DNA of 64,000 nt, taken from assembly GCA_001683985.1 (NCBI GenBank), contig MAEO01000044.1:1-64000 (forward strand), given 5' to 3'. The translations under genes and the position numbers were made by a program. Positions 1-64,000 of the stretch are shown here, one piece after another. The notes under the pieces are model-generated. The model made no database searches. It saw nothing but the letters and a program-made list of their open reading frames with translations, and was not told the DNA's origin. Source of the stretch: Smithella sp. M82. Its GTDB lineage: Bacteria; Desulfobacterota; Syntrophia; Syntrophales; Smithellaceae. Position 1 is the stretch's first letter, and the number at the start of each line of letters is the position of its first letter.

Positions 1-73
1 CGGTCTAAAGCATGCCGGACAACAAAGTGACTCCCCCGGCGGGAGCCGGCTAATTCCACATAATTTGGATTGA

Positions 74-493
74 TCAACTATCCATTTTGGGTAAAGAAAT
101 TTTAAAAAACTGAACGCCTTCTTCCCTTAAATTTTCTTCTTCTTGCGGCGTACTGGTGCCTTTGATATTTCGTTTTTCTTCATCCCCATAATGTATTTTT
201 AAGGCAGTTTCGGCAAATTTATTACCCACATCTTCGAAACTATTATCAATATATTGTTGTAATATTTTTAGGGAATTAGCCGGAGAAAGACCCTTTTCCT
301 GAGTCTTATTTGCTCCCCGTGAATCTTTTCCGAGAATTGTAATTGAAGAAGGAACAACTTCAATATCCGAGCTATTACACACTGGACAAAAAATCAGGTT
401 TTGTGAATTTTGTGAAATCCAGGCTTGCCGATCCTTAAACCAGCCTTCGAATGTGTGTCCCTTTTCACATTTTAAATCGTAAATAATCACCAA
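74..493 (-). CDS. DUF1178 family small zinc-ribbon-like protein
   Basis: A 139-residue protein of the DUF1178 family, whose function is unknown. The N-terminus carries the family pattern DLKCEKGHTFEGWF (residues 6-19), with Cys9 and His13. A second cysteine pair, CPVC, lies at residues 36-39, so a small metal-binding knuckle is likely. The rest is polar and charged, with no signal peptide or membrane segment, so it should be cytosolic. In related bacteria such genes stand alone, as here. The ATG at 493 is the only reasonable start. The family assignment is by motif; no role is inferred. Confidence 0.85.
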   Translation of the reverse strand: MVIIYDLKCEKGHTFEGWFKDRQAWISQNSQNLIFCPVCNSSDIEVVPSSITILGKDSRGANKTQEKGLSPANSLKILQQYIDNSFEDVGNKFAETALKIHYGDEEKRNIKGTSTPQEEENLREEGVQFFKISLPKMDS

Positions 494-820
494 ACTATAT
501 CCTTTGTATAATAATTTATATATTTATAACATGCCCTTAAATAAAATACAATTATATATAAAATGATTTTTGGCAAAAGAATATAGAATTCAGCTATTAA
601 TCTCTAAGTATGAATTACAACTGAATCACGGGTATGAGACACAAGTTTCAGAACCTTTTGTTTATGAAATTTGAGTCTCCTTACCCTAGGCTTGCGCTTA
701 AGATAGCTCAACTAACCAATTTCGCCACGCTTAGCTTGCATAATTGGAGTTTCGCAATAAAAAAAGCGCAATAAAAAAAGTGGACAATTGGAAAGAAATT
801 TTATATCTTCCGTGCCGTGT
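494..820. other. AT-rich intergenic region between DUF1178 gene and tRNA-Pro
   Basis: 327 bases with no credible gene; short ORFs on both strands here are shadows. The only structure seen is the imperfect inverted repeat at 636-679, listed separately. It presumably holds the DUF1178 promoter (minus strand) and the tRNA promoter (plus strand), but no clear -35/-10 pair could be picked. Confidence 0.6.
636..679. repeat. Imperfect inverted repeat (GAGACTCAAATTTCA family), copy 1
   Basis: Arms at 636-650 (GAGACACAAGTTTCA) and 665-679 pair in 13 of 15 positions. The reverse complement of the right arm, GAGACTCAAATTTCA, recurs exactly at 56136-56150. A looser relative starts near 47911. No U-run follows, so this is more likely a small dispersed repeat than a terminator. 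Confidence 0.55.
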
Positions 821-897
821 CGGGATGTGGCCCAGTTTGGTAGGGCACTGCGTTCGGGACGCAGGAGTCGCGCGTTCAAATCGCGCCATCCCGACCA
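821..897 (+). tRNA. tRNA-Pro (anticodon CGG), CCA encoded
   Basis: A complete 77-nt tRNA. The acceptor stem CGGGATG (821-827) pairs with CATCCCG (887-893), then discriminator A894 and an encoded CCA at 895-897. The anticodon stem CTGCG/CGCAG flanks the loop TTCGGGA, giving anticodon CGG, which reads proline codon CCG. The T arm GCGCGTTCAAATCGCGC is intact apart from an expected variation. A 5' C at position 1 is typical of bacterial tRNA-Pro. It stands alone, and a short T-rich stretch follows it. Confidence 0.96.
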
Positions 898-1003
898 TTT
901 TCTTTTTAACTCTATTGCCAACAGCTAACAACCTAAATACCATAAAATGGCACTATAGCGTCGCTATAGGCTTATTGGAATCAGTAAATTAATGAGAGAT
1001 TAG

Positions 1004-1177
1004 TTTCCAAAGACAAAGTGCGTTAAACTCACAAGTTGTGATAAGACTCAACCTTCAAAAGTAAAACGTATTAAAGTTTGCGAGTCTGATGATCTATTTC
1101 CAATATATCAGAATTGGGAAATATTTCGCATAGTTGAAGACAATCTGCCATTGATTACAGACTGTTCTGCTGCTTAA
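1004..1177 (+). pseudogene. 57-codon open frame without a start codon, gene-tail remnant
   Basis: The frame runs from just after a TAG (1001-1003) to the TAA at 1175-1177. It contains no ATG, GTG or TTG. The encoded composition looks protein-like, including PIYQNWEIFRIVEDNLPLI near the end. It sits between tRNA-Pro and pilC on the opposite strand to pilC. It may be the 3' end of a gene lost by deletion next to the tRNA. No family was recognised, and chance openness cannot be excluded. Confidence 0.3.
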
Positions 1178-1185
1178 TATATTTA

Positions 1186-2394
1186 TTAACCGACAACGGA
1201 TGCAAGTTTGAAGATCGGCAGATACATCGCTATAATCATACTGCCAACAATTCCCCCTAGGAAAACTATCATTACCGGCTCTAAAAGAGCCGTCATTGAA
1301 TCCACCGCAACATCAATTTCTTCGTCGTAAAAATTGGCAATTTTACTAAGCATAGAATCAAGAGCGCCTGTGGCTTCTCCTACGGAAATCATCTGTATGA
1401 CCATGGGTGGAAAAAGTTCCGTTTCCGCCAATGGTTCAGCTATGGAACGGCCTTCACTGATACCTTGGCGTGTTTTCATTAAAGCATTTTCGACAACTTT
1501 ATTGCCGGAAGTTTTACTGACAATGCTTAATCCTTCCAAAATAGGAACACCGGAAGTCATCATTGTCGAGAGTGTTCGCGAAAATTTGGCCACAGCAACT
1601 TTTTTTAACAATATCCCGAATATCGGCAGTTTAAGTAACATGGAATCGACAGCAAGGCGGCCTTTTTCCGTTTTATAAAATCTCAAAAAGATCATATAAA
1701 ATACAACACATAAAGCTAGCATGTATATAAAATAATGCTGGGTAAATTCACTTGCAGTAATTAAGAATTGAGTAGGACCTGGTAATTGCCCGCCCATCCC
1801 TTCAAACATTTTCTTGAATACAGGAATAACCTTAAGAAGTAATAAAGTAACTACAGAAATAGCTATAACCAAAACAGCTATGGGATAAGTCATTGCACCC
1901 TTAACTCGACGCTTTAATCTTAAAGCCTTTTCCATATAATTGGAAAGACGTTCCAAGATAACATCCAGCATACCGCCTGCTTCACCGGCGGCAATTAAAT
2001 TCACAAAAAGCTCATCAAATATTTGTGGGTATTTTCTTAAAGCGTTGGTCAGACTGGTTCCCCCTTCTATATCCTCTTTTATTGACCGGATAATTTTAGC
2101 AAAGTTCTTATTTTGCTCTTGTTGAGCCAAAAGGTCCAGACACTGAATAAGCGGCAGCCCGGCATTGATCATCGTAGAAAAAACCCGGCAAAAGACAACG
2201 ACACTTTTTTCTTTTACCTTCCCTTTTAAAAAGGGTAAGTACTCGGAAATATCTTTAGGTTTTAACTTTACTTCAATGGATTTATATCCCTGCCGGCGTA
2301 ACAATCCACGAACGGCCATCTCATCGGCAGCTTCCATCTCTCCCTTTTTTACTTCATTCTTTTTTGTTATACCTTCCCAAATAAAAATCGGCAT
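1186..2394 (-). CDS. pilC: Type IV pilus / type II secretion inner-membrane platform protein PilC/GspF
   Basis: 402 residues, the usual length of PilC/GspF. There are two copies of the GspF domain (about 70-190 and 270-395), each with the family pattern of an early helical bundle followed by EAGG/GEATG signatures (AGEAGGMLDVILERL, SVGEATGALDSML). Hydrophobic segments lie at about 165-195, 218-236 and 368-395. The protein forms the inner-membrane platform that works with PilB/PilT ATPases to polymerise pilin. No pilB, pilT or pilin gene is within the window; they could lie elsewhere. AAGGA lies about ten bases before the ATG at 2394. Telling PilC from GspF by eye is uncertain; the N-terminal WEGITKKNEVKKGEMEA favours PilC. 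Confidence 0.9.
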   Translation of the reverse strand: MPIFIWEGITKKNEVKKGEMEAADEMAVRGLLRRQGYKSIEVKLKPKDISEYLPFLKGKVKEKSVVVFCRVFSTMINAGLPLIQCLDLLAQQEQNKNFAKIIRSIKEDIEGGTSLTNALRKYPQIFDELFVNLIAAGEAGGMLDVILERLSNYMEKALRLKRRVKGAMTYPIAVLVIAISVVTLLLLKVIPVFKKMFEGMGGQLPGPTQFLITASEFTQHYFIYMLALCVVFYMIFLRFYKTEKGRLAVDSMLLKLPIFGILLKKVAVAKFSRTLSTMMTSGVPILEGLSIVSKTSGNKVVENALMKTRQGISEGRSIAEPLAETELFPPMVIQMISVGEATGALDSMLSKIANFYDEEIDVAVDSMTALLEPVMIVFLGGIVGSMIIAMYLPIFKLASVVG

Positions 2395-2508
2395 ATTTTA
2401 AAATCCTTTTCTTACATTGGAATGACTATAATATTTTATTAGTGTAAAATAATTTCCATATAAATTCAACTAGTTAAATTAGAAAATTTAATGGGAACAG
2501 TTAATTGT

Positions 2509-3261
2509 TTATTTCTTAATTTCCATTTTTCGGTGACGCTGACAAAATATCTCATACAGGATAATACCGGAAGCTACAGCAACATTTAATGAATCAAAGT
2601 TTCCAGCCATGGGAATTGTCAGTAAAAAATCACATTTTTTTCTCACCAGGGGTCTGATACCTTTGGCTTCCCCTCCTAGTACCAGAACTACAGAACAATT
2701 AAAGTCCATCTCCTGTAAATTACCTCCACCACGAGTTTCCGCTCCAAAAACCCAAAACCCTTTATCTTTCAGGTAATCTATAGTTTGCGATATATTAACA
2801 ACTTTGGCAATAGGTATTTGCGTAACACTTCCCGCGGAAGCTTTATTAACAACCGCCGTAACCGAAGCCGCTCTGTCTTCAGGAATAATTACACCGTTCG
2901 CACCCAAACAATGAGCAGTGCGAATTATTGACCCCAGATTATGGGGATCAATGATACTGTCAAGAACTAAGACTAAGTCAAAATTAAAAGATTGATTACG
3001 GTTTCTTATTATTTCATCCAGATCAGCATAAATAAAATTCCGGCACAGGCCTATAACTCCCTGATGATCAGAAGTCCCTGCCAATTCATCCAAATATTTT
3101 CGCTGATTAAATTCAACTGGAATTACTTTTTGTCCGGCTAATTCTATTATTTCTTTTATGGAAGATCCACCTCGGCCGGAAGCAATGATAATTTTTCTTA
3201 GCCGGCCTTTCTGCTGTTGAAGGAGGGTATTAATGGAATTTATACCGTAAACTACCTCCAT
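2509..3261 (-). CDS. rlmB: 23S rRNA (guanosine-2'-O-)-methyltransferase RlmB (SpoU/TrmH family)
   Basis: 250 residues with an N-terminal substrate-binding domain (1-75, starting VVYGINSINTLLQ) and a SPOUT knot domain (about 97-245). The three SpoU motifs are visible: DPHNLGSIIRTA (about 107-118), LVLGGEAKGI (about 193-203) and SLNVAVASGIILYE (about 224-237). The family methylates the 2'-OH of G2251 in the 23S P-loop using SAM. It is the last gene of the minus-strand rpoZ-pyrF-rlmB series, 27 bases after pyrF. A different TrmH-type specificity cannot be excluded from sequence alone. Confidence 0.92.
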   Translation of the reverse strand: MEVVYGINSINTLLQQQKGRLRKIIIASGRGGSSIKEIIELAGQKVIPVEFNQRKYLDELAGTSDHQGVIGLCRNFIYADLDEIIRNRNQSFNFDLVLVLDSIIDPHNLGSIIRTAHCLGANGVIIPEDRAASVTAVVNKASAGSVTQIPIAKVVNISQTIDYLKDKGFWVFGAETRGGGNLQEMDFNCSVVLVLGGEAKGIRPLVRKKCDFLLTIPMAGNFDSLNVAVASGIILYEIFCQRHRKMEIKK

Positions 3262-3288
3262 TTTCTGTTTCCCATTTTCGTGACTTAA

Positions 3289-4038
3289 TTATCTTGTTGT
3301 TAAACCACCAGCAATTTCGTGAACAATTTGCCTGCAAGCTTCCAGAGGTTTGGGGGCCGTGCTAATCGGTCTTCCCACAACAATATAATCGGCACCTCTT
3401 TTTATAGCTTCATAGGCGCTGAGAGTTCTTTTTTGATCGTCTTTTGCTGTTGAGCCGACACTGCGTATACCCGGAGTTACGATTATAAATTTATCATCAA
3501 AATTCGAGCGCAAAAGTTCAATATCCTGTGCTGAAGCTACGACACCAGACACTCCTGCATTTTTTGCTAACCTGGCCAAATGAATGACTTGTTCACCGGT
3601 TGTCCCTGAAAAACCAATTTCTGCCAGATCAGCATCATTCAAACTGGTAAGCACCGTAACCGCCAAAATAATTGGTCGAGTAGCGGTTATTTTATCAGCA
3701 CAAGCCCGGGCGGCGGCAACTGCTTCCTTAATCATCTGTTTGCCACCTGAGGCATGCACATTAAACATGTCAACATTCAATCTAACGGCGGCCTGGGCAG
3801 CACGGGCAACTGTATTGGGAATATCATGAAATTTCAGATCTAAAAATACCTTCTGGCCTCTTTCTTTGATACTTTCAATTATTTTTGGTCCGACAGAAGT
3901 AAACAATTCCTTGCCGACTTTAAACATACCGACATGTCCGGAGAGAAGCTTTATCCAGGATAAAGCTTCCTTATAATTGTCAGCATCAAGAGCAAAGATT
4001 AATTTATTCCTTGCCGACTCAATCAACGTATTCCTCAT
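3289..4038 (-). CDS. pyrF: Orotidine 5'-phosphate decarboxylase
   Basis: About 249 residues, a TIM-barrel enzyme that decarboxylates OMP to UMP in pyrimidine synthesis. The substrate Asp lies in FALDAD, a Lys in FKVGKELF, and the catalytic signature DLKFHDIPNTVARA is at about residue 68. The C-terminal phosphate loop reads GADYIVVGRPIS. This is the short bacterial form. Start: GTG (4041) and ATG (4038) are adjacent and the ATG is chosen. The 5' end overlaps the 3' end of rpoZ (stop at 4019) by about 20 bases, suggesting translational coupling. Confidence 0.95.
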   Translation of the reverse strand: MRNTLIESARNKLIFALDADNYKEALSWIKLLSGHVGMFKVGKELFTSVGPKIIESIKERGQKVFLDLKFHDIPNTVARAAQAAVRLNVDMFNVHASGGKQMIKEAVAAARACADKITATRPIILAVTVLTSLNDADLAEIGFSGTTGEQVIHLARLAKNAGVSGVVASAQDIELLRSNFDDKFIIVTPGIRSVGSTAKDDQKRTLSAYEAIKRGADYIVVGRPISTAPKPLEACRQIVHEIAGGLTTR

Positions 4039-4288
4039 CACCGATGAACTCAGAACTATCCGGAATCGGTTTGAAATCTTCCTGCGTTCCGTTTAAATAT
4101 TCAGGATTGGCATAAACGACCTTGCCCGCAGCAATTTCGCGTAAAGCCAACACAATCTCTCTGTTTTTACTGGCCACCAATGGTGTTGCTCCTTTCAACA
4201 ATTGATGCGCGCGCTTTGACGCCAGTGAAACAAGCCCAAATCTGGTTTTGGCAGCAAGTAAAGAATCTTCTATTGTAATCCTAGCCAT
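4019..4288 (-). CDS. rpoZ: DNA-directed RNA polymerase omega subunit
   Basis: 89 residues beginning MARITIEDSLLAAKTRFGLV, followed by LASKRAHQLLKG and then KNREIVLALREIAAGKV, the classic omega pattern. It helps assembly of beta' into RNA polymerase. It lies directly downstream of gmk (15 bases), as in many proteobacteria, and overlaps pyrF. The acidic tail (DSSEFIGDEEYVD) is usual for delta-proteobacterial omega. Confidence 0.96.
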   Translation of the reverse strand: MARITIEDSLLAAKTRFGLVSLASKRAHQLLKGATPLVASKNREIVLALREIAAGKVVYANPEYLNGTQEDFKPIPDSSEFIGDEEYVD

Positions 4289-4303
4289 TAATCCAAAATC
4301 TCC

Positions 4304-4921
4304 TTAAAATATATTATTTTTCTTGATAAACTTTTTAATTTCACTTCGCAACCTTCTTCTTTTACATTTTTCAGCTTTATAAATAGAAATCAATTGATCT
4401 GCTGCTGTTTCTAAATCCTTGTTAAAAATTATATAATCATACCATGAAATTTCTTTTAATTCGCTTTCGGCCTGATCGAATCGATCTTTGATAACTTTAC
4501 CGGTTTCGCATCCTCGTCCTTCCAGGCGTCTTAAAAGTTCATCCCGGGACGGGGGAAGCACAAAAACATAAACACCCCCCCTAAACTTTTGTTTTATATT
4601 CTTTGCCCCTCGTGGTTCGATATCCAGCAGCAAATCCTGACCGTTATGAAGAATTGATTCCATTATTTTCCTGGAAGATCCGTATAAATTGCCGTAATTC
4701 TCCACCCATTCGACAAACTCACCCTGATCAATACGAGACTGAAATTCCTGACGAGAAATAAAATGGTAATCTTTTCCGTTTACTTCATTGGGGCGTGGAG
4801 GCCTGGATGTATAGGAAACCGAAAATTTAATTTCCGGACAGGCCTGCAGCAACTTTTGGCAGATAGTGCTTTTCCCTGTCCCCGATGGTGCAGAAACAAC
4901 TATAAATAATCCTCTTGTCAT
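4304..4921 (-). CDS. gmk: Guanylate kinase
   Basis: 205 residues, phosphorylating GMP to GDP. The P-loop SAPSGTGKST is at about 9-18, and the GMP-binding part has SYTSRPPRPNEVNGKDYHF at about 37. The lid region GRGCETGKVIKDRFDQAESEL follows. The downstream neighbour is rpoZ and the upstream neighbour yicC is only 5 bases away, so yicC-gmk-rpoZ-pyrF-rlmB reads as one unit. The remA/DUF370 gene often found between yicC and gmk is absent. Confidence 0.96.
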   Translation of the reverse strand: MTRGLFIVVSAPSGTGKSTICQKLLQACPEIKFSVSYTSRPPRPNEVNGKDYHFISRQEFQSRIDQGEFVEWVENYGNLYGSSRKIMESILHNGQDLLLDIEPRGAKNIKQKFRGGVYVFVLPPSRDELLRRLEGRGCETGKVIKDRFDQAESELKEISWYDYIIFNKDLETAADQLISIYKAEKCKRRRLRSEIKKFIKKNNIF

Positions 4922-4926
4922 AATAC

Positions 4927-5805
4927 TTACTCAATATTTTGCGCTTGCTCACGCAATTTACCTAATTCACTTTTAACTTCAATCACTTGACGAGTTATCT
5001 CCACATCGCTGACTTTTGAACCAATCGTATTAATTTCACGATTCATTTCCTGCAACAAGAAATCAATTTTCCTTCCTTCTATTCCATCACTTAACAAAAA
5101 TTCCTCAAACTGGCTGATGTGACTATGCATCCGCACGATTTCCTCCGTAATATCACTTCTTTCAGCCATAATTGCGACTTCCTGAACCAGACGGGATTCA
5201 TCCAGTTCCAATCCTTCGGTTAATTCCTTAATTCTTTCAGAAAGACGTTTTTGATACTCAACAACTACTTGCGGCGCACGCAAATTAATAGTTTGCAGGA
5301 TTCCTTTAATGCTCTTCAGCCTCATATCCATATCCTGATACAAGATCAATCCTTCTTCCTGCCGCATATTACCTAACATAGTCAACGACTCCAAAAACAT
5401 TTTTTCCACATGACTCAAAAAGCCCGGACTCAATTGAGTTTCGGCAGGTGGAGTAAAAATATCACGAAAGTCGGCTATAGTCTTTAACGTAATTGGAGAT
5501 TTCAGATTAAATTCTGCTTTAAGTTTTTTTAAAACATCAAAATAATTACGGGCAATTTCCATATTCAAATTCAGCGGGAGAATATCGGTGTTCTCTCCGT
5601 TCAGCCGTATTGATACTTCGATACGCCCTCGTTTGAATCGTTCACTAATTTTCTTTTTAAAATCCATTTCCAAAGAGAAAAGCGCTGAAGGCATCCGCAG
5701 TATTATCTCGAGAAAACGATGATTTACAGATTTAGCCTCTACAACGATATTTCTTCCGTCTTGGACTGTTTCCATCCGGCCATAACCGGTCATGCTTTTT
5801 ATCAT
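4927..5805 (-). CDS. yicC: YicC/YloC family endoribonuclease-like protein
   Basis: 292 residues beginning MIKSMTGYGR, the signature of the YicC family. The N-terminal domain (1-155) has VEAKSVNHRFLEI. The C-terminal DUF1732 part has KIDFLLQEMNREINTIGSK near the end, which is highly conserved. Family members in E. coli and B. subtilis have been linked to RNA cleavage and stress survival. It heads the gmk-rpoZ group. The function is taken from family knowledge only. Confidence 0.92.
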   Translation of the reverse strand: MIKSMTGYGRMETVQDGRNIVVEAKSVNHRFLEIILRMPSALFSLEMDFKKKISERFKRGRIEVSIRLNGENTDILPLNLNMEIARNYFDVLKKLKAEFNLKSPITLKTIADFRDIFTPPAETQLSPGFLSHVEKMFLESLTMLGNMRQEEGLILYQDMDMRLKSIKGILQTINLRAPQVVVEYQKRLSERIKELTEGLELDESRLVQEVAIMAERSDITEEIVRMHSHISQFEEFLLSDGIEGRKIDFLLQEMNREINTIGSKVSDVEITRQVIEVKSELGKLREQAQNIE

Positions 5806-5845
5806 TTATACCCCGTATATCAACTTAATGAACTTTGCGTGTTCT

Positions 5846-6382
5846 TTATAACTGTTGCTGCATTTTTAACTGCAACAAATATCTGGACCTGATTTTATCA
5901 AGCATCAAAAGTTGTTTCTCATCCGCATAATCGGGATATGTCCAAGGCAGCGGACAAAACTTCTTTCCCTGATAAACAAGCGTCAAGTCTGCATAAATCC
6001 CATCCCTCAGGTATGGACGATGAGTGTATGCCTTGCCGGTAGCCAATATCAAATGTGCTTTGGATATATAACCGGGATCAATATTTACCTGCCGTTGTAA
6101 ATTCAATGCAGTTTTATTCTCAATCTCATTTGTTGCCAGTTTAATGTCGGGCAAGTTCTCCGGCCTTATCAATTCTTCCATAGACAAATAGCGCCGCACA
6201 AGACTATGGCCCATTTCGACGCTATAATAATCCGTATAATCAAACAACATTTCTTCGCTTATGAAATCCGGCTGTCCATAAGCAGAAGATAAAATTTCTA
6301 TCGTATCATTCAACAGTGTTGTTTCTTTAGCAAAAATGCTGAAGAACAACTTTACCGGTTCCATCGGATTCGGCTTGCTCAT
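5846..6382 (-). CDS. DUF4416 family protein
   Basis: 178 residues, a family of unknown function common in Desulfobacterota and other anaerobes. Recognised from LFFSIFAKE near the N-terminus, then DYTDYYSVEMG and the block NIDPGYISKAHLILATGKAY at about 100-120, with a C-terminal YPDYAD. No signal peptide or membrane segment is visible. The stop codon of the upstream heptose kinase gene overlaps its start by four bases, so the two are probably translated together. No function is proposed. Confidence 0.85.
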   Translation of the reverse strand: MSKPNPMEPVKLFFSIFAKETTLLNDTIEILSSAYGQPDFISEEMLFDYTDYYSVEMGHSLVRRYLSMEELIRPENLPDIKLATNEIENKTALNLQRQVNIDPGYISKAHLILATGKAYTHRPYLRDGIYADLTLVYQGKKFCPLPWTYPDYADEKQLLMLDKIRSRYLLQLKMQQQL

Positions 6383-7368
6383 AATACTTCTAATAATTCT
6401 CTCTGCGAAACAGTGGCCGTACCGATTTTCCCTACCACAATACCCGCGGCTAAGTTAGCCAAACATGTTGCTTCCTTAATATCGGCGCGCGCAGCCAGGC
6501 CTAAAGCAAGCATACCGATAACCGTATCGCCTGCACCGGTCACATCATAAACTTCCTTGGCCTGAGCAGGAAAATAAGTGTGAACAATTTCCCTGCCGTT
6601 TTCAAAAAGACTCATGCCTTCTTCCCCGCGTGTAATGAGCATGGTTTGGAAAGCATACTTTCTTAAAAGAGTTTCGCTTAATCGCTGAAGATCATCGGAA
6701 TTTGTTATTTCCATGCCGGCAGCACGCTGAGCCTCATAATGGTTGGGAGTGATCACATGTACACCTTTGTATATGGAAAAATTGTTTTGTTTCGGATCAA
6801 CACAAATGATTATATTCAAATCTGCCGTTATCTTTTTTATTCCCTCAATAAGTTCTCTGGACACAACTCCTTTGTTATAATCGGAAATAACGACAGCTCC
6901 GATTTTCTTGCGCAAAGATTCAACATATTCCAGGATTTTATCGATACTGGTTTGAGGAATAGGTTTTCTATTTTCCTTATCAAAACGCACCATTTGTTGA
7001 CCATGTGCAACAATCCTCGTCTTTAAAGTAGTTGGCCGTCTTCTTTCCACAACTATTCCTTTTGTTTCAATCTTTCTTCCACGCAACTCCGCGACTAATT
7101 TTCTTCCGATATTATCCGATCCGATAACCCCGGCAACATAAACTTTAGCGCCCATAGCATAAATGTTGTTAAGAACATTGGCGCAACCGCCCAGCATAAT
7201 ACTGTCTTTTTGGACATCAACTACAGGCACGGGCGCTTCGGGAGAAATTCGGGAAACATTTCCCCAGATGAAATGATCGACCATCACATCTCCGACCACA
7301 AGAACCCCGGCATGTGAAAAATCAGCGATAATTTCTAAAGCCCTTCTTTTTGTTAGAATTCTATGCAC
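6379..7368 (-). CDS. rfaE1: D-glycero-beta-D-manno-heptose-7-phosphate kinase (single-domain RfaE1/HldA type)
   Basis: 329 residues, a PfkB-fold kinase that makes heptose-1,7-bisphosphate for LPS inner-core ADP-heptose. The N-terminal VGDVMVDHFIWGNVSRISPE and GGCANVLNN (about 59-67) are typical of the heptose branch. The C-terminal DVTGAGDTV (about 275) holds the catalytic Asp. The nucleotidyltransferase half of bifunctional HldE is absent, so a separate rfaE2 is expected elsewhere. A divergent promoter region separates it from plsC. Its presence argues for an LPS-bearing outer membrane. Confidence 0.92.
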   Translation of the reverse strand: MHRILTKRRALEIIADFSHAGVLVVGDVMVDHFIWGNVSRISPEAPVPVVDVQKDSIMLGGCANVLNNIYAMGAKVYVAGVIGSDNIGRKLVAELRGRKIETKGIVVERRRPTTLKTRIVAHGQQMVRFDKENRKPIPQTSIDKILEYVESLRKKIGAVVISDYNKGVVSRELIEGIKKITADLNIIICVDPKQNNFSIYKGVHVITPNHYEAQRAAGMEITNSDDLQRLSETLLRKYAFQTMLITRGEEGMSLFENGREIVHTYFPAQAKEVYDVTGAGDTVIGMLALGLAARADIKEATCLANLAAGIVVGKIGTATVSQRELLEVL

Positions 7369-7685
7369 GCTTTGAGAAAAACTCCTCTAAAAATTACGGA
7401 TATAAGTCCTGCAATTAATTCTGAAAACTAAAAAAAGCGCTTATAGCGCCCTCGTCATAAAAAGCTGCGTAATATTATTACCAAGACCTTAATTTGTCAA
7501 ATGTTTTCTAAAAAATATATTTCATTATTGACTTCAATAAAATTATCAAGTAAAAGCTCATCCGTGAAATTTCAACTTTATTAAAACCAGGCATTTACAA
7601 GCAAAGCACAATAATATCTTGCTAAATAGACTATCCTGAATAAGCTATGCGACGTAAATAATTAGTCTCAGGGGTAAAGACGTTT
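7369..7685. other. Divergent intergenic region between rfaE1 and plsC
   Basis: 317 AT-rich bases with no gene. They must hold promoters for both directions. A short inverted repeat GCGC-TTATA-GCGC is at 7437-7449, too weak to call a terminator. A candidate plus-strand promoter is listed separately. Nothing else was recognised. Confidence 0.6.
7528..7556 (+). promoter_or_regulatory. Candidate sigma70 promoter for plsC-uppP
   Basis: TTGACT (7528-7533), a 17-base spacer, then TAAAAG (7551-7556). The -35 matches 5 of 6 and the -10 matches 4 of 6. It lies about 130 bases before the plsC start. AT-rich surroundings make chance matches common. Confidence 0.35.
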
Positions 7686-8438
7686 ATGATTTATTCAGTA
7701 CTATTACTGACTTTAGGTTTAGTTTTAACCGCATTCATGTCCTTCTGGTCTATAGTTTTTTCAATTTTCTCAGATTCCGATAATAAAGTTCACAAAGTAG
7801 CCACTCTTTGGGCCAGGATTTTGCTTTTGATATGCAATATAAAAGTCAAAGTAATCGGCAGAGAAAATCTCTTACACGATAAACCTCAAATTTTTATGGC
7901 TAATCATCAGAGCGATTTCGATATTTTAATTGCTCTGGCTTATATATCCGTACAATTTCGTTGGATCGTCAAGAAAGAATTACTCAGCATTCCTATATTC
8001 GGCGCGGTATTGAAAAGTGCAGGATACATTGGAATAGACCGGAAAAATTTAAAAGAAGCATTGAAAAACATCGATAAAGCCGTTTTGCAAATATGGAAAG
8101 GAAAATCAATTATGACCTTTCCGGAGGACACAAAAAGTCGTAAGGGCGAAATCAAACCTTTTAAAAAGGGAGCTTTTTATCTTGCCATTGAGTCAGGCGC
8201 ACCTATTGTACCTGTTTCTATAATCGGCAGTGACGGAATTATGCCACAAAAATCGCTGAAAATATTTCCCTGCCAAATAAAACTGATCATCGGCAAACCA
8301 ATAGAAACAAAAAATTTTAATATTGAAAACCGTCAGGAGTTGATAGAAAAGGTCAGGAATACTATCATTAAGAATTATAATTACCGGCAAAACACGGAAA
8401 ATTTAACAGCTCAAACCCTGGGAAGTGAGGCTACTTGA
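7686..8438 (+). CDS. plsC: 1-acyl-sn-glycerol-3-phosphate acyltransferase (PlsC family)
   Basis: 250 residues with an N-terminal hydrophobic anchor (about 1-30). The HX4D catalytic motif is NHQSDFD (His74, Asp79), and the substrate motif is FPEDTKSRKGEIKPFKKG (about 143), where the usual FPEGTRS reads FPEDTKS. The family acylates lysophosphatidic acid at the inner membrane to make phosphatidic acid. AGGGG precedes the ATG by 11 bases. Its last bases overlap the TTG start of uppP, so the two envelope genes are coupled. Confidence 0.9.
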   Translation: MIYSVLLLTLGLVLTAFMSFWSIVFSIFSDSDNKVHKVATLWARILLLICNIKVKVIGRENLLHDKPQIFMANHQSDFDILIALAYISVQFRWIVKKELLSIPIFGAVLKSAGYIGIDRKNLKEALKNIDKAVLQIWKGKSIMTFPEDTKSRKGEIKPFKKGAFYLAIESGAPIVPVSIIGSDGIMPQKSLKIFPCQIKLIIGKPIETKNFNIENRQELIEKVRNTIIKNYNYRQNTENLTAQTLGSEAT

Positions 8439-9250
8439 ACCTTTCAACCGTTATAATTCTGGGAATCGTTCAGGGATTAACCGAACTTTTCCCTGTAAGC
8501 AGTTCCGCCCATCTGGTTATCCTTCAGAGTTTCCTGCCGGATTTCCATCAACCGGGTGTTGCGTTTGATGCCATACTTCACCTGGGAACACTGTTTGCCG
8601 TCGTATTCTATTTCCGTCTTGATATACACAACATGTTCAGGGCTCTTTTGCCGCAACGAGACACGACACTTTTTGCCCAAAAGGAAAATCTCCACTTAAG
8701 AAGAATCATCATCTTTTTGATTATCGGTACCATACCCGCTGCCTTTTTCGGTCTGCTATTCAAAGACTATATTCACAGTATCTTTGAATCCGCTCACGCA
8801 GCCGCATTTTTTTTAATCATCACAGGACTTTTATTGTTTTTCTCCGATAAAGTCAAAAATGCTCGGCGCGATGAAAAAGATATGAATCTTGCCGACAGCA
8901 TTTTTATCGGACTGGCCCAGGCTGTTGCTCTGTTGCCGGGCATTTCCCGTTCCGGCGCTACCATAACCATCGGTATTTTCCGCAGGTTGAACCGCACTTC
9001 AGCGGCACGTTTTTCCTTTCTGCTTTCTCTACCGGCCGTCAGCGGGGCTGTAATATTAGAATCCGGCTATTTCAAACAAATTCCGTCTTCGGAAATTTGG
9101 CTTTACTTTGTCGGTTTTATTTGCTCCATGACAGCCGGTTTCATATCCCTTAAGCTCTTTTTTCTTGTGATCCGCGAAGCGCGTTTAAAATTCTTTGCCT
9201 ATTATTGCTGGTCATTAGGATTGCTTACTCTGCTTTTTCTTAATAGATAA
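8435..9250 (+). CDS. uppP: Undecaprenyl-diphosphatase UppP/BacA
   Basis: 271 residues, a polytopic membrane enzyme that recycles undecaprenyl pyrophosphate to the monophosphate carrier for peptidoglycan and glycans. The two active-site signatures are present: GLTELFPVSSSAHLV (about 14-28) and LPGISRSGATI (about 166-176). The start is TTG at 8435, four bases inside plsC, with GGAAGTGAGG just upstream as ribosome site. No in-frame ATG precedes the catalytic motif. Confidence 0.95.
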   Translation: MNLSTVIILGIVQGLTELFPVSSSAHLVILQSFLPDFHQPGVAFDAILHLGTLFAVVFYFRLDIHNMFRALLPQRDTTLFAQKENLHLRRIIIFLIIGTIPAAFFGLLFKDYIHSIFESAHAAAFFLIITGLLLFFSDKVKNARRDEKDMNLADSIFIGLAQAVALLPGISRSGATITIGIFRRLNRTSAARFSFLLSLPAVSGAVILESGYFKQIPSSEIWLYFVGFICSMTAGFISLKLFFLVIREARLKFFAYYCWSLGLLTLLFLNR

Positions 9251-9322
9251 CAGAAGAACCCTATCACAATGATTTCCGGAAAGCCGGCGAATACACTTTA
9301 CAACTTCTTGCTTTAAACGAAA

Positions 9323-9538
9323 ATGTGTCAAGCAATAATAATTACGAGCAGCCGCTGCCCCATCATGAAAAACACCGATAATTTTAAAATTTTAAATAAT
9401 ACCTATGGCCATCAGCTTGGCGATAAAGTATGGAGGAACATAGCCAATGCCTTACGTGCGGAAGACACTATAGCGCATTTCTTGTCAAATCTCCTTTTTT
9501 CTGGAATAATTCTTGATGTTGACAAATTATTATTTTAA
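9323..9538 (+). pseudogene. Relic of a GGDEF (diguanylate cyclase) domain
   Basis: The short frame contains TDNFKILNNTYGHQLGDKV and NIANALRAEDTIAHF (about 9377-9482). This closely matches the stretch D-DNFK-ND-YGH--GD-VL and ED--ARF of GGDEF domains. It stops exactly where the GGDEF signature should follow. Everything upstream (sensor part, substrate helix) and the active-site loop itself are missing. The fragment cannot be an active cyclase. It sits in the 305-base gap between uppP and ftsK, which otherwise holds nothing recognisable. Confidence 0.7.
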
Positions 9539-9555
9539 AGTAAAAAAACAAAAAT

Positions 9556-11823
9556 ATGGAAGAAAAAATAACCGACCAACAAAAGCATAATAAAAGAATC
9601 CGGGAGATTAAAGGAGTGATTTGTCTTTCCCTGGCTTTATTTTTACTTTTGTGTCTCGTTTCTTACCGTCCGCAAGATCCTTCATTTACCCACTTTGTTG
9701 TCAGCGGCAAATCAACGCATAACTTCACAGGTAAAGTCGGATCTTACGCTGCCGATTCCCTGATTCGTCTTTTAGGAATTTCCTCATTTGTTTTTCCGTT
9801 CATTCTTCTGGCATGCAGTTTTAAATACTTTTTGCGGCCGGCATTTATTATTAACACCAAAAGAATCGTAGGATTTGTATTTTTTATCCTATCCTTTTCA
9901 GGACTTGCAGCTCTTCTTTTTCCCGGGAGCATAACCGTTTACAGGGAATCGCTGAAGAACGGTATCGGCGGCTTAATAGGTGTTTCCATTGTTGACTTTC
10001 TCCGCATATCTTTCAACGTTGCGGGAACTTATATCGTCTTGATTCTGACTTTTGTAATAGCGCTGACTTTTATGATTGAATTTTCCATTATGTCTGTAAC
10101 GGAAAAAATCTCACAATTTACTGTAGCGCTGTATAATCTCTGCAAAAGCCGCATTTCATCTTTTGTCGGTTATATTCACAATAGTGTAAAAACAGAAAAA
10201 AAACCTCAACCGACGATAATCGAAGATACTCCGCCGGTTGTTAAAAAAATTAATTTCAAAAAAATCGAACAAACCAATTTAAATTTTGGAAAGACCGGCG
10301 CTGATGAAAAATTCCAGATGCCTCCGCTTACCTTGCTGGAAGAAGTTCAACATAAGGATGTCCGGGTAAAACGCGACGCTTTGGTAACCAATTCCCGTAT
10401 TCTGGAAAAGAAATTATCCGATTTCGGTGTCAACGGTCGCGTTGTGGAAGTTATGCCGGGACCTGTCATTACAATGTATGAGCTGGAACCGGCGCCTGGC
10501 GTCAAGATCAACAAAATAGTCAATCTCTCCGATGATCTGGCTTTAGCGCTAATGGCGCCAAGTATCCGCATTCTGGCTCCTATTCCCGGAAAATCTGTCA
10601 TCGGCATTGAAATACCCAATCTTAAGAGAGAGCAGGTTTTTCTCAAAGAAGTCATCGCCAACGATGCTTTTCTGGAATCATCTTTCCGTCTGCCGATTGC
10701 ACTTGGTGTTAATTTTGTGGGCACACCCGTGGTCGCCGATCTGACAAGAATGCCCCATTTGCTTATTGCCGGCACTACCGGTTCGGGAAAAAGTGTCGCT
10801 CTCAATGCCATGATTTGCAGTATTCTCTTTAAAGCTCATCCGGATGATGTGAAATTCCTCATGATCGATCCCAAAAGACTTGAACTTTCCTCATACGAAG
10901 GCATTCCGCATCTGATTCATCCCGTTGTTGTCGATCCGAAAAAAGCTTCACAGGTTCTGCGCTGGACAGTGGAAGAAATGGAAAGACGCTATCGGATACT
11001 CAACGATCTCAAGGCAAAAAGCATTGATGCTTATAACGAACTGCTTTTAAAAGGCCTGAAAAGTAAAACTGTTCTGGCGCTGCCCAAACAGGTTGATCCC
11101 GATATTGAATCCGAAAGGACAACCGATACAAATGAAAACACCGATGCTGAACAACAAATAAAACACACAAAGCTTCCTTACCTTGTCGTAGTCATCGATG
11201 AATTAGCCGACCTGATGATGGTTGCGCCGCGGGACGTGGAAGAATCACTGACACGTCTGGCGCAAATGGCGCGGGCGGCGGGAATTCACCTCATCATAGC
11301 CACGCAACGACCCTCTGTTGACGTTATCACCGGTTTGATTAAGGCCAACTTTCCCACGCGTATTTCGTTTCAGGTTTCTTCCAAAATTGACTCGCGCACG
11401 ATCATTGATCAACAGGGAGCGGAAAAGCTTCTCGGCGCCGGAGATATGCTTTTCATTCCACCGGGGACATCCAGGCTTTCCCGAATTCATGGCGCCTACG
11501 TTTCGGACAAGGAAATTTCACGTATTGTTGATTTCATCAAAATGCAGGCCCAGCCTGCGTATGATTCCTCAATTGAAAAATTTGCTTTGGCCGCCGCACA
11601 AACCCAGCATGAAGGTGATGATGATTTCGATGAAAAATATGACGAAGCCGTGGCGCTGGTCGGTGAACTGGGACAAGCATCCATATCACTTGTCCAGCGC
11701 TACATGAAAATCGGTTACAACAGGGCGGCGCGCATAATTGAAAAAATGGAGGCCGAGGGAATTGTCGGTCCGTCCGACGGCGCAAAACCCAGAAAAGTTC
11801 TTATTAGAAAGCTCCCCAGTTGA
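9556..11823 (+). CDS. ftsK: DNA translocase FtsK/SpoIIIE
   Basis: 755 residues. Four N-terminal membrane helices lie within about 20-175, followed by a short linker (about 185-260) and the hexameric motor. Walker A is GTTGSGKSVALN at about 404-415 and Walker B is LVVVIDELADLMM at about 543-555. A C-terminal gamma winged helix starts near 690 (LGQASISLVQRYMKIGYN). The protein pumps chromosome termini through the septum and activates dif recombination. An acidic, low-complexity insert (about 515-535) precedes Walker B, as is common. Its last four bases overlap the start of rimO. Confidence 0.96.
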   Translation: MEEKITDQQKHNKRIREIKGVICLSLALFLLLCLVSYRPQDPSFTHFVVSGKSTHNFTGKVGSYAADSLIRLLGISSFVFPFILLACSFKYFLRPAFIINTKRIVGFVFFILSFSGLAALLFPGSITVYRESLKNGIGGLIGVSIVDFLRISFNVAGTYIVLILTFVIALTFMIEFSIMSVTEKISQFTVALYNLCKSRISSFVGYIHNSVKTEKKPQPTIIEDTPPVVKKINFKKIEQTNLNFGKTGADEKFQMPPLTLLEEVQHKDVRVKRDALVTNSRILEKKLSDFGVNGRVVEVMPGPVITMYELEPAPGVKINKIVNLSDDLALALMAPSIRILAPIPGKSVIGIEIPNLKREQVFLKEVIANDAFLESSFRLPIALGVNFVGTPVVADLTRMPHLLIAGTTGSGKSVALNAMICSILFKAHPDDVKFLMIDPKRLELSSYEGIPHLIHPVVVDPKKASQVLRWTVEEMERRYRILNDLKAKSIDAYNELLLKGLKSKTVLALPKQVDPDIESERTTDTNENTDAEQQIKHTKLPYLVVVIDELADLMMVAPRDVEESLTRLAQMARAAGIHLIIATQRPSVDVITGLIKANFPTRISFQVSSKIDSRTIIDQQGAEKLLGAGDMLFIPPGTSRLSRIHGAYVSDKEISRIVDFIKMQAQPAYDSSIEKFALAAAQTQHEGDDDFDEKYDEAVALVGELGQASISLVQRYMKIGYNRAARIIEKMEAEGIVGPSDGAKPRKVLIRKLPS

Positions 11824-13166
11824 AGAAATCAAATAAAGTACGCATAATTACGCTGGGCTGTCCGAAAAATCTGATTGATTCGGAAGTTATGGCAGGCCTG
11901 TTAAATCAATCCGGCTATCAGCTAACTGATGAAAATGACTACGCTGATGTTGTAATAGTCAATACGTGTGCTTTCATCAATCCCGCCAAGGAAGAAGCAA
12001 TTGAAGAAATATTAACTCTGGTCGAAGAAAAAAAGAAAAATAACACACAACTTCGAATCGTTGTTGCCGGTTGTCTTGCCCAGCGTTACAGCCGGGAATT
12101 TTTCACACAAATACCGGAGGTAGATTTGTTTATCGGTACAGGGGAAGTCGGCAACATCGCCAGCCATCTGAACAAATTAAATCAGGAAAATTTCAAAAGG
12201 CAATCCGTAATCACGAAACCTGATTTTCTCATGAACTCTCAGTATCCCAGGGTATTATCTTCAAAAACTTCGAGCGTATATTTAAAAATTTCTGAAGGCT
12301 GTTCCAACCGTTGTTCTTACTGCGTTATACCTTCCCTTCGCGGACCGGCACGAAGCCGCAAACCGGATGATATCCTTCAGGAAGTCGAAATACTGGCCCA
12401 AAAAGGAATAAAAGAACTCATAATTGTAGCTCAAGATACGACAACTTACGGAAGAGATTTAAAAGGCCGACCGCACTTATCTTCTCTGTTAAACGATATG
12501 GCAAAAGCCAAAGGCATCAAGTGGATACGGCTTCTCTATACCCATCCGGCACGAGTCACCGTTGATTTGCTGGAAACCATTGCCGCCAACGAAAAAATTT
12601 GCCGCTATATTGACCTGCCCATTCAACACATTGATGATGATATTCTAAAGGCAATGAATCGTAAAGTAACCAAAACCAAAATCGAAGAAGTTATCTCCCG
12701 GATACGTCAAATAATTCCTGATGTTGCTCTGAGAACATCGCTCATTGTCGGATTTCCGGGAGAAACACCGACAAGATTCAACAGATTGCTTGATTTTATC
12801 AACGAAACAAAATTCGACCATCTCGGTGTTTTTACTTATTCACGCGAAGAAGGAACAAGCGCCGCTAAATTAAAATCTCATGTGTCCGAAAAGGAAAAAG
12901 AACGCCGTCGCGAAACAATCATGAATGAGCAGACAGCCATTTCCCTCGCCATCAACAAATCATTGATCGGATCCGTTCAGGATGTGCTCATTGAAGAAAA
13001 AATAGACCGCAGCGACTACGCTTTCACGGGCAGATGCAGCCGGCAGGCTCCGGAGATCGACGGCGTTACATACATAAAAAGATCAAGGGCGCGAATCCGC
13101 AAATTCGTAAAATGTAAAATAACCGCCGTCGATGAATATGATCTGTTTGCAGAAATCATCAATTAA
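11820..13166 (+). CDS. rimO: Ribosomal protein S12 methylthiotransferase RimO
   Basis: 448 residues with three parts: UPF0004 N-terminal domain with cysteines in ITLGCPKN, VNTCAF and VAGCLAQ; radical SAM domain with CSNRCSYC (Cys161, 165, 168); and a C-terminal TRAM domain (about 385-446). It adds a methylthio group to the conserved Asp of S12 using two 4Fe-4S clusters. SEGCSNRCSYCVIPSLRGP and the TRAM ending separate it from MiaB reasonably well. The start is TTG at 11820 inside the ftsK stop region, so it is translationally coupled. Confidence 0.93.
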   Translation: MKKSNKVRIITLGCPKNLIDSEVMAGLLNQSGYQLTDENDYADVVIVNTCAFINPAKEEAIEEILTLVEEKKKNNTQLRIVVAGCLAQRYSREFFTQIPEVDLFIGTGEVGNIASHLNKLNQENFKRQSVITKPDFLMNSQYPRVLSSKTSSVYLKISEGCSNRCSYCVIPSLRGPARSRKPDDILQEVEILAQKGIKELIIVAQDTTTYGRDLKGRPHLSSLLNDMAKAKGIKWIRLLYTHPARVTVDLLETIAANEKICRYIDLPIQHIDDDILKAMNRKVTKTKIEEVISRIRQIIPDVALRTSLIVGFPGETPTRFNRLLDFINETKFDHLGVFTYSREEGTSAAKLKSHVSEKEKERRRETIMNEQTAISLAINKSLIGSVQDVLIEEKIDRSDYAFTGRCSRQAPEIDGVTYIKRSRARIRKFVKCKITAVDEYDLFAEIIN

Positions 13167-13255
13167 ATCAATCATCTTATACCTCTTTTATAACTTCTTC
13201 TGCCCGCTTTTTCCATAATTTACTTCATAATTTTATAAACATTGAACGATTTTTT

Positions 13256-13603
13256 TCACCATTCACTCTTTCCTCTTTCCCCTTTCCCCTTCGCTTTCCA
13301 TTGCGGACATAACTCGGATGATCCCGGCTGATAATTGCGGCAAACCAATGGTCGCGTCTCGTATATCGAGCAGAGAAACACATCACCCGAACCGTACAGA
13401 AAGGGACATTCCCCTGGAACATCACCGGTCTCTGACGAAATCATTCTGTCTCCCGCCCAAACAAGATGACGGCGCTCGATCATTTCCAGAATGTCCTGCC
13501 TGTTTTCCGCACGCCAGCGGTCATAATCTTCTTCTTGAGCGTAGGCTGTAAAATCAACAAAGCAACACTTGCCACAACACAGACAGGAAAGCTGTTTTTT
13601 CAT
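13256..13603 (-). CDS. YkgJ-type cysteine-cluster protein
   Basis: 115 residues beginning MKKQLSCLCCGKCC, with a further CPFL (about residue 67), CSIYETRPLVCRNY and a final CPQW. This is the YkgJ/CxxCxxCC family, thought to bind zinc or an iron-sulfur cluster. It is soluble and small. It is convergent with rimO (89 bases between) and divergent from the truncated ATPase. The biochemical role is unknown. Confidence 0.85.
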   Translation of the reverse strand: MKKQLSCLCCGKCCFVDFTAYAQEEDYDRWRAENRQDILEMIERRHLVWAGDRMISSETGDVPGECPFLYGSGDVFLCSIYETRPLVCRNYQPGSSELCPQWKAKGKGERGKSEW

Positions 13604-13726
13604 GGCTTTTCCCCCTTTGCATTTTTTTACTATATTTTTTTGAGATTTTCAATCCACACGCCCGCTTCACAGGAATAGCAATTTTCTTCTATCCAACTTT
13701 TTCGGAGTGCATGCTAAATTGGTCGC

Positions 13727-14066
13727 ATGAAAAGATATCTCGAAAAATACATTCAGTCAGATTTGAAAAGAAAAATCGTGCTTTTGACCGGTCCGCGGCA
13801 GACAGGCAAGACAACGCTTGCCCGGATGCTGACGGCAGACTTCGATTATTTCAATTATGATAACGCCGAACAGCGGATAAGTTTACTGGAAAAGTCATGG
13901 GATCGGTCCAGAAAGCTTGTCATATTTGATGAACTCCACAAGATGAAAAACTGGAAATCATGGCTTAAAGGCATTTATGACACCGAAAAGATACCGTCTT
14001 CCCTTATTGTCACCGGCAGCGCAAAACTTGATGCTTACAAAAAGGTGGGCGAATATCGTGCCGGCT
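13727..14066 (+). pseudogene. Truncated AAA_14/DUF4143-type ATPase
   Basis: The first ~110 residues are a normal start of this family: LLTGPRQTGKTTLA (Walker A, about 19-32), then KLVIFDELHKMKNWKSWLKG (Walker B region) and IVTGSAKLDAYKKVGE. Full members are about 380-420 residues, with AGR-F-RLHP and a DUF4143 domain next. Here homology stops around 14045-14066. The frame then runs as nonsense through the back strand of the MFS gene to 14233. The break coincides with a jump to GC-rich sequence. The remaining two thirds of the gene was not found in the window. Confidence 0.8.
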
Positions 14067-15270
14067 CCTTAGCCACGAAGTGGAAGATGAGGACACTCAG
14101 GAATAGAAACAGGCTGTTAAACAGCAGCGCCATTTCGAACCCTTTCATATCAGCCAGCCACCCCATAAGGATAGGCCCCATGACGAAGCCCAGGTCGCTT
14201 ATGGCGCGGTATGCTCCCATGCCGACGCTGTAGTTTTCTCTGGGGATAATATCAGCGACATAGGCGACGGGAATCGGGCCGGAAATGCCGATGCCCAACC
14301 CCATGACCATGCAAGTGAGAAAAAAGAACCAGTAGGTATAGCTTTGTCCCAGCATCCATAGCGAGGCGGCGGCAATGACACATCCTGTGGTGATGACGGC
14401 CTTCCTGCTAAAGCGGTCGGCGAGACGGGCGGCGGCAAAGATGGTAAGGAATTGAACGATACTAACCACGGTAAGCGCCAACCCGATTTGTCCCTCGCTC
14501 AAGCCCAGGCGCTCAGCCCCGAGCAGGGGCAGGATCTGGTTTTGCGCCCCGTTGCGCATGAAGAAGATGCCGAAGGTTATCATGGAAATCAGGAGAAAAT
14601 TGACGTCTCGCAGCAGAACCCTCAGCCCCCTTGACGGCGCAGCCGGCCGAGGGCCGGGGTTGTCAGTCCCTAACGCCGTCGCCTGAGCAGATAAAGCCGG
14701 GTGGGTTTCAGGAAGGCGCAGGTAAGCCCAGAGACTGGCAAGAAGGGAAAACAGGGCAAAGACAAAAAAGGGGGCTGCCAGCCCGAAATGCTCAGCGGTG
14801 AATCCACCCACCGTCGGACCCAGCCCGGCGCCGAGAAGCAGGCTTCCCTGATAGAAACTCATCACTCTCCCGCGATTGGCCGGCGTGCTGATATCGGCAA
14901 GCATGACATTTGCCGCCGTGGTGTACATTGCCGAACCGATACCTTGGATAAAGCGAAAACCCACAAGAACCCAGTAATGGCTCGCCAGCCCACAGCCAAG
15001 CGAGCCGGCAGCCAGTATGAGGAGACCGACAATCGAAACGAGGCGCCGCCCCAGGCCATCGGTCAGCCTCCCGGCCGGAATATCAACGATCAGTCGCGCC
15101 ACGCCGAAGATGGTGATGAGCAGCCCGACCATGGTGATATTAACCCCAAAGGCGCGGGCATACTGCGGAAGTATGGGACTTACCAGCCCCATCCCCACCA
15201 TCACAAACATCACCTGGATACAGAGGATGGTAAGCGTTGCGTTCTTTCGGAAAGACTCCAATTTCCTCAT
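14035..15270 (-). CDS. Major facilitator superfamily transporter
   Basis: About 411 residues with twelve hydrophobic segments in two halves joined by a loop near 190-215. The MFS signature between TM2 and TM3 reads DIPAGRLTDGLGRRLVSIVG (about 64-83), repeated weakly in the second half as AARLADRFSRKAVI. The last ~9 residues (PARYSPTFL) are read from the antisense of the broken ATPase gene, so the natural C-terminus was replaced at the junction. GTG and ATG are adjacent at 15273/15270 and the ATG is chosen. It is downstream of the acyltransferase and ligase genes on the same strand. The substrate is unknown; a lipid or drug is possible. Confidence 0.88.
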   Translation of the reverse strand: MRKLESFRKNATLTILCIQVMFVMVGMGLVSPILPQYARAFGVNITMVGLLITIFGVARLIVDIPAGRLTDGLGRRLVSIVGLLILAAGSLGCGLASHYWVLVGFRFIQGIGSAMYTTAANVMLADISTPANRGRVMSFYQGSLLLGAGLGPTVGGFTAEHFGLAAPFFVFALFSLLASLWAYLRLPETHPALSAQATALGTDNPGPRPAAPSRGLRVLLRDVNFLLISMITFGIFFMRNGAQNQILPLLGAERLGLSEGQIGLALTVVSIVQFLTIFAAARLADRFSRKAVITTGCVIAAASLWMLGQSYTYWFFFLTCMVMGLGIGISGPIPVAYVADIIPRENYSVGMGAYRAISDLGFVMGPILMGWLADMKGFEMALLFNSLFLFLSVLIFHFVAKEPARYSPTFL

Positions 15271-15389
15271 CACTTGTTTGTATGCCTCATTAACCGCACG
15301 TCAAACATAGGTGTGCTCTAGCGGCATATTAGGGGCACACAGTATTAGGACTCCCTGTGTGGCAGGTGATATGGCTTTCCGTCGATCGG

Positions 15390-16310
15390 TTATTGCGCCC
15401 ATCGCTTATGGTTCCAGATCCACTGGTCAGGATATTTTTCTACGTATGACTGGATCACATCCGTATATTTTTGCGCATTTATCTCAATGTCTTTTTTCTT
15501 TGAACCGGTACGGGTCAGTTCGAGGGGAGCATCAATAACCAATGTATGTGTGATCTGATCCGGATTCCGGACCATGAACATGGGAAGGACAGGCGCGCCT
15601 GTTGAAATGGATAGTGAGATTGGGCCTGCAGCGGCCTTTGCCGGCATTCCGAAAAATGTTATATCAACTCCGCCCTCGCCTTGTTTTTGATCCCCCAGCA
15701 GAACCAGCACATGGTTGTTTTTCAACGCCTCCAGGGAAGACTTGGCAGCTTGAATCTTGGGGTTTACATATATTGTATTAAGACTAAACTCCTCTCTTAA
15801 TTTTTGCAGCCGCTGCTCAACCTTTTTATCCTTCATCTTTTTGACCAACAGGTCGATATCATATCCTTCAAGGGCAAGTCGGGTCATCAGGATAAGGAAA
15901 TTGCCCATATGCGCTGTCAATGCAATCACGCCCCGCCCTAAACCAAGCGCCGCATCCAGCTTTTCTTTTCCAATGATTTGAACATATTCTTTTTTTTCTA
16001 CGGCGGGCAGATGGGAGTAGGCGACACACTCAAATCCGCTTCGGAAGAAATTCTCAAACATAGCGGTCGCGATTCTTTCCAGTTCATGGGGTGATCTTTC
16101 TTCCCCAAACACACGGGCGAGATTTTTTAAAGAACGCCGGCGGTGATTCCCGATCAACCGGTAGCCCAAACGGCCCAGGCGCGCCCCCCAGTCCGAAGCG
16201 CGTGAATAATCCATTTTGCGCACCCATCTGACAACGAGGGAGAACCCCGCAGCGGCGCTATAATCTCTGACCTGTTTGCTTATTTTTTCCCATGTTCCTT
16301 TCCGATGCAT
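15390..16310 (-). CDS. LpxL/HtrB-family lysophospholipid acyltransferase
   Basis: 306 residues. The AHMGNF box (about 135) is the family form of the HX4D/E acyltransferase motif. The later blocks VLLGDQKQGEGGVDITFFG and GAPVLPMFMVRN match the LpxL/HtrB superfamily, and the C-terminal YPDQWIWNHKRW is characteristic. Known members transfer acyl chains onto lipid A precursors or related glycolipids at the inner membrane. It starts one base after the ligase stop codon, so it is tightly coupled. It may not be a lipid A enzyme, since its partners are an acyl-CoA ligase and an MFS transporter. Confidence 0.87.
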   Translation of the reverse strand: MHRKGTWEKISKQVRDYSAAAGFSLVVRWVRKMDYSRASDWGARLGRLGYRLIGNHRRRSLKNLARVFGEERSPHELERIATAMFENFFRSGFECVAYSHLPAVEKKEYVQIIGKEKLDAALGLGRGVIALTAHMGNFLILMTRLALEGYDIDLLVKKMKDKKVEQRLQKLREEFSLNTIYVNPKIQAAKSSLEALKNNHVLVLLGDQKQGEGGVDITFFGMPAKAAAGPISLSISTGAPVLPMFMVRNPDQITHTLVIDAPLELTRTGSKKKDIEINAQKYTDVIQSYVEKYPDQWIWNHKRWAQ

Positions 16311-17813
16311 TTAAGATTCTCTTTTCGGCTCTCGAATGGGTTTCCCCGTGGGGGTGTGGGAAATTTCATCAACCGGATGGATCTGTTTCGGGACCTTATA
16401 GGCGGCCAGGTGTTTCTGAAGGAACCTGCGCAACAGGGGAAGCTCGATTTCCGCCCCGTCACACGGGCAGACATCCAGGCAGAGGACAGCTCCCCGTTCA
16501 GGATCAGGTTGGGCGTAGGCGACACTTTCCTTCACCCCCGGATACTTTGCCGCCACCGCCTCCACCTCGGCGGGAAATACGTTGAGGCCGCCGGTAATGA
16601 TGAGGTCGTCTAATCGCCCCAGGTGATAATAAAATCCGTCCGCATCACGCCTGGCCACATCCCCGGTATGGAACCAGCCGTCCCTTATCACCTTCGCGGT
16701 AAGTTTCGGGTTGCCGTAGTACCCGGAAAATACTTTTGGACCACGCACGATGATCTCCCCGGGCTCTCCCTCCGGTACGTCTTTGCCGTTTTTATCCACA
16801 AGGCGGATATCAACCCCGACCAGTCCCTTGCCGATGGAGCCGATCTTTTTTTTATGATCCTGTGGGGTTTCGAGGGTTATAAGCGGCGAGGTCTCGGTGA
16901 GACCATACCCCTGGACAGCCACCGCCGACGGGATGACCCGTTCGAGTTCCTTCAGCAGGCTCACCGGGACACTGGTTCCCATGAGCGCGATGAATTTGAA
17001 ATGGCCTAAATCATGTTTTTCAGGCTTTCCCCGCAGCAGCAAACCAGCGATAGACGGTACTGTATGTGTCCAGGAGACCCGGTGTTTTTCGATGAGCTCA
17101 ATAATGCTTGACGGCGCCAACTGGTCAGTGATTACGTATGAACCGCCGGACATAAGGCAGAAATTGATGACAATGGGGCCTGAGATATGGCTCAACGGCA
17201 GAAGTGAAATCCCCCGTGTGAAAATATCCGGATCCCAGGCATCCATCAGGTCGGACGGGAAGAAATCCAATTGTCGCCAGGTTACCGGCACGCACTTGAT
17301 CCCGGATGTTGAGCCGGAGGTGTAAAGGAAAAGGGCGATATCCTTTTCTTCGTCCAGTTCCGGCGGAGCAATATCTCCGGCGGTTGATGCAAACATTTTT
17401 TCGTAAGCTGTCCACCCTGCTTTTTCTCCTCCGATTATCACCTTTTGAATCGATGCCGGAATGACGGCCTCCAGGGCCTCGTTGACCCCTGAGCGATGGC
17501 AAAAAATCATTTTAACATCCGTGTTGACAAGGGTGTTCTTCAGCTCCTCACCCTGAAACCGGAAATCCATAGGTTGAAACACCGCGCCGACTGCGCCCGC
17601 AGCAATATAGATATCAACGAGCTCCATGCAGTTTGGCAGAAGCGCCCCGACCACATCCCCCTTGCCGATCCCGGCATCGGCAATTCCTTTGGCAAACCGT
17701 CGGGTTCTTTCGGCCAATTGGGAAAAGCTGACCTCCCCTGATTTTTTTGATATGAATGCCGTGCTGTCCGGCGAATTCGCTGCTCTTTCGAGAAGAACCT
17801 GATATGGAATCAA
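16311..17813 (-). CDS. Acyl-CoA synthetase / class I adenylate-forming enzyme
   Basis: About 500 residues. The AMP-binding P-loop reads LFLYTSGSTSGIK. The later blocks GYGLTETSPLI, FHTGDVARRDADGFYYHLGR and GGLNVFPAEVE are typical of fatty acyl-CoA ligases, and the catalytic Lys lies in PTGKPIR at the C-terminus. Start: the upstream ATG at 17951 lies before a near-consensus promoter (17871-17899), so it cannot be used from that transcript. A TTG at 17813 preceded by GAGGA fits the start of the domain (LIPYQVLLERAAN). It activates a carboxylic acid, probably fatty, by way of the acyl-AMP. It is first gene of a ligase-acyltransferase-MFS set. Confidence 0.88.
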   Translation of the reverse strand: MIPYQVLLERAANSPDSTAFISKKSGEVSFSQLAERTRRFAKGIADAGIGKGDVVGALLPNCMELVDIYIAAGAVGAVFQPMDFRFQGEELKNTLVNTDVKMIFCHRSGVNEALEAVIPASIQKVIIGGEKAGWTAYEKMFASTAGDIAPPELDEEKDIALFLYTSGSTSGIKCVPVTWRQLDFFPSDLMDAWDPDIFTRGISLLPLSHISGPIVINFCLMSGGSYVITDQLAPSSIIELIEKHRVSWTHTVPSIAGLLLRGKPEKHDLGHFKFIALMGTSVPVSLLKELERVIPSAVAVQGYGLTETSPLITLETPQDHKKKIGSIGKGLVGVDIRLVDKNGKDVPEGEPGEIIVRGPKVFSGYYGNPKLTAKVIRDGWFHTGDVARRDADGFYYHLGRLDDLIITGGLNVFPAEVEAVAAKYPGVKESVAYAQPDPERGAVLCLDVCPCDGAEIELPLLRRFLQKHLAAYKVPKQIHPVDEISHTPTGKPIREPKRES

Positions 17814-17870
17814 TCCCTTTTCCTCATTGATAAAATTGATATTGATAAAGCATTGCTTTTGATGGCAGGA

Positions 17871-17899
17871 AGTATAGTAACCCCGTTTTCTCAAGTCAA
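17871..17899 (-). promoter_or_regulatory. Sigma70 promoter of the ligase-acyltransferase-MFS set
   Basis: On the minus strand TTGACT (17899-17894), a 17-base spacer, then TATACT (17876-17871). Both boxes match consensus in 5 of 6 positions at ideal spacing. It lies about 58 bases upstream of the proposed TTG start at 17813 and downstream of the ATG at 17951, which argues for the shorter protein. Confidence 0.7.
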
Positions 17900-18195
17900 G
17901 AGGTTTTTTTTGCAGAGGTTTTTTTGCAGCGAAACTCAGGGGCAGTGACACGGTATGTGGTTCGGCGGCGGTCCTTCTGGCGCAAGCAGCTCATCATTTA
18001 GGTGTATCGCTCGTCATGAAGGCAATTTGAGGCGCTTTTCGGGCAGACCTCTCCGTCACGCCTCTTTTTTCGATGCATCATGCTTCGATGTAATCGTCCC
18101 GGGAGTATTGCGGGTGGCGTGAGTGGTATGAGGCTGCCGGCAATGACATGTCTTCCTCGTTTCATAGGATGGATAACTCCATCCCGAAGCAATAA

Positions 18196-18225
18196 GACAT
18201 AGTAGAACGTTCGTTCTATTGTCAA
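18196..18225 (-). promoter_or_regulatory. Sigma70 promoter with a TetR-type operator in its spacer
   Basis: Minus strand: TTGACA (18225-18220), an 18-base spacer, TATGTC (18201-18196). The spacer is almost filled by a perfect palindrome, TAGAACG-TT-CGTTCTA at 18203-18218. Operators of this size and shape (TnnAACGnnCGTTnnA type) are typical of TetR-family repressors, including lipid regulators. A bound repressor would block the promoter directly. No TetR gene is visible in the window. Transcription would run leftward toward the ligase gene, about 380 bases away. Confidence 0.65.
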
Positions 18226-18249
18226 GAAAGAAATAATGACGTCTATTTC

Positions 18250-18363
18250 ATGAACAAATTAGAAATATCAGACAACATAAAAAATGTTGAAATTGATAAC
18301 CAGTTATGCGAAAATTTTCGGGTCACAAAATTAAAACGAAATACGAGAGGTATTTTTTCATAA
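18250..18363 (+). other. Possible 37-codon small ORF
   Basis: ATG at 18250 to TAA at 18361-18363, coding a polar peptide (MNKLEISDNIKNVEI...). It lies 22 bases before the glycosyltransferase gene. There is no clear ribosome site and no recognised family. It may be a leader peptide, a gene remnant or chance. Confidence 0.2.
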
Positions 18364-18385
18364 AACCTTTCCCCAGGTATTTTTT

Positions 18386-19339
18386 ATGACAGATATTCCT
18401 GATATTTCTATTGTCGTACCAGTGTACGGAAGTGATGGCGCCTTGGTTCCTCTTTATGAACGAGTCGTTACCGCTACGGCTCGTATTCCAGCCAGCTTTG
18501 AGCTTATCTTTGTCGATGATCGTGGACCGGGCAAACCGTGGGAAATAATAAAAACCTTGGCAAGTAAAGATCAGAGAGTTATAGGCCTAAGGCTTTCCCG
18601 AAACTTCGGGCAACACAGCGCTATCATGGCAGGTATAAACTCGGCGCACGGACGATGGCTGGTAGTAATGGATTGCGATTTGCAAGACCGTCCGGAAGAA
18701 ATTCCCCGTCTTTGGGCAAAAGCGCAGGAAGGACACGATGTTGTTGCGGGCCGCAGAGTTGAAAGGCAGGATGGAATTTTCAAACGTTTATCTTCCAAAG
18801 CATTCCATAAAGTTTTTATGTACATGACCGACCAGAAAACTGATGCCGCGCAATCAAATTTCGGAATCTATTCCCGTAAAGTTATTGATATAATCAAAAA
18901 AATGCATGAACAACCTCAAGTGTTTCCTTTGTTGGCTCGATGGGCCGGCTTCGAAGCAATTCCGATTGATATAGAACATAGCAAACGAACAGAAGGTAAG
19001 TCTAGCTATAATTTCAGCCGGAGTGTTTCACTAGCAATCGATATCATTGTTTTTCACTCCAACAAACCATTGAAGATGTGCATTCAATTCGGGTTTCTAA
19101 TGGCTTTTGTAGCATTTTGTTTTGGAGTGTGGTTCTTTATACGGTATTTTTTATTTGATTCCATACCTACCGGTTGGACTAGTGTAATAGTCTCATTATT
19201 CTTTTTGTCCGGCGTTATCCTGCTCGGGATGGGCATTCTGGGTATTTACATAGGTTGCGTTTTTGATCAAGTAAAAGGAAGACCTCCTTACATAATAAAA
19301 GAACAGGCCAAGTTACTTGTTAAAGATAATTATTTATAA
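18386..19339 (+). CDS. Polyprenyl-phosphate glycosyltransferase, GT2 (DPM1/GtrB-like)
   Basis: 317 residues. The GT2 domain (1-225) has SIVVPVYGSDG at the start, the nucleotide-binding VDDRGPG and the metal-binding VMDCDLQDRPEEIP (about 91-104). Two C-terminal membrane helices (about 228-250 and 262-290) follow, the arrangement of GtrB/ArnC-type enzymes that load one sugar onto undecaprenyl phosphate. It acts at the cytosolic face of the inner membrane and opens the plus-strand glycan region. The sugar is unknown. The polytopic protein at 31986 is a candidate user of the lipid-linked sugar. Confidence 0.9.
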   Translation: MTDIPDISIVVPVYGSDGALVPLYERVVTATARIPASFELIFVDDRGPGKPWEIIKTLASKDQRVIGLRLSRNFGQHSAIMAGINSAHGRWLVVMDCDLQDRPEEIPRLWAKAQEGHDVVAGRRVERQDGIFKRLSSKAFHKVFMYMTDQKTDAAQSNFGIYSRKVIDIIKKMHEQPQVFPLLARWAGFEAIPIDIEHSKRTEGKSSYNFSRSVSLAIDIIVFHSNKPLKMCIQFGFLMAFVAFCFGVWFFIRYFLFDSIPTGWTSVIVSLFFLSGVILLGMGILGIYIGCVFDQVKGRPPYIIKEQAKLLVKDNYL

Positions 19340-19567
19340 AATTGTATTGCAGCACCATTTGATGAATTATTAGCTATGCACGCTAGCAACTGGATAAAAG
19401 ATGAATTGTAGATGATCATGCGGGTTTATAATAATATATAAACAAAACGCTATTGACTTTTTCTCATTCAAGCTTATTGAAGAATCTTTCAAACGTGTAA
19501 GCTATTTAAATGTTTTCACAAATAACACCAAAGGATGTATTTAAAAAATATTACATAAAGATTTTTT

Positions 19568-19807
19568 ATGACTAACAAAGAAAAGTATGACCAAATTTTC
19601 ATGGATTGCTTTTCTGTTGAGAAGAGCATGCTCAATGATAAATTTGTATATCAGTGTATTCCATTGTGGGATTCTGTAGGACATATGAATATGGTTGCAG
19701 GGATAGAGGATACATTTAATATTATGATGGATACGGATGATATTATAGAATTTAGTTCATATACAAAAGGCATGGAAATCCTGGCAAAATATAAAATAGA
19801 AATTTAA
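19568..19807 (+). CDS. Acyl carrier protein (glycan cluster)
   Basis: 79 residues with the phosphopantetheine site WDSVGHMN (Ser36) and a following helix MVAGIEDTFNIMMDTDDI. The pattern is that of small stand-alone ACPs found in polysaccharide and lux-like clusters, not of fatty acid synthase AcpP, which has GADSLDTVE. It probably carries the acyl group handled by the AMP-ligase, LuxE and LuxC proteins encoded downstream. A weak ribosome site precedes the ATG. Confidence 0.85.
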   Translation: MTNKEKYDQIFMDCFSVEKSMLNDKFVYQCIPLWDSVGHMNMVAGIEDTFNIMMDTDDIIEFSSYTKGMEILAKYKIEI

Positions 19808-20282
19808 TTTCTACTGACGTTTTTTAATATTCGGGGAAAGATGTGATTGCTTAGAGTGTTTAATTGACGTTGATGTATATAGAGTCATAACGTAACTTAT
19901 TTTAAAATTTAGAAAATATTTATTACTCATACAGGATTAACGACTGCGGTCAACGCCTTGAAAGATAATGTAAAAAAAGATGTATGACATATTGTGTGTT
20001 TCAAAACAGCTTGGATTGGTAGTTAAGTATATTGGATTTCTACCCGTTTGCGCCGATTAAGTTTTGATTAATGATAGTATCCGTCAGAAAGCGATAACCT
20101 TTTGCTTGCTTATAAACCAGAGTATATCTGATTGCTATGAAAATTGACTCTGTGATGAATATCAATATTTTATAAAATTGGTATTATATTATGGAACAAT
20201 TGATAAATATATTGTCGAAGTTAAGTAAAAATTATGGAAGAAGCTCAATGATGGACCGTTTTTTATCTTTAAAGGCACCCAT
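19808..20282. other. 475-base AT-rich gap in the glycan cluster
   Basis: There is no credible full gene. Short plus-strand frames occur, for example one starting at 19981 and a 33-codon frame at 20191-20292 that overlaps the start of the next gene by ten bases in another frame. None was recognised. The gap is large for a cluster otherwise tightly packed, so loss of a gene here (such as a ketoreductase next to the ACP) is possible but not shown. Confidence 0.5.
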
Positions 20283-21020
20283 ATGGAAATAATTGACGCT
20301 TACTGGGAAGAACGAAATCTCGGTGTAAAAAGTTATGAAGTTATATTGTCACAAGAAGATACCATGGAAGATTTTATCCTTCAGGAAAAAAGGCTGATTG
20401 AAAATGGCGCAAAATTTATCGTAGTAAAGTCACCCGTTAACGTTCCAGACTTTATATTTGCACTGCCAAGCACAGGCTATCTTTTTATAGAAACAGCCTT
20501 TTCCCTAGTGCTAAAAAAAAATAATTTCAAATGCCCCACATATATTGCAAGACGTGATCATGATTTTAAAACTAGAAAGCTGCAAACTCCAGATATAATA
20601 CAGCGCGTATATGATGAAATCGCTAAGGGAATTTTTAACTCTGATAGAATTGCGTTAGATAAGCATTTTTCTCAACATATTGCAAACAATAGGTATATTA
20701 ACTGGATAAAGGATCTAATAGCTCAAGGACATGATATTCATGAAGTTTATTATAACGGTGACCCAGTCGGATTTTTCGTTTTTAAGAAACTTGATGATAA
20801 AAAAATAAAGGGAATACTGACCGGTATATACGAAAAATATCTCACTTCAGGGTTTGGGGCAGTAATTATGAATAAACTCTGCAATACGGTTTGGACATTG
20901 GGTTGTTCTTCTTTCTATGTAAACGTTGTATCTAATAACTTGAAAGCCTTGCGGACTAATCTATTATTTGGGTTTGAAATAGAAAACATTTCTTATCATT
21001 ATGTTAAGCACATTATATAA
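20283..21020 (+). CDS. GNAT N-acyltransferase, WecD-like two-part protein
   Basis: 245 residues. The N-terminal half (WEERNLGVKSYEVI, then a mixed alpha/beta part ending TGYLFIETAFSLVLK) and the C-terminal GNAT fold (GDPVGFFVFKKLDDKKIKG, SGFGAVIMNKL, NLKALRTNLLFGFE) mirror the layout of dTDP-fucosamine acetyltransferase WecD. The second such protein in the window is at 34247. The reaction is probably N-acylation of an amino sugar nucleotide. Given the ACP and ligase neighbours, an unusual acyl donor is possible. AAAGG precedes the ATG by about eight bases. Confidence 0.72.
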   Translation: MEIIDAYWEERNLGVKSYEVILSQEDTMEDFILQEKRLIENGAKFIVVKSPVNVPDFIFALPSTGYLFIETAFSLVLKKNNFKCPTYIARRDHDFKTRKLQTPDIIQRVYDEIAKGIFNSDRIALDKHFSQHIANNRYINWIKDLIAQGHDIHEVYYNGDPVGFFVFKKLDDKKIKGILTGIYEKYLTSGFGAVIMNKLCNTVWTLGCSSFYVNVVSNNLKALRTNLLFGFEIENISYHYVKHII

Positions 21021-21220
21021 AACAAAATGCAGACGAGTCGTCACAAAGGTAAAGTTGGATTAAAATTGTAGTGCGTGTCTTTAAGTGCGTTGGGATGGCG
21101 GATCTGAAAACCCGCATTATGTATCCAATAATATCGATAACTTAATTGTCTGTTTTCAAAGGAAATTAGTTAAAAAGTTGAATTTTTATCATTAAATTAT
21201 ATGAATAGGGGTGTTTAGTC

Positions 21221-21694
21221 ATGGAACAAGAAGTTATAAAAAATCTGGATGTGTATGCTATTCAACAATACCAGCAGAATCGCTATCCATTATTATTTAT
21301 CGATTATGTTGAAGAAGTTTTTCCGGGTAAGAGCGCCAAAGGTCATAAAAATTTTTCATTCAATGAGTGGTTTTTCCCTGTTCATTTTGCTGATGAGCCC
21401 AACGTTCCCGGCTTCGTTCAAATCGAGGTGCTTACGCAGCTTTTCCTTATGACTTTTTTAACATTACCAGGAAATAAAGGAAAGAAGACAGGATTTATTT
21501 CTATCGAAAATGCCCGGTTTAGAAAGAAGATCATCCCTGGCGACAGACTGGATATACAAGCAGAACTAAAGTCATACCGTCGTGGGCTGGCTAAAGGTAC
21601 TTCGACGGGTTACATCAATGGAGAAATTGCTTGTAGTGCTGATCTAGTAATTGCCATTCCGGATATCCTGAATGAATTCATACCTACCAGATGA
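21221..21694 (+). CDS. FabZ-like hotdog 3-hydroxyacyl-ACP dehydratase
   Basis: 157 residues with a single hotdog domain. The family catalytic pair is kept: His55 in FFPVHFADEPNVPGF and Glu69 in GFVQIEVLTQ. The N-terminal YPLLFIDYVEEVFPGK also matches FabZ (usual YPFLLVD). The usual HFPG is HFAD here, so the substrate pocket differs from housekeeping FabZ. It stands between the GNAT and the TPP enzyme and may dehydrate an ACP-bound hydroxyacyl used to decorate the glycan. AGGGGTG is a good ribosome site. Confidence 0.82.
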   Translation: MEQEVIKNLDVYAIQQYQQNRYPLLFIDYVEEVFPGKSAKGHKNFSFNEWFFPVHFADEPNVPGFVQIEVLTQLFLMTFLTLPGNKGKKTGFISIENARFRKKIIPGDRLDIQAELKSYRRGLAKGTSTGYINGEIACSADLVIAIPDILNEFIPTR

Positions 21695-21736
21695 GCATTA
21701 AATATTATGGCAAGACCCGAAAGGTAACTATATTTG

Positions 21737-23518
21737 ATGATTCGTGTTGCGGATTATATTATAGAAAGACTGTATAATGAAGGTGCGAAGCATATCTTCA
21801 TGGTAACAGGTCGTGGTATCTTGTTTTTGTCTGATGCTGTTGCAAGACACAAAGAACTCAAAGGGATTTCAGTGCACCATGAACAAGCGGGAGCTTTTGC
21901 AGCGACTGCATATGCTCAGTGTACGGAAAAGATTGGCGCTTGTCTGGTCTCAACAGGATGCGCAGGAACCAATGCAATCACAGGATTGCTTTGCGCATGG
22001 CAGGATGCCATCCCTTGCGTTTTTGTTTCCGGTCAGAACAAGCTTCAGGAAACGAAACGTTATTCCGGAATTCCGCTCCGTACTTTTGGACAACAGGAGG
22101 CTGATATTATTGGTATCGTAGAACCGATAACTAAATATGCCACTATGATTACCAATCCAAATCAGATAGTATATGAAATGGACAAAGCTCTTTATCTGGC
22201 GAGTTCCGGAAGAAAAGGACCGGTTTGGATTGACGTACCACTGGATATTCAAAACATGAGGATAGAGCCAGACGAGTTGGAACATTTTCCGACTGTGATC
22301 GATTTTTATTTTGCACCACTTGCGGAAGATATGGCGTATGTAATAAATGCCTTACAACGTGCAGAACGTCCTGTTTTGCTGATTGGAAGCGGTATACGCT
22401 CGGCGGATGCTATTCCCGAGTTGGAGAAATTCGTTGAAAAGTATCGGATACCGGTCACTTATACAAGTTCTGCCACTGATGTATATGGGGCAAGCAATCA
22501 ACTATCTATTGGTACTGTAGGAAGCCTGGGTGGAACACGATCGGGAAATTTTGCCGTTCAAAATTCGGATTTATTATTGGTGTTGGGTTGTAGATTGTCG
22601 CCGGTAACTACCGGTCCTGACTACAAGAATTTTGCGCGGGGAGCAAAAGTGATTGTAGTTGATATTGATCAGGTTGAACATTCCAAAAATACGGTAAAAA
22701 TTGATCGTTTGATTATCTCGGATGTAAAAAATTTTCTTGGTTCATTGATAAAAGAAAATGCCCGCAGTGCCAGTAATGAATGGCAAAATAAGTGCATCCA
22801 TTGGAAACAGGTATTCCCGTTATGTGAGGATAAGTACAAGCTTACAGAAAAGGTAGATCTTTATTATTTAGCAGAATGTCTTTCTGAAAGCTTATCTGAT
22901 GAGGCTATTTTGCTTACCGATGCAGGCCTTGAGGAACTTATTATTCCTTCGGCCGTTTCCTTCAGAAAAGGGCAACGATGTATTCATCCTGCTTCACAAG
23001 GTGCAATGGGATATGCACTGCCGGGTGCAGTCGGTGCATACTTTGCGTATGGTCATCAGACAGTTGCTGTAATCGGAGATGGATCGATTATGATGAATTT
23101 GCAGGAACTGCAAACAATAAGATATCACGATATTCCAATAAAAATAATTGTCGTTAACAATAATGCTTATGCCATTATCAGAAAAAGACAAATAGAACTT
23201 TTCAGGACACGGACAATTGGAACAGATCCGGGTAACGGCGTGGGGTATCCAAACTTTCAAAAAGTGGCGGAGTGTTTTGAAATTCCATATATACGAATAG
23301 AAAATAGCACAGATTTGAAATCAAGAATTGCATCGGTAATTAATATGAATGGCCCTGTATTATGTGAAGTCCTGGGTGTAGAAGACCAGGATTATCTAAG
23401 AAGCTCATATGCTCATAATTCCAAAAGACGTATAATACAAAGACCGATTGAAGATCAGTCACCCTTCATGGAGCGTGATCTTTTCTTGGCTGAGATGATT
23501 ATTGAACCTTTAGACTAA
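21737..23518 (+). CDS. Thiamine-diphosphate-dependent carboligase/decarboxylase, acetolactate synthase-like
   Basis: About 593 residues with the three-domain IlvB/POX layout. The N-terminal PYR domain has the catalytic Glu in HHEQAGAFAATAYA (about 49-62), the central domain spans about 190-320, and the C-terminal PP domain has GDGSIMMN and NNNAY for Mg-TPP binding. A TTG (21734) precedes the ATG (21737) and the ATG is preferred. Housekeeping IlvB is not expected between an ACP/hotdog gene and neuB, and no ilvN follows. It probably joins or decarboxylates a 2-keto acid in making a special glycan building block. Substrate unknown. Confidence 0.85.
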   Translation: MIRVADYIIERLYNEGAKHIFMVTGRGILFLSDAVARHKELKGISVHHEQAGAFAATAYAQCTEKIGACLVSTGCAGTNAITGLLCAWQDAIPCVFVSGQNKLQETKRYSGIPLRTFGQQEADIIGIVEPITKYATMITNPNQIVYEMDKALYLASSGRKGPVWIDVPLDIQNMRIEPDELEHFPTVIDFYFAPLAEDMAYVINALQRAERPVLLIGSGIRSADAIPELEKFVEKYRIPVTYTSSATDVYGASNQLSIGTVGSLGGTRSGNFAVQNSDLLLVLGCRLSPVTTGPDYKNFARGAKVIVVDIDQVEHSKNTVKIDRLIISDVKNFLGSLIKENARSASNEWQNKCIHWKQVFPLCEDKYKLTEKVDLYYLAECLSESLSDEAILLTDAGLEELIIPSAVSFRKGQRCIHPASQGAMGYALPGAVGAYFAYGHQTVAVIGDGSIMMNLQELQTIRYHDIPIKIIVVNNNAYAIIRKRQIELFRTRTIGTDPGNGVGYPNFQKVAECFEIPYIRIENSTDLKSRIASVINMNGPVLCEVLGVEDQDYLRSSYAHNSKRRIIQRPIEDQSPFMERDLFLAEMIIEPLD

Positions 23519-23540
23519 AAATTAATAGAGGAGAAAAGTT

Positions 23541-24575
23541 ATGGCAAAGTGTATCTTGCGTGATTCAACAGTGATTGGTGATTTCTTAAAACCATACATT
23601 GTTGCGGAAGTTAATACCAGCCATAACGGCAATATGGAAACAGCTAAGGAAATGATTGACCGGGCAAAAGAAGCGGGTTGCTCTTGTGTAAAATTTCAGT
23701 CATGGTCAAAGGAATCACTTTATTCCAAAACATACTATGACGAAAACCCGATTGTGAAACGCTTCGTGCAAAAATTCGCTCTTTCAGAAGCACAATTAAT
23801 GGAAGTGGCTCAGTACTGCAAAGACCGCGGCATTGCCTTCACATCAACACCCTACTCTGAAACAGAGGTAGATTTTCTTGTAAAGAAAAGTAACGCACCA
23901 TACATCAAGGTCGCTTCCATGGATCTGGTTAACTATCCTTTCCTAGAATATATAGCGAGTTGCGGTGTGCCAATAATTTTGTCAACCGGAATGGGAACAA
24001 TGGAAGAAGTGCAGAAAGCAGTGGCAACCATTGAGAAAGCCGGCAACCAGAATATATGCCTGTTGCATTGTATTTCCATTTATCCACCGGAGTTATCAAC
24101 TATACGCTTAAACAATATTCTGGGGTTGCGTAAGGAATTCCCGAATTATCCGGTTGGTTTCTCAGATCATTCCATAGGTACGGAAATGGCTGCCGCAGCG
24201 GTTGCGTTGGGCGCCGCTATGATTGAAAAGCATCTTACGCTTGACCGCACAAAAATTGGGATGGACAATCAGATGGCAACGGAACCGGCGGAAATGGCAC
24301 AATTAGTCCGAAATTGTCAAAACGTCCATATCGCACTTGGAGATACCGAAAGGATTGTCTTGCCTGCTGAGATGGAACAACGTAAGAAAATGCGGCGAAG
24401 TGTAGTTGCAACCAGGGATTTGCCGGCCGGAACAAAGCTGACAAAAAATGATTTAGGCGCAAAGAGACCCGGAACTGGCCTTCCTTCCGAAAAAATCAAC
24501 GAATTGGTTGGTAAAGTTTTGATTCGGGATGTTAAAGCAGATACTCTGATTTTTGATTCTGATTTTTCTGAATAG
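23541..24575 (+). CDS. neuB: NeuB-family synthase (sialic/nonulosonic acid synthase) with SAF domain
   Basis: 344 residues. The barrel domain begins PYIVAEVNTSHNGNMETAK and contains VKFQSW, PIILSTGMGTMEEV and GFSDHSIG, then IEKHLTLDR, all NeuB signatures. The C-terminal SAF/antifreeze-like domain (about 283-344) has RRSVVATRDLPAGTKLTKND. The family condenses phosphoenolpyruvate with an N-acyl hexosamine to make sialic, legionaminic or pseudaminic acid. GAGGAGA precedes the ATG. No CMP-transferase (NeuA) or NeuC-type epimerase is in the window, so the pathway is incomplete here and the acceptor is unclear. Confidence 0.88.
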   Translation: MAKCILRDSTVIGDFLKPYIVAEVNTSHNGNMETAKEMIDRAKEAGCSCVKFQSWSKESLYSKTYYDENPIVKRFVQKFALSEAQLMEVAQYCKDRGIAFTSTPYSETEVDFLVKKSNAPYIKVASMDLVNYPFLEYIASCGVPIILSTGMGTMEEVQKAVATIEKAGNQNICLLHCISIYPPELSTIRLNNILGLRKEFPNYPVGFSDHSIGTEMAAAAVALGAAMIEKHLTLDRTKIGMDNQMATEPAEMAQLVRNCQNVHIALGDTERIVLPAEMEQRKKMRRSVVATRDLPAGTKLTKNDLGAKRPGTGLPSEKINELVGKVLIRDVKADTLIFDSDFSE

Positions 24576-24596
24576 GCATACCGAAAATACATTCTT

Positions 24597-26003
24597 ATGG
24601 ATATATTTAAATTTAGTAATAAAATTGCCGCCTTGCAGGACGACGGGAAAGCAGTTACGTATAAAGAATTGGATAATTTCTCTCGGCAAGTCGGTCATAT
24701 AATTGGTGAGCGCTGTCTGGCTTTTATATTGTGCAGAAATACAATTGGCTCATTGGCAAGTTACCTGGCCTGTCTGGATAATAAAATTGTACCGTTGCTT
24801 TTGGATTCTTCTTTGGACAGGGAATTACTTATAAATTTGCAAAAAACATACAAACCGCAATATATTTTTATGCCTGCCGACTTAACAAATGAAGATAACC
24901 TCGTCACTTTTGAGAAATACCTTTACACAATTATCAAAACAAACTTTGATGAAAAATACTCATTAAATAATGACCTGGCATTGTTGCTCACTACATCGGG
25001 CAGTACGGGCAGTCCAAAGGTTGTTAGGCTGAGCTGTGAAAACATACGCTCTAATGCGGAATCTATAGTTCAGTATTTAGAATTGAATGATTCAGAGAGG
25101 CCGATTACAACCCTTCCGATGCATTATTCTTATGGCCTCTCAATAATTAACAGCCATCTAGCGGTGGGTGCAACTATTTTATTGACCAGCAAGTCGCTAA
25201 TGCAGAAGGAATTCTGGAATTTTTTAAAGACCGAAGGTGCTACGTCTTTTGGTGGTGTACCGTACACTTATGAGATTTTGAATAAATTGAGATTTATCCG
25301 CATGGATTTGCCATCTTTACGGTCAATGACCCAGGCAGGCGGCAAGCTGTCACTGGAATTGCACAGGCATTTTGCTCAGTATGCTTCTGAAAAAAGTAAA
25401 CGTTTTTTTGTCATGTACGGTCAGACAGAGGCAACGGCTAGGATGGCATATTTGCCTTATGAAAAATCGCTCGAAAAGTGCGGAAGTATGGGTATAGCCG
25501 TACCGGGAGGCGAGCTTACGTTAATTGATACAGACGGTAAAGAAATTATCGCATCGGATGTTATCGGCGAGCTTGTATATAGAGGGCCGAATGTTACGCT
25601 GGGATACGCTGAATGCGGCGCGGATTTAGCTAAAGGTAATGAAAGGCATGGTGTATTGGCCACAGGGGATATGGCTAAACGCGACGCGGATGGTTTTTAT
25701 TACATTCTCTACCGCAAAAAAAGATTTCTAAAGATATTCGGCAATCGCGTCAATCTAGACGAAATAGAGCATATGATAAAAAGTGCGTTCCCGAAGCTGG
25801 ACTGCGCCTGCGCAGGAACAGATGATAACATGTATATTTTTCTCACCAACAAGAAAATTGCTCCCGAAGTAAAGACATATATTTCTGAAAAGACAAAGTT
25901 AAACCCGTCGGCGTTCAAAACTGTGGTTATTGATAATATACCAAAGAATGAAGCAGGGAAGACATTATATGTAAAACTGGCGAAGTATTATGATGGATTA
26001 TAA
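24597..26003 (+). CDS. AMP-dependent acyl synthetase/ligase
   Basis: 468 residues, a compact class I adenylate-forming enzyme. The P-loop is LLLTTSGSTGSPK (about 136-148). Later motifs are MYGQTEATARM, ATGDMAKRDADGFYYI and the C-terminal Lys in NEAGKTLYVK. It is distinct from the GC-rich ligase at 16311. It overlaps the following luxE-like gene by 14 bases, and luxE overlaps luxC, so the three are translationally coupled. It probably activates an acid for loading onto the ACP or onto LuxE. Confidence 0.87.
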   Translation: MDIFKFSNKIAALQDDGKAVTYKELDNFSRQVGHIIGERCLAFILCRNTIGSLASYLACLDNKIVPLLLDSSLDRELLINLQKTYKPQYIFMPADLTNEDNLVTFEKYLYTIIKTNFDEKYSLNNDLALLLTTSGSTGSPKVVRLSCENIRSNAESIVQYLELNDSERPITTLPMHYSYGLSIINSHLAVGATILLTSKSLMQKEFWNFLKTEGATSFGGVPYTYEILNKLRFIRMDLPSLRSMTQAGGKLSLELHRHFAQYASEKSKRFFVMYGQTEATARMAYLPYEKSLEKCGSMGIAVPGGELTLIDTDGKEIIASDVIGELVYRGPNVTLGYAECGADLAKGNERHGVLATGDMAKRDADGFYYILYRKKRFLKIFGNRVNLDEIEHMIKSAFPKLDCACAGTDDNMYIFLTNKKIAPEVKTYISEKTKLNPSAFKTVVIDNIPKNEAGKTLYVKLAKYYDGL

Positions 26004-27084
26004 TGAAATATTAAATATACCGCCCTATTCTCTTAATAGAACTGAAAAACACAGGCTATTGAATGAAAGACTTATAGCTTTGTCAAGGTTGCACTATGCT
26101 TCATGCAAAAGTTACAAAAGGATGGTCGATGCCTTGGCGTGTGATTTAGAACAAGTCAAAGATTATTATGACTTGCCATTTTTGCCGGTTAGTCTTTTTA
26201 AAGAATTTGATTTACTGAGCGTTGATAAAACAGAAGTTTTTAAAACCATGACTTCTTCAGGCACAACGGGCAAGGCTGTATCGAAGATTTATCTTGACCG
26301 GGTAACTTCCAATAATCAGCAGAAGACTTTGATTAAGATAGTATCCGATTTTACCGGTTCTGCCCGTATGCCGATGCTTATTATTGACAGTCCGTCTGTG
26401 GTTAAAAATAGAGTAATGTATTCCGCCAGAGGTGCCGGAATACTTGGATTCTCAATGTTCGGCGTCGACAAAACTTATGCCCTGGATGATGATATGAATA
26501 TTGATATTCAGGGAATTGCATCTTTTTTGGATAAACATAAAGACAAAACTATTTTGCTGTTTGGCTTCACCTTTATGATTTGGCAGCATTTTTATAAAAA
26601 ACTATTTAAACATTTTGACGAAAAAGGTCTTAAACTTGATTTATCAAAAGGAATACTGATTCATGGCGGTGGTTGGAAAAAACTTGTCAGCGATGCGATT
26701 TCACCGAAAGAATTTAAACGTTGTTTGAAAGAAATATGCGGTATCGTGAAGGTACATGACTACTATGGTATGGTAGAACAAACAGGATGCATATACATGG
26801 AATGCGAATATGGTCATTTGCATGCCAGTATATTTTCTGATGTAATCACCAGACGGGCCATCGATTTTAAGCCTTGTGAACTTGGCGAGATGGGAATTAT
26901 CCAAGTGGTATCCATGTTGCCTGAATCCTATCCCGGGCATTCATTGCTTACCGAGGATGAAGGCATAATTTTGGGTGAGGATGATTGTTCGTGTGGAAGA
27001 AAAGGTAAATACTTTAGAGTGGAAGGTCGACTTAAAAATGCAGAGATGAGGGGATGCAGTGATACCTACGCAATTAAGTTTTGA
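25990..27084 (+). CDS. LuxE-like acyl-protein synthetase
   Basis: 364 residues of the LuxE/PaaK adenylating group. The P-loop-like motif reads TMTSSGTTGKAVSK (about 90), with FGFTFMIWQHF, ILIHGGGWKKL and YGMVEQTGCIYMECEYGHL further on, a LuxE pattern. In luciferase operons LuxE activates a fatty acid and passes it to LuxC for reduction to aldehyde. Here luxC follows at once (overlap 26 bases), so the pair is kept, but luxA/B are absent. Tandem ATGs start the gene. Confidence 0.87.
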   Translation: MMDYNEILNIPPYSLNRTEKHRLLNERLIALSRLHYASCKSYKRMVDALACDLEQVKDYYDLPFLPVSLFKEFDLLSVDKTEVFKTMTSSGTTGKAVSKIYLDRVTSNNQQKTLIKIVSDFTGSARMPMLIIDSPSVVKNRVMYSARGAGILGFSMFGVDKTYALDDDMNIDIQGIASFLDKHKDKTILLFGFTFMIWQHFYKKLFKHFDEKGLKLDLSKGILIHGGGWKKLVSDAISPKEFKRCLKEICGIVKVHDYYGMVEQTGCIYMECEYGHLHASIFSDVITRRAIDFKPCELGEMGIIQVVSMLPESYPGHSLLTEDEGIILGEDDCSCGRKGKYFRVEGRLKNAEMRGCSDTYAIKF

Positions 27085-28267
27085 TAACGTAACACTATTA
27101 TTTCCGAAAAAATTGAACTGGGAAAAATGGAAACAACAAAAGAGTGATATTCCTTTTTCGGATTCCGTTGTTGAATTTTTGAACGCTCTTTCTTCTTTGT
27201 TGCTGAAGGATAAAGGAATAAGAAATTATACCGATATAGTGACTTTTGCTTTTTTCTGTCGCAAGGCCAATATCTTGACATTAAAGAAGGAGCATAGCTC
27301 TGCGGAATTAAGGCTGGGAAGGGGGATTTTATTTCACGTTGCGCCCTCTAACGTCCCGATAAACTTTGGTTACTCCCTGGTTGCCGGCTTATTGAGTGGC
27401 AATCGTAACGTAGTGCGCGTCTCTGCAAAGGAATTTCCGCAGGTAGATATTGTTGCACGCGCTATAGCATTGCTGTCAGAAAAATATCAAAATGTGACAG
27501 ACAGGATAGTGTTGGTGCGGTACGAAAGATCCAGTAATGCTACGACGGCATTTTCCGCCGTTTGCGATGTCCGGATAATATGGGGCGGTGATGAAACCAT
27601 AGCGCAAATAAGGCAAAGCCCTATTCCTCCCCGTTCATTCGATGTGACGTTCGCCGACAGGTATTCTTTGGCAGTCATCAATGCAGATGAATTGATCCAT
27701 GAACCGGAGATGAAAAAACTCGCTGCATCCTTCTACAACGACACCTATCTGTTCGATCAAAACGCCTGTTCGGCACCGCACCTGCTGATTTGGCTTGGAA
27801 ACAGAGAAAATATTCAGGCTGCTCAGGAAAAGTTTTGGAACAGTGTGCATGAGGTTGTTCGAGAAAAGTATGAACTTCAACCGGCATTGGCAGTGAATAA
27901 ACTCACTGCGTTTTATCGTCAAGCAGTTGCGATGCCGGTTAAGAAAGAAGCCTCTCAAGATAACCTTGTTTGGCGAGTAGTGCTGGAAAAGTTACCTGAT
28001 AACATAGATGAATTTCGCTGTGCGGGAGGATATTTCACAGAATTCATAGCGTCCTCAATTGATGAGATTGCCCCCATAATCAAAAATAAGTACCAGACGT
28101 TGGGTTATTATGGAATTAAACGGGATTTACTCACTAATTTTGTAATTGGCAATCGATTACCGGGATTAGATCGCCTTGTGCCCATTGGCGAAACGACAGC
28201 ATTTGCTCTCACCTGGGATGGTTATGACCTGATCAAGACACTGACAAGAAGAGTATCTGTAATGTAA
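27059..28267 (+). CDS. LuxC-like acyl-CoA/acyl-protein reductase
   Basis: 402 residues of the aldehyde-dehydrogenase-like LuxC family. It has HVAPSNVPINFGYSLVAGLL (about 98), a nucleotide-binding site, and the acyl-accepting cysteine in DQNACSAPHLL (Cys237). It reduces an activated acyl group to the aldehyde with NADPH. The GTG start at 27059 is preceded by GAGGGG and lies inside the luxE-like gene. With no luciferase nearby, the aldehyde probably feeds a biosynthetic step in this cluster. Confidence 0.87.
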   Translation: MIPTQLSFDNVTLLFPKKLNWEKWKQQKSDIPFSDSVVEFLNALSSLLLKDKGIRNYTDIVTFAFFCRKANILTLKKEHSSAELRLGRGILFHVAPSNVPINFGYSLVAGLLSGNRNVVRVSAKEFPQVDIVARAIALLSEKYQNVTDRIVLVRYERSSNATTAFSAVCDVRIIWGGDETIAQIRQSPIPPRSFDVTFADRYSLAVINADELIHEPEMKKLAASFYNDTYLFDQNACSAPHLLIWLGNRENIQAAQEKFWNSVHEVVREKYELQPALAVNKLTAFYRQAVAMPVKKEASQDNLVWRVVLEKLPDNIDEFRCAGGYFTEFIASSIDEIAPIIKNKYQTLGYYGIKRDLLTNFVIGNRLPGLDRLVPIGETTAFALTWDGYDLIKTLTRRVSVM

Positions 28268-28872
28268 GTTGTGTTTCACATAAGCAGTTATGCTGACTTA
28301 ATAATGTGGATCGACGGCATCATGGATTGCGTATATTTTAAGTATTCGTTTTGTTAAATTTGTGGTCAAAGATGATATCTTGTTAAAGCATAATAAATTC
28401 GGTTAATTCAACACCAATATTTCAGTGTTTGGATGAAAGTAAAAATAAATTAAAAAGCATATTATTAACTTCATATTCACTATGGCCATATATACGGCAT
28501 TGACAATCTGCATGAGCGATTTCCCAACACAAAAAATATCGGTGAGGCATTTCATCACTAAAGCACAAAATATTTAATGCCTTTTAGTGCAAAAAACATG
28601 GCTTTATTTGTGTTTCCGAAGGTACGCTGATATTATCTTGTGATAATTTATTTGCAAAAGTTATTGAAACATCCGAGCATCATCCTAGCTGCTTGTGTTT
28701 TGCAGTCGTAAATGAGTTCTTTACAAGTAATTTATTAATGTCTGTAATCAAACATGAAAAAACAAATATGGTATGAAAATAGTTGCTTGATCTTGAAAAG
28801 AATGATTAATGTATGTAAAATATTGACTAAAATAAAACGGATCTCACCTTATAGAACCCTATTCGGAGCATT
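28268..28872. other. 605-base AT-rich gap with possible gene remnants
   Basis: No complete gene. A plus-strand open frame of 62 codons without a usable start (28588-28776, listed separately) has protein-like composition. Other short frames around 28490-28580 look similar but hold stops. It may be the decayed remains of a cluster gene. No repeat or terminator was recognised. Confidence 0.5.
28588..28776 (+). pseudogene. 62-codon open frame without a start, probable decayed gene
   Basis: Open from just after a TAG (28585-28587) to the TGA at 28774-28776. The peptide reads HGFICVSEGTLILSC near the start and then IETSEHHPSCLCFAVVNEFF. Composition suggests former coding sequence, but no family was recognised and there is no initiation codon at its left end. 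Chance is possible. Confidence 0.28.
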
Positions 28873-29811
28873 GTGAATAGTAAAAAGCTTATCGGCATAA
28901 TAGTAAGCGCTATAATTTTTAGTCTTTGTGCGTACTACATTATTTATTGCTTCCAATGGCATGCTATCTCTCAACTTCTAGTGCATGTAGATTGGAAATT
29001 GATGCCGGTCGCAGTTATCGTAACGATTCTGTCTTTCTGGCTATTACGAACAATGCGTTGGTTCACTCTGCTTAAAGCTTCTGGTATTAACGTTAATTTT
29101 TTTCACTTATATCTTGCAGGATCAATCTCCATTGCTTTTGCCACAATTACACCGTTTCTGTCCGGTGAAGTATTGAAAGTGGAATTATTGAAAAAAACAG
29201 GCGATCTGGAAAGAATTCCCGGGTACGGCATCTTTATTACAGAGAGAATTTTAGACTTATTAATTGTCTTGCTGATGGCTGTACTAAGTACTGTCTTCGG
29301 AGTTTCAAAATTTTTAGGCAGTGAGATTATATTCCCTGCGGCAGGACTATTACTTATTTGTTTATTAATTTTCTTTATAATTATTCAGCGAATATCCCCG
29401 ACCAATCCCATTGGTCATTTTTTTCAACCATTCAAGCAATGTGTTAGAAATGGCGTTGTTATGACAACTGTTATTTTGCTTTCAATCGCAAGTTGGTTTA
29501 TTATTATTTTAGGATGGTATGCATGCCTGCGCAGTATTTCCATTTCAATTAATTTTCCGGAAATGATCGCGCTGACTACCATCACTACCGTAATCGGCAT
29601 TTTAAGTCTGGTCCCCGGCGCTCTGGGAATAAGCGAAGTAAGCATTTCTTGTTTCCTTGTTTATCTCCATCAGGATATTACTTATGCTCAGGCAGGCGCG
29701 CTTATAATCAGATTTTACGGCGTTATGGCTTTGATTTTAGGATTTGTGCATTTTTTCCCTTTTTGGAAGCTGATACGTGCCGAAAGACAAATATCTACTG
29801 ATGTTGATTAA
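28873..29811 (+). CDS. Lysylphosphatidylglycerol-synthase-like transmembrane (UPF0104) protein, flippase-like
   Basis: 312 residues with about eight membrane helices. Family marks include LLRTMRWFTLLKASG (about 56-70), ATITPFLSGEVLKVELLKK (about 95-113) and a C-terminal VPGALGISEVSISCFLV. The family (LPG_synthase_TM, AglD-like) includes membrane parts of lipid flippases and proteins in glycan clusters. The soluble aminoacyl-transfer domain of MprF is absent. GTG start with GGAG just upstream. A role in moving a lipid-linked sugar across the inner membrane is an inference from the neighbours. Confidence 0.8.
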   Translation: MNSKKLIGIIVSAIIFSLCAYYIIYCFQWHAISQLLVHVDWKLMPVAVIVTILSFWLLRTMRWFTLLKASGINVNFFHLYLAGSISIAFATITPFLSGEVLKVELLKKTGDLERIPGYGIFITERILDLLIVLLMAVLSTVFGVSKFLGSEIIFPAAGLLLICLLIFFIIIQRISPTNPIGHFFQPFKQCVRNGVVMTTVILLSIASWFIIILGWYACLRSISISINFPEMIALTTITTVIGILSLVPGALGISEVSISCFLVYLHQDITYAQAGALIIRFYGVMALILGFVHFFPFWKLIRAERQISTDVD

Positions 29812-29847
29812 ATGAATAAATTTATTTTTAAAAAGAGCCTTTAAAAA

Positions 29848-30723
29848 ATGAAGGTATGCCCCCGTTGCAATAATGAATTATTTAATGAATCATCATGTGG
29901 ATTTTGCGGTTTTACTGCAAAAATGATTGATGGTTTTATGGCTTTTGCTCCGGAACTCGCTACAGGTAACGATAATTTTGAGTCTAATGCGCATGAAAGG
30001 CTATTTAAGAGTGAGAATAGCTGCTTCTGGTTTCCGGAACGGAACAAATTACTAACCTGGGTAATGAAAAAATATTTTCCCTTTGCGGAATCTTTTTTGG
30101 AAGTAGGTTGCGGGACCGGTTATGTTCTCAGCGGATTGTCTTTAACATTTTCAGGAATCAGGTATACCGGAGCCGATATCTTTACAAGCGGTCTTAAATT
30201 TGCTGCATCAAGGGCACCGCAAGCAGAATTTATGCAAATGGATGCGCGTAGAATTCCCTTCAATAATGAATTCGACGTAATAGGTGCCTTCGATATGATC
30301 GAACATGTAGACGAAGATGAACAGGTGCTAAGTCAGATGTATAAGGCCTTACGGCCCGGAGGAGGAATAATCATCACGGTTCCTCAGCATGAATGGTTAT
30401 GGAGCGCGGCAGATGATCAGGGTTTTCATAAAAGAAGGTATACCCGCACTATACTGGGAGAAAAAGTAACAAAGAATGGATTTGAAGTTATCAGAATGAT
30501 ATCATTTATGAGTCTGTTGTTGCCCGTTATTATTTTACTCCGGTGGCGTTATTTATTTTATTCAAAAAAAGCTATAGAAAAAAGTGTCAAGAAAGAAATA
30601 AAGATTAATTCCGTTCTGAATTATTTATTCGGCGTTATTTGTAAATTGGAAACGCAAATGATAAAAACAGGTTTTTCATTTCCTGCAGGTGGTTCTTTGC
30701 TGTGCATAGCAAAAAAGAGGTGA
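29848..30723 (+). CDS. Class I SAM-dependent methyltransferase with N-terminal zinc-ribbon-like knuckle
   Basis: 291 residues. The N-terminus has CPRC (4-7) and CGFC (17-20), a probable metal-binding knuckle. The SAM site is EVGCGTGYVLSGL (about 87-99), followed by FDMIEHVDEDE and ALRPGGGIIITVPQHEW, the usual class I motifs IV and post-IV. A hydrophobic stretch (MSLLLPVIILLRWRYLF, about 218) suggests membrane association. It may methylate a sugar or lipid-linked glycan. Its stop lies five bases before the wecE start. Confidence 0.85.
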   Translation: MKVCPRCNNELFNESSCGFCGFTAKMIDGFMAFAPELATGNDNFESNAHERLFKSENSCFWFPERNKLLTWVMKKYFPFAESFLEVGCGTGYVLSGLSLTFSGIRYTGADIFTSGLKFAASRAPQAEFMQMDARRIPFNNEFDVIGAFDMIEHVDEDEQVLSQMYKALRPGGGIIITVPQHEWLWSAADDQGFHKRRYTRTILGEKVTKNGFEVIRMISFMSLLLPVIILLRWRYLFYSKKAIEKSVKKEIKINSVLNYLFGVICKLETQMIKTGFSFPAGGSLLCIAKKR

Positions 30724-30728
30724 TATTT

Positions 30729-31877
30729 ATGACAAAAATTAAGATTCCATTTAACAAACCATTTATTGCCGGGAAAGAACTTTTTTATATAGCACAGGCC
30801 GTTATTGATAATCACCATACAGCCGGCGACGGTCCCTTTACAAAAAAGTGCCATGCATGGCTGGAAGAACATCTGGGATGCCGTAAAGCGTTGCTGACAC
30901 ATTCCTGCACTGCGGCTTTGGAAATGGCGGCAATTCTGGCGAATATAGGACCCGGTGATGAAATCATCATGCCTTCATATACATTTGTTTCTACGGCCAA
31001 TGCTTTTGTACTGCGGGGAGGTGTACCGGTATTCGTGGATATCCGACCAGACACTCTTAACATAAACGAAAATCTGATTGAAAAAGCCATTACAACCAGA
31101 ACCAAAGCCATTCTACCGGTTCATTATGCCGGTGTATCCTGCGAAATGGATATAATAATGGATATTGCTGAAAGACATAAACTTCTTGTGATTGAAGATG
31201 CCGCTCAAGGAATCATGTCCACCTACAAAGGACGTCAATTGGGAACAATCGGTCATTTCGGCGCCTGTTCATTTCATGAAACAAAAAATATCATTTCGGG
31301 AGAGGGTGGAGCATTACTTATCAATGACGAAAAATTTGCTGAACGGGCCGAAATTATCCGCGAAAAAGGCACCAATCGCAGTAAATTCTTTCGTGGACAG
31401 GTTGACAAATATACATGGGTTGATATCGGGTCATCCTATCTCCCCAGCGACATAATAGCGGCTTTTCTTTACGCACAAATGGAAAATGCCGATCAGATTA
31501 TCGCCAGACGAAATTTTATTTATGATTTGTACATGAAAGACTTAAAATCTCTTGCAGAAAAAGATTATATTCAGCTTCCTTATATACTCAATAATTGTAG
31601 CAGTAATGCCCATTTATTTTATGTAATAACAAGATCATTAAAAGAAAGAATGAACTTAACTGAATTTTTAAAAGAGCGGGGCATACTAGCAGTGTTTCAT
31701 TATGTACCACTTCACAGTTCTCCAGCCGGGAAATTGTATGGCCGGACACATGGAAATATGAATTTTACCGGGAGAGTAAGCGATTGCCTGTTGCGTCTGC
31801 CGCTATACTATGAAATGACGGATAACGATGTTCATTCTGTAACGGAGGCTATCATAGACTTCTATAAAAATAGCTGA
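30729..31877 (+). CDS. wecE: dTDP-4-amino-4,6-dideoxygalactose transaminase (WecE/RffA)
   Basis: 382 residues with close family likeness throughout: PFNKPFIAGKELFYIAQAV, LEMAAILANIGPGDEIIMPS, TFVSTANAFVLRGGVPVFVD and FFRGQVDKYTWVDIGSSYL. The PLP lysine lies in FHETKN (Lys186). The enzyme converts dTDP-4-keto-6-deoxyglucose to dTDP-Fuc4N using glutamate. The start is the ATG at 30729 after AGAGGTG; an in-frame upstream ATG at 30702 overlaps the methyltransferase and lacks such a site. Its pathway partner, a WecD-like acetyltransferase, is at 34247. No rmlA/rmlB gene is in the window. Confidence 0.93.
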   Translation: MTKIKIPFNKPFIAGKELFYIAQAVIDNHHTAGDGPFTKKCHAWLEEHLGCRKALLTHSCTAALEMAAILANIGPGDEIIMPSYTFVSTANAFVLRGGVPVFVDIRPDTLNINENLIEKAITTRTKAILPVHYAGVSCEMDIIMDIAERHKLLVIEDAAQGIMSTYKGRQLGTIGHFGACSFHETKNIISGEGGALLINDEKFAERAEIIREKGTNRSKFFRGQVDKYTWVDIGSSYLPSDIIAAFLYAQMENADQIIARRNFIYDLYMKDLKSLAEKDYIQLPYILNNCSSNAHLFYVITRSLKERMNLTEFLKERGILAVFHYVPLHSSPAGKLYGRTHGNMNFTGRVSDCLLRLPLYYEMTDNDVHSVTEAIIDFYKNS

Positions 31878-31985
31878 TAGAAATCCCCTGTAAGCATAAT
31901 AAGTAAATGCTAAACTGGCAGATCAACTATATCGAACCTGGCGACATTTTGATATTTATTCATAAATAAAAAAGGGAGGATGTTA

Positions 31986-33938
31986 ATGAACGAAGAGAAA
32001 GAAGGCCAAGACATAACCATTCAACCAGTCACCGATCAGATTAACACTCAGAATAATCGTCCATCAATGTTACCTACTTTCTCCGCCTTTTCTGAAAAAC
32101 TAGCTTCTTTCCGTTATCTGAAATGGATAATAATAATACTCCTGCCTGTCTTAATTCTGCTTAGAAATCCCGTGGAACAATTAGATACCGATTTATGGTG
32201 GCAAATGGCGCTTGGTAAATATTATATTACTCACCATACCCTTATCGCAGATCATTCGATATTTTCCTGGACACCAACAGACCCGACCTGGATTTACAAC
32301 ACTTGTTTGGGAAGTATTGCTTTCTATCTGGTCTACACCATCATGGGAGGATTCGGCTTGTGGACACTTCAATGGTCAATATTCCTCGGTGTTTTTCTTT
32401 CATTTTATTTTTTTCTTCGTTTGATTCAGCGGCAGCTCGACATAACCAGTGTTACTATTATTGCTGCCGTTGGTATAGTGTGTTCTCTTGCCTGCTGTTT
32501 CTATAAACCGGAAATATTCTCAGCACTTATGTTTTGCTGGACAGCATATATCTTCTTCCATGTCAAGATTACCCGTCGCATATTTCTTCTTTATTTTTAT
32601 CCTTTAATCTTTGCCCTATGGGTTAATCTTCACGGTGCCTTCATTTTCGGAATATTTTTTCTTGCTCTTATCTCTGTAGGCGAGCTTTTAAATAGAATTT
32701 TTTTCCAAAAAGAATCTTTTACATTTAAAGAATTAGCTCATCTGGGTACAGCTTGCGTTCTTTCTTTAGCAGCCACTTTGCTTAATCCTTACGGCATACA
32801 TTACCTGCTGGATATTTATAATGGAATAACATCCAATGCTTATATGACCTTAATCAATAAATATATTCTGGCCTATTTGAGCTTGTGGCAATACCTGGTA
32901 GATTTCAGCGATTCCTTTTTCAGATTGGGGCAAACTGCCTGGATTATGACCATAATGATATTTTTTATGGGCTGCCTTCTCCTCTATGAATTTATAAAAA
33001 AGAGATCTTTGGATTTTACACTGTTGATTGTAAACGTTGCCTTGTACTGGAAAGGTATGGAAACAAGTAGAGCATCTTATTTCTTTCCTGTCGCCTTTTT
33101 CTTCTCATTCTTTTACCTGCTTCACCGTTTGAAATTAAAAAATATTCTAAACAGAACAACCCTCTTATCTTTGCTGCTTTTCCTTTTCTTCTTTATCAAT
33201 ATTTCTTATTTTAATATCAGATACGGCGCCGGGTTTACATGGTTTGGCACCGGTCTTGATAATTTCGTTCCGGTAAAAGAAGTATCTTTTCTGAAAAAGT
33301 ACCATCCGGAAGGACCGATCTTCAACGACTATGTTATCGGCGGGTACCTGGTATGGGCTCTCTATCCAGACTACAAGGTTTTTATTGATCCACGTTGTAG
33401 TCCTTTCAGGAACCAGACTTTCCCCGACTATATGGCTTTTACCAACGTTCGTGTGACCGGTAAGGATATTGAGCGTTTCAGAGAAAAATACCCCTTTAAA
33501 ATTGCAGTACTGCATTATCGGCAAATCGTCTTGATTTATGACTTCCTCAGAGCAGGAGGAGATTGGAGGCTACTGTACTTTGAACAAAATGCAGCTATTC
33601 TGATCCATAAATCATTACTTCCCTCTATCTCACCGGAAATGGGCGCTGTTGATCTCAGCCCGTTACGCTTCAGAAATGTTACAAACCCGCAGGTTCTACT
33701 TAATATTTTTCTTTTTTATCTTAATGTGAATCCGAAAGCCGCTCGGTTTATTTACGACGTCTATAAAAACAATGTCAGCGACTATTACATAATGAAAAAA
33801 GAACATCTGCAAGGAATGGATGTTTCAATCCGATTGAAGGAAATTGAAGCTAAGGTCGCAAAAAAAGGACGTAAATTAGCTGCACCCCTTTCGGGCATTG
33901 CATCTGGAAAAACTGATATGAAATCTGTGCGAAATTAA
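31986..33938 (+). CDS. Large polytopic membrane protein, possible GT-C type glycosyltransferase
   Basis: About 650 residues. After a soluble N-terminus (1-45) come about 11-13 membrane helices to residue ~420, then a soluble C-terminal domain (about 430-650). The first periplasmic loop has QLDTDLWWQMALGKYYI (about 62-78). An acidic D-DLWWHL-G pattern in this loop is common in GT-C/PMT-like proteins that take sugars from polyprenyl phosphate. This is an inference from topology; no named family was recognised with certainty. It could use the product of the GT2 enzyme at 18386. The second ATG (31986) sits six bases after GGGAGGA and is chosen over 31980, which overlaps that site. Confidence 0.65.
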   Translation: MNEEKEGQDITIQPVTDQINTQNNRPSMLPTFSAFSEKLASFRYLKWIIIILLPVLILLRNPVEQLDTDLWWQMALGKYYITHHTLIADHSIFSWTPTDPTWIYNTCLGSIAFYLVYTIMGGFGLWTLQWSIFLGVFLSFYFFLRLIQRQLDITSVTIIAAVGIVCSLACCFYKPEIFSALMFCWTAYIFFHVKITRRIFLLYFYPLIFALWVNLHGAFIFGIFFLALISVGELLNRIFFQKESFTFKELAHLGTACVLSLAATLLNPYGIHYLLDIYNGITSNAYMTLINKYILAYLSLWQYLVDFSDSFFRLGQTAWIMTIMIFFMGCLLLYEFIKKRSLDFTLLIVNVALYWKGMETSRASYFFPVAFFFSFFYLLHRLKLKNILNRTTLLSLLLFLFFFINISYFNIRYGAGFTWFGTGLDNFVPVKEVSFLKKYHPEGPIFNDYVIGGYLVWALYPDYKVFIDPRCSPFRNQTFPDYMAFTNVRVTGKDIERFREKYPFKIAVLHYRQIVLIYDFLRAGGDWRLLYFEQNAAILIHKSLLPSISPEMGAVDLSPLRFRNVTNPQVLLNIFLFYLNVNPKAARFIYDVYKNNVSDYYIMKKEHLQGMDVSIRLKEIEAKVAKKGRKLAAPLSGIASGKTDMKSVRN

Positions 33939-34246
33939 TTTTAAAACCTCAATATCTATTATAAAAATTTTTAAAAAAAATATATAAATCGTAAAAAATT
34001 AAAACTTTTATTTATTTTCCTTCTCGTTCCATAGTTCCCTTTTGCATAGGGAAACTATGAGTGAAAATTATTATCTGTCAAAATAATTTTAAATTAGACT
34101 TTTTGCCGCATATATCAAGAATAAAAAAGTTGAATTTGATGATTAGTTGTGCAAGTCTTTGAAATAAAAAATTTGAATCACATACATTTTCAAAACACAA
34201 GATCAAATTTAATGTTCAGCCATAAAAATATTGACCAGGAGAATAA
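33939..34246. other. 308-base AT-rich intergenic region with a hairpin
   Basis: No gene. A near-perfect inverted repeat CATAGTTCCC / GGGAAACTATG with an eight- or nine-base loop is at 34030-34059. It lacks a following U-run, so it is not a standard terminator. The rest is homopolymer-rich. Confidence 0.5.
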
Positions 34247-34987
34247 ATGAGTTCAGTCTCGTCCAACGTATTTCTTTCAGATATCGATAAGGAGCGGTTT
34301 GGTATCCAGACCGCAAGAGTTGTAGGAGTAACCGTTGAAAGCTTATCCTCTATATTGGAATTTTGCAGGATGGAACAGGTAAAGTTGCTGATTGCCCGTT
34401 GCAGTATGTTCGATCTGGAAACAGCCCAGACCATGGAAAGAGATGGCTTTCTGTTAATGGATACTCTTGTTTATTACACACTTGATCTCGCAAAGAAAAA
34501 GATTCCTTCTAATAATAGCGTAATCTATTTCAGACCCATACGCGCTGATGAAGAGGAAGAAATGGCTTCTGTTGCCGTAGAATCATTTCGCGGCTATTTT
34601 GGACATTATCATGCTGATCAAAAACTGGACAAGTACAAGTGTGATGAAGCATATGTTGACTGGGCGCGTAAAGCCTTCGCCTCCAGAGGATCTGACGAAA
34701 ACTTTCAGATTGCCGAAATAGATGGCAGGATAGTGGCATTTGGTGTTTTCAGGATAAACAGCCCGGATGAAGGTGAATTGTTTTTAGGCGGCATACATCC
34801 GGAATTTCACGGCCAGGGCATTTATCAGGCATTTTTATACAGAGCAATGGATTGGTGCTTATCAAAAAATGTTAAAAGGATAGTTATCTCTACCCAAATT
34901 AACAATATCGCCGTACAAAAAATTCTAACAAGATTCGGATTCGAGATTACCAAAGGATACTATACTTTTCATAAATGGTTCGATTAG
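34247..34987 (+). CDS. WecD-like dTDP-fucosamine acetyltransferase (GNAT)
   Basis: 246 residues with two parts. The N-terminal half has VFLSDIDKERFGIQTARV, as in WecD where the sugar-nucleotide site lies. The C-terminal GNAT domain has ESFRGYFGHYHAD, GGIHPEFHGQGIYQAFL (acetyl-CoA loop) and NNIAVQKILTRFGFE. WecD acetylates the 4-amino group of dTDP-Fuc4N, the product of the WecE encoded at 30729, so the pair makes chemical sense. GGAGAATAA precedes the ATG. It closes the glycan region. Confidence 0.82.
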   Translation: MSSVSSNVFLSDIDKERFGIQTARVVGVTVESLSSILEFCRMEQVKLLIARCSMFDLETAQTMERDGFLLMDTLVYYTLDLAKKKIPSNNSVIYFRPIRADEEEEMASVAVESFRGYFGHYHADQKLDKYKCDEAYVDWARKAFASRGSDENFQIAEIDGRIVAFGVFRINSPDEGELFLGGIHPEFHGQGIYQAFLYRAMDWCLSKNVKRIVISTQINNIAVQKILTRFGFEITKGYYTFHKWFD

Positions 34988-35023
34988 CCGGTCATCATGG
35001 TTCAGTATTTAAATCTAAAGCGA

Positions 35024-35240
35024 TCAAACTATATCTTCATTCCTGAAACGCCAGAATAATATCGTGCCCAAAGTTAAGCAGCAGAAAATAGCATTGATAA
35101 GTGTGTAGATATAGGAGAATCCCGGGAAACCATTAAACCCGACTATAAACAAAGAAGCGAAATGCTGTAAACCGGAAAGTTTGGGCCACAAATAATAAAT
35201 CGTTTCCCACCCTGCCGAACCTGACTGCAAAGGCACAAAT
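35024..35240 (-). pseudogene. C-terminal remnant of an ABC-2 type permease
   Basis: About 70 residues ending at the TGA 35024-35026. They start near LQSGSAGWETIYYLW and end in a hydrophobic helix (YIYTLINAIFCCLTLGTILFW) with a charged tail. This resembles the C-terminal end of an ABC exporter permease. It joins out of frame to the ATPase remnant around 35240, with the intervening ~half ATPase and most of the permease gone. A deletion between the two ABC genes explains it. Confidence 0.6.
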
Positions 35241-35815
35241 TGGAATAGGTTCCTGCTTTAGTGTGTTCCCTGCCCTGCATGCCAATGCTTTCGACAATTC
35301 GCTGACATTGCTCCTGTGCATCGGACCGCTTTACATTCAACAGTTCCGCGCAACGTTGCAGATACTGCCATCCGGAAAGATAAGGAGGGATACGATAATT
35401 TTCCGCCAGGTAACCAACCGCAGCGCGACTGGCCGCGTTTGCGCTGGGAACACCATTTACCGATAAGCTTCCTGACGTCGGCCGTGTAAAGTCAAGGAGC
35501 ATTCTGACGACTGTGGTTTTTCCAGCACCGTTGGGTCCGAGTAGAGCAAAACAATCTCCCTTTTCCTCTGAAAATACACATCTAAGTTATTGTTTATATT
35601 GTTATTTAAAAACTATCCTCATCAAATCCCCCCTCAATCCCCCTTTTCTAAAGGGGGAAGTTCCCCTCATGGGCAAAGAGGGGTTAGGGAAGATTTTCAT
35701 GCTCCTTTGTGACGGATACCGTCATGTGGGTTTCAACTGAAAAAGAAATATCATCAACGGCAATAAGCGTCCCATACATATTCGAAATATATTTACGCCG
35801 ATCCGGTATGTCAAT
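35240..35815 (-). pseudogene. Decayed ABC transporter ATPase gene, split by a small insertion and 3'-deleted
   Basis: Read from the right end: MYGTLIAVDDISFS (35779-35738), then a 169-base interruption, then EEKGDCFALLGPNGAGKTT with Walker A (35568-35512), and the stretch LDFTRPTSGSLSVNG through AGYLAENYRIPPYLSG-like sequence to REHTKAGTYS near 35242. The ABC signature, Walker B and H-loop are missing. Removing one TTTTCAG copy and the insert restores DDISFSEEKGDCFALLGPNG in one frame. The gene is therefore dead by at least two events. Confidence 0.8.
35569..35737. mobile_element. Small (~160 bp) insertion element with 7-bp target duplication
   Basis: Flanked by direct repeats CTGAAAA at 35568-35574 and 35737-35743. 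Deleting 169 bases restores the reading frame of the ABC ATPase. Internally it has a CCCCCTTT-TCT-AAAGGGGG hairpin (around 35639-35657) and GACGGATACCGTC (near 35711-35723). It has no coding capacity. Terminal inverted repeats are not obvious. This is a MITE- or REP-like insert. Confidence 0.7.
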
Positions 35816-35829
35816 AAAGGAACATTTTT

Positions 35830-36075
35830 TTATTTTTCTTTTTCAGCGTCTTCGCTTAATTTTTTGTTTTCTTCTTCAGTAATTTTGTTAGCCCGGTTTA
35901 CCAAATCGCTCGCCTTACGGGCATTTCCTATCGCCGATTGAGCCTGTTCAACACCACCCATCATCATCGTGGTCATCGGTTTGGCAAAATATTTCGACCA
36001 TAAAATTACGGCACCGATGAGCGCCGCAATCAATAGAATTACAGCCCACACAGAAACACCTTTTTCGTTTTTCAT
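35830..36075 (-). CDS. Small single-pass membrane protein with charged coiled-coil tail
   Basis: 81 residues. One N-terminal hydrophobic segment VWAVILLIAALIGAVILW (about 9-26) is followed by a Met/Gly patch (MTTMMMGGVEQAQ) and a highly charged, probably helical tail (KITEEENKKLSEDAEKEK). No cysteines or family were recognised. It has a good ATG and lies in its own minus-strand unit. It is likely expressed as a small inner-membrane protein; the function is unknown. Confidence 0.6.
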   Translation of the reverse strand: MKNEKGVSVWAVILLIAALIGAVILWSKYFAKPMTTMMMGGVEQAQSAIGNARKASDLVNRANKITEEENKKLSEDAEKEK

Positions 36076-36189
36076 TATTTCGGCCCTCCATTATTAATAA
36101 GTTCCCTTAAAAACAATCTTTGATCAGGTAATGCCTGACTTCTACCTTTTAACTTGCTCTATCATTATACATAAAAAAGAAAAAGGTAG

Positions 36190-36498
36190 CGCAATGCAGA
36201 GTTTTTTTCTTTGTGGCTTGTAAGGACACACCATGTAGAATATTTACGCCCGGCGTTTATGGGAGAAGAAATAGCGGTTCTAACATGGGTATCCGATTTT
36301 CGCCGTGTACAATCCCTTCGCAAATATAGAGTCATTCGCGTCAAAGACAATGCCATTCTGGTTGAAGGTGCAACCGATTGGGTCTTCGTTGACGCTCAAA
36401 CCGGTCGACTGCGTTCAATACCAGAAAATGTTATGGCTGCATTCGAAATATTGCCTAAAGAAAAAGAAACAGAGATTTTAAAATACGAAAATAAATAA
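36190..36498 (+). pseudogene. N-terminally truncated 4HBT-family acyl-CoA thioesterase
   Basis: The open frame has about 100 codons from just after TAG 36187-36189. VRTHHVEYLRPAFMGEEI and TWVSDFRRVQSLRKY match the second half of hotdog thioesterases. Normal members are ~140-150 residues with a catalytic Asp/Glu helix at the start. That N-terminal part is missing, and only a TTG (36211) could serve as start. An interruption upstream, near the ABC remnants, is likely. Some in-frame function cannot be excluded. Confidence 0.6.
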
Positions 36499-36605
36499 TG
36501 ACAGACTGAATATTTTTTGTTGAATAAAACGCCACAAACAAAATCAATAATTCGTAAATAGCATAACGGTTATATATTTATCGGTGATTTACCTGTTAAT
36601 TTTAG

Positions 36606-36632
36606 TTGTCATTTAATGTTTTAATGTATAAT
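36606..36632 (+). promoter_or_regulatory. Candidate sigma70 promoter for the exported protein gene
   Basis: TTGTCA (36606-36611), a 15-base spacer, TATAAT (36627-36632). The -10 is perfect and the -35 matches 5 of 6, but the spacer is short. It is 69 bases before the ATG at 36701, which has a strong AAGGAGG. Confidence 0.5.
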
Positions 36633-36700
36633 ATTGCACAGCGGATAAATTAATCTAACATTAGATAATCCAAATTTTTAATTTAATAAGGAGGTTTACC

Positions 36701-37084
36701 ATGGAAAAGAAATCCGTAATTTCAACAGGCATCTTTTGTGTATTGTTATTTGCTTTAACGGTTTTTTGTCTTTTGCCGCAAACTTCTTATGCCGACGCAC
36801 CAAAAGATGTAAAAATCGAATATGATTCCAACGCGCAAACCCTGGCCGTAACAATAACGCATAAATCATTATTCCCCGGTTTCCATCACATTAAAACTGT
36901 CGAGATCAAGAAAAATTCTGTCGTAATCAGCACAAATAATTATGACACACAGCCAAAAGAAGCACCATTTACTTACACCTATAAAGTAAACGCCTCAGCA
37001 GGCGATAAACTGGATGCAACGGCAACCTGTAATTTGTCCGGAAGCAAAACTGCAACTATTACAGTTTCCGGCACTGCAAAGTAA
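36701..37084 (+). CDS. Exported desulfoferrodoxin-like beta-sandwich protein lacking the iron ligands
   Basis: 127 residues with a clear signal peptide: charged N-end, hydrophobic core ISTGIFCVLLFALTVFCLL, and a likely cut after SYA (about 31). The mature part has HHIKTVEIKKNSV and GDKLDATATCNLSG. These recall HYIEWIEL and the CN-HG end of desulfoferrodoxin/neelaredoxin, but the ligand histidines are mostly gone. It is probably a periplasmic Ig-like domain with an unknown partner. AAGGAGG six bases before the ATG suggests strong translation. The family resemblance is by eye only. Confidence 0.6.
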   Translation: MEKKSVISTGIFCVLLFALTVFCLLPQTSYADAPKDVKIEYDSNAQTLAVTITHKSLFPGFHHIKTVEIKKNSVVISTNNYDTQPKEAPFTYTYKVNASAGDKLDATATCNLSGSKTATITVSGTAK

Positions 37085-37096
37085 AATTAATAACTA

Positions 37097-38434
37097 ATGC
37101 AAGAAAATAATTGGGATATAGCAATCACAGGCGGAACATTGATAACCATGTCTGCCGGAATGGAAATCATTGAAGATTCTCTGGTCGGCATTAAAGATGG
37201 TTTAATTTCTGCGGTTGGACGAAATAATGACCCGAATTTCTCAACCTTCAAGGCAAAAGAGTTGATCAATGCATCCGGCTGTATCGTTATGCCCGGATTG
37301 GTCAATACGCATACGCACATTCCGATGGTATGCTTCCGGGGTATGGCTGATGATTTGCAACTAATGGAGTGGCTGAGTAAGCATATTTGGCCGGTGGAGA
37401 TGCGTTTCATCAGTAAAAAATTGGTCTATGACGGCGCTATGCTGGCCATGGCCGAAATGATTCTTTCCGGCACGACAACTTTTTGTGACAGCTATTTTTT
37501 TGAAGATACCACTGCAGAAACGATCAGCCTTGTCGGAATGCGGGCTGTCGTATCGCAGGGATTTGCCGATATATTCATGTCGGATAAGGCCAAGGCCGAC
37601 AAAATGATGAGAGTAGCCGGGCGCTTTGTAAATCGGTGGCAGCCTCATGCACCAATGATTACACCGGCATATTTTTGTCATTCTCCTTATACTTGTTCAC
37701 CCGATACACTTACCCGGGTAAAGGAAGATGCCCGCGAAAAAGGTATTCTATATCTGTTACATTTACTCGAAAATAAAGACGAGACAGATACCATTCTGGA
37801 CCGATACGGCAAAAAACCTGTGCATCTTTTATATGATCTGGGTGTTCTGGATGAACAAACCATCGCCGTTCACTGCAACTGGCTTAGCAAAGAAGACATG
37901 GCTGTTTTTGCTGATCTTGGTGTTAAGGTTTCGCATAATCCGGAAAGTTCCATGAAATTGGCTTCAGGAGTTGCTCCTGTCCCTGGAATGTTGCGTCAAG
38001 GCATAACCGTGGGACTGGGGACTGACGGATGCGCCAGCAATAACGATCTGGACATGATTCGGGAAATGGATACGGCAGCAAAAATTCACAAAGTTACATC
38101 AATGGATCCTACGGTGATGAACGCGGAAACCGTTTTAAAAATGGCAACCATCGAAGGATCAAAAGTATTGGGATTGGATAAATTTATTGGTTCTATTGAA
38201 ACAGGTAAACAAGCTGATATTATTTTGGTAGATATGAATCAGCCTCATCTGACTCCGCTTTATAATTACTATTCCCAGCTTGTCTATGCTTCCAGAGGCG
38301 CCGATGTAAAGACCAGCATTATCAACGGCAAAATTGTTATGAAAAACAGGCAACTACTTACCATTGATTATGAAACCGCAATGGACAATGTAAACAATAT
38401 TGCGGCTGAAATAATCAATCAGAAGTTGCGATAA
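37097..38434 (+). CDS. mtaD: 5-methylthioadenosine/S-adenosylhomocysteine deaminase (amidohydrolase)
   Basis: 445 residues with the metal site NTHTHIPMVCFRGMADDL (about 72-89), then HCNWLS, SHNPESSMKLASG and GTDGCASNNDLDM, the hallmarks of the MtaD/SsnA branch of amidohydrolases. It deaminates MTA or SAH to the inosyl products in SAM recycling. The next gene encodes an adenosine-kinase-like protein, which would handle adenosine from SAH. A heavy load of SAM chemistry in this genome (at least five radical SAM genes in the window) fits. Start ATG 37097. Confidence 0.9.
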   Translation: MQENNWDIAITGGTLITMSAGMEIIEDSLVGIKDGLISAVGRNNDPNFSTFKAKELINASGCIVMPGLVNTHTHIPMVCFRGMADDLQLMEWLSKHIWPVEMRFISKKLVYDGAMLAMAEMILSGTTTFCDSYFFEDTTAETISLVGMRAVVSQGFADIFMSDKAKADKMMRVAGRFVNRWQPHAPMITPAYFCHSPYTCSPDTLTRVKEDAREKGILYLLHLLENKDETDTILDRYGKKPVHLLYDLGVLDEQTIAVHCNWLSKEDMAVFADLGVKVSHNPESSMKLASGVAPVPGMLRQGITVGLGTDGCASNNDLDMIREMDTAAKIHKVTSMDPTVMNAETVLKMATIEGSKVLGLDKFIGSIETGKQADIILVDMNQPHLTPLYNYYSQLVYASRGADVKTSIINGKIVMKNRQLLTIDYETAMDNVNNIAAEIINQKLR

Positions 38435-38547
38435 TATTCAAACGTAGCGTTCTCAAATATAAAATGACATTGACACAAAGGTTAATATTACCTATATTTT
38501 TCGGCGCAACAACTTATGTATAAACCCATGTTTAAAGGCTATTAATT

Positions 38548-39465
38548 ATGAATATTATCGTTTCCGGTTCCCTTGCCTATGACAGGATTATGGATTTCCC
38601 CGGACACTTCTCCGACCACATTCTTCCTGACAAAATTCACATGCTTAACGTTTGCTTTCAGGTCAACGGCTTAAAAGAAAAATACGGCGGTACGGCAGGA
38701 AATATTGCCTATGCGCTTAAGCTGATGGGTGAAAATCCTCTTATCTGTGCAACGATTGGTCATGATTACCATAAATATTTTAAGTGGTTTGCAAAGAATG
38801 GAATATCGACGGAAGGCATAAAAATAATCGCCGATGAATTTACAGCCGGCGCATACATTACAACTGATCGCGCCGATAATCAAATAACGGGATTCAATCC
38901 GGGAGCAATGAAATATCAATCCGCATTGGACTTCAACAAGTTCAATACTCAGGAAACAATAGTTATCATTTCTCCCGGCAACTTCGACGATATGGTTAAT
39001 TATCCGAGCGCGTGCAAAGCCAGATGTATCGACTATATTTTTGATCCCGGGCAATCTCTGCCCATGTGGAAGACGGAAAGTTTGATTCAGGTCATAAAAG
39101 GATGCAGAATATTAATTGTCAATGATTACGAACTTAGTTTGATCATCAAAAAAACCGGCTTAAATAAAGAAGCTCTGTTAAAAATGGCCGGAACAATTAT
39201 TACCACTCTGGGCGAGCATGGTTCACAGGTGTCGACACAATTCAGCGAAATTGCCATTCCCGCCTTTAAGCCAAAGAAAGTTGTCGATCCGACAGGCGCC
39301 GGAGATTCATATCGTGGCGGTCTTATCAGCGGATTGGCACGTGGTAAAAACATCGAACAAAGCGCACTAATGGGCAGTGTTTGCGCCTCTTTTGCCGTAG
39401 AAAGTTATGGCACGCAGGAATATAGTTTCACTCCTGAAGAATTTAATGAGAGACTTAACGGCTGA
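38548..39465 (+). CDS. PfkB-family carbohydrate kinase, adenosine kinase-like
   Basis: 305 residues. NIIVSGSLAYDRIMDFPGHF at the start, GGTAGNIAYALKLMGENP (about 48-65) and the C-terminal anion hole DPTGAGDSYRGG are present. The N-terminal SLAYDRIM and FQVNGLKEKYGGTAGN resemble bacterial adenosine kinases more than ribokinase. The position beside mtaD supports a role in purine-nucleoside salvage from SAM by-products. The substrate is not proven by sequence. Converges with plsY. Confidence 0.82.
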   Translation: MNIIVSGSLAYDRIMDFPGHFSDHILPDKIHMLNVCFQVNGLKEKYGGTAGNIAYALKLMGENPLICATIGHDYHKYFKWFAKNGISTEGIKIIADEFTAGAYITTDRADNQITGFNPGAMKYQSALDFNKFNTQETIVIISPGNFDDMVNYPSACKARCIDYIFDPGQSLPMWKTESLIQVIKGCRILIVNDYELSLIIKKTGLNKEALLKMAGTIITTLGEHGSQVSTQFSEIAIPAFKPKKVVDPTGAGDSYRGGLISGLARGKNIEQSALMGSVCASFAVESYGTQEYSFTPEEFNERLNG

Positions 39466-39491
39466 CAGAAAAAGAAAACCTGCAAGACAGA

Positions 39492-40076
39492 TCATCCGGA
39501 ATTTTCATTTTTTATTTTCCGGTAATTGATAATATTTTTTCTATGATTAAACAAGATCAACAGGAAAGTAGCCAGCGCTCCGGATGTTGCGACAAATTGC
39601 CAGTCAAGAATTAAAGCCTGACCGCAAGCAAGCGTAAAAACCATAAAGAACGATGCGATAAAAGTGATTCGGAAAATTCCGTAAACAATAAGCCAGACTG
39701 CTGCCGAAGCAAGAGCAGCCCATGGTGCGACAAGAAGCATAAAGCCCAAGTAATTGGCCACTCCCTTGCCGCCACGAAAACTATGAAAACAGGGAAAGCT
39801 GTTTCCTAAAACAAGAAAAAAACCAGCCCACGGCAGCAATTGTTTTTCTAAAAAATAAATTGCCACAGCCGCGACCGCTATTGCCCTGCCGATATCCAGC
39901 AGAAAAACAAATGCCGCCCAAGCAAATCCTGCCTGACGGTAAACATTTGTAGTTCCCGCATTGCCGCTGAAACTCAGGCGTGGATCCTTCCTGCCGGTCA
40001 GTTTAAAAAAAATAACAGCAAAATTTACGGAACCGGCAAGGTAAGCTGGCAGATAAATTAAAAATGTTTTACCCAT
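39492..40076 (-). CDS. plsY: PlsY-like glycerol-3-phosphate acyltransferase (divergent)
   Basis: 194 residues with about five membrane helices. PlsY motif 2 reads SGNAGTTNVYRQAG (usual SGNIGATNV), motif 3 reads FRGGKGVAN, and motif 1 (YLAGSVNFAV) departs from GSIP-G. PlsY transfers acyl groups from acyl-phosphate to glycerol-3-phosphate. The gene follows the lipid locus on the same strand, separated only by a repeat element. It may be dedicated to unusual acyl chains, though it could also be the housekeeping enzyme; no plsX is in the window. Confidence 0.85.
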   Translation of the reverse strand: MGKTFLIYLPAYLAGSVNFAVIFFKLTGRKDPRLSFSGNAGTTNVYRQAGFAWAAFVFLLDIGRAIAVAAVAIYFLEKQLLPWAGFFLVLGNSFPCFHSFRGGKGVANYLGFMLLVAPWAALASAAVWLIVYGIFRITFIASFFMVFTLACGQALILDWQFVATSGALATFLLILFNHRKNIINYRKIKNENSG

Positions 40077-40101
40077 ATCTTTTTCAGAGACCTTATAATA
40101 T

Positions 40102-40260
40102 CCTCCGCTGGCGCAAAGTCGGGCGAATATTCAGGAGGCGTAAGTCCGGCGAATGCCGGATGTCGCGTAGTGACGGAGGTGGATAAAGGATTACCTGTAA
40201 CCTAAATGAAAATTACGGCTACATTAACGCTTCCACCCCCTTAATCCCCCGCCAACGGGG
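40102..40260. repeat. ~155-bp dispersed repeat, copy 1
   Basis: Starts CCTCCGCTGGCG, contains AGTGACGGAGGTGGAT near 40175 and ends CCCCTTAATCCCCCGCCAACGGGG. The same landmarks occur in reverse orientation at 45865-46013. It also holds CCGGCGAATGCCGG, a palindrome, near 40145. No coding capacity. It separates plsY from the lipid locus. Confidence 0.65.
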
Positions 40261-40281
40261 AATACGCAAAACAAATACTTT

Positions 40282-41145
40282 TTACAAATTTACCTTAATC
40301 CAATCTGGTGGATGCATCCTTCCCCTCGTCACATCCTTCATCTTAAGACCTTTGATATATTCACACATTATATCCTCTTTATAAATCCAAGCGTCGAATA
40401 TCAACATATCTCCGGTCATATTAACCGGTATAACCCGCCCCAGATATTCTTCTTTCTTTTTAGTTTTTTGATAAATTATTCTTTTTTCAAATCCTACGGG
40501 GAAAGAAACAATACCGGCAAAGCGCTGACCCCAGACACATGCCGCATGCATTGTCGCATCCATTGGAAAAGGCGAACCGAGTAAATTTTCAGCGGCTTCA
40601 TGGTCCCCGCCGGCAAGATAAGCCAACGCACCTTCAGAAGAAACCGATAGGTCACCCACAATATTCCGGTAAGCGGTCCCAAAAGGAACCAGTTCACGGT
40701 AAATAGTAGTCGAAGGTACGCTGATACATTCCCCTTTCAGTTTATCCAACACACGAAAATGATGCGTAACAACCTCTTTCGGATTAATTGTACAGAACTC
40801 CACCCGCGCGTGTTCAACTTCGCGGCTGATGGTTCCTGTTTTTGATTTCATGGAAGTTAAAAGTGTAGCTGCAATAATTCCACTCCCGGAATTTTCCACA
40901 TCAACAATAACCGGTTGATTTTCGATATCCTGTGTGATTGTCAGAAAGCGAGAAAAGGCAGCGTTCTGCAGACAATTTATTTCTGTTCGCGGATAATTTT
41001 GTTTGACCGCCCGAGCCAGAAGAATAAGTGATTCTACTGCGGGCAGGATCACCTTACCTTCCAGACAGTGATCCCTTAAATAGGAATGAATCTCTATTTC
41101 ACAGAAATGCCTTTTCTTCTGATTTAAGCCGGAAATGATTTCCAT
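40282..41145 (-). CDS. Stand-alone PKS-type dehydratase (double hotdog)
   Basis: 287 residues from the ATG at 41145 (a longer frame to 41202 only adds antisense of the thioesterase 3' end). The N-terminal hotdog has HCLEGKVILP, an exact HxxxGxxxxP catalytic motif. The C-terminal hotdog has FPMDATMHAACVWGQ, matching the D-x-x-x-Q/H element. This is the layout of polyketide synthase DH domains, here as a separate protein. It would dehydrate a beta-hydroxyacyl-ACP. It overlaps the thioesterase gene by 22 bases. It is last gene of the lipid locus. Confidence 0.8.
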   Translation of the reverse strand: MEIISGLNQKKRHFCEIEIHSYLRDHCLEGKVILPAVESLILLARAVKQNYPRTEINCLQNAAFSRFLTITQDIENQPVIVDVENSGSGIIAATLLTSMKSKTGTISREVEHARVEFCTINPKEVVTHHFRVLDKLKGECISVPSTTIYRELVPFGTAYRNIVGDLSVSSEGALAYLAGGDHEAAENLLGSPFPMDATMHAACVWGQRFAGIVSFPVGFEKRIIYQKTKKKEEYLGRVIPVNMTGDMLIFDAWIYKEDIMCEYIKGLKMKDVTRGRMHPPDWIKVNL

Positions 41146-41600
41146 AATTGAACCGTTTTCGGATCCACGGCCACGGGAGTGCCCGAAAGATTCAGTGCGC
41201 AATGTTTGGTAAAACCGGTACAGATTATGTGTCCTTTTTCCTGATGCGTGATCAGGTAGTCGAATTGCAGACGTACTCTTTCCAGATTGACCGGTCGCGT
41301 GTGAATATACATCAAATCATCATAATAAAGAGGCTGATAGAAACTGACACCCAAATCAAAAATAGGATAAACATAACCGCTATTCTCGATTTCCTTGTAG
41401 GGATAAGCAAGATCGCGCATCAGCGACGTCCGGCCGAATTCAAAATAACGCATATAATTGGAATGATACACCACTTGCGAACGATCCGTATCGATATACA
41501 AAACCCTGTACACCGAGCGATGCCAGACCAGACCGCTGGTGAGATCGCGCACATAACGTTCATCATTGTATATTTCAGGTTTAAAAGGTTTGGGCCTCAT
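41124..41600 (-). CDS. 4HBT-family acyl-CoA/acyl-ACP thioesterase
   Basis: 158 residues, a single hotdog of the YbgC/4-hydroxybenzoyl-CoA type. The catalytic region reads YIDTDRSQVVYHSNYMRYFE (about 34-53), with the conserved Asp kept; SQ replaces the usual xG. It may release the finished acyl chain from the ACP. Three bases after the ketosynthase stop and overlapping the dehydratase start, so it is firmly within the operon. Confidence 0.85.
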   Translation of the reverse strand: MRPKPFKPEIYNDERYVRDLTSGLVWHRSVYRVLYIDTDRSQVVYHSNYMRYFEFGRTSLMRDLAYPYKEIENSGYVYPIFDLGVSFYQPLYYDDLMYIHTRPVNLERVRLQFDYLITHQEKGHIICTGFTKHCALNLSGTPVAVDPKTVQLWKSFPA

Positions 41601-41603
41601 TTT

Positions 41604-42869
41604 CTATACTCCTCTGAAAATTACGCAGCAATTTGTTCCGCCAAATCCAAAAGCATTGGAAAGAGCAACCTCATATTTATGTTTGCGGGCTTCATTAGGA
41701 ACGACGTCAATATCCGAAAACTCAGGATCAGGAATATGATTAATCGTCGGCAGGATGATGCCTTTTTTCATTCCTTCAATAGTCAGAGCCGCTTCGATAG
41801 CCGCCGTCGCTCCCAGAGTATGCCCGAGCTGAGACTTGTTTGATGAAACGGGAATTTTTTCTATTTTTTTACCGAACACTTCCCTCAGACATTTTACTTC
41901 CGTGCTGTCGCCTTTAGGTGTGGAAGTGCCATGAGCATTTATATACTCGATATTTTCCGGTTTCAATCCGGCATCATCGATAGTTTCGCGAATAGCCCTG
42001 ATGATGGTCGGCATATTGGGGCTGGTATAATGATGAGCATCTGATGTCCATCCGACACCTAGAATTTCGGCTTTTGGTTTAAGACCGTACATTTTCATAA
42101 CTTCCTCAGCCGCCAGAACAACAACACCCGCGCCTTCCGAAAGAACAAAGCCCCTGCGGTCAACACTGAAAGGACGCGATGCCAGCGCCGGGTTATCATA
42201 AGCGCGATCTTTGGAATTAACTTTAATAGTGGCGTTCATATTGGCAAAACCGTGAATCAGCTCCGGTAAAATGGGAGTATCGGCGCCTCCGGCCAGAACG
42301 AAATCGCAATCACCGTCTCTGATCATTCTTGCCCCTATGCCCATAGCGTGATTACCCGAAGCGCACGCGCCCTGCGGCGAAAAAATAGGCCCGGTAAACT
42401 TCAACAGCATTCCCGCCTTGCCGGACGGAAGGTTTGCGCACAAATTAGGCAACAGATACGGACTTACCCGGAGCGGGCCGCGATGTTCCAAATCGTGAAC
42501 CGCGACTCGAAAAGCGTCAGAACCGTTAAGCGCTGAACCGATTAGGCAGGCCATTCGGGGCCCAATTTCGGCATTAATTTCAATTCCGGCATTCTGCAAA
42601 GCTTCCTTGCAGACCGCCATAGTCAAAATAACAAAAGCCGCGTTCCAATTATACACTTCTTTTGCGTCGGTGAAATCAAGCTCCAGCGGATACCAGTTCG
42701 GTATTTCTCCGACGACATCGCAGGCAGATTCGACTTTACAGCGGGTTACTTTGCGGAAACCAGCTTCTCCTTTAACCGCCCTTCTCCATGTCTTTTCAAA
42801 AGTACTGCCCAGCGGAGTGGCCGCACCGTAACCGACAACAAAGACTTTTCTGTTCTTGGGAGCTCTCAT
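41604..42869 (-). CDS. Beta-ketoacyl-ACP synthase 1 (FabF-like)
   Basis: 421 residues with a complete KAS I/II triad: Cys169 in QGACASGNH, His313 in NAHGTSTPKGD and His350 in SQLGHTLGA. The glycine-rich C-terminal FGFGGTN is present. It condenses acyl-ACP with malonyl-ACP. The nucleophile context differs from housekeeping FabF (usual ACATG), suggesting a specialised substrate. It and the second ketosynthase (43037) are only moderately alike and probably act as a pair or on different chain lengths. Confidence 0.9.
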   Translation of the reverse strand: MRAPKNRKVFVVGYGAATPLGSTFEKTWRRAVKGEAGFRKVTRCKVESACDVVGEIPNWYPLELDFTDAKEVYNWNAAFVILTMAVCKEALQNAGIEINAEIGPRMACLIGSALNGSDAFRVAVHDLEHRGPLRVSPYLLPNLCANLPSGKAGMLLKFTGPIFSPQGACASGNHAMGIGARMIRDGDCDFVLAGGADTPILPELIHGFANMNATIKVNSKDRAYDNPALASRPFSVDRRGFVLSEGAGVVVLAAEEVMKMYGLKPKAEILGVGWTSDAHHYTSPNMPTIIRAIRETIDDAGLKPENIEYINAHGTSTPKGDSTEVKCLREVFGKKIEKIPVSSNKSQLGHTLGATAAIEAALTIEGMKKGIILPTINHIPDPEFSDIDVVPNEARKHKYEVALSNAFGFGGTNCCVIFRGV

Positions 42870-42882
42870 AATTTACCTTTTT

Positions 42883-43026
42883 ATGTCACTTCAAATCCCG
42901 ATTTATCGGGGTGGGAAATCTTATTTTCAATTCACAAATTTTAAGAAGACAATGTAGTCCGAACCTTTAGGTTCGACTATTTAACTACACTTTCCTCACC
43001 CGCTTATAGCGGATTCGGAATGACAT
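42883..43026. repeat. GTCATTTCGA...TCGGAATGAC dispersed repeat, copy 1
   Basis: Begins ATGTCACTTC and ends GGAATGACAT with internal small palindromes (CCCGATTTATCGGGG). It shares its ends with four other copies at 44621, 49853, 51649 and 53765. It sits between the two ketosynthase genes and could affect mRNA stability. Confidence 0.55.
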
Positions 43027-43036
43027 TTTTTACAAA

Positions 43037-44290
43037 CTAACCATTCCTGCGCAAAACCAGGCAGGAGTTGCATCCGCCAAATCCAAAAGCGTTTTTCAGA
43101 ACAAACTCCTGTTTTAATTTTCTTGCGCCCTCGGCAACACAGTCAATTTCAATTTCTTTATCCGGAATATAATTAATAGTGGGTAACAATGTGTCTCTTA
43201 TCATGCCTTCCATAGCAAATATCGCCTCTATCGCACTGGATGCGCCCATCGCATGGCCTAGCTGCGATTTATTCGCCGATACCGGTGGCACTTTATTACC
43301 GAAAATATTACGCAGCGCATCGGCCTCTACCTTATCTCCTATTTTTGTTGAAGTCGCGTGCGCGTTGACCGCGTCAATGTCTTGCGGCCGCAAGCCGGCA
43401 TTGGCAATCGCCTCTTCCATACATCTTTGCACCGTTGTCAAATTCGGTGAAACAAAATGACCGGCATCCGATGTCATTGACCATCCGGCCATTTCAATAT
43501 TTGATTTAAGCCCGTGAGCTTTGACGAATTCATCCGTTGCTAAAATAATGCAACCCGCGCCTTCAGAAACCACAAACCCACGGCGGTTAACGGAAAACGG
43601 CCGGCTGGTTTTCTTCGGTAACTCTTCCGGCTGACCTTCTTTCGGACGATATGCGCCGTTCATCGTGGCAAATCCCGCAACGATTGGCTCTACCAGAGGA
43701 AAATCCACCGCCCCGCCGATAACCACATCCGCCATGTTTCTTTGCAACAACATCTCGCCCATGATGAGCGAAGTAATTCCCGTGGCACAAGCCGTTATCG
43801 TCGAACAAATCGGCCCTGTCGCTCCCGTAAGAATGGAAACCTTTCCGCCCACCATGTTAATACAGGAATTGGGATTGGTAAAAGGATGAGGCATTTTCCC
43901 TTCTTTAACCATCAAACGATCAGCCTGTAAAACAGCATCCACTCCTCCGACCGCCGTACTGAAAGTAATTGCCACGCGCGGCGCTATTTCCGGAGTTATC
44001 TCAATTCCGCTTTTTTTAAGCGCCCGATGCACAACCAACAATGCATATTTGAAAATAGGTGATGTCCAGTGCGCCAAATCCCGCGGCTGCAAGAAAGGAT
44101 ATGAGCGGGTATCAATTTCTGCAACTTCACCGGCAACACGCACCGGAAAACCGGGACTGAGCGGAAACCTAGTCAATTCCCCTATGCCGCAACCTCCGGT
44201 AACGGCCCTTTGCCATTGAGCCTCCAAATCCGTACCCAAAGAAGACACCGTGTCATAACCTAATATTAAAGTTTTCTTTGAACCCACCAC
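43037..44290 (-). CDS. Beta-ketoacyl-ACP synthase 2 (FabF-like)
   Basis: 417 residues, also with a full triad: Cys168 in ITACATGITSL, a His in NAHATSTKIGD and a His in SQLGHAMGA, then FGFGGCN. ACATG is closer to housekeeping FabF than in ketosynthase 1. It starts at GTG (44290 or the next codon), and the end of the GIY-YIG gene overlaps its start by 38 bases. It is in the same direction as the rest of the locus. Confidence 0.9.
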   Translation of the reverse strand: MVGSKKTLILGYDTVSSLGTDLEAQWQRAVTGGCGIGELTRFPLSPGFPVRVAGEVAEIDTRSYPFLQPRDLAHWTSPIFKYALLVVHRALKKSGIEITPEIAPRVAITFSTAVGGVDAVLQADRLMVKEGKMPHPFTNPNSCINMVGGKVSILTGATGPICSTITACATGITSLIMGEMLLQRNMADVVIGGAVDFPLVEPIVAGFATMNGAYRPKEGQPEELPKKTSRPFSVNRRGFVVSEGAGCIILATDEFVKAHGLKSNIEMAGWSMTSDAGHFVSPNLTTVQRCMEEAIANAGLRPQDIDAVNAHATSTKIGDKVEADALRNIFGNKVPPVSANKSQLGHAMGASSAIEAIFAMEGMIRDTLLPTINYIPDKEIEIDCVAEGARKLKQEFVLKNAFGFGGCNSCLVLRRNG

Positions 44291-44570
44291 TTAAATCCCG
44301 CCAGCTTGGATTTTCTTGATTAACAAGTTTGTCCTTTTTTTCTCTACGCCAATTTTTAATTTCTTTTTCTCTTATTATTGCAACATTAATATCCCTTGTT
44401 TCTTCAAAGTAAACTAACTTACTCAAATTATACTTTTCAGAAAAGCCTGGAATCAATTTATTCTTGTGTTCATAAATTCTACGACTCAAATCATTAGTAA
44501 CACCGACATAGATTACTTTATTATTCCAATTGGTCAACAAATAGACATAATACTTCTTTGTGAAGACCAT
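44253..44570 (-). CDS. GIY-YIG nuclease-domain protein
   Basis: 105 residues with a single GIY-YIG fold: YYVYLLTNWNNKVIYVGVTN (the G-Y and V-YVG strands), RRIYEHK and FSEKYNLSKLVYFEE, EKEIKNWRREKK. Stand-alone proteins of this kind are common in anaerobes and their role is unclear (not UvrC). It probably belongs to accessory DNA inserted between the radical SAM and ketosynthase genes. Its stop is inside the ketosynthase 2 gene, so translation may be coupled. Confidence 0.88.
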   Translation of the reverse strand: MVFTKKYYVYLLTNWNNKVIYVGVTNDLSRRIYEHKNKLIPGFSEKYNLSKLVYFEETRDINVAIIREKEIKNWRREKKDKLVNQENPSWRDLSGGFKENFNIRL

Positions 44571-44620
44571 TTGTTATTTCTTTCTAAGCAGAAGAATTAA
44601 CGACCAAAGCTAATATCGTT

Positions 44621-44741
44621 TGTCATTTCGACCCGGCAAATGCCGGGGAGAAATCCATGTCCCGAGTGTAACGAGGGGTCTTCTAAGATTCCTCACCCGA
44701 TAAATCGGGATTTACCCTTAAGGGCACTTCGCGGAATGACA
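44621..44741. repeat. GTCATTTCGA...TCGGAATGAC dispersed repeat, copy 2
   Basis: Begins TGTCATTTCGACCCGG and ends GCGGAATGACA. Internal ATTCCTCACCCGATAAATCGGG resembles copy 1. Lies between the first radical SAM gene and the GIY-YIG gene. Confidence 0.65.
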
Positions 44742-44824
44742 TTGCTTATAATATTCTCCGGAACAGTCCGGAAATGTTTGGAATCTGCCAATAAAGATGG
44801 GTTTATATCAGAATTCTAAAAGGA

Positions 44825-45823
44825 TTACCAAGAAATAAAGTGATACAGTTTGGCAAACATTTCATACACTTCGATCCAGTTTTGCAAATCTTTGGTCGAC
44901 TTCAAATGTTCGCGTTTATTGACCATTACCCAGCTCATGTGCGCCGCACCGTCTTTACATGTGGAGCAATCGCGCGTCGCCGACGTACAGCAGCGATGAA
45001 CTGTTTTTAAATCGGATGCCCAGCGGACAAAGTGAATCAGGCGGCGGGGACGATTTTCTCTATTGTCCAAGGATTCCGTAACGGAGGGACACTCACTCCA
45101 GCCGAAGCTGCGTCCCATCATTTTTCCGGTGGTAATGACTTCGTGATAATATTTGCAGGAAATTACAGTTTGCGGATAATGGTCGAGCATTTCGTCCATT
45201 TCAAAACGCAGATCTTTCAGCTCGCCCTCTTGCCAGGAAAATCCGTCCACACCCTCATCGTTCGATAAAAGCTGCAGATGAACTTTTAAACCGACGTCGG
45301 CGATTCTTTTGATTACCGGTTCAATTTTCCCCACCTGACGCGGTGTAATCGTATAGAGATAATAAGTGTATTTGTCTCCTTCATAATTTTTACTGGAAAC
45401 GGCAAAGGTATCGCGTCCCCGAAGAACCTTTTCATCTTCACTGTCGCCCCACAACGAAATTCCCACTATCATATCGGGAAATTTATCGCGGGGAACCTTA
45501 ATCAGGCCGTTGGTGGCACAATACGTAGGCAGGCGTTTGTAGAAAGCCTCGACGCGCTCCATACACAAAGTCGGCTCGCCGCCGATGAGAATTGCCAGAT
45601 TAACTCCCCGCTCTTTTTCACGATCAATGAATTCTTCCCACTTTTTGATATCCATTTCTTCCACTGCCGCCTGATGTTCTCCCGAAGAAAAGAAAAAACA
45701 TCCCTTGCAGCGCAAATTGCAGCGGTTGGTTACATCATATATGGAACTGCGGATATTCAAGTTGGAAATCCGTCTGTATCTTTCATACCAATCTTTATCC
45801 AGTAATGAACTGACTGTTTTCAT
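44825..45823 (-). CDS. Radical SAM enzyme A of the lipid locus
   Basis: 332 residues. The 4Fe-4S site is CNLRCKGCF (Cys at about 33, 37, 40), and LIGGEPTL is the GGEP SAM-binding strand. A C-terminal cysteine cluster reads RCCTSATRDCSTC and could hold an auxiliary iron-sulfur site. The protein is clearly related to radical SAM enzyme B (46033) over its whole length. Closeness to ketosynthase, ACP and dehydratase genes suggests that the substrate is an acyl chain or acyl-ACP. The reaction is unknown. Confidence 0.85.
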   Translation of the reverse strand: MKTVSSLLDKDWYERYRRISNLNIRSSIYDVTNRCNLRCKGCFFFSSGEHQAAVEEMDIKKWEEFIDREKERGVNLAILIGGEPTLCMERVEAFYKRLPTYCATNGLIKVPRDKFPDMIVGISLWGDSEDEKVLRGRDTFAVSSKNYEGDKYTYYLYTITPRQVGKIEPVIKRIADVGLKVHLQLLSNDEGVDGFSWQEGELKDLRFEMDEMLDHYPQTVISCKYYHEVITTGKMMGRSFGWSECPSVTESLDNRENRPRRLIHFVRWASDLKTVHRCCTSATRDCSTCKDGAAHMSWVMVNKREHLKSTKDLQNWIEVYEMFAKLYHFISW

Positions 45824-45864
45824 CAGAACTTCCTAATTTATACTCGCAATGACATTATGCGTGT

Positions 45865-46013
45865 CCCCCGCTGGCGGGGGATTAAGGGGATGGATAGTTT
45901 TATAGCTTTTGATTGCAGGGCATACTTTCCAAATGTACTGCAATTGGGACTGCTCTTGTAACAGTCTTTACAACATCCACCTCCGTCACTACCTGACACC
46001 TCCGCCAGCGGAG
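45865..46013. repeat. ~155-bp dispersed repeat, copy 2 (inverted relative to copy 1)
   Basis: Begins CCCCCGCTGGCGGGGGATTA and ends ACACCTCCGCCAGCGGAGG; contains CATCCACCTCCGTCACTACC. Each landmark is the reverse complement of one in 40102-40260. It lies in the 209-base gap between radical SAM genes A and B. Confidence 0.65.
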
Positions 46014-46032
46014 GACAAGTAATGACAAATTT

Positions 46033-47133
46033 TCATGTTGCTGCCGCATGCGGCGGCTCTATAATATCATTACAAAGATTTTTGCCTTTTTCGTAACCCA
46101 TTACCCAAACCGCCAGATAAGTATCCACATAATCCAGCCACGATTTAAACGTATCCATACTATCTACATGCCTGTAAAGACGCGCCGTAACAACCGCAGA
46201 ACCCGCGGCGTAATGACGGCAATCTACACAATCCGTATCCGGCACGCAACAGGCAACAGACCTGTCCCAGTTCAAATCTGTCCGGTACTGCCTGAAAGAC
46301 CTTCCCAGTCCGATATCCTGCGAAGGATTCTGACGGGGATACGAGCAGCCGTATAAATCGTGCAAACCTTTTTTATGAGTGTGCGCCACGGCATTATAAA
46401 CTGAAAAAAGAACATTTTGCGGATATTTACCCAAAAGATCTATCATTGTCAATTGCATCCGTTTAAGAGAGTCATCATCATGCCGCAGATTTCCCGTATA
46501 ACCGACCGGTGAGGAAAAAACATTAAAGGTCAATTTACAATTGTGGGCGACAAGCTCTTCGGTGACTTCTTTTACTTCATCAATATTATTCCGCGTAAAG
46601 GTATAAACAAAAACTGCGCGCGGATCATTTTCGTAATTCTCGATCTGCTTCTTTAAAAGGTTTTTAGCCTTTCTAATTCTCAGGCTGGTTTCATCATTTC
46701 CCCAAACGGAAATATGCAGCTTATAGCCGACCGAGTCCGGTATTTTTTTAAAGCCGTTGGTGGCGATGCTACCCAGCGGCATTTCCTGATAACAAACATC
46801 GAGCAATTCCGGAACCAGAGAAGGTTCTGCTCCCGCCAGAACAACATAGGTAATGCCGCGCGCCTTCTCCGCCCGCATCAGTTCGCGCCATGCCTCAACA
46901 TCGCCAATTTCTTTGGCAAATTGTTTTGTCCCTTCATAATAATAACACCCGTCGCAACGGATATTACAGCGGTTGGTCATATCGTAGGTCGATTCCCGAA
47001 GAAAAAAATATTTCCTCACTTTTTCCCAGCGCTCTTTAACTTCCGTCTGGGCTAAAAGCTCGGAAAATTTCGGTTTGTTTGATTCCGGATTTAATTTACG
47101 ATTAACCTGCATAAATTTGACAGAACCCATCAA
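46033..47133 (-). CDS. Radical SAM enzyme B of the lipid locus
   Basis: 366 residues. CNIRCDGCYYY (Cys at about 57, 61, 64) is the radical SAM cluster site. The SAM strand is LAGAEPSL, with AGAEP instead of GGEP. The C-terminal cluster ACCVPDTDCVDC parallels that of enzyme A, and NRCNIRCDGC, SVWGND and YTFTRNN align with SLWGDS and YTITPRQ of A. It is directly downstream of the ACP gene (stop-to-start gap zero to one base). The two enzymes look like products of an old duplication with divided roles. Confidence 0.85.
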   Translation of the reverse strand: MMGSVKFMQVNRKLNPESNKPKFSELLAQTEVKERWEKVRKYFFLRESTYDMTNRCNIRCDGCYYYEGTKQFAKEIGDVEAWRELMRAEKARGITYVVLAGAEPSLVPELLDVCYQEMPLGSIATNGFKKIPDSVGYKLHISVWGNDETSLRIRKAKNLLKKQIENYENDPRAVFVYTFTRNNIDEVKEVTEELVAHNCKLTFNVFSSPVGYTGNLRHDDDSLKRMQLTMIDLLGKYPQNVLFSVYNAVAHTHKKGLHDLYGCSYPRQNPSQDIGLGRSFRQYRTDLNWDRSVACCVPDTDCVDCRHYAAGSAVVTARLYRHVDSMDTFKSWLDYVDTYLAVWVMGYEKGKNLCNDIIEPPHAAAT

Positions 47134-47406
47134 CTAATTTTTTGTGGCAAGTTTTTCTTCAATATATTCGGAAATAAGGCGTATGGTTTTTAATTTGGGA
47201 TAATCATCTTCGTCTATTGTAATATCGTATTCATCCTGTAAGATCAATGCGACAGTCGCCAGATCCATACTGTCAATGCCCAGTTCATCCACCAGATCCA
47301 TATCCGAATTAAAAGTATCTGCGGTAACGTCTTCCAATTTCAACTCATCAATAATAATTTCGGCCACGTGCCGTATAATGCCTTTGATATCTTGATTTAC
47401 AGGCAT
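47134..47406 (-). CDS. Acyl carrier protein 1 of the lipid locus
   Basis: 90 residues. The phosphopantetheine site is LGIDSMDLATVA, followed by a typical helix III stretch. AGGAGG lies six bases before the ATG at 47406, which is preferred over the GTG at 47409. It is different from acyl carrier protein 2 (51796) and from the glycan ACP (19568). It sits between the FabZ-like gene and radical SAM gene B. Confidence 0.92.
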   Translation of the reverse strand: MPVNQDIKGIIRHVAEIIIDELKLEDVTADTFNSDMDLVDELGIDSMDLATVALILQDEYDITIDEDDYPKLKTIRLISEYIEEKLATKN

Positions 47407-47442
47407 CACTATCCTCCTTAGAATAATTATTTATATTTACTT

Positions 47443-47838
47443 TTATCCATTTATTTTTTTAGCAGTCATATGTCCGCTACTTACAATATTTTCTTTCTTC
47501 ATTATTTTGAAAGAAAATGAAACATCATCACCCGCATCTTCAGAATTTATACTTATTGACAATTTATCCCCCGGCCTTACCGGTTGCATAAATCTGACTC
47601 TTCTTAGCGAATGTAACTGAAGCTGCATTCCTTTTTTAAGCGCTTCCTCTAAAATAGCCTGTTTAACTGCGGCAACCAAGGCTACTCCGGGAAGAATCGG
47701 TTCTCCCGGAAAGTGACCGGAAAACCAGGGAGAATCAGCCGGCACATCCCCTAATGCCTCAATATGATTACCATTAGTTGCCTTTATTTCTTTTAATAAA
47801 CTCCACTGATTGCCCAATAAATATACCTCATTGGCCAA
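47443..47838 (-). CDS. FabZ-like hotdog protein without the catalytic glutamate
   Basis: 131 residues, one hotdog domain. The FabZ motif GHFPGEPILPG is intact with His42, but the following GVALVAAVKQ has Ala56 where FabZ has Glu (GVLILEAMAQ). Loss of this residue should weaken or abolish dehydration, so it may be a binding or thioesterase-like protein, or act by another mechanism. The rest (RRVRFMQPVRPGDKLSI) is normal for the family. It is first in the group FabZ-like, ACP, radical SAM B. Confidence 0.82.
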   Translation of the reverse strand: MANEVYLLGNQWSLLKEIKATNGNHIEALGDVPADSPWFSGHFPGEPILPGVALVAAVKQAILEEALKKGMQLQLHSLRRVRFMQPVRPGDKLSISINSEDAGDDVSFSFKIMKKENIVSSGHMTAKKING

Positions 47839-47955
47839 TTTTTAATCAAATGAATGCCAAAAGAACATAAATTCATATCATTGATTTTTTTTCAACTAAA
47901 AAATTAATGAGTCCCAAGTTTCAGAAGTGAAGCACGCTAAAACTTGCTGGACGAA

Positions 47956-47977
47956 TTATCCGGCGTATGCCGGATAA
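47956..47977. repeat. Perfect inverted repeat, 9-bp arms
   Basis: TTATCCGGC, loop GTAT, GCCGGATAA. The CCGGCGTATGCCGG core also appears in variant form in other repeats in the window (around 40145 and 53810), suggesting a REP-like unit. Confidence 0.6.
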
Positions 47978-48095
47978 TAAATCAACACCTACAGGGACGG
48001 ACTCAGGCATGCGAACTATCCCAGGCGCTTAGCGCCGTGGTAAAACAAGCTGAGCGAAGCGAAGGGGGATTTGTACCTTAGAAATATTTTTTGAA

Positions 48096-48124
48096 TTGAC
48101 ATTCAAAATCTATGTGCTTATAAA
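48096..48124 (+). promoter_or_regulatory. Near-consensus sigma70 promoter
   Basis: TTGACA (48096-48101), a 17-base spacer, TATAAA (48119-48124). Consensus -35, 5 of 6 at -10, ideal spacing. It points to the broken membrane gene starting at 48315. Confidence 0.65.
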
Positions 48125-48314
48125 TACACATCTTAAAGAATTAAAAAATCGTTTCATATATTTTTTACAAAGACAGTTTTCAAGTTTAAATATCTGAATT
48201 TTTTAAAAATGCATTTCAGGTCAATAAAAAAAGATATGAAAACTGCTAACGAAACAGGATATTTGCCCCCCCTGAAAATTGATATTGCGCTTTCATTTAG
48301 GAGTAAGTCCAAAC

Positions 48315-48972
48315 ATGAAAAAACCTTCTCTGATAAACGTTACTGCAATCATTATGATTGGTATTTATATTTATAGTATTATCAGCCAATTGTCATATTT
48401 GGCAGAGCATTATGATTCTGTCATGGTGGCTCTCACATCTGATTTTCGCACCAATTACAACATAATGATAATTATTTTTCTGTATGCGGTGTTATTGCCG
48501 GAACTGGTTTATATTTCCATAAGAATTGGTCTCAATTCTTAGCTATCCTTATTGCTACATTGTTTGTCTTACAGTCCTTCCAGGGCCTTCTGGTAATTGC
48601 TTTTACGAACGAAAACGGCGATAAGATTAAGATTGCGACGGAACTTATCATTTATTTATTATTCGCAGCCTGGTGCTTGTATTACCTAAATCTAACTGAA
48701 GTTGATGAAAAGTTAAAAAAAGCTTTTCCTTCTTTATATTGCCTCTGTCAGGTTTTGTATCCGGCATCAGCCTTTTGGGTAAAAAGAACTGGGCTCGTAA
48801 AATTGCGGTTATATTTTCAATGGTAGCAATCGCCTTCTATGTACAAAGTTTCTTTATTTATAATGATAGAATTATAAGAGTTGGAATTGCTTTATTGTTG
48901 CCTCTGCCTGTATGGTCTTTATATTATTTTACTCAACCGCATATAAAAGTGTTATTTGCACAAAAATTATAA
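48315..48972 (+). pseudogene. Polytopic membrane protein gene broken by two frameshifts, with an internal tandem duplication
   Basis: Starts ATG 48315 after AGGAG. Frame 1 gives KPSLINVTAIIMIGIYIYS and runs to 48542. Reading continues in another frame from about 48525 (NWSQFLAILIATLFVLQSFQ) to about 48720, then shifts again at the A-run near 48714-48721 (FILPLSGFVSGISLLGKKNW) to the stop at 48972. The spliced product would be ~215 residues, made of two similar halves (IGKNWSQ-like/GKKNWAR, then VLQSF/VQSFF, then WCLYYLNL/WSLYYFTQ). Sequencing error in homopolymers is possible for the second shift. No family recognised. Confidence 0.65.
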
Positions 48973-49028
48973 CGTAAGAATAACAGAAGCCTCTTTTTGT
49001 CTCATTCTTAGCCGACAGTTAATCCGTT

Positions 49029-49832
49029 TTACCGTTTAATCGTCATTACATCTCTGCCAATCAAATCGGTAATCGGCACAACTCTCAAACATTTATCCAC
49101 AAGTCCCTTCAGTATCTTTTCAATTTCCGTCAGTAAAGCAGCACTGTTTTTTTCACGGTGCGGATTAACATCGTGCAGCAAAATGATATCGTCCGCTTTT
49201 ACTTTTTTAAGAATTCTCGAACTGAGATTCTTAATGTTACGGTTACCGGCATCACCGGCACGGCAACTGAATGTTACGCAAAACAATCCAAGTTTATTCA
49301 GCACCTGCGGCAGCTTGGGGCTGATTATGCCTACCGGCGGGCGGAAAGCCAGAACGTTTACGCCCATTTTTTTGAGAACTTCCTGCGCCCGTAACACTTC
49401 CTGATAGAGATAATTATAGCTTCCCAGCATCAAGAAAGGATTATGGTGAAAAGAATGATTGCCGATAGTGTGACCGCGGTTGATTATTTCTTTGATTATT
49501 TCAGGATATTTTAAAGCATTGACACCGGAGACAAAGAAAGTTGCTTTCACGGCATACTTATCCAGCAACGCAAGTATTTGTCTTGTCGTCGGTTCATCGG
49601 GGCCGTCATCGAAAGTCAGGGCAACCATATTTTTACCGGTATTACCGCGGCTGATTACAGGCAGGTAAAAACTACTCCGATAACAAAATGACGCGACGAC
49701 ACAAAGTAAAATATAAAAAAGCGCGATTACTATGGCAAGCCATGAATTGATAAAGAAAGCAGCCGCGGCGACAGACAAGAAAACTATTCCTGTGATTTGG
49801 GCCGGACTTAAGGATGAAGATTTGTTTTTCAT
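49029..49832 (-). CDS. Polysaccharide deacetylase (NodB-domain) membrane-anchored protein
   Basis: 267 residues from the ATG at 49832; a frame extending to 49928 is read from a dispersed repeat and is not used. Two N-terminal hydrophobic helices (about 10-45) are followed by the CE4 domain: ALTFDDGPDE (catalytic Asp and metal Asp) and GNHSFHHN (metal His pair), then FRPPVG and LLHDV. Such enzymes remove N-acetyl groups from glycans on the periplasmic side. AAAGGATG precedes the start. Whether it belongs functionally to the lipid locus is unclear. Confidence 0.88.
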   Translation of the reverse strand: MKNKSSSLSPAQITGIVFLSVAAAAFFINSWLAIVIALFYILLCVVASFCYRSSFYLPVISRGNTGKNMVALTFDDGPDEPTTRQILALLDKYAVKATFFVSGVNALKYPEIIKEIINRGHTIGNHSFHHNPFLMLGSYNYLYQEVLRAQEVLKKMGVNVLAFRPPVGIISPKLPQVLNKLGLFCVTFSCRAGDAGNRNIKNLSSRILKKVKADDIILLHDVNPHREKNSAALLTEIEKILKGLVDKCLRVVPITDLIGRDVMTIKR

Positions 49833-49852
49833 TGATACATCCTTTACCCATT

Positions 49853-49927
49853 TGTCATGTCGAACCAAGAAAGACATCTTAAAGATGTTAAAAAAGATTT
49901 CTCGTCTCTTCGTTCCTCGAAATGACA
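49853..49927. repeat. GTCATTTCGA...TCGAAATGAC dispersed repeat, copy 3
   Basis: Begins TGTCATGTCGAACC and ends CCTCGAAATGACA, with AAAAAGATTTCTCGTCTC inside as in copy 5. The shortest copy, about 75 bases. Confidence 0.65.
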
Positions 49928-50058
49928 AATAAAGCTAATGGATTCCGGCTGTTTACTCCGGAAGGGAACCCCGGCGCATGCCGGGCATGCTGGGTATGCC
50001 TGGGTATGTCGGATGCGCCGGAATGACGCCTCTTTGAAATTCACGCGACTACGCGAGG

Positions 50059-50201
50059 AGCTGTTCAAAAGCTTGTCCCGTACTTGATACGGGATGCTCA
50101 GAGGCAAGGCGCGCAAAAATTGAACCGCGAGGCTTATATAGACATACGTCGAGCGGTGCGGTTTGCAGCGCAACACAGCATATGAGCGTTTTTCAACAGC
50201 C
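50059..50201. repeat. Large palindromic dispersed element, copy 1
   Basis: Ends GCTGTTCAAAAG and, inverted, GCTGTTGAAAAA. Inside are GTCCCGTACTTGATACGGGA (a hairpin) and, on the minus strand, CTGTGTTGCGCTGC, resembling TTGTCTGCGTTGTCGAC of the copy at 52096. Non-coding and about 143 bases. Confidence 0.55.
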
Positions 50202-50210
50202 CCACTGTCT

Positions 50211-51560
50211 TTACTGGATTAGGTATTCCCACAGAGGCCCCGTAAATCCGCGCCTATACAATTTCGGCAAAATGCGCGTTGCCTTGGCTTCGCCGGCGCC
50301 GATAAGCCAGTTCACGCGACCGTTAGCCTTATTTTCCACCATCTTCATTATCTCTTCAACCGATATTCCCGGCGAGCGGTAAAATACAGGCGGCAGGATA
50401 TTTTCATCCGCCGTAATCTGCCCTTCTCGCAAAGCAATCTCATACAAGGCTGTGTGCGGATAGATGCGGACACCGCAAAAGAAGAAGAAAACCGCTTTTC
50501 CCAGAGAGTCTATTCCAGCCAAGGTATTTTGCAGAGTTTGTTTGTTTTCGCCAGGTCCGCCCAGCAAAAAATAATGGGCAACGTGCAACCCGGCATCAAG
50601 AGCATTTTTATGAGCTATAAAAACATTTTCCGACTTAAAAGGTTTGTGCAAGTTGGTCAGCACCGTATCCGATAAAGATTCCGTCCCGAATTCCACATGG
50701 GTCAATCCGGCTTCGGCCAACCGCTTAAAATAATCAGCCGGTGGAACTGTCGGAACAAAAAAACATCCCCAGGGAATGGAAACTTTTGCTTTAACAAAAG
50801 CCTCCGCGACCTCTCTACTGTGATCGTAACTGGCATTAAAGGCGGAATCGATGATGAAGATATATTTGGCGCCGGCATCCTGCAATTCGCGGGCGTTCTT
50901 AGCTATTTCCTGCGGAGGGTAAAACCGCATCCGACTGCCTTCAATGTGAGGATAAGTACAGTAACTGCACTGAAACGGACAACCTCTTTTTGTCTGCAGG
51001 TTAAGCATGCCGCCGTAAGAAAGATAAAAATTTGTATGTCGACCGGCCGGATCAAAATGCCTGTTGATCGCGCCGCTATACGGCTCGTAAACAATATTTG
51101 TCTTTTCCTTTGTCACAACACCGAGGATTTTTTTAATATCCGTTTTTTTCTCCAGAGCATCCAGAAGCTGCGCGAGCCTTTCACCTTCGCCGACAATTCC
51201 GTAATCGGCATCAAGCGCCTGCATGAACTCAACCGGAAAAATTGTAAAACCGCTCCCGCCCAGAATTATTTTCGCCTGGGAATTTGTTTTTACCTGACGA
51301 ATCAAATTCTGATATTCCGGCAAGAAGCTCCGGCAGTTGAGTACATCGGTATTGTCAATGTTTCTGATTGATATGCCGGCAAAATCAGGAGAAAATTCTT
51401 TGATCATCGCTTCCAGAGTTTCCGGATGGGAGAAATCGTTTAAATCAACAATTTTTACCTGGTAACGGGAATCCAGAGAACCGGCTACATAATCCAGTCC
51501 CAGCGGATATACGGGGTAAGGAATTCTAAGAGTATTTGCTGAAATTAGCAGTATTTTCAT
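50211..51560 (-). CDS. B12-binding-domain radical SAM protein of the lipid locus
   Basis: 449 residues. The N-terminal cobalamin-binding-like domain (1-135) begins MKILLISANTLRIPYPVYPL and has ILGGSGFTIFP and GIVGEGE, but no DxHxxG motif, so B12 may bind base-off without His or not at all. The radical SAM site CPFQCSYC is near residue 195, with GTESLSDTVL and LLGGPGENKQT later. Databases hold a lipid-biosynthesis B12/radical SAM group to which this looks similar (from memory). Adjacent to ACP 2, it may methylate or link carbons of an acyl chain. Confidence 0.85.
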   Translation of the reverse strand: MKILLISANTLRIPYPVYPLGLDYVAGSLDSRYQVKIVDLNDFSHPETLEAMIKEFSPDFAGISIRNIDNTDVLNCRSFLPEYQNLIRQVKTNSQAKIILGGSGFTIFPVEFMQALDADYGIVGEGERLAQLLDALEKKTDIKKILGVVTKEKTNIVYEPYSGAINRHFDPAGRHTNFYLSYGGMLNLQTKRGCPFQCSYCTYPHIEGSRMRFYPPQEIAKNARELQDAGAKYIFIIDSAFNASYDHSREVAEAFVKAKVSIPWGCFFVPTVPPADYFKRLAEAGLTHVEFGTESLSDTVLTNLHKPFKSENVFIAHKNALDAGLHVAHYFLLGGPGENKQTLQNTLAGIDSLGKAVFFFFCGVRIYPHTALYEIALREGQITADENILPPVFYRSPGISVEEIMKMVENKANGRVNWLIGAGEAKATRILPKLYRRGFTGPLWEYLIQ

Positions 51561-51648
51561 AATCGGATAAAAGAACTTTAAACGCTGATGTTATATTAGT
51601 AAAAAGTTGTCATATCGACCAGCGGGGCTTTGTCGCAATTACTTTTCA

Positions 51649-51729
51649 TGTCATTTCGACCGCAGGGAGAAATCTTTCTGCATAATAATATCAAAGTTTT
51701 AAGATTCCTCGCATACGCTCGGAATGACA
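51649..51729. repeat. GTCATTTCGA...CGGAATGACA dispersed repeat, copy 4
   Basis: Begins TGTCATTTCGACCGCAGGGA and ends TCGGAATGACA, with AAGATTCCTCGCATACGCTCG just before. About 80 bases, between the B12 radical SAM gene and ACP 2. Confidence 0.65.
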
Positions 51730-51795
51730 TCTACTTTAAATGACATGTTTGAGGAGCTCCAGGCTAACATGTCATGACCAAATCAGAAATAAAAA

Positions 51796-52065
51796 TCAGC
51801 CTTTTTTACGGTTATTAGAAATATATGTAGCCAGAGCGCGCACTGATGCAAAAACCTTAACGCCCAGTTGTTTGTTATCTATTTTAACGCCGTAGTCTTT
51901 TTCAATCATCATCACCAGTTCCAGAATATCAATGGAATCAATTCCCAGATCGCCCCCCACAAGACGTTCATCGTCTTTGATGTCTTCGGGGCCTACGTCA
52001 ATCAAACCCAGTGTATCAATAATTTTAACTTTAAGTTCACTTATCATTTTCTCAATCTGACTCAT
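51796..52065 (-). CDS. Acyl carrier protein 2 of the lipid locus
   Basis: 89 residues. The site GGDLGIDSIDILELVMMIEK contains the serine (about residue 44) for phosphopantetheine. The remainder is a normal ACP helix bundle with a basic end (NNRKKG). It differs from the locus ACP 1 mainly in the first helix and tail. The neighbouring B12-type radical SAM enzyme is the likely partner. Confidence 0.92.
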   Translation of the reverse strand: MSQIEKMISELKVKIIDTLGLIDVGPEDIKDDERLVGGDLGIDSIDILELVMMIEKDYGVKIDNKQLGVKVFASVRALATYISNNRKKG

Positions 52066-52095
52066 TTGATACTCCTACTGTTTTATCAAGATTTA

Positions 52096-52216
52096 TGTCA
52101 AGTCGCATTCTTCAGCTAACTTTGTTGTCTGCGTTGTCGACTTCCTCAACGTATTTAATATACGTCTGCGGAGCATCCTCCTTGCCGCTTCGTTATCTTT
52201 TGAATGTAACTCGACA
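52096..52216. repeat. Large palindromic dispersed element, copy 2
   Basis: Outer arms TGTCAAGTCGCATTC and GAATGTAACTCGACA pair in 12 of 15 positions. The core ACGTATTTAATATACGT is a palindrome, flanked by GTCTGCGTTGTCGACTTCC. Length about 121 bases, non-coding. Related to the element at 50059-50201. Confidence 0.6.
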
Positions 52217-52232
52217 TTGCAAATTCGCTTTA

Positions 52233-52643
52233 TTATCCTGTTGCATTGTTTCTCTGGTTTTCCAGCGGATTTGATCTTATTGCATTAATCTCATCACCCA
52301 GAACTTTTTCCAGCACAATTCTGACAACCCAACGTCCCAGCGCCTTGCTGTATTTGGGACCGGCAAGATAAATTCCCAACATCAAAAGCAGCCACGAGAC
52401 ACCGTAAATCAGCGGAATTCCCACGACTCCAAACATTGGCGATTTCAGCCAGGCGGCAATTCCACCTACTATGAATACTGCCGGTATGCCAAGAAAATAA
52501 CCGCAAAAAATCAAAACAAGACCAACAATCACGGTGGCCGTAAGTTTTTCCCTGAAAATACTTAAGTCAGCGTGTTCACATATTGCGTTTCGGCAAAATT
52601 CCTTCCGGGCAAAATAAAGCGCCGCCTTTTTTATTATGCTCAA
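52233..52643 (-). CDS. Small membrane protein of the lipid locus
   Basis: 136 residues. A soluble N-terminus (MSIIKKAALYFARKEFCRN) precedes two or three hydrophobic segments (about 35-60, 62-80, 82-102) and a basic/amphipathic C-terminal part (KALGRWVVRIVLEKVLGDEI). No family or catalytic motif was recognised. It lies between FabA and ACP 2, so it may anchor or help the pathway, but this is inference. Confidence 0.6.
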   Translation of the reverse strand: MSIIKKAALYFARKEFCRNAICEHADLSIFREKLTATVIVGLVLIFCGYFLGIPAVFIVGGIAAWLKSPMFGVVGIPLIYGVSWLLLMLGIYLAGPKYSKALGRWVVRIVLEKVLGDEINAIRSNPLENQRNNATG

Positions 52644-52725
52644 AATATTTCCTGTAAAACAATATATGTCAATATTTTAAAATGATATTTCCGGCAGTGT
52701 CAGGTAAACAGCTCTTATAAGCTGA

Positions 52726-53316
52726 TTACTTTTCCATGATACCGCCTATAGAATATTTTGAACGAAGCGGATAATCTTTGTAGGCGATATCCTTAAAAAC
52801 TCCCGTCCGCGCCTGTCCTACAGTGGCAATCAATTCATTATCTATGTAAATGCGGCCGTCACCAATTACTATACTCGCGCCCGATTCCTTCAAAAGAGAA
52901 TAACGCCGCACATCAACTTCAAAACGAACACATTTGTTAAACGGACGAATCTGACCGTTAAAAGCTACTTCTCCGCAACCCAATGCCCTGCCCGTACCCA
53001 GCGAACCTTTCCAAACGCAGAAAAAACCAAGTAATTGCCAGATAGCGTCTACTCCCAGGCATCCGGGCTGTACCGGATCACCCGAAAAATGGCATTGAAA
53101 ATACCATGCATCCAGACGAATGTCCTGTTCAGCTATTATCTTTCCCTGCTTTCCGTCACTTTCTATCAACAGTATACGATCAACCATAAGAAAGGGAGGC
53201 GCAGGAAGTTTCGCGTCAAAATGTTCCGGAGGATCGGTTATCAGCCGGCCATAAGAAAAAGCAAGAAGCTCTTCAAAGTTGAAATGATCGCGCTTTAAAA
53301 ATTCCTGATATTTCAT
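52726..53316 (-). CDS. fabA: FabA-type 3-hydroxydecanoyl-ACP dehydratase/isomerase
   Basis: 196 residues. The signature CHFSGDPVQPGCLGVDAIWQ gives the catalytic His76 and Asp90 of FabA, with FGCHF-like and GRALGCGEVAFNGQI blocks also as in E. coli FabA. FabA dehydrates hydroxydecanoyl-ACP and isomerises the trans-2 to the cis-3 double bond, which lets unsaturated chains form without oxygen. Placing it first in the lipid locus suggests that the double bond is a starting point for later radical chemistry. The usual fabB partner could be one of the two ketosynthases. Confidence 0.93.
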   Translation of the reverse strand: MKYQEFLKRDHFNFEELLAFSYGRLITDPPEHFDAKLPAPPFLMVDRILLIESDGKQGKIIAEQDIRLDAWYFQCHFSGDPVQPGCLGVDAIWQLLGFFCVWKGSLGTGRALGCGEVAFNGQIRPFNKCVRFEVDVRRYSLLKESGASIVIGDGRIYIDNELIATVGQARTGVFKDIAYKDYPLRSKYSIGGIMEK

Positions 53317-53996
53317 AAGTATTCTGCTCTTTCCGCATACTAAAAGTGCGATAATGCAATGATTTCCAATAATTTAAGACAAATATAAGAAATGAACTCT
53401 TTTGTCAAAAGAAAAATGCCCAAATTAATATTTGAATCATCATGATTCTAATTAATCCATTAGTCCCACTCCGCTTCGCTACGGGGATAATTCCCAATCC
53501 CGACAAATTAGAATTGGATAGTTCGACCAACGCTTTAATGAGCCTTTATTTTCCGAAACGTAGTGATCGGAAAATATTAGAGCGAATTATCCCGCCACTT
53601 CCAAGTGGCAGGGTCAAACTTCATCCCGATTCGTCGGGATTCGTTTTCAGAGAGACTCACTATATTTTTAATGGCTTTGAAAATGAATTTGCGTTATAAG
53701 GTTGCGCAATATAATAATACGGGGCTACGCAATAGAAGAAGATGAACCCTTCTGAAATTGTTTTTGTCATTTCGACCAAAGGCGAAAGCCCGGCAGGGAA
53801 CCCCGGCAGATCCCCGGCGTATGCCTGGGTATGCTCGGGGAGAAATCTTTAGTAAACGAAAATGATAAAGATTTCTCGTCGTCTCGATACCTTACATTTG
53901 CCGGGCAAGAGTATCGGGACTCCTCGAAATGACAGATTTGATTTTCTTAAAAGTCTATTGTTTATTCTGGGATAATCCAAAATCAGGAAAACAAAA
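53317..53996. other. 680-base intergenic repeat zone
   Basis: No credible gene. One 85-codon plus-strand frame (53442-53699) is built from repeat-like palindromes (GCCACTTCCAAGTGGC near 53598-53613, CCCGATTCGTCGGGA near 53625) and is rejected. Copy 5 of the GTCATTTCGA repeat is at 53765-53934. The divergent promoters of fabA and the rubredoxin gene must lie here, but none could be fixed. Confidence 0.6.
53765..53934. repeat. GTCATTTCGA...TCGAAATGAC dispersed repeat, copy 5
   Basis: The longest copy, about 170 bases. Begins TGTCATTTCGACC and ends CTCCTCGAAATGACA. Contains GGGAGAAATCT and AAAGATTTCTCGTCGTCTCG, the inner arms that define the family, and a CCCGGCGTATGCC-like unit. Confidence 0.7.
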
Positions 53997-54686
53997 ATGA
54001 ACAAGGCCGCCCTTCATAAAATCAGTTATGGTTTATATATCGTCACATCCGGGCAAGGAGATAAATTCAACGGTCAGATTGCCAACTCCATGTTTCAGGT
54101 AACCTCCAATCCGGCAACAATCGCCATAAGCATAAACAAAGAAAACTATAGTCATGAATTGATAAGATTCAGCCGCAAATTTGCGGTTTCCATTTTGTCG
54201 GAAGCAACGCCAATGACTTTCATCGGTCTTTTCGGCTTCAAAAGCGGACGCGATGTAAATAAACTTCAAAATGTAAAGACAAAAACAGGAATAACAGGCG
54301 TTCCTATAGTGGTGGAAAATACGGTTTCCTATATAGAGGTGGAACTGGAAAAAGAAATGGATTGCGGCACACACACGATTTTCGTGGGTAACATTGTCGA
54401 TTGTGACGTGGTAAGCAGTGACGAACCCATGACTTACGCTTATTACCAGAAGGTCAAGGGAGGAAAATCACCGAAAACTGCACCTACTTACATCAAAGAC
54501 GAACCTGCCGCCGGTGCGCAACCCTCTTCCAGATATGTTTGCAGTGTCTGCGGTTATGTTTATGACCCAGCTATAGGTGATCCCGATAACGGAATTGCTG
54601 CGGGAACAAAGTTTGAAGACTTGCCGGACTCATGGACGTGCCCTATCTGCGACGCGGATAAATCGAAATTCGAAAAAGAAAAATAA
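53997..54686 (+). CDS. hrb: High-molecular-weight rubredoxin (flavin reductase-rubredoxin fusion)
   Basis: 229 residues. The N-terminal FMN-binding flavin reductase domain (about 1-155) contains [21 protein letters not shown] short linker leads to the rubredoxin domain with [10 protein letters not shown] and CPICDAD, the two Cys-x2-Cys knuckles that bind iron. Such fusions feed electrons to flavodiiron oxygen or NO reductases in anaerobes. It stands alone, with no flavodiiron gene in the window. It supports a strict-anaerobe host. Confidence 0.9.
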
Positions 54687-54758
54687 TAACTACGGAACAT
54701 ATAATATTATTGCAAATGCTTCGTTGCATTTTTCATTAAAAGCTACTATTAATAACAT

Positions 54759-54788
54759 CCTAAACTTGTTAATCCTAAACTTGTTAAT
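54759..54788. repeat. Tandem 15-bp direct repeat
   Basis: CCTAAACTTGTTAAT occurs twice without gap (54759-54773, 54774-54788) in the AT-rich space before the OmpA-like gene. Function unknown; could be a binding site or a slippage product. Confidence 0.5.
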
Positions 54789-54902
54789 TGACGAATTTTT
54801 AAAATTATGCAAGATTAAAACAGTTAATGTTTAAATATTGTGACATTACTGGAAAAACCAGTCTATAAACAAAATTTATATAGATAGAGGAGCTAACAGC
54901 TA

Positions 54903-56063
54903 ATGAAAAAGTCATTAGGAATTATAGTAGCGATAATGGTAACGGCTATTATATCAGGACTTTTTACTATGGCAAAGTACTCCAACGCAGTAGAGATTGG
55001 GGAAAATAGCCGTTTTATTGCCTATGATAACGGAACAGCACTGGATACAAAAACGAATCTGATGTGGGCAACCAAAGACAATGGAAGTAATATAAACTGG
55101 TCGGATGCAAAATCCTATTGCGAAAATTACAGAGGAGGGGGTTACACAGATTGGCGAATGCCGACAAAGTTTGAACTAAAAAGTTTATATGACGACTCAA
55201 TTTTTGGAAACAATGGTTATCATCTGACAAAACTGATAAATCTAACAGGGGCTTTCGTTTGGTCATCGGAAACGACCGGCACCAATCCCTTCGTTACCAG
55301 TTTCCAGTATGGTTTGGCATACGAGGAGCCTTCTTCCAACACCAGAAGAAATCGAGCGCTTCCGGTGCGATCTTTAAGTGGAGAAATGACAACCGTAGTA
55401 TCAGGTGCCGCTGTTGCTTCTTCTATTACTCCTGCCGGCGATGCTACTGAGGCTACAGGGCAATGGTGGGAAAAAAGATATGCTCCCAAGGTTGAACCAC
55501 CAGCCGCTTCGGTGGAAGTAACTCCTACTCCGGCGGAAGTGACTGTTTCCTCAGCTGAGGCACCAGTTGCTCCAGCAGAAGCAGCCGCTCCTCCGGTTGA
55601 GGCACCCGTTGCCCCCACCGAAGCAGTAACTCCCCCAGTCGAAGCGCCGGTTGCTCCCGTGGAAGTAGCTGTTCCTAAGGCTGAAAAACCGGTAACGGAA
55701 AAGATTGTCATACCTCTTAATATAAAATTCGATACGGCCAAGTCCGATATAAAGAAAAAATATGATAAGGACATCAAAAACGTAGCCGATTTTCTGAAAG
55801 CGAACCCGGAGGCTACAGCAGTAATCGAAGGTCATACCGATAATGTTGATATACATAACGAACCGGAAAGAAATATGCGATTGTCTCAGGCCCGTGCCGA
55901 CAGTGTCAGGCAGTATCTGATTGATGATTTCGGCATTGATGCATCGCGTATCAGCGCTGTTGGTTATGGACCGAATAAACCGATTGCCAACAATGACACC
56001 ATAGAAGGAAGAATGAAGAATCGCAGAGTTGAAGCTATCATCGAAATGGTGAAGATGAAATAA
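54903..56063 (+). CDS. Surface protein with N-terminal DUF1566 domain, Pro/Ala repeat linker and C-terminal OmpA domain
   Basis: 386 residues. An N-terminal signal anchor (about 1-30, LGIIVAIMVTAIISGLFTM) is followed by a DUF1566/Lcl-C-like domain (about 35-165, with ALDTKTNLMWATKDNG and NYRGGGYTDWRMPTKFEL). A low-complexity linker (about 200-265) repeats AP-V-P-EA units: a stretch of ~five near-copies. The OmpA-C domain (about 270-386) has IEGHTDNVDI and RLSQARADSVRQYL and binds peptidoglycan. It is probably anchored in the periplasm or outer membrane with the DUF1566 part displayed. GAGGAG precedes the ATG. Confidence 0.88.
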   Translation: MKKSLGIIVAIMVTAIISGLFTMAKYSNAVEIGENSRFIAYDNGTALDTKTNLMWATKDNGSNINWSDAKSYCENYRGGGYTDWRMPTKFELKSLYDDSIFGNNGYHLTKLINLTGAFVWSSETTGTNPFVTSFQYGLAYEEPSSNTRRNRALPVRSLSGEMTTVVSGAAVASSITPAGDATEATGQWWEKRYAPKVEPPAASVEVTPTPAEVTVSSAEAPVAPAEAAAPPVEAPVAPTEAVTPPVEAPVAPVEVAVPKAEKPVTEKIVIPLNIKFDTAKSDIKKKYDKDIKNVADFLKANPEATAVIEGHTDNVDIHNEPERNMRLSQARADSVRQYLIDDFGIDASRISAVGYGPNKPIANNDTIEGRMKNRRVEAIIEMVKMK

Positions 56064-56092
56064 TTCTTTAACATAACCATCGTTTAATAATT

Positions 56093-56128
56093 AAGGCCTC
56101 GTAACTCGTACAAAGTTACGAGGCCTTT
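56093..56128 (+). terminator. Rho-independent terminator (bidirectional look)
   Basis: Stem AAGGCCTCGTAAC (56093-56105), nine-base loop, GTTACGAGGCCTT (56115-56127) and a T-run. The 13-bp perfect stem is the strongest terminator in the window. It ends the DUF1566-OmpA transcript; a run of A before the left arm makes it plausible for the opposite strand too. Confidence 0.85.
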
Positions 56129-56135
56129 TCTTAAC

Positions 56136-56180
56136 GAGACTCAAATTTCACAAGCATAGCGTAGGTGAAATTTGTAAGTC
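56136..56180. repeat. Imperfect inverted repeat (GAGACTCAAATTTCA family), copy 2
   Basis: Left arm GAGACTCAAATTTCA at 56136-56150 is identical to the reverse complement of the right arm of the copy at 636-679. The right arm TGAAATTTG starts at 56166. It lies just beyond the terminator and before the stop of the radical SAM gene. Confidence 0.55.
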
Positions 56181-56183
56181 GAA

Positions 56184-57872
56184 TTATCCTACAGCTTTTC
56201 GGTATTCACTTACCAGCGCTTCTTTGGAAACGCCAAGATCAATGATATCCCACGGCAGAATTTCATCGAATTGCTTTTGGCGGTAAACGTAGAAATCCGG
56301 ATTTACATTCACTTCTTTTAACGCCTGCGCCCAATTTTCTTCCAGACGGTTTACAGCCAGTAATAATTCACCCACCCGACGATCACCTAAAGAAAGCAGG
56401 GCCTGAATATAGTTCCACTTCGGAACGTCGTGGATAACTTTGATCTGCTTATCCTTACTAAAAGCATTCTTGATTTTTTTGATTTTTTTGCCGGCTTCAT
56501 GGACATCGGCCAGCGCGCACCACTGCAAAGGTGTTTTAGGCTTTGGAATAAATTGATTAATACTCAGCGTAATACGCCGGAACTTTTTTTTACCTTTAAA
56601 ATAATGCAGGATATGGCTCTGAACTTTTTTTACAAGTTCAATTATGGCATCGATATCTTTTTCTTCTTCTTCAGCCAGTCCCACCATAAAATAGAGCCTC
56701 AAACTGGTAATTTCTTTTTTTACCAATAATTCTATCGCATGAATTATCTCCGCTTCAGTTATGCCTTTACGCAAAAGGTCACGCATTCTCTGACTGCCCG
56801 CCTCCGGGGCAAGCGCGACCGTTTCAATGCCATTGGCTTTTATTAAATCAACAGTTTCTTCATTTATCCGGTCAATTCGCAGAGAACCAAAACCGGCCTG
56901 TGCCCTTTGTGCAATTATATGTCCACAAATATGTATCAGATCGGGATGATCGGAAACAGCCGTACCGACAAGACCTATTTTCTTTTTTCTTTCCAATCCA
57001 CGGTTAATAGAAGCAGTAATTTCAGCTTTGTTACGAAAACGCGGTGGGCAATAAACGAAACTAGCCGCACAAAAACGACAGCTTCTGGCGCAACCTCTGT
57101 TTACTTCCACCAGAAACATATCTTCCATTTCGGTTTGAGGCGCACTAATAATTTCTTCTGTAGAAAATGAATTAATGTCTCTTACATGTTGTATTTTTAT
57201 TTTGTCAGGCAAATCAACTTCACAAGGCTTTATTGACTGAATCCTGCCTTCTATAGAATAATTTACCTTATAAAGGCTGGGAACATAAATATTGCTTGTT
57301 TTTCTTTGTAGATTTTTTAGCAACTCCTGCCGTTCAAGAGCAAGAAGGCGTGCCTCTTCAAAGTAACGGCAGAACTGTGGTAACGCTTCTTCGGCTTCAC
57401 CTAAAATAAACAAATCAAAGAAATCAGCCAGCGGTTCGGGATTGAGCGTAGGAGCAATACCACCACCGACAATCAAAGGATAATGCTCTGAACGATCCTT
57501 TGCCAACAAGGGTATCCCCGCAAAATCCAGCATTTTTAATATATTGGGATAATCGTTTTCGAACGATAAAGAAAATGCCAAAATGTCAAATTCGATTATT
57601 GGTTTTTGATTTTCCAGGCTAAATATTTCTGCCGTTCCGGAAGTGTATTCGGCGTCGTTTCCGGGATCCGGCAGAAATACTCTCTCACATAGGAAGGAAG
57701 ATTGCTCATTAAATATTTTATATACCGTTTGAAAGCCCAGGTTTGCCATGCCTGTACGATAATAATTCGGGTATGCCAGACAAACCGTATTGTATGTGCC
57801 CCAAACTTTTCTTATATATCCAGTCTCTCTTTCTAGAACGGCAGCATGTTTTCTTCTAACTTTCCAATCCAT
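56184..57872 (-). CDS. B12-binding-type radical SAM protein (TIGR03960-like)
   Basis: 562 residues. The N-terminal B12-binding-like half contains YYRTGMANLGFQTVY and ILGEAEEALPQF, and the radical SAM site is CARSCRFC (about 260-267). Later motifs include LAPEAGSQRMRDLLRKG and KPKTPLQW. Proteins of this group are large, widespread in anaerobes, and often found as a split or fused TIGR03960/TIGR03936 pair; the TIGR03936-like half is absent here. The role is unknown, with a link to tRNA or lipid modification only speculative. Upstream of ftsZ in the opposite transcription order, it follows ftsZ on the same strand. Confidence 0.85.
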   Translation of the reverse strand: MDWKVRRKHAAVLERETGYIRKVWGTYNTVCLAYPNYYRTGMANLGFQTVYKIFNEQSSFLCERVFLPDPGNDAEYTSGTAEIFSLENQKPIIEFDILAFSLSFENDYPNILKMLDFAGIPLLAKDRSEHYPLIVGGGIAPTLNPEPLADFFDLFILGEAEEALPQFCRYFEEARLLALERQELLKNLQRKTSNIYVPSLYKVNYSIEGRIQSIKPCEVDLPDKIKIQHVRDINSFSTEEIISAPQTEMEDMFLVEVNRGCARSCRFCAASFVYCPPRFRNKAEITASINRGLERKKKIGLVGTAVSDHPDLIHICGHIIAQRAQAGFGSLRIDRINEETVDLIKANGIETVALAPEAGSQRMRDLLRKGITEAEIIHAIELLVKKEITSLRLYFMVGLAEEEEKDIDAIIELVKKVQSHILHYFKGKKKFRRITLSINQFIPKPKTPLQWCALADVHEAGKKIKKIKNAFSKDKQIKVIHDVPKWNYIQALLSLGDRRVGELLLAVNRLEENWAQALKEVNVNPDFYVYRQKQFDEILPWDIIDLGVSKEALVSEYRKAVG

Positions 57873-57903
57873 TACTTCTCATGGCCTGTATCTAATAATC
57901 TTT

Positions 57904-59058
57904 CTAATCGGCCTGACGGCGTAAAAACGTCGGAACCTGTATATCGGTCATATTGTCGGCTTCATCGCTAATATTAACATTCGTAAAATTCAGATTGTTT
58001 TGTCCCTTCCCCCGGCGTATGAAAGCAGGTGTCGATAAATCATCCCGACGGAAACCTCCCAAATGTGTTACGTTTCCCAGTGATTCCTTTTTCTTTGATA
58101 TATTATCAAAACCGGTGGCGATGACTGTGATACGAATTTCATCCTTCATATTCTGATCAATTACAGTTCCGAAAATAATATTCGCTTCTTCATCTGCTTC
58201 TTCTTGAATCAACGACGAAGCTTCATTAACCTCACAAAGGCTCATATCCGGTCCACCTGTAATATTGAGCAAAATTCCCCGTGCGCCCTGGATGGTATTG
58301 TTTTCCAACAAAGGAGATGAAATCGCTTTCTGGGCTGCTTCTACCGCCCGGTTTTCGCCGCTTGCCGCGCCTGTACCCATAATGGCTATGCCCATGTTGG
58401 TCATGACACTCTTTACATCGGCAAAATCAAGGTTGATCAGTCCCGGAACCAGTATCAGATCCGATATGCCTTTAACCGCCTGATAAAGAATATCATCCGC
58501 CTTTTTGAACGCTTCCAAAAGCGACAAATTGCGGCCACCCAAACTTAGAAGTCGTTGGTTGGGAACAACAATAAGCGTATCTACAATATCCCGCAATTGT
58601 GCGATACCCTCTTCAGCCTGAATATTACGTTTTTTACCTTCAAACTGGAAAGGTTTGGTAACTACAGCAATGGTCAGAATGCTGCATTCACGGGCTATCT
58701 CCGCAATCACAGGGGCCGCGCCTGTTCCGGTTCCTCCTCCCATCCCGGCGGTGATAAAAATCATGTCCGCACCTTCCAGAAACGGCCTGATTTCATCGCG
58801 CGATTCCAGCGCCGCCTGTTTGCCGATTTCAGGATTGGAACCGGCTCCCAGACCTTTCGTTATCTGTGAACCGATTTGAAGCTTAATTGGCGCATTGGAC
58901 ACGCCGAGTGCCTGCGCGTCCGTATTGGCGTTGATGAAATCGACTCCTCCCAGAGACGACGCAATCATTGTATTAACGGCGTTTCCGCCGCCGCCGCCTA
59001 CGCCGATCACCTTTATTTTCGCCAAATTTTCACTGCATACTTCTGTTAATTCAAACAT
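57904..59058 (-). CDS. ftsZ: Cell division protein FtsZ
   Basis: 384 residues, tubulin-like GTPase forming the Z ring. The N-terminal [13 protein letters not shown] (about 17-29) and the tubulin signature [11 protein letters not shown] (about 106-116) bind GTP. The C-terminal linker is followed by [12 protein letters not shown], the conserved tail that binds FtsA/ZipA. It is the last gene of the dcw cluster here, 15 bases after ftsA. Confidence 0.97.
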
Positions 59059-59073
59059 GTTCTCTCCTTCCTT

Positions 59074-60312
59074 TCAAAAAAATTCTGAAAACATTTTTTT
59101 TGCCGTTCTTATCATTTTACCAAAAACATTCGTTGTATTTCTGTAGATCGAATCACCGCCCAACTGATTATTTCCATATATAATTAAACCGACACCTATA
59201 GCATGTGCCGGTGAATTTACTATATCGGAAAGACCTCCTATACCGATAGGAATGCCTTTGCGAGCCGGCATATCAAAGATTTGTTCGGCAAGTTCGGTAA
59301 TGCCGTACAAAAGCGACGTTCCTCCGGTCAAAACAACTCCGGCTGCCAGTAAATCTTCGAAACCGAAACGGACAACTTCCTTGTAAGCAAGATTTAAAAT
59401 TTCCTCCATTCTCGGCTCTATTATTCGCCCCAGTATCTGACGCGATACTTCACGGTCTTCTCTGCCGCCCAAACTGGGCACATTGATGGTTTCATCCTTG
59501 GGAATCATGGAAGTCAGGGCACATCCGTATTTCAGTTTAATCTTTTCAGCATCGCCCAGCGGTGTTCGTAACCCGGTGGAAATATCCGATGTAAGATAAT
59601 TTCCGCCAACCGGTAAAATCGCCGTATGCTTGATGCTGCCTTCAGAAAAAATCGTAACAGAAGTATTGGCTCCGCCAATATCAAGAAGAACTACTCCCAA
59701 ATCTTTTTCATCGGAACTTAACACTGCCTCCCCTGCTGCCAATTGTTCCAGGACAACATCATCAATATCCAAACCTACTCTGTTGACGGATTTTACAATG
59801 TCCTGAATAGCCGAAGTAGCTCCGGTAACAATATGTACTTTAGCTTCCAGTCGAACACCGGACATTCCTATGGGATCTTTAATTCCCTCCTGACCGTCAA
59901 TCACATAACTCTGCGGAAGAATGTGCATGATTTCCCTGCCAACGGGAATAGCAATGGCTTTGGCAGCTTCGATTGCTCTTTGTACATCGCTTTCGCTAAC
60001 TTCCCTGCCTTTTATGGAGACTATACTCAACGAATTCTGTCCTTTAATATGACTGCCGGATATCCCGACGTAGACAGAATTGATGCGGCATCCGGACATG
60101 TGTTCAGCTTCATCCACCGCTGTTTTTATTGATTCCACCATGCCGTCAATATTGACAACAGTTCCCTTCCTTATTTCCTTGGTCAGAGATGTTCCGACAC
60201 CGATTATGTTAACGCCGGGTTCGGCAACCTCTCCTACAATAGCCGTGGTTTTTGTCGATCCGATGTCGAGTCCAACTATGACATTGCTTCTTTTTCCCAT
60301 CAGCCCTCTCAC
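59074..60312 (-). CDS. ftsA: Cell division protein FtsA
   Basis: 412 residues of the actin fold. GLDIGSTKTTAIVGE (about 13-27) is the phosphate-1 motif, and the unique 1c domain and the later VVLTGGTSLL phosphate motif are present. A C-terminal amphipathic helix (IRTAKKMFSEFF) anchors the protein to the membrane. It links FtsZ to the envelope. The neighbours ftsQ and ftsZ are in the standard order. Confidence 0.96.
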   Translation of the reverse strand: MRGLMGKRSNVIVGLDIGSTKTTAIVGEVAEPGVNIIGVGTSLTKEIRKGTVVNIDGMVESIKTAVDEAEHMSGCRINSVYVGISGSHIKGQNSLSIVSIKGREVSESDVQRAIEAAKAIAIPVGREIMHILPQSYVIDGQEGIKDPIGMSGVRLEAKVHIVTGATSAIQDIVKSVNRVGLDIDDVVLEQLAAGEAVLSSDEKDLGVVLLDIGGANTSVTIFSEGSIKHTAILPVGGNYLTSDISTGLRTPLGDAEKIKLKYGCALTSMIPKDETINVPSLGGREDREVSRQILGRIIEPRMEEILNLAYKEVVRFGFEDLLAAGVVLTGGTSLLYGITELAEQIFDMPARKGIPIGIGGLSDIVNSPAHAIGVGLIIYGNNQLGGDSIYRNTTNVFGKMIRTAKKMFSEFF

Positions 60313-60349
60313 CTCATTTTAAATTTTACCATTTAAAAAACTTTTCTCT

Positions 60350-61204
60350 TCATATCAGATACTGCTGACCTTTAATGTTCTGCTCTATGCGGCCAGGAAT
60401 ACTCTTACGTTGTATTGTAACCTTCGATTCATCAGATAAATCTATGCACAAATAGCCGCTTTTTATTCCTCGTCTTTCCAAATCCGCCATAATCATAGTT
60501 AATTGTCCCAGCTTTTTTTCGAAATCTCCTTTGCCCAGCTTCAAATAAAGGCCTGTACCGGAAATTAAGGATAATCCAAACACATCATCAATATGAATCT
60601 CGGAAATTGTACCAAGGTAAGCGTATTTACTGGAATCCGCTATAGTCTTCAATAATTTAAGTGAACTTAAAAAAAGCGGGGATTTAGTTTTATCTTTCAC
60701 TGTGACACCTATAAATATCGGAAGATCTACTTCATCGCTTTTAGCCAGTCTTTTAAATACAAAACCTTCCCCGTCCATCAAATAAAAACCATTAGACTGT
60801 TTGACTAAAGCCAATGGATTCCTTTCTTCCACTTCCAGAACAAGTTTGTTCGGCAGTTCCCTGCCAACATAAACATTTTTCACCCATTGATTTGAAGTAA
60901 CCCTGCGCACTACGGCATCCGTATTTATCGCCAATAGATTTTGTGCAGGTTTTATGTCCGCTAACTCCAGGACATCCTTTTCTGTCAGTTCCTTTACACC
61001 ACGTACGGAAATTTCTTTTATTTCAAAATATGATCTGCTTATAATGAAACTGTAAGCGTAAACAAAGAAAGTGGTCAGAACTGTGACGGCTGACAATACA
61101 CCAACAGCGGTAAAAAAATCTCCCGACATACCGACAAGACGTCGTCGCACCCGGTTTTTTTTCGCTTTCAAACCCGATTTTTTCAAATTAATTTTCTCCA
61201 ACAA
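60350..61204 (-). CDS. ftsQ: Cell division protein FtsQ/DivIB
   Basis: 284 residues. A short basic cytosolic N-end (KKSGLKAKKNRVRRRL), one membrane helix (about 30-52), a POTRA domain (about 60-130, starting YFEIKEISVRG) and a beta domain after it (KLVLEVEERNPLALVKQ). It connects FtsL/FtsB in the divisome. It overlaps murB by 17 bases and precedes ftsA by 38 bases. Confidence 0.93.
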   Translation of the reverse strand: MLEKINLKKSGLKAKKNRVRRRLVGMSGDFFTAVGVLSAVTVLTTFFVYAYSFIISRSYFEIKEISVRGVKELTEKDVLELADIKPAQNLLAINTDAVVRRVTSNQWVKNVYVGRELPNKLVLEVEERNPLALVKQSNGFYLMDGEGFVFKRLAKSDEVDLPIFIGVTVKDKTKSPLFLSSLKLLKTIADSSKYAYLGTISEIHIDDVFGLSLISGTGLYLKLGKGDFEKKLGQLTMIMADLERRGIKSGYLCIDLSDESKVTIQRKSIPGRIEQNIKGQQYLI

Positions 61205-62111
61205 TCACTACTTCTGTTTCCAATTTCACACCCTTTTCTTTTTCGGCTTTTGATTGAATAAGCGCAATCAGTTCCAAAACATCGGAAGCCGACGCACTAC
61301 CTCTGTTAACAATAAAATTGGCGTGCTTCGTCGATATTTGCGCGCCTCCCACACTCATTCCTTTCATTCCCATGTCTTCAATAAGTTTGCCGGCTATTTG
61401 CATGGGCAAATTTTTAAAAACGGATCCGGCATTAGGAAATTCCAAGGGATGTTTTTTCTGTCGCCATTGCAGAATTTCATTTATTTTTTTCTTAATCTTC
61501 TCGCGTTCGCCTTTTTTCAGCTTGAATTGGGCACCCAGTATTATTGTGTCGGGAGGCAACAATGTCCTACGGTAGCTGAAAGATATTTCTTCTCTCTTCA
61601 TTGTTTTGATTCCCTCTTCAGGATCAAGCAAATATATTGCTTTTATAACGTCTTTCATCTCTTTCCCGTAAGCTCCGGCATTCATCCATAGGGCGCCGCC
61701 CACAGTACCAGGAATCCCGGCGCAGAATTCCAGCCCTGTTAGTTCATTCGACACCGACATGTTGACAACCTTTACCAATGCCGCACCTGCCTGAGCAGAA
61801 ATAAGATAACCGACTTCCGGTGTATATTCGTAACTTATTTTTTTCATCCCGGTCATCAGCAAAATCGCTCCCCGGTATCCGCCATCCCGCACAATAATAT
61901 TGGTCAGATTACCTACCGGCAAAAAATTAATTTCTTTTTCTTTAAGCTTTTTTATAATCTCAACCAGTTGATTCTCACTTTTTATTAATACGAGAGCATC
62001 GGCATTCCCGCCAACAGCGAGTGATGTGTGTTGTGACATCGGCTCATCGTATAATATTTCCCCGGCTACTACATCGCTCAGAGCTTTTTTGATTTCATTT
62101 TTGCCGGTCAT
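61188..62111 (-). CDS. murB: UDP-N-acetylenolpyruvoylglucosamine reductase
   Basis: 307 residues, a flavoenzyme that makes UDP-MurNAc. FAD-binding LPVGNLTNIIVRDGGYRG, NAGAYGKEMKDVI and NAGSVFKNL (the catalytic Ser) are present. The C-terminal ETEVVIVGEN contains the catalytic Glu. It overlaps ftsQ and murC at each end, a tight operon. Confidence 0.96.
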   Translation of the reverse strand: MTGKNEIKKALSDVVAGEILYDEPMSQHTSLAVGGNADALVLIKSENQLVEIIKKLKEKEINFLPVGNLTNIIVRDGGYRGAILLMTGMKKISYEYTPEVGYLISAQAGAALVKVVNMSVSNELTGLEFCAGIPGTVGGALWMNAGAYGKEMKDVIKAIYLLDPEEGIKTMKREEISFSYRRTLLPPDTIILGAQFKLKKGEREKIKKKINEILQWRQKKHPLEFPNAGSVFKNLPMQIAGKLIEDMGMKGMSVGGAQISTKHANFIVNRGSASASDVLELIALIQSKAEKEKGVKLETEVVIVGEN

Positions 62112-63522
62112 TCTTTTTTATTTTCCTTATCCTCAATTGTTTTAAGAAATTTTCGCCAATTTTATAAATACTGCCTGCTCCCAGAGTCAAAACAACGTCT
62201 TTTTCTTTTACTGTCTTTAATAAGTATTTAATAATACTTTCCGCCTGCGAAATATATTTGACATGCTGTTGTCCGGTTTGTCTGATCGCTTCGCAAAGCG
62301 CTGCGGAATTAATTCCTGCAACAGGCTCCTCACTGGCCGGATATATGTCGTTTATAATTAACATGTCGACATTCCTGAACGCTTTGGTAAACTCATCAAA
62401 GAGAGCCTTTGTCCTGCTATACCTGTGCGGCTGAAAAACTACAATTAGCCTGCCTTTCCATATTTGACGTATAGCAGCCAGTGTCTCTTTGATTTCGGTC
62501 GGATGATGACCATAATCATCAACCACTGTGATATCATTTACTTTTCCTTTAACTTCCAGGCGGCGCTGCACTCCCGAAAAACGTTGCAAACCTTTCTTGA
62601 TTGTTGCAAAATCAAGATTCAATTCACGTGCTACCGCTATTGCCGCCAATGAATTATAAACATTAAACATACCCGGAACGGTTAATTCGATTTTGCCTAA
62701 AATCGTTCCTTTATACGCAAGCGTGTAACTTGTTTTTTTCTTCAAAAATTTTATTTCTCTGGCGCTATAGTCCGCCGGTGATTCAATGCCGTAAGTTATA
62801 ACCCTACGCTTAATCAATGGAGTAATTTCCTGCGCGTGAATATTATCGTTGCAAATAACCGTGCACCCGTAAAAGGGAACGATATTGGCAAATTTTAGAA
62901 ACGCTTCTTTGATTTCAGCAATGTCTGCATAAAAATCCAAATGTTCACGGTCGATATTTGTAATTACGGCAATTGTAGGCGACAATTTTAAGAATGATCC
63001 GTCACTTTCATCCGCTTCCGCCACAATAACCTCTCCATCGCCTAATCGGGCATTGCTGCCGATGCCGGCCAGTTTTCCTCCGATAACCATTGTCGGATCC
63101 AGGCCACCTCGTGCCAGGATCATAGAAATCATTGAGGTCGTCGTAGTTTTGCCGTGACTACCGGAAATAGCGACAGAAAATTTCATTTTGAGTAGCTCCG
63201 CCAGCATTTCCGCCCGCGGAATTACCGGAATACCTCTTCTGTGCGCTTCCATAACTTCCGGGTTATTTGTCTTTACCGCTGTAGAAGTCACAACTACATC
63301 GGCATTGCCGATGTTTTCCGCAGCATGCCCTATGACCACATGCGCGCCAAGTTTTTGCAATCGTTTCGTCGTTTCCGAACGCTGAATGTCTGATCCGCTT
63401 ATGTTGTAACCGAGATTAACAAGAACCTCGGCAATCCCGCTCATACCGATGCCCCCAATTCCCACAAAATGGATGCATTTTATTTTGTGTTGCATTGAAC
63501 TGTTTCTTTTATCTGATTTCAT
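62095..63522 (-). CDS. murC: UDP-N-acetylmuramate-L-alanine ligase
   Basis: 475 residues. The N-terminal nucleotide fold has HFVGIGGIGMSGIAEVL, the ATP P-loop is SGSHGKTTTTSM (about 117-128), and DDYGHHPTEIKETL is a Mur-ligase mark. It adds L-Ala to UDP-MurNAc. Its 3' end overlaps murB by 17 bases and the start is 19 bases after the murG end. Confidence 0.96.
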   Translation of the reverse strand: MKSDKRNSSMQHKIKCIHFVGIGGIGMSGIAEVLVNLGYNISGSDIQRSETTKRLQKLGAHVVIGHAAENIGNADVVVTSTAVKTNNPEVMEAHRRGIPVIPRAEMLAELLKMKFSVAISGSHGKTTTTSMISMILARGGLDPTMVIGGKLAGIGSNARLGDGEVIVAEADESDGSFLKLSPTIAVITNIDREHLDFYADIAEIKEAFLKFANIVPFYGCTVICNDNIHAQEITPLIKRRVITYGIESPADYSAREIKFLKKKTSYTLAYKGTILGKIELTVPGMFNVYNSLAAIAVARELNLDFATIKKGLQRFSGVQRRLEVKGKVNDITVVDDYGHHPTEIKETLAAIRQIWKGRLIVVFQPHRYSRTKALFDEFTKAFRNVDMLIINDIYPASEEPVAGINSAALCEAIRQTGQQHVKYISQAESIIKYLLKTVKEKDVVLTLGAGSIYKIGENFLKQLRIRKIKKNDRQK

Positions 63523-63540
63523 TTACACTGCCATTTTTTC

Positions 63541-64000
63541 TCAATTTTTATGAACCCCTGATAAATTTATTTTTTTCAGGATCAATTTAATACAGTTATC
63601 AACTATTGTTTTTGCCGCATCAATCTTGCTTAACTTTAATGAATTTTCTTCCATCTGACGCAGTTTTTGCTCATTTCGCAACAGTTCTTCAATCACATCA
63701 AATAATTTGCCGCCAATAAGTTCCTTTTCCTGAATCAGGATAGCCGCGCCTCCGGAAGCCATAGCTTCTGCGTTTTTCAATTGGTGATCATTCGCCGCCC
63801 GGGGATACGGAATTAAAATTGCTGCTTTGCCCGCTGCTGTAATTTCCGCAAGTGATGTTGCGCCGGCACGACAAATAATTAAATCTGCAGACGCATAAGC
63901 AGCGGCCATATCAACAATAAACGGTTCTACCTTTGCTTGAATTCCAAATTGTTCATAAGCCTTTGTTACTTCTTCCAGTTGCCTTGTCCCTGTTTGATGC
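63541..64000 (-). CDS. murG: MurG, C-terminal part, runs off the right edge
   Basis: Partial gene: the reading frame is open to base 64000 and the start is outside the window. The visible part has HQTGTRQLEEV, ADLIICRAGATSLAEITAAG and IPYPRAANDHQLKNAEAM, all signatures of the UDP-GlcNAc-binding C-terminal domain of the N-acetylglucosaminyltransferase that makes lipid II. It is first of the visible murG-murC-murB-ftsQ-ftsA-ftsZ row. Confidence 0.93.
   Translation of the reverse strand, partial: HQTGTRQLEEVTKAYEQFGIQAKVEPFIVDMAAAYASADLIICRAGATSLAEITAAGKAAILIPYPRAANDHQLKNAEAMASGGAAILIQEKELIGGKLFDVIEELLRNEQKLRQMEENSLKLSKIDAAKTIVDNCIKLILKKINLSGVHKN

Follow-up and report, generated by a model that had tools for sequence, protein, structure and literature searches.

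In Kuenenia, a type II fatty acid synthesis (FASII) cluster contains two radical SAM enzymes, Kuste3342 and Kuste3343, and is shared with Desulfotalea psychrophila (Rattray et al., PMC2649909). Both enzymes have been expressed in E. coli, but the proteins went undetected (Javidpour et al., PMC4790861). LipS1 and LipS2, another radical SAM pair, act in turn on a carrier-bound octanoyl chain, and the ligands of the LipS1 auxiliary cluster are a CC pair and an upstream cysteine (PMC9585515). In oxidative twitch/SPASM enzymes, auxiliary clusters accept an electron (PMC9012708). The 64,000-nucleotide stretch of Smithella DNA analysed here (the window) holds a FASII-like operon that can be set beside these systems. 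With the anammox ladderane cluster it shares the presence of two radical SAM genes in a FASII-like setting, a TIGR04072 protein, a polysaccharide-deacetylase-like protein, FabF-type ketosynthases and an acyl carrier protein (ACP). However, TIGR04072 is the only radical SAM protein in common; the second and third radical SAM enzymes differ, and the PlsY, thioesterase and PKS_DH-like genes set the layout apart.

The two differing enzymes, here called A and B, lie on the minus strand at the positions where the preliminary description had placed two radical SAM genes:

44825..45823, minus strand: enzyme A, radical SAM, GGEP subfamily, 332 aa
45698..45721, minus strand: CX3CX2C of A (C35, C39, C42; C35-NLR-C39-KG-C42), invariant in 85 sequences
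45572..45583, minus strand: GGEP of A (residues 81-84), invariant in 85 sequences
45089..45091, minus strand: C245 of A (ECPSV), extra invariant Cys and candidate auxiliary-cluster ligand, 85/85
44957..44992, minus strand: C-terminal CC-x5-DC-x2-C of A (C278, C279, C286, C289; RCC-TSATR-DC-ST-C), 85/85
46033..47133, minus strand: enzyme B, radical SAM, AGAEP subfamily, 366 aa
46945..46968, minus strand: CX3CX2C of B (C56, C60, C63; C56-NIR-C60-DG-C63), 79/79
46822..46836, minus strand: AGAEP of B (residues 100-104), 78/78 sequences with a letter at the site
46345..46347, minus strand: C263 of B, extra invariant Cys, 79/79
46219..46251, minus strand: C-terminal CC-x4-DC-x2-C of B (C295, C296, C302, C305; ACC-VPDT-DC-VD-C), 79/79

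The listed start of B is a TTG, with an ATG as the next codon. Both proteins score above the cut-off for PF04055, and Pfam, the CX3CX2C site and the fold models all identify them as radical SAM enzymes. They are 28% identical over 310 aa (BLASTP, E=2e-38), from before CX3CX2C through the C-terminal cysteines, confirming the earlier suggestion that A and B are related outside the radical SAM core. The shared C-terminal cysteine cluster was also correctly seen; its spacing, given as CC-x5/6-DC-x2-C, was not, having counted the D, and is x5 in A and x4 in B. What that description did not contain is the further invariant cysteine in each protein, C245 in A and C263 in B, and the fatty-acid-synthase-like operon around the pair.

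To describe conservation, we used 85 distinct orthologues of A and 79 of B. The three radical SAM and four C-terminal cysteines are invariant throughout, so that the cluster is kept in every close homologue in the set, and the spacer from CC to the next C is fixed, at 6 residues in A (85/85) and 5 in B (79/79). This invariance places the cysteine match far beyond chance. The SAM motif is GGEP in 85/85 A, whereas B has AGAEP in 78/78, with the second G of GGE changed to A and E-P kept. AGAEP had been noted before as a departure from the expected SAM-binding motif. The motif is as reported, but a loss of SAM binding does not follow, AGAEP being the norm of the B subfamily, in the window and in two further loci (L159 and L186). 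Since it is invariant in B and common to solo B-type relatives, it characterises the subfamily rather than reflecting decay, and the view of B as a degenerate enzyme is disfavoured. Where dS was computable against related genomes, dN/dS is 0.03-0.10, with some dS values saturated; A and B are under strong purifying selection. Mean conservation between orders is 78.7% for A, the highest in the operon, compared with 70.1% for B, 69.7% for KS1 and 37.5% for FabZ. This is as expected if A is a central catalyst.

AlphaFold2 models have a mean pLDDT of 91.9 for A and 84.7 for B, with residues 1-17 and 296-300 of B below 50. The nearest solved folds are the SPASM/twitch enzymes anSMEcpe, BlsE, SkfB, SuiB and CteB (Foldseek, TM ~0.5), with an rmsd of 7-10 in the longer alignments, large once the C-terminal part is included. 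By sequence, matches to PDB entries are limited to the radical SAM core, the best by profile being SkfB. A and B resemble SPASM/twitch enzymes (SkfB, BtrN, MoaA, anSMEcpe, SuiB) in their CX3CX2C site, partial TIM barrel and C-terminal extension with several conserved cysteines, but they have C...CC-x4/5-DC-x2-C in place of the canonical motifs: twitch CX9-15GX4C, SPASM CX2CX5CX3C and MoaA CX2CX13C are found in 0/85 A and 0/79 B. The C-terminal part is best called a twitch-like variant, and from its cysteines each protein likely binds an auxiliary Fe-S cluster. No NCBIfam model reaches its cut-off for either protein, and the only Pfam match is the generic Radical_SAM domain. We found no description of the pair or triad in the open-access literature, though subscription journals or preprints may contain one. 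A and B appear to form an unnamed radical SAM family without a curated model.

The pair sits within a conserved gene order, ACP2-(KS)-TIGR04072-polysaccharide deacetylase-FabZ-ACP1-B-A-KS2-KS1-thioesterase-PKS_DH-like-PlsY. The window contains the following members, with two more genes beyond ACP2:

39492..40076, minus strand: PlsY, glycerol-3-phosphate acyltransferase, position conserved
40282..41202, minus strand: polyketide-dehydratase-like protein, PKS_DH_N just under the Pfam cut-off, position conserved
41124..41600, minus strand: 4HBT/YbgC-type thioesterase, TIGR00051 above cut-off
41604..42869, minus strand: KS1, FabF-type ketosynthase, Cys-His-His intact
43037..44290, minus strand: KS2, FabF-type ketosynthase, Cys-His-His intact
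47134..47409, minus strand: ACP1, acyl carrier protein encoded immediately upstream of B, PP-binding Pfam, conserved order
47443..47838, minus strand: FabZ/ApeI-like 3-hydroxyacyl-ACP dehydratase, conserved order
49029..49928, minus strand: polysaccharide-deacetylase-like protein, kuste3351-like as in the anammox ladderane cluster
50211..51560, minus strand: TIGR04072 lipid B12-binding/radical SAM protein, 402.7 bits, cut-off 360
51796..52065, minus strand: ACP2, second acyl carrier protein
52233..52643, minus strand: probable membrane protein, conserved, 136 aa, without a Pfam match
52726..53316, minus strand: FabA-type dehydratase/isomerase, in Syntrophales loci, NF003509 above cut-off

The serine motif of the attachment site is present in 70/70 ACP1 orthologues, and Cys-His-His is kept in all aligned orthologues of KS1 and KS2. 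With TIGR04072 above its cut-off near FASII genes, the window holds a TIGR04072-associated lipid cluster, and TIGR04072 is above cut-off in all eight pair-bearing genomes tested (8/8). Arylpolyene (APE) clusters are marked by a KS/chain-length-factor pair, a KR, ApeI/ApeP dehydratases and an aryl starter ligase. The A/B operon resembles them in its two KS, two ACP, ApeI-like dehydratase and thioesterase, and in Desulfobacterales also in an ApeP-like dehydratase, LolA and a fusion of MMPL with a methyltransferase; FabG occurs in these variants as well. Both KS keep Cys-His-His, and no aryl ligase was recognised. The operon differs from APE clusters in PlsY and in its three radical SAM genes, one of them of the B12 type.

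Several other features of the region were recorded. A GIY-YIG ORF (44253-44570) lies between KS2 and A, overlapping the KS2 start. Of the compared loci, this one and that of the nearest Smithella (L035) are the only ones to have it, which suggests that it was inserted recently. A 40-nt inverted repeat (40232-40271 and 45855-45894, 88% complementary) lies in the intergenic gaps flanking the KS/A genes and is possibly a small genome-wide element. A flavin reductase-rubredoxin fusion (53997-54686) lies divergently beside the operon and is kept there in 19 of 46 longer loci. A separate block (21221-28267) encodes a FabA-like hotdog protein, a TPP enzyme, NeuB/SAF, an AMP ligase, LuxE and LuxC; it combines a luciferase-free acyl reductase module with a neighbouring synthase of the sialic-acid type.

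The nearest records of the pair are from Smithella (Syntrophales), with 96% identity to a Smithella MAG. At E<=1e-15, 79 of the 149 genomes drawn from the order gave a match, nearly all with both proteins. Among 395 genomes drawn from the phylum, 27 have an A orthologue (70-100% identity), and each of these has a B homologue. In 110/111 loci B and A are neighbours on the same strand, separated by a median of 31 bases; the one exception lies at a contig end. Syntrophales, Desulfobacterales, Spirochaetes and one Planctomycetota MAG share the gene order, and Desulfobulbaceae also have pair loci. Culturable sulfate reducers with the pair include Desulfosarcina widdelii and Desulfatitalea alkaliphila. 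In one Desulfococcaceae genome (HSG9, L104), the A/B pair, FabZ and ACP1 are present, and KS1/KS2 do not come next after the pair. Viral contigs contain no relative, and a viral origin was rejected on that ground.

Full-length solo relatives exist for both the GGEP (A) and the AGAEP (B) type. All keep CC-x4/5-[D/H]C-x2-C or a close variant, and the C245 column is kept in those of A type. Four Planctomycetota genomes (L155:1513-10079, L156, L157 and L158) have a solo A-type gene directly adjoining lipS2, with lipoate ligases near. In these blocks lipS1 was identified in two of four, and some contain a GcvH-like carrier or HdrB-like genes; the A-type protein thereby adds a third radical SAM enzyme to a lipoate locus of the LipS1/LipS2 kind. 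Solo A-type genes are also found in Burkholderia, in Tistrella and on Alteromonas and Enterobacter plasmids, with PaaC-like diiron and hotdog genes as neighbours, and the Burkholderia locus has ACPs and an adenylation domain. No carrier protein lies beside the A-type gene in the Alteromonas and Enterobacter loci, and some family members may therefore work without an ACP. On these plasmids, a unit of PaaC-like diiron, A-type radical SAM and MaoC hotdog genes stands beside a Tn3-family transposase and a recombinase (L184:11180-13535, L185:11180-13535, L188:14180-16535). Identical protein accessions (e.g. WP_015068649.1) on marine Alteromonas plasmids and the Enterobacter hormaechei IncC plasmid pVIM-Exn692 point to recent transfer. 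Solo B-type genes occur in Methylomagnum, in the order ACP-TauD-radical SAM-NRPS, and in one Desulfobacterota genome (L159); in L159 and L186 the stretch around the AGAEP protein contains no A-type partner. The tree joins A to its solo relatives (support 85/78) and B to its own (94/88), in line with the old duplication proposed earlier. Because each protein falls with its own solo relatives, the duplication probably predates the operon; support for this split is moderate, and long branches meet there. A further radical SAM family, common in probable anammox genomes (PTO1314/L160-type), matches A over 241 columns and B over 238 at 99.8% profile-profile probability, its ADC-x2-C aligning with the DC-x2-C stretch of either. 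It differs in having ~25% identity, no CC pair and another genomic context.

Taken together, we favour, with a probability of about 0.52, the reading that A and B are ancient paralogues serving as a dedicated tailoring pair of a type-II FAS-like operon of anaerobes, with auxiliary Fe-S clusters, and that they modify an acyl chain bound to ACP1 on its way to a membrane lipid. KS1/KS2 and the dehydratases would build the chain carried by ACP1. B and A would then work as a heterodimer or in turn, each cleaving SAM at its CX3CX2C cluster and abstracting a hydrogen from the ACP1-bound chain; divided or sequential roles, as previously proposed, are plausible. The C-terminal cysteines with C245 in A or C263 in B would hold an auxiliary cluster accepting the substrate electron, and because of that the net reaction would most likely be oxidative. 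Whether this would be a dehydrogenation or the formation of a ring or C-C bond is a guess, as is the oxidative H-atom abstraction itself. The B12-radical SAM enzyme may modify the same chain, which the thioesterase and PlsY would release into glycerolipid. In favour of this reading are the homology of A and B through the C-terminus, their invariant cysteines, the near-constant pairing and gene order, the high conservation of A, the intact KS and ACP residues and the fold matches. Relatives elsewhere also have carrier-protein neighbours: lipS1-lipS2-LplA-GcvH-like, ACP-TauD-NRPS, and the Burkholderia ACPs with an adenylation domain. Counting against it are the absence of the canonical motifs, the TM-scores of only ~0.5, the restriction of PDB sequence matches to the core and the A-type genes that have no carrier protein beside them; operon association alone does not prove that the pair acts on an acyl chain. 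More tentatively, and on balance doubtfully, A and B would be the earliest noticed members of a radical SAM family with a GGEP and an AGAEP subfamily, and would jointly carry out a new radical reaction on the ACP-bound chain. That reaction could form a ring or a C-C bond or insert sulfur, and would lead to an undescribed membrane lipid shared by syntrophs and sulfate reducers.

The main rival to oxidative chemistry is that A and B, on the model of LipS2/LipS1, would insert sulfur into the ACP-bound chain one step after the other and use up their auxiliary clusters in doing so. Like LipS1/LipS2, which work in turn on carrier-bound octanoyl (PMC9585515), they are paired radical SAM enzymes with a putative carrier-bound acyl substrate. 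The C245...C278-C279 layout of A resembles the LipS1 CC pair with its upstream Cys, AbmM is among the fold matches, and the closest solo A relatives, in the four Planctomycetota genomes, adjoin lipS2 amid lipoate ligases, GcvH-like carrier and HdrB-like genes. However, A and B have no sequence similarity to LipS1/LipS2 beyond noise (best E 0.27), and the overall arrangement of auxiliary cysteines differs. The five C-terminal cysteines kept in A and B exceed the need of a sacrificial cluster, and we recognised no gene for a sulfur carrier or for cluster repair among those of the operon. On balance, sulfur insertion appears rather unlikely. That A alone is catalytic, with B as a regulatory or scaffolding subunit, would fit the deviation of B from GGEP and its poorly predicted C-terminal loop. 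Yet CX3CX2C and E-P are invariant in B, and AGAEP proteins occur in L159 and L186 without an A-type partner in the surrounding stretch, and we consider such a division of labour unlikely. Maturation of a peptide (RiPP) or protein, as by SkfB, is suggested by SkfB ranking first among PDB entries in the profile comparison and near the top in the fold comparison. Only the radical SAM core takes part in that match, and ACP, KS and dehydratases are the partners in every phylum. As the B-A gap is too short for a precursor gene and no RRE domain was detected, we rejected a RiPP maturase, leaving this reading very improbable.

The shared TIGR04072, polysaccharide-deacetylase-like, FabF-type ketosynthase and ACP genes, together with the linked lipid-type cluster published for D. 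psychrophila (PMC2649909), could also mean that the operon is a variant of the ladderane system (kuste3335-3352), A and B replacing kuste3342/3343. For comparison we used genome G623 (locus L175), inferred to be Kuenenia-like from gene order. Its kuste3342-matching gene encodes the TIGR04072 protein (439 bits; 35% identical to that of the window), and its kuste3343-matching gene an AhbD/NirJ-like SPASM protein similar to A over 69 residues of the core only. Three probable anammox genomes contain no A/B orthologue, down to E=1. Orthology of A and B with Kuste3342/3343 was rejected on these grounds, and they weigh, with the different layout given by PlsY, thioesterase and PKS_DH-like genes, against a ladderane variant, which seems improbable. 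One Desulfobacterota locus (L169:9102-18143) is closer to the anammox/Desulfotalea cluster than to the A/B type, as it combines an L160-type and an AhbD/NirJ-like radical SAM protein with a polysaccharide deacetylase, an ACP and a TIGR04072-like protein (38% to that of the window).

What appears new here is the unannotated radical SAM pair; the kind of FASII/lipid cluster that holds it is already known. The radical SAM family defined by the analysis also has solo members in Proteobacteria, and some of these lie on mobile plasmids. Ladderane biosynthesis is unsolved, and the A/B operon is a parallel FASII cluster with TIGR04072 but a different radical SAM pair. Comparing the two separates the role of TIGR04072 from features specific to ladderanes, and the presence of the parallel cluster in culturable sulfate reducers opens it to direct tests by lipid profiling.
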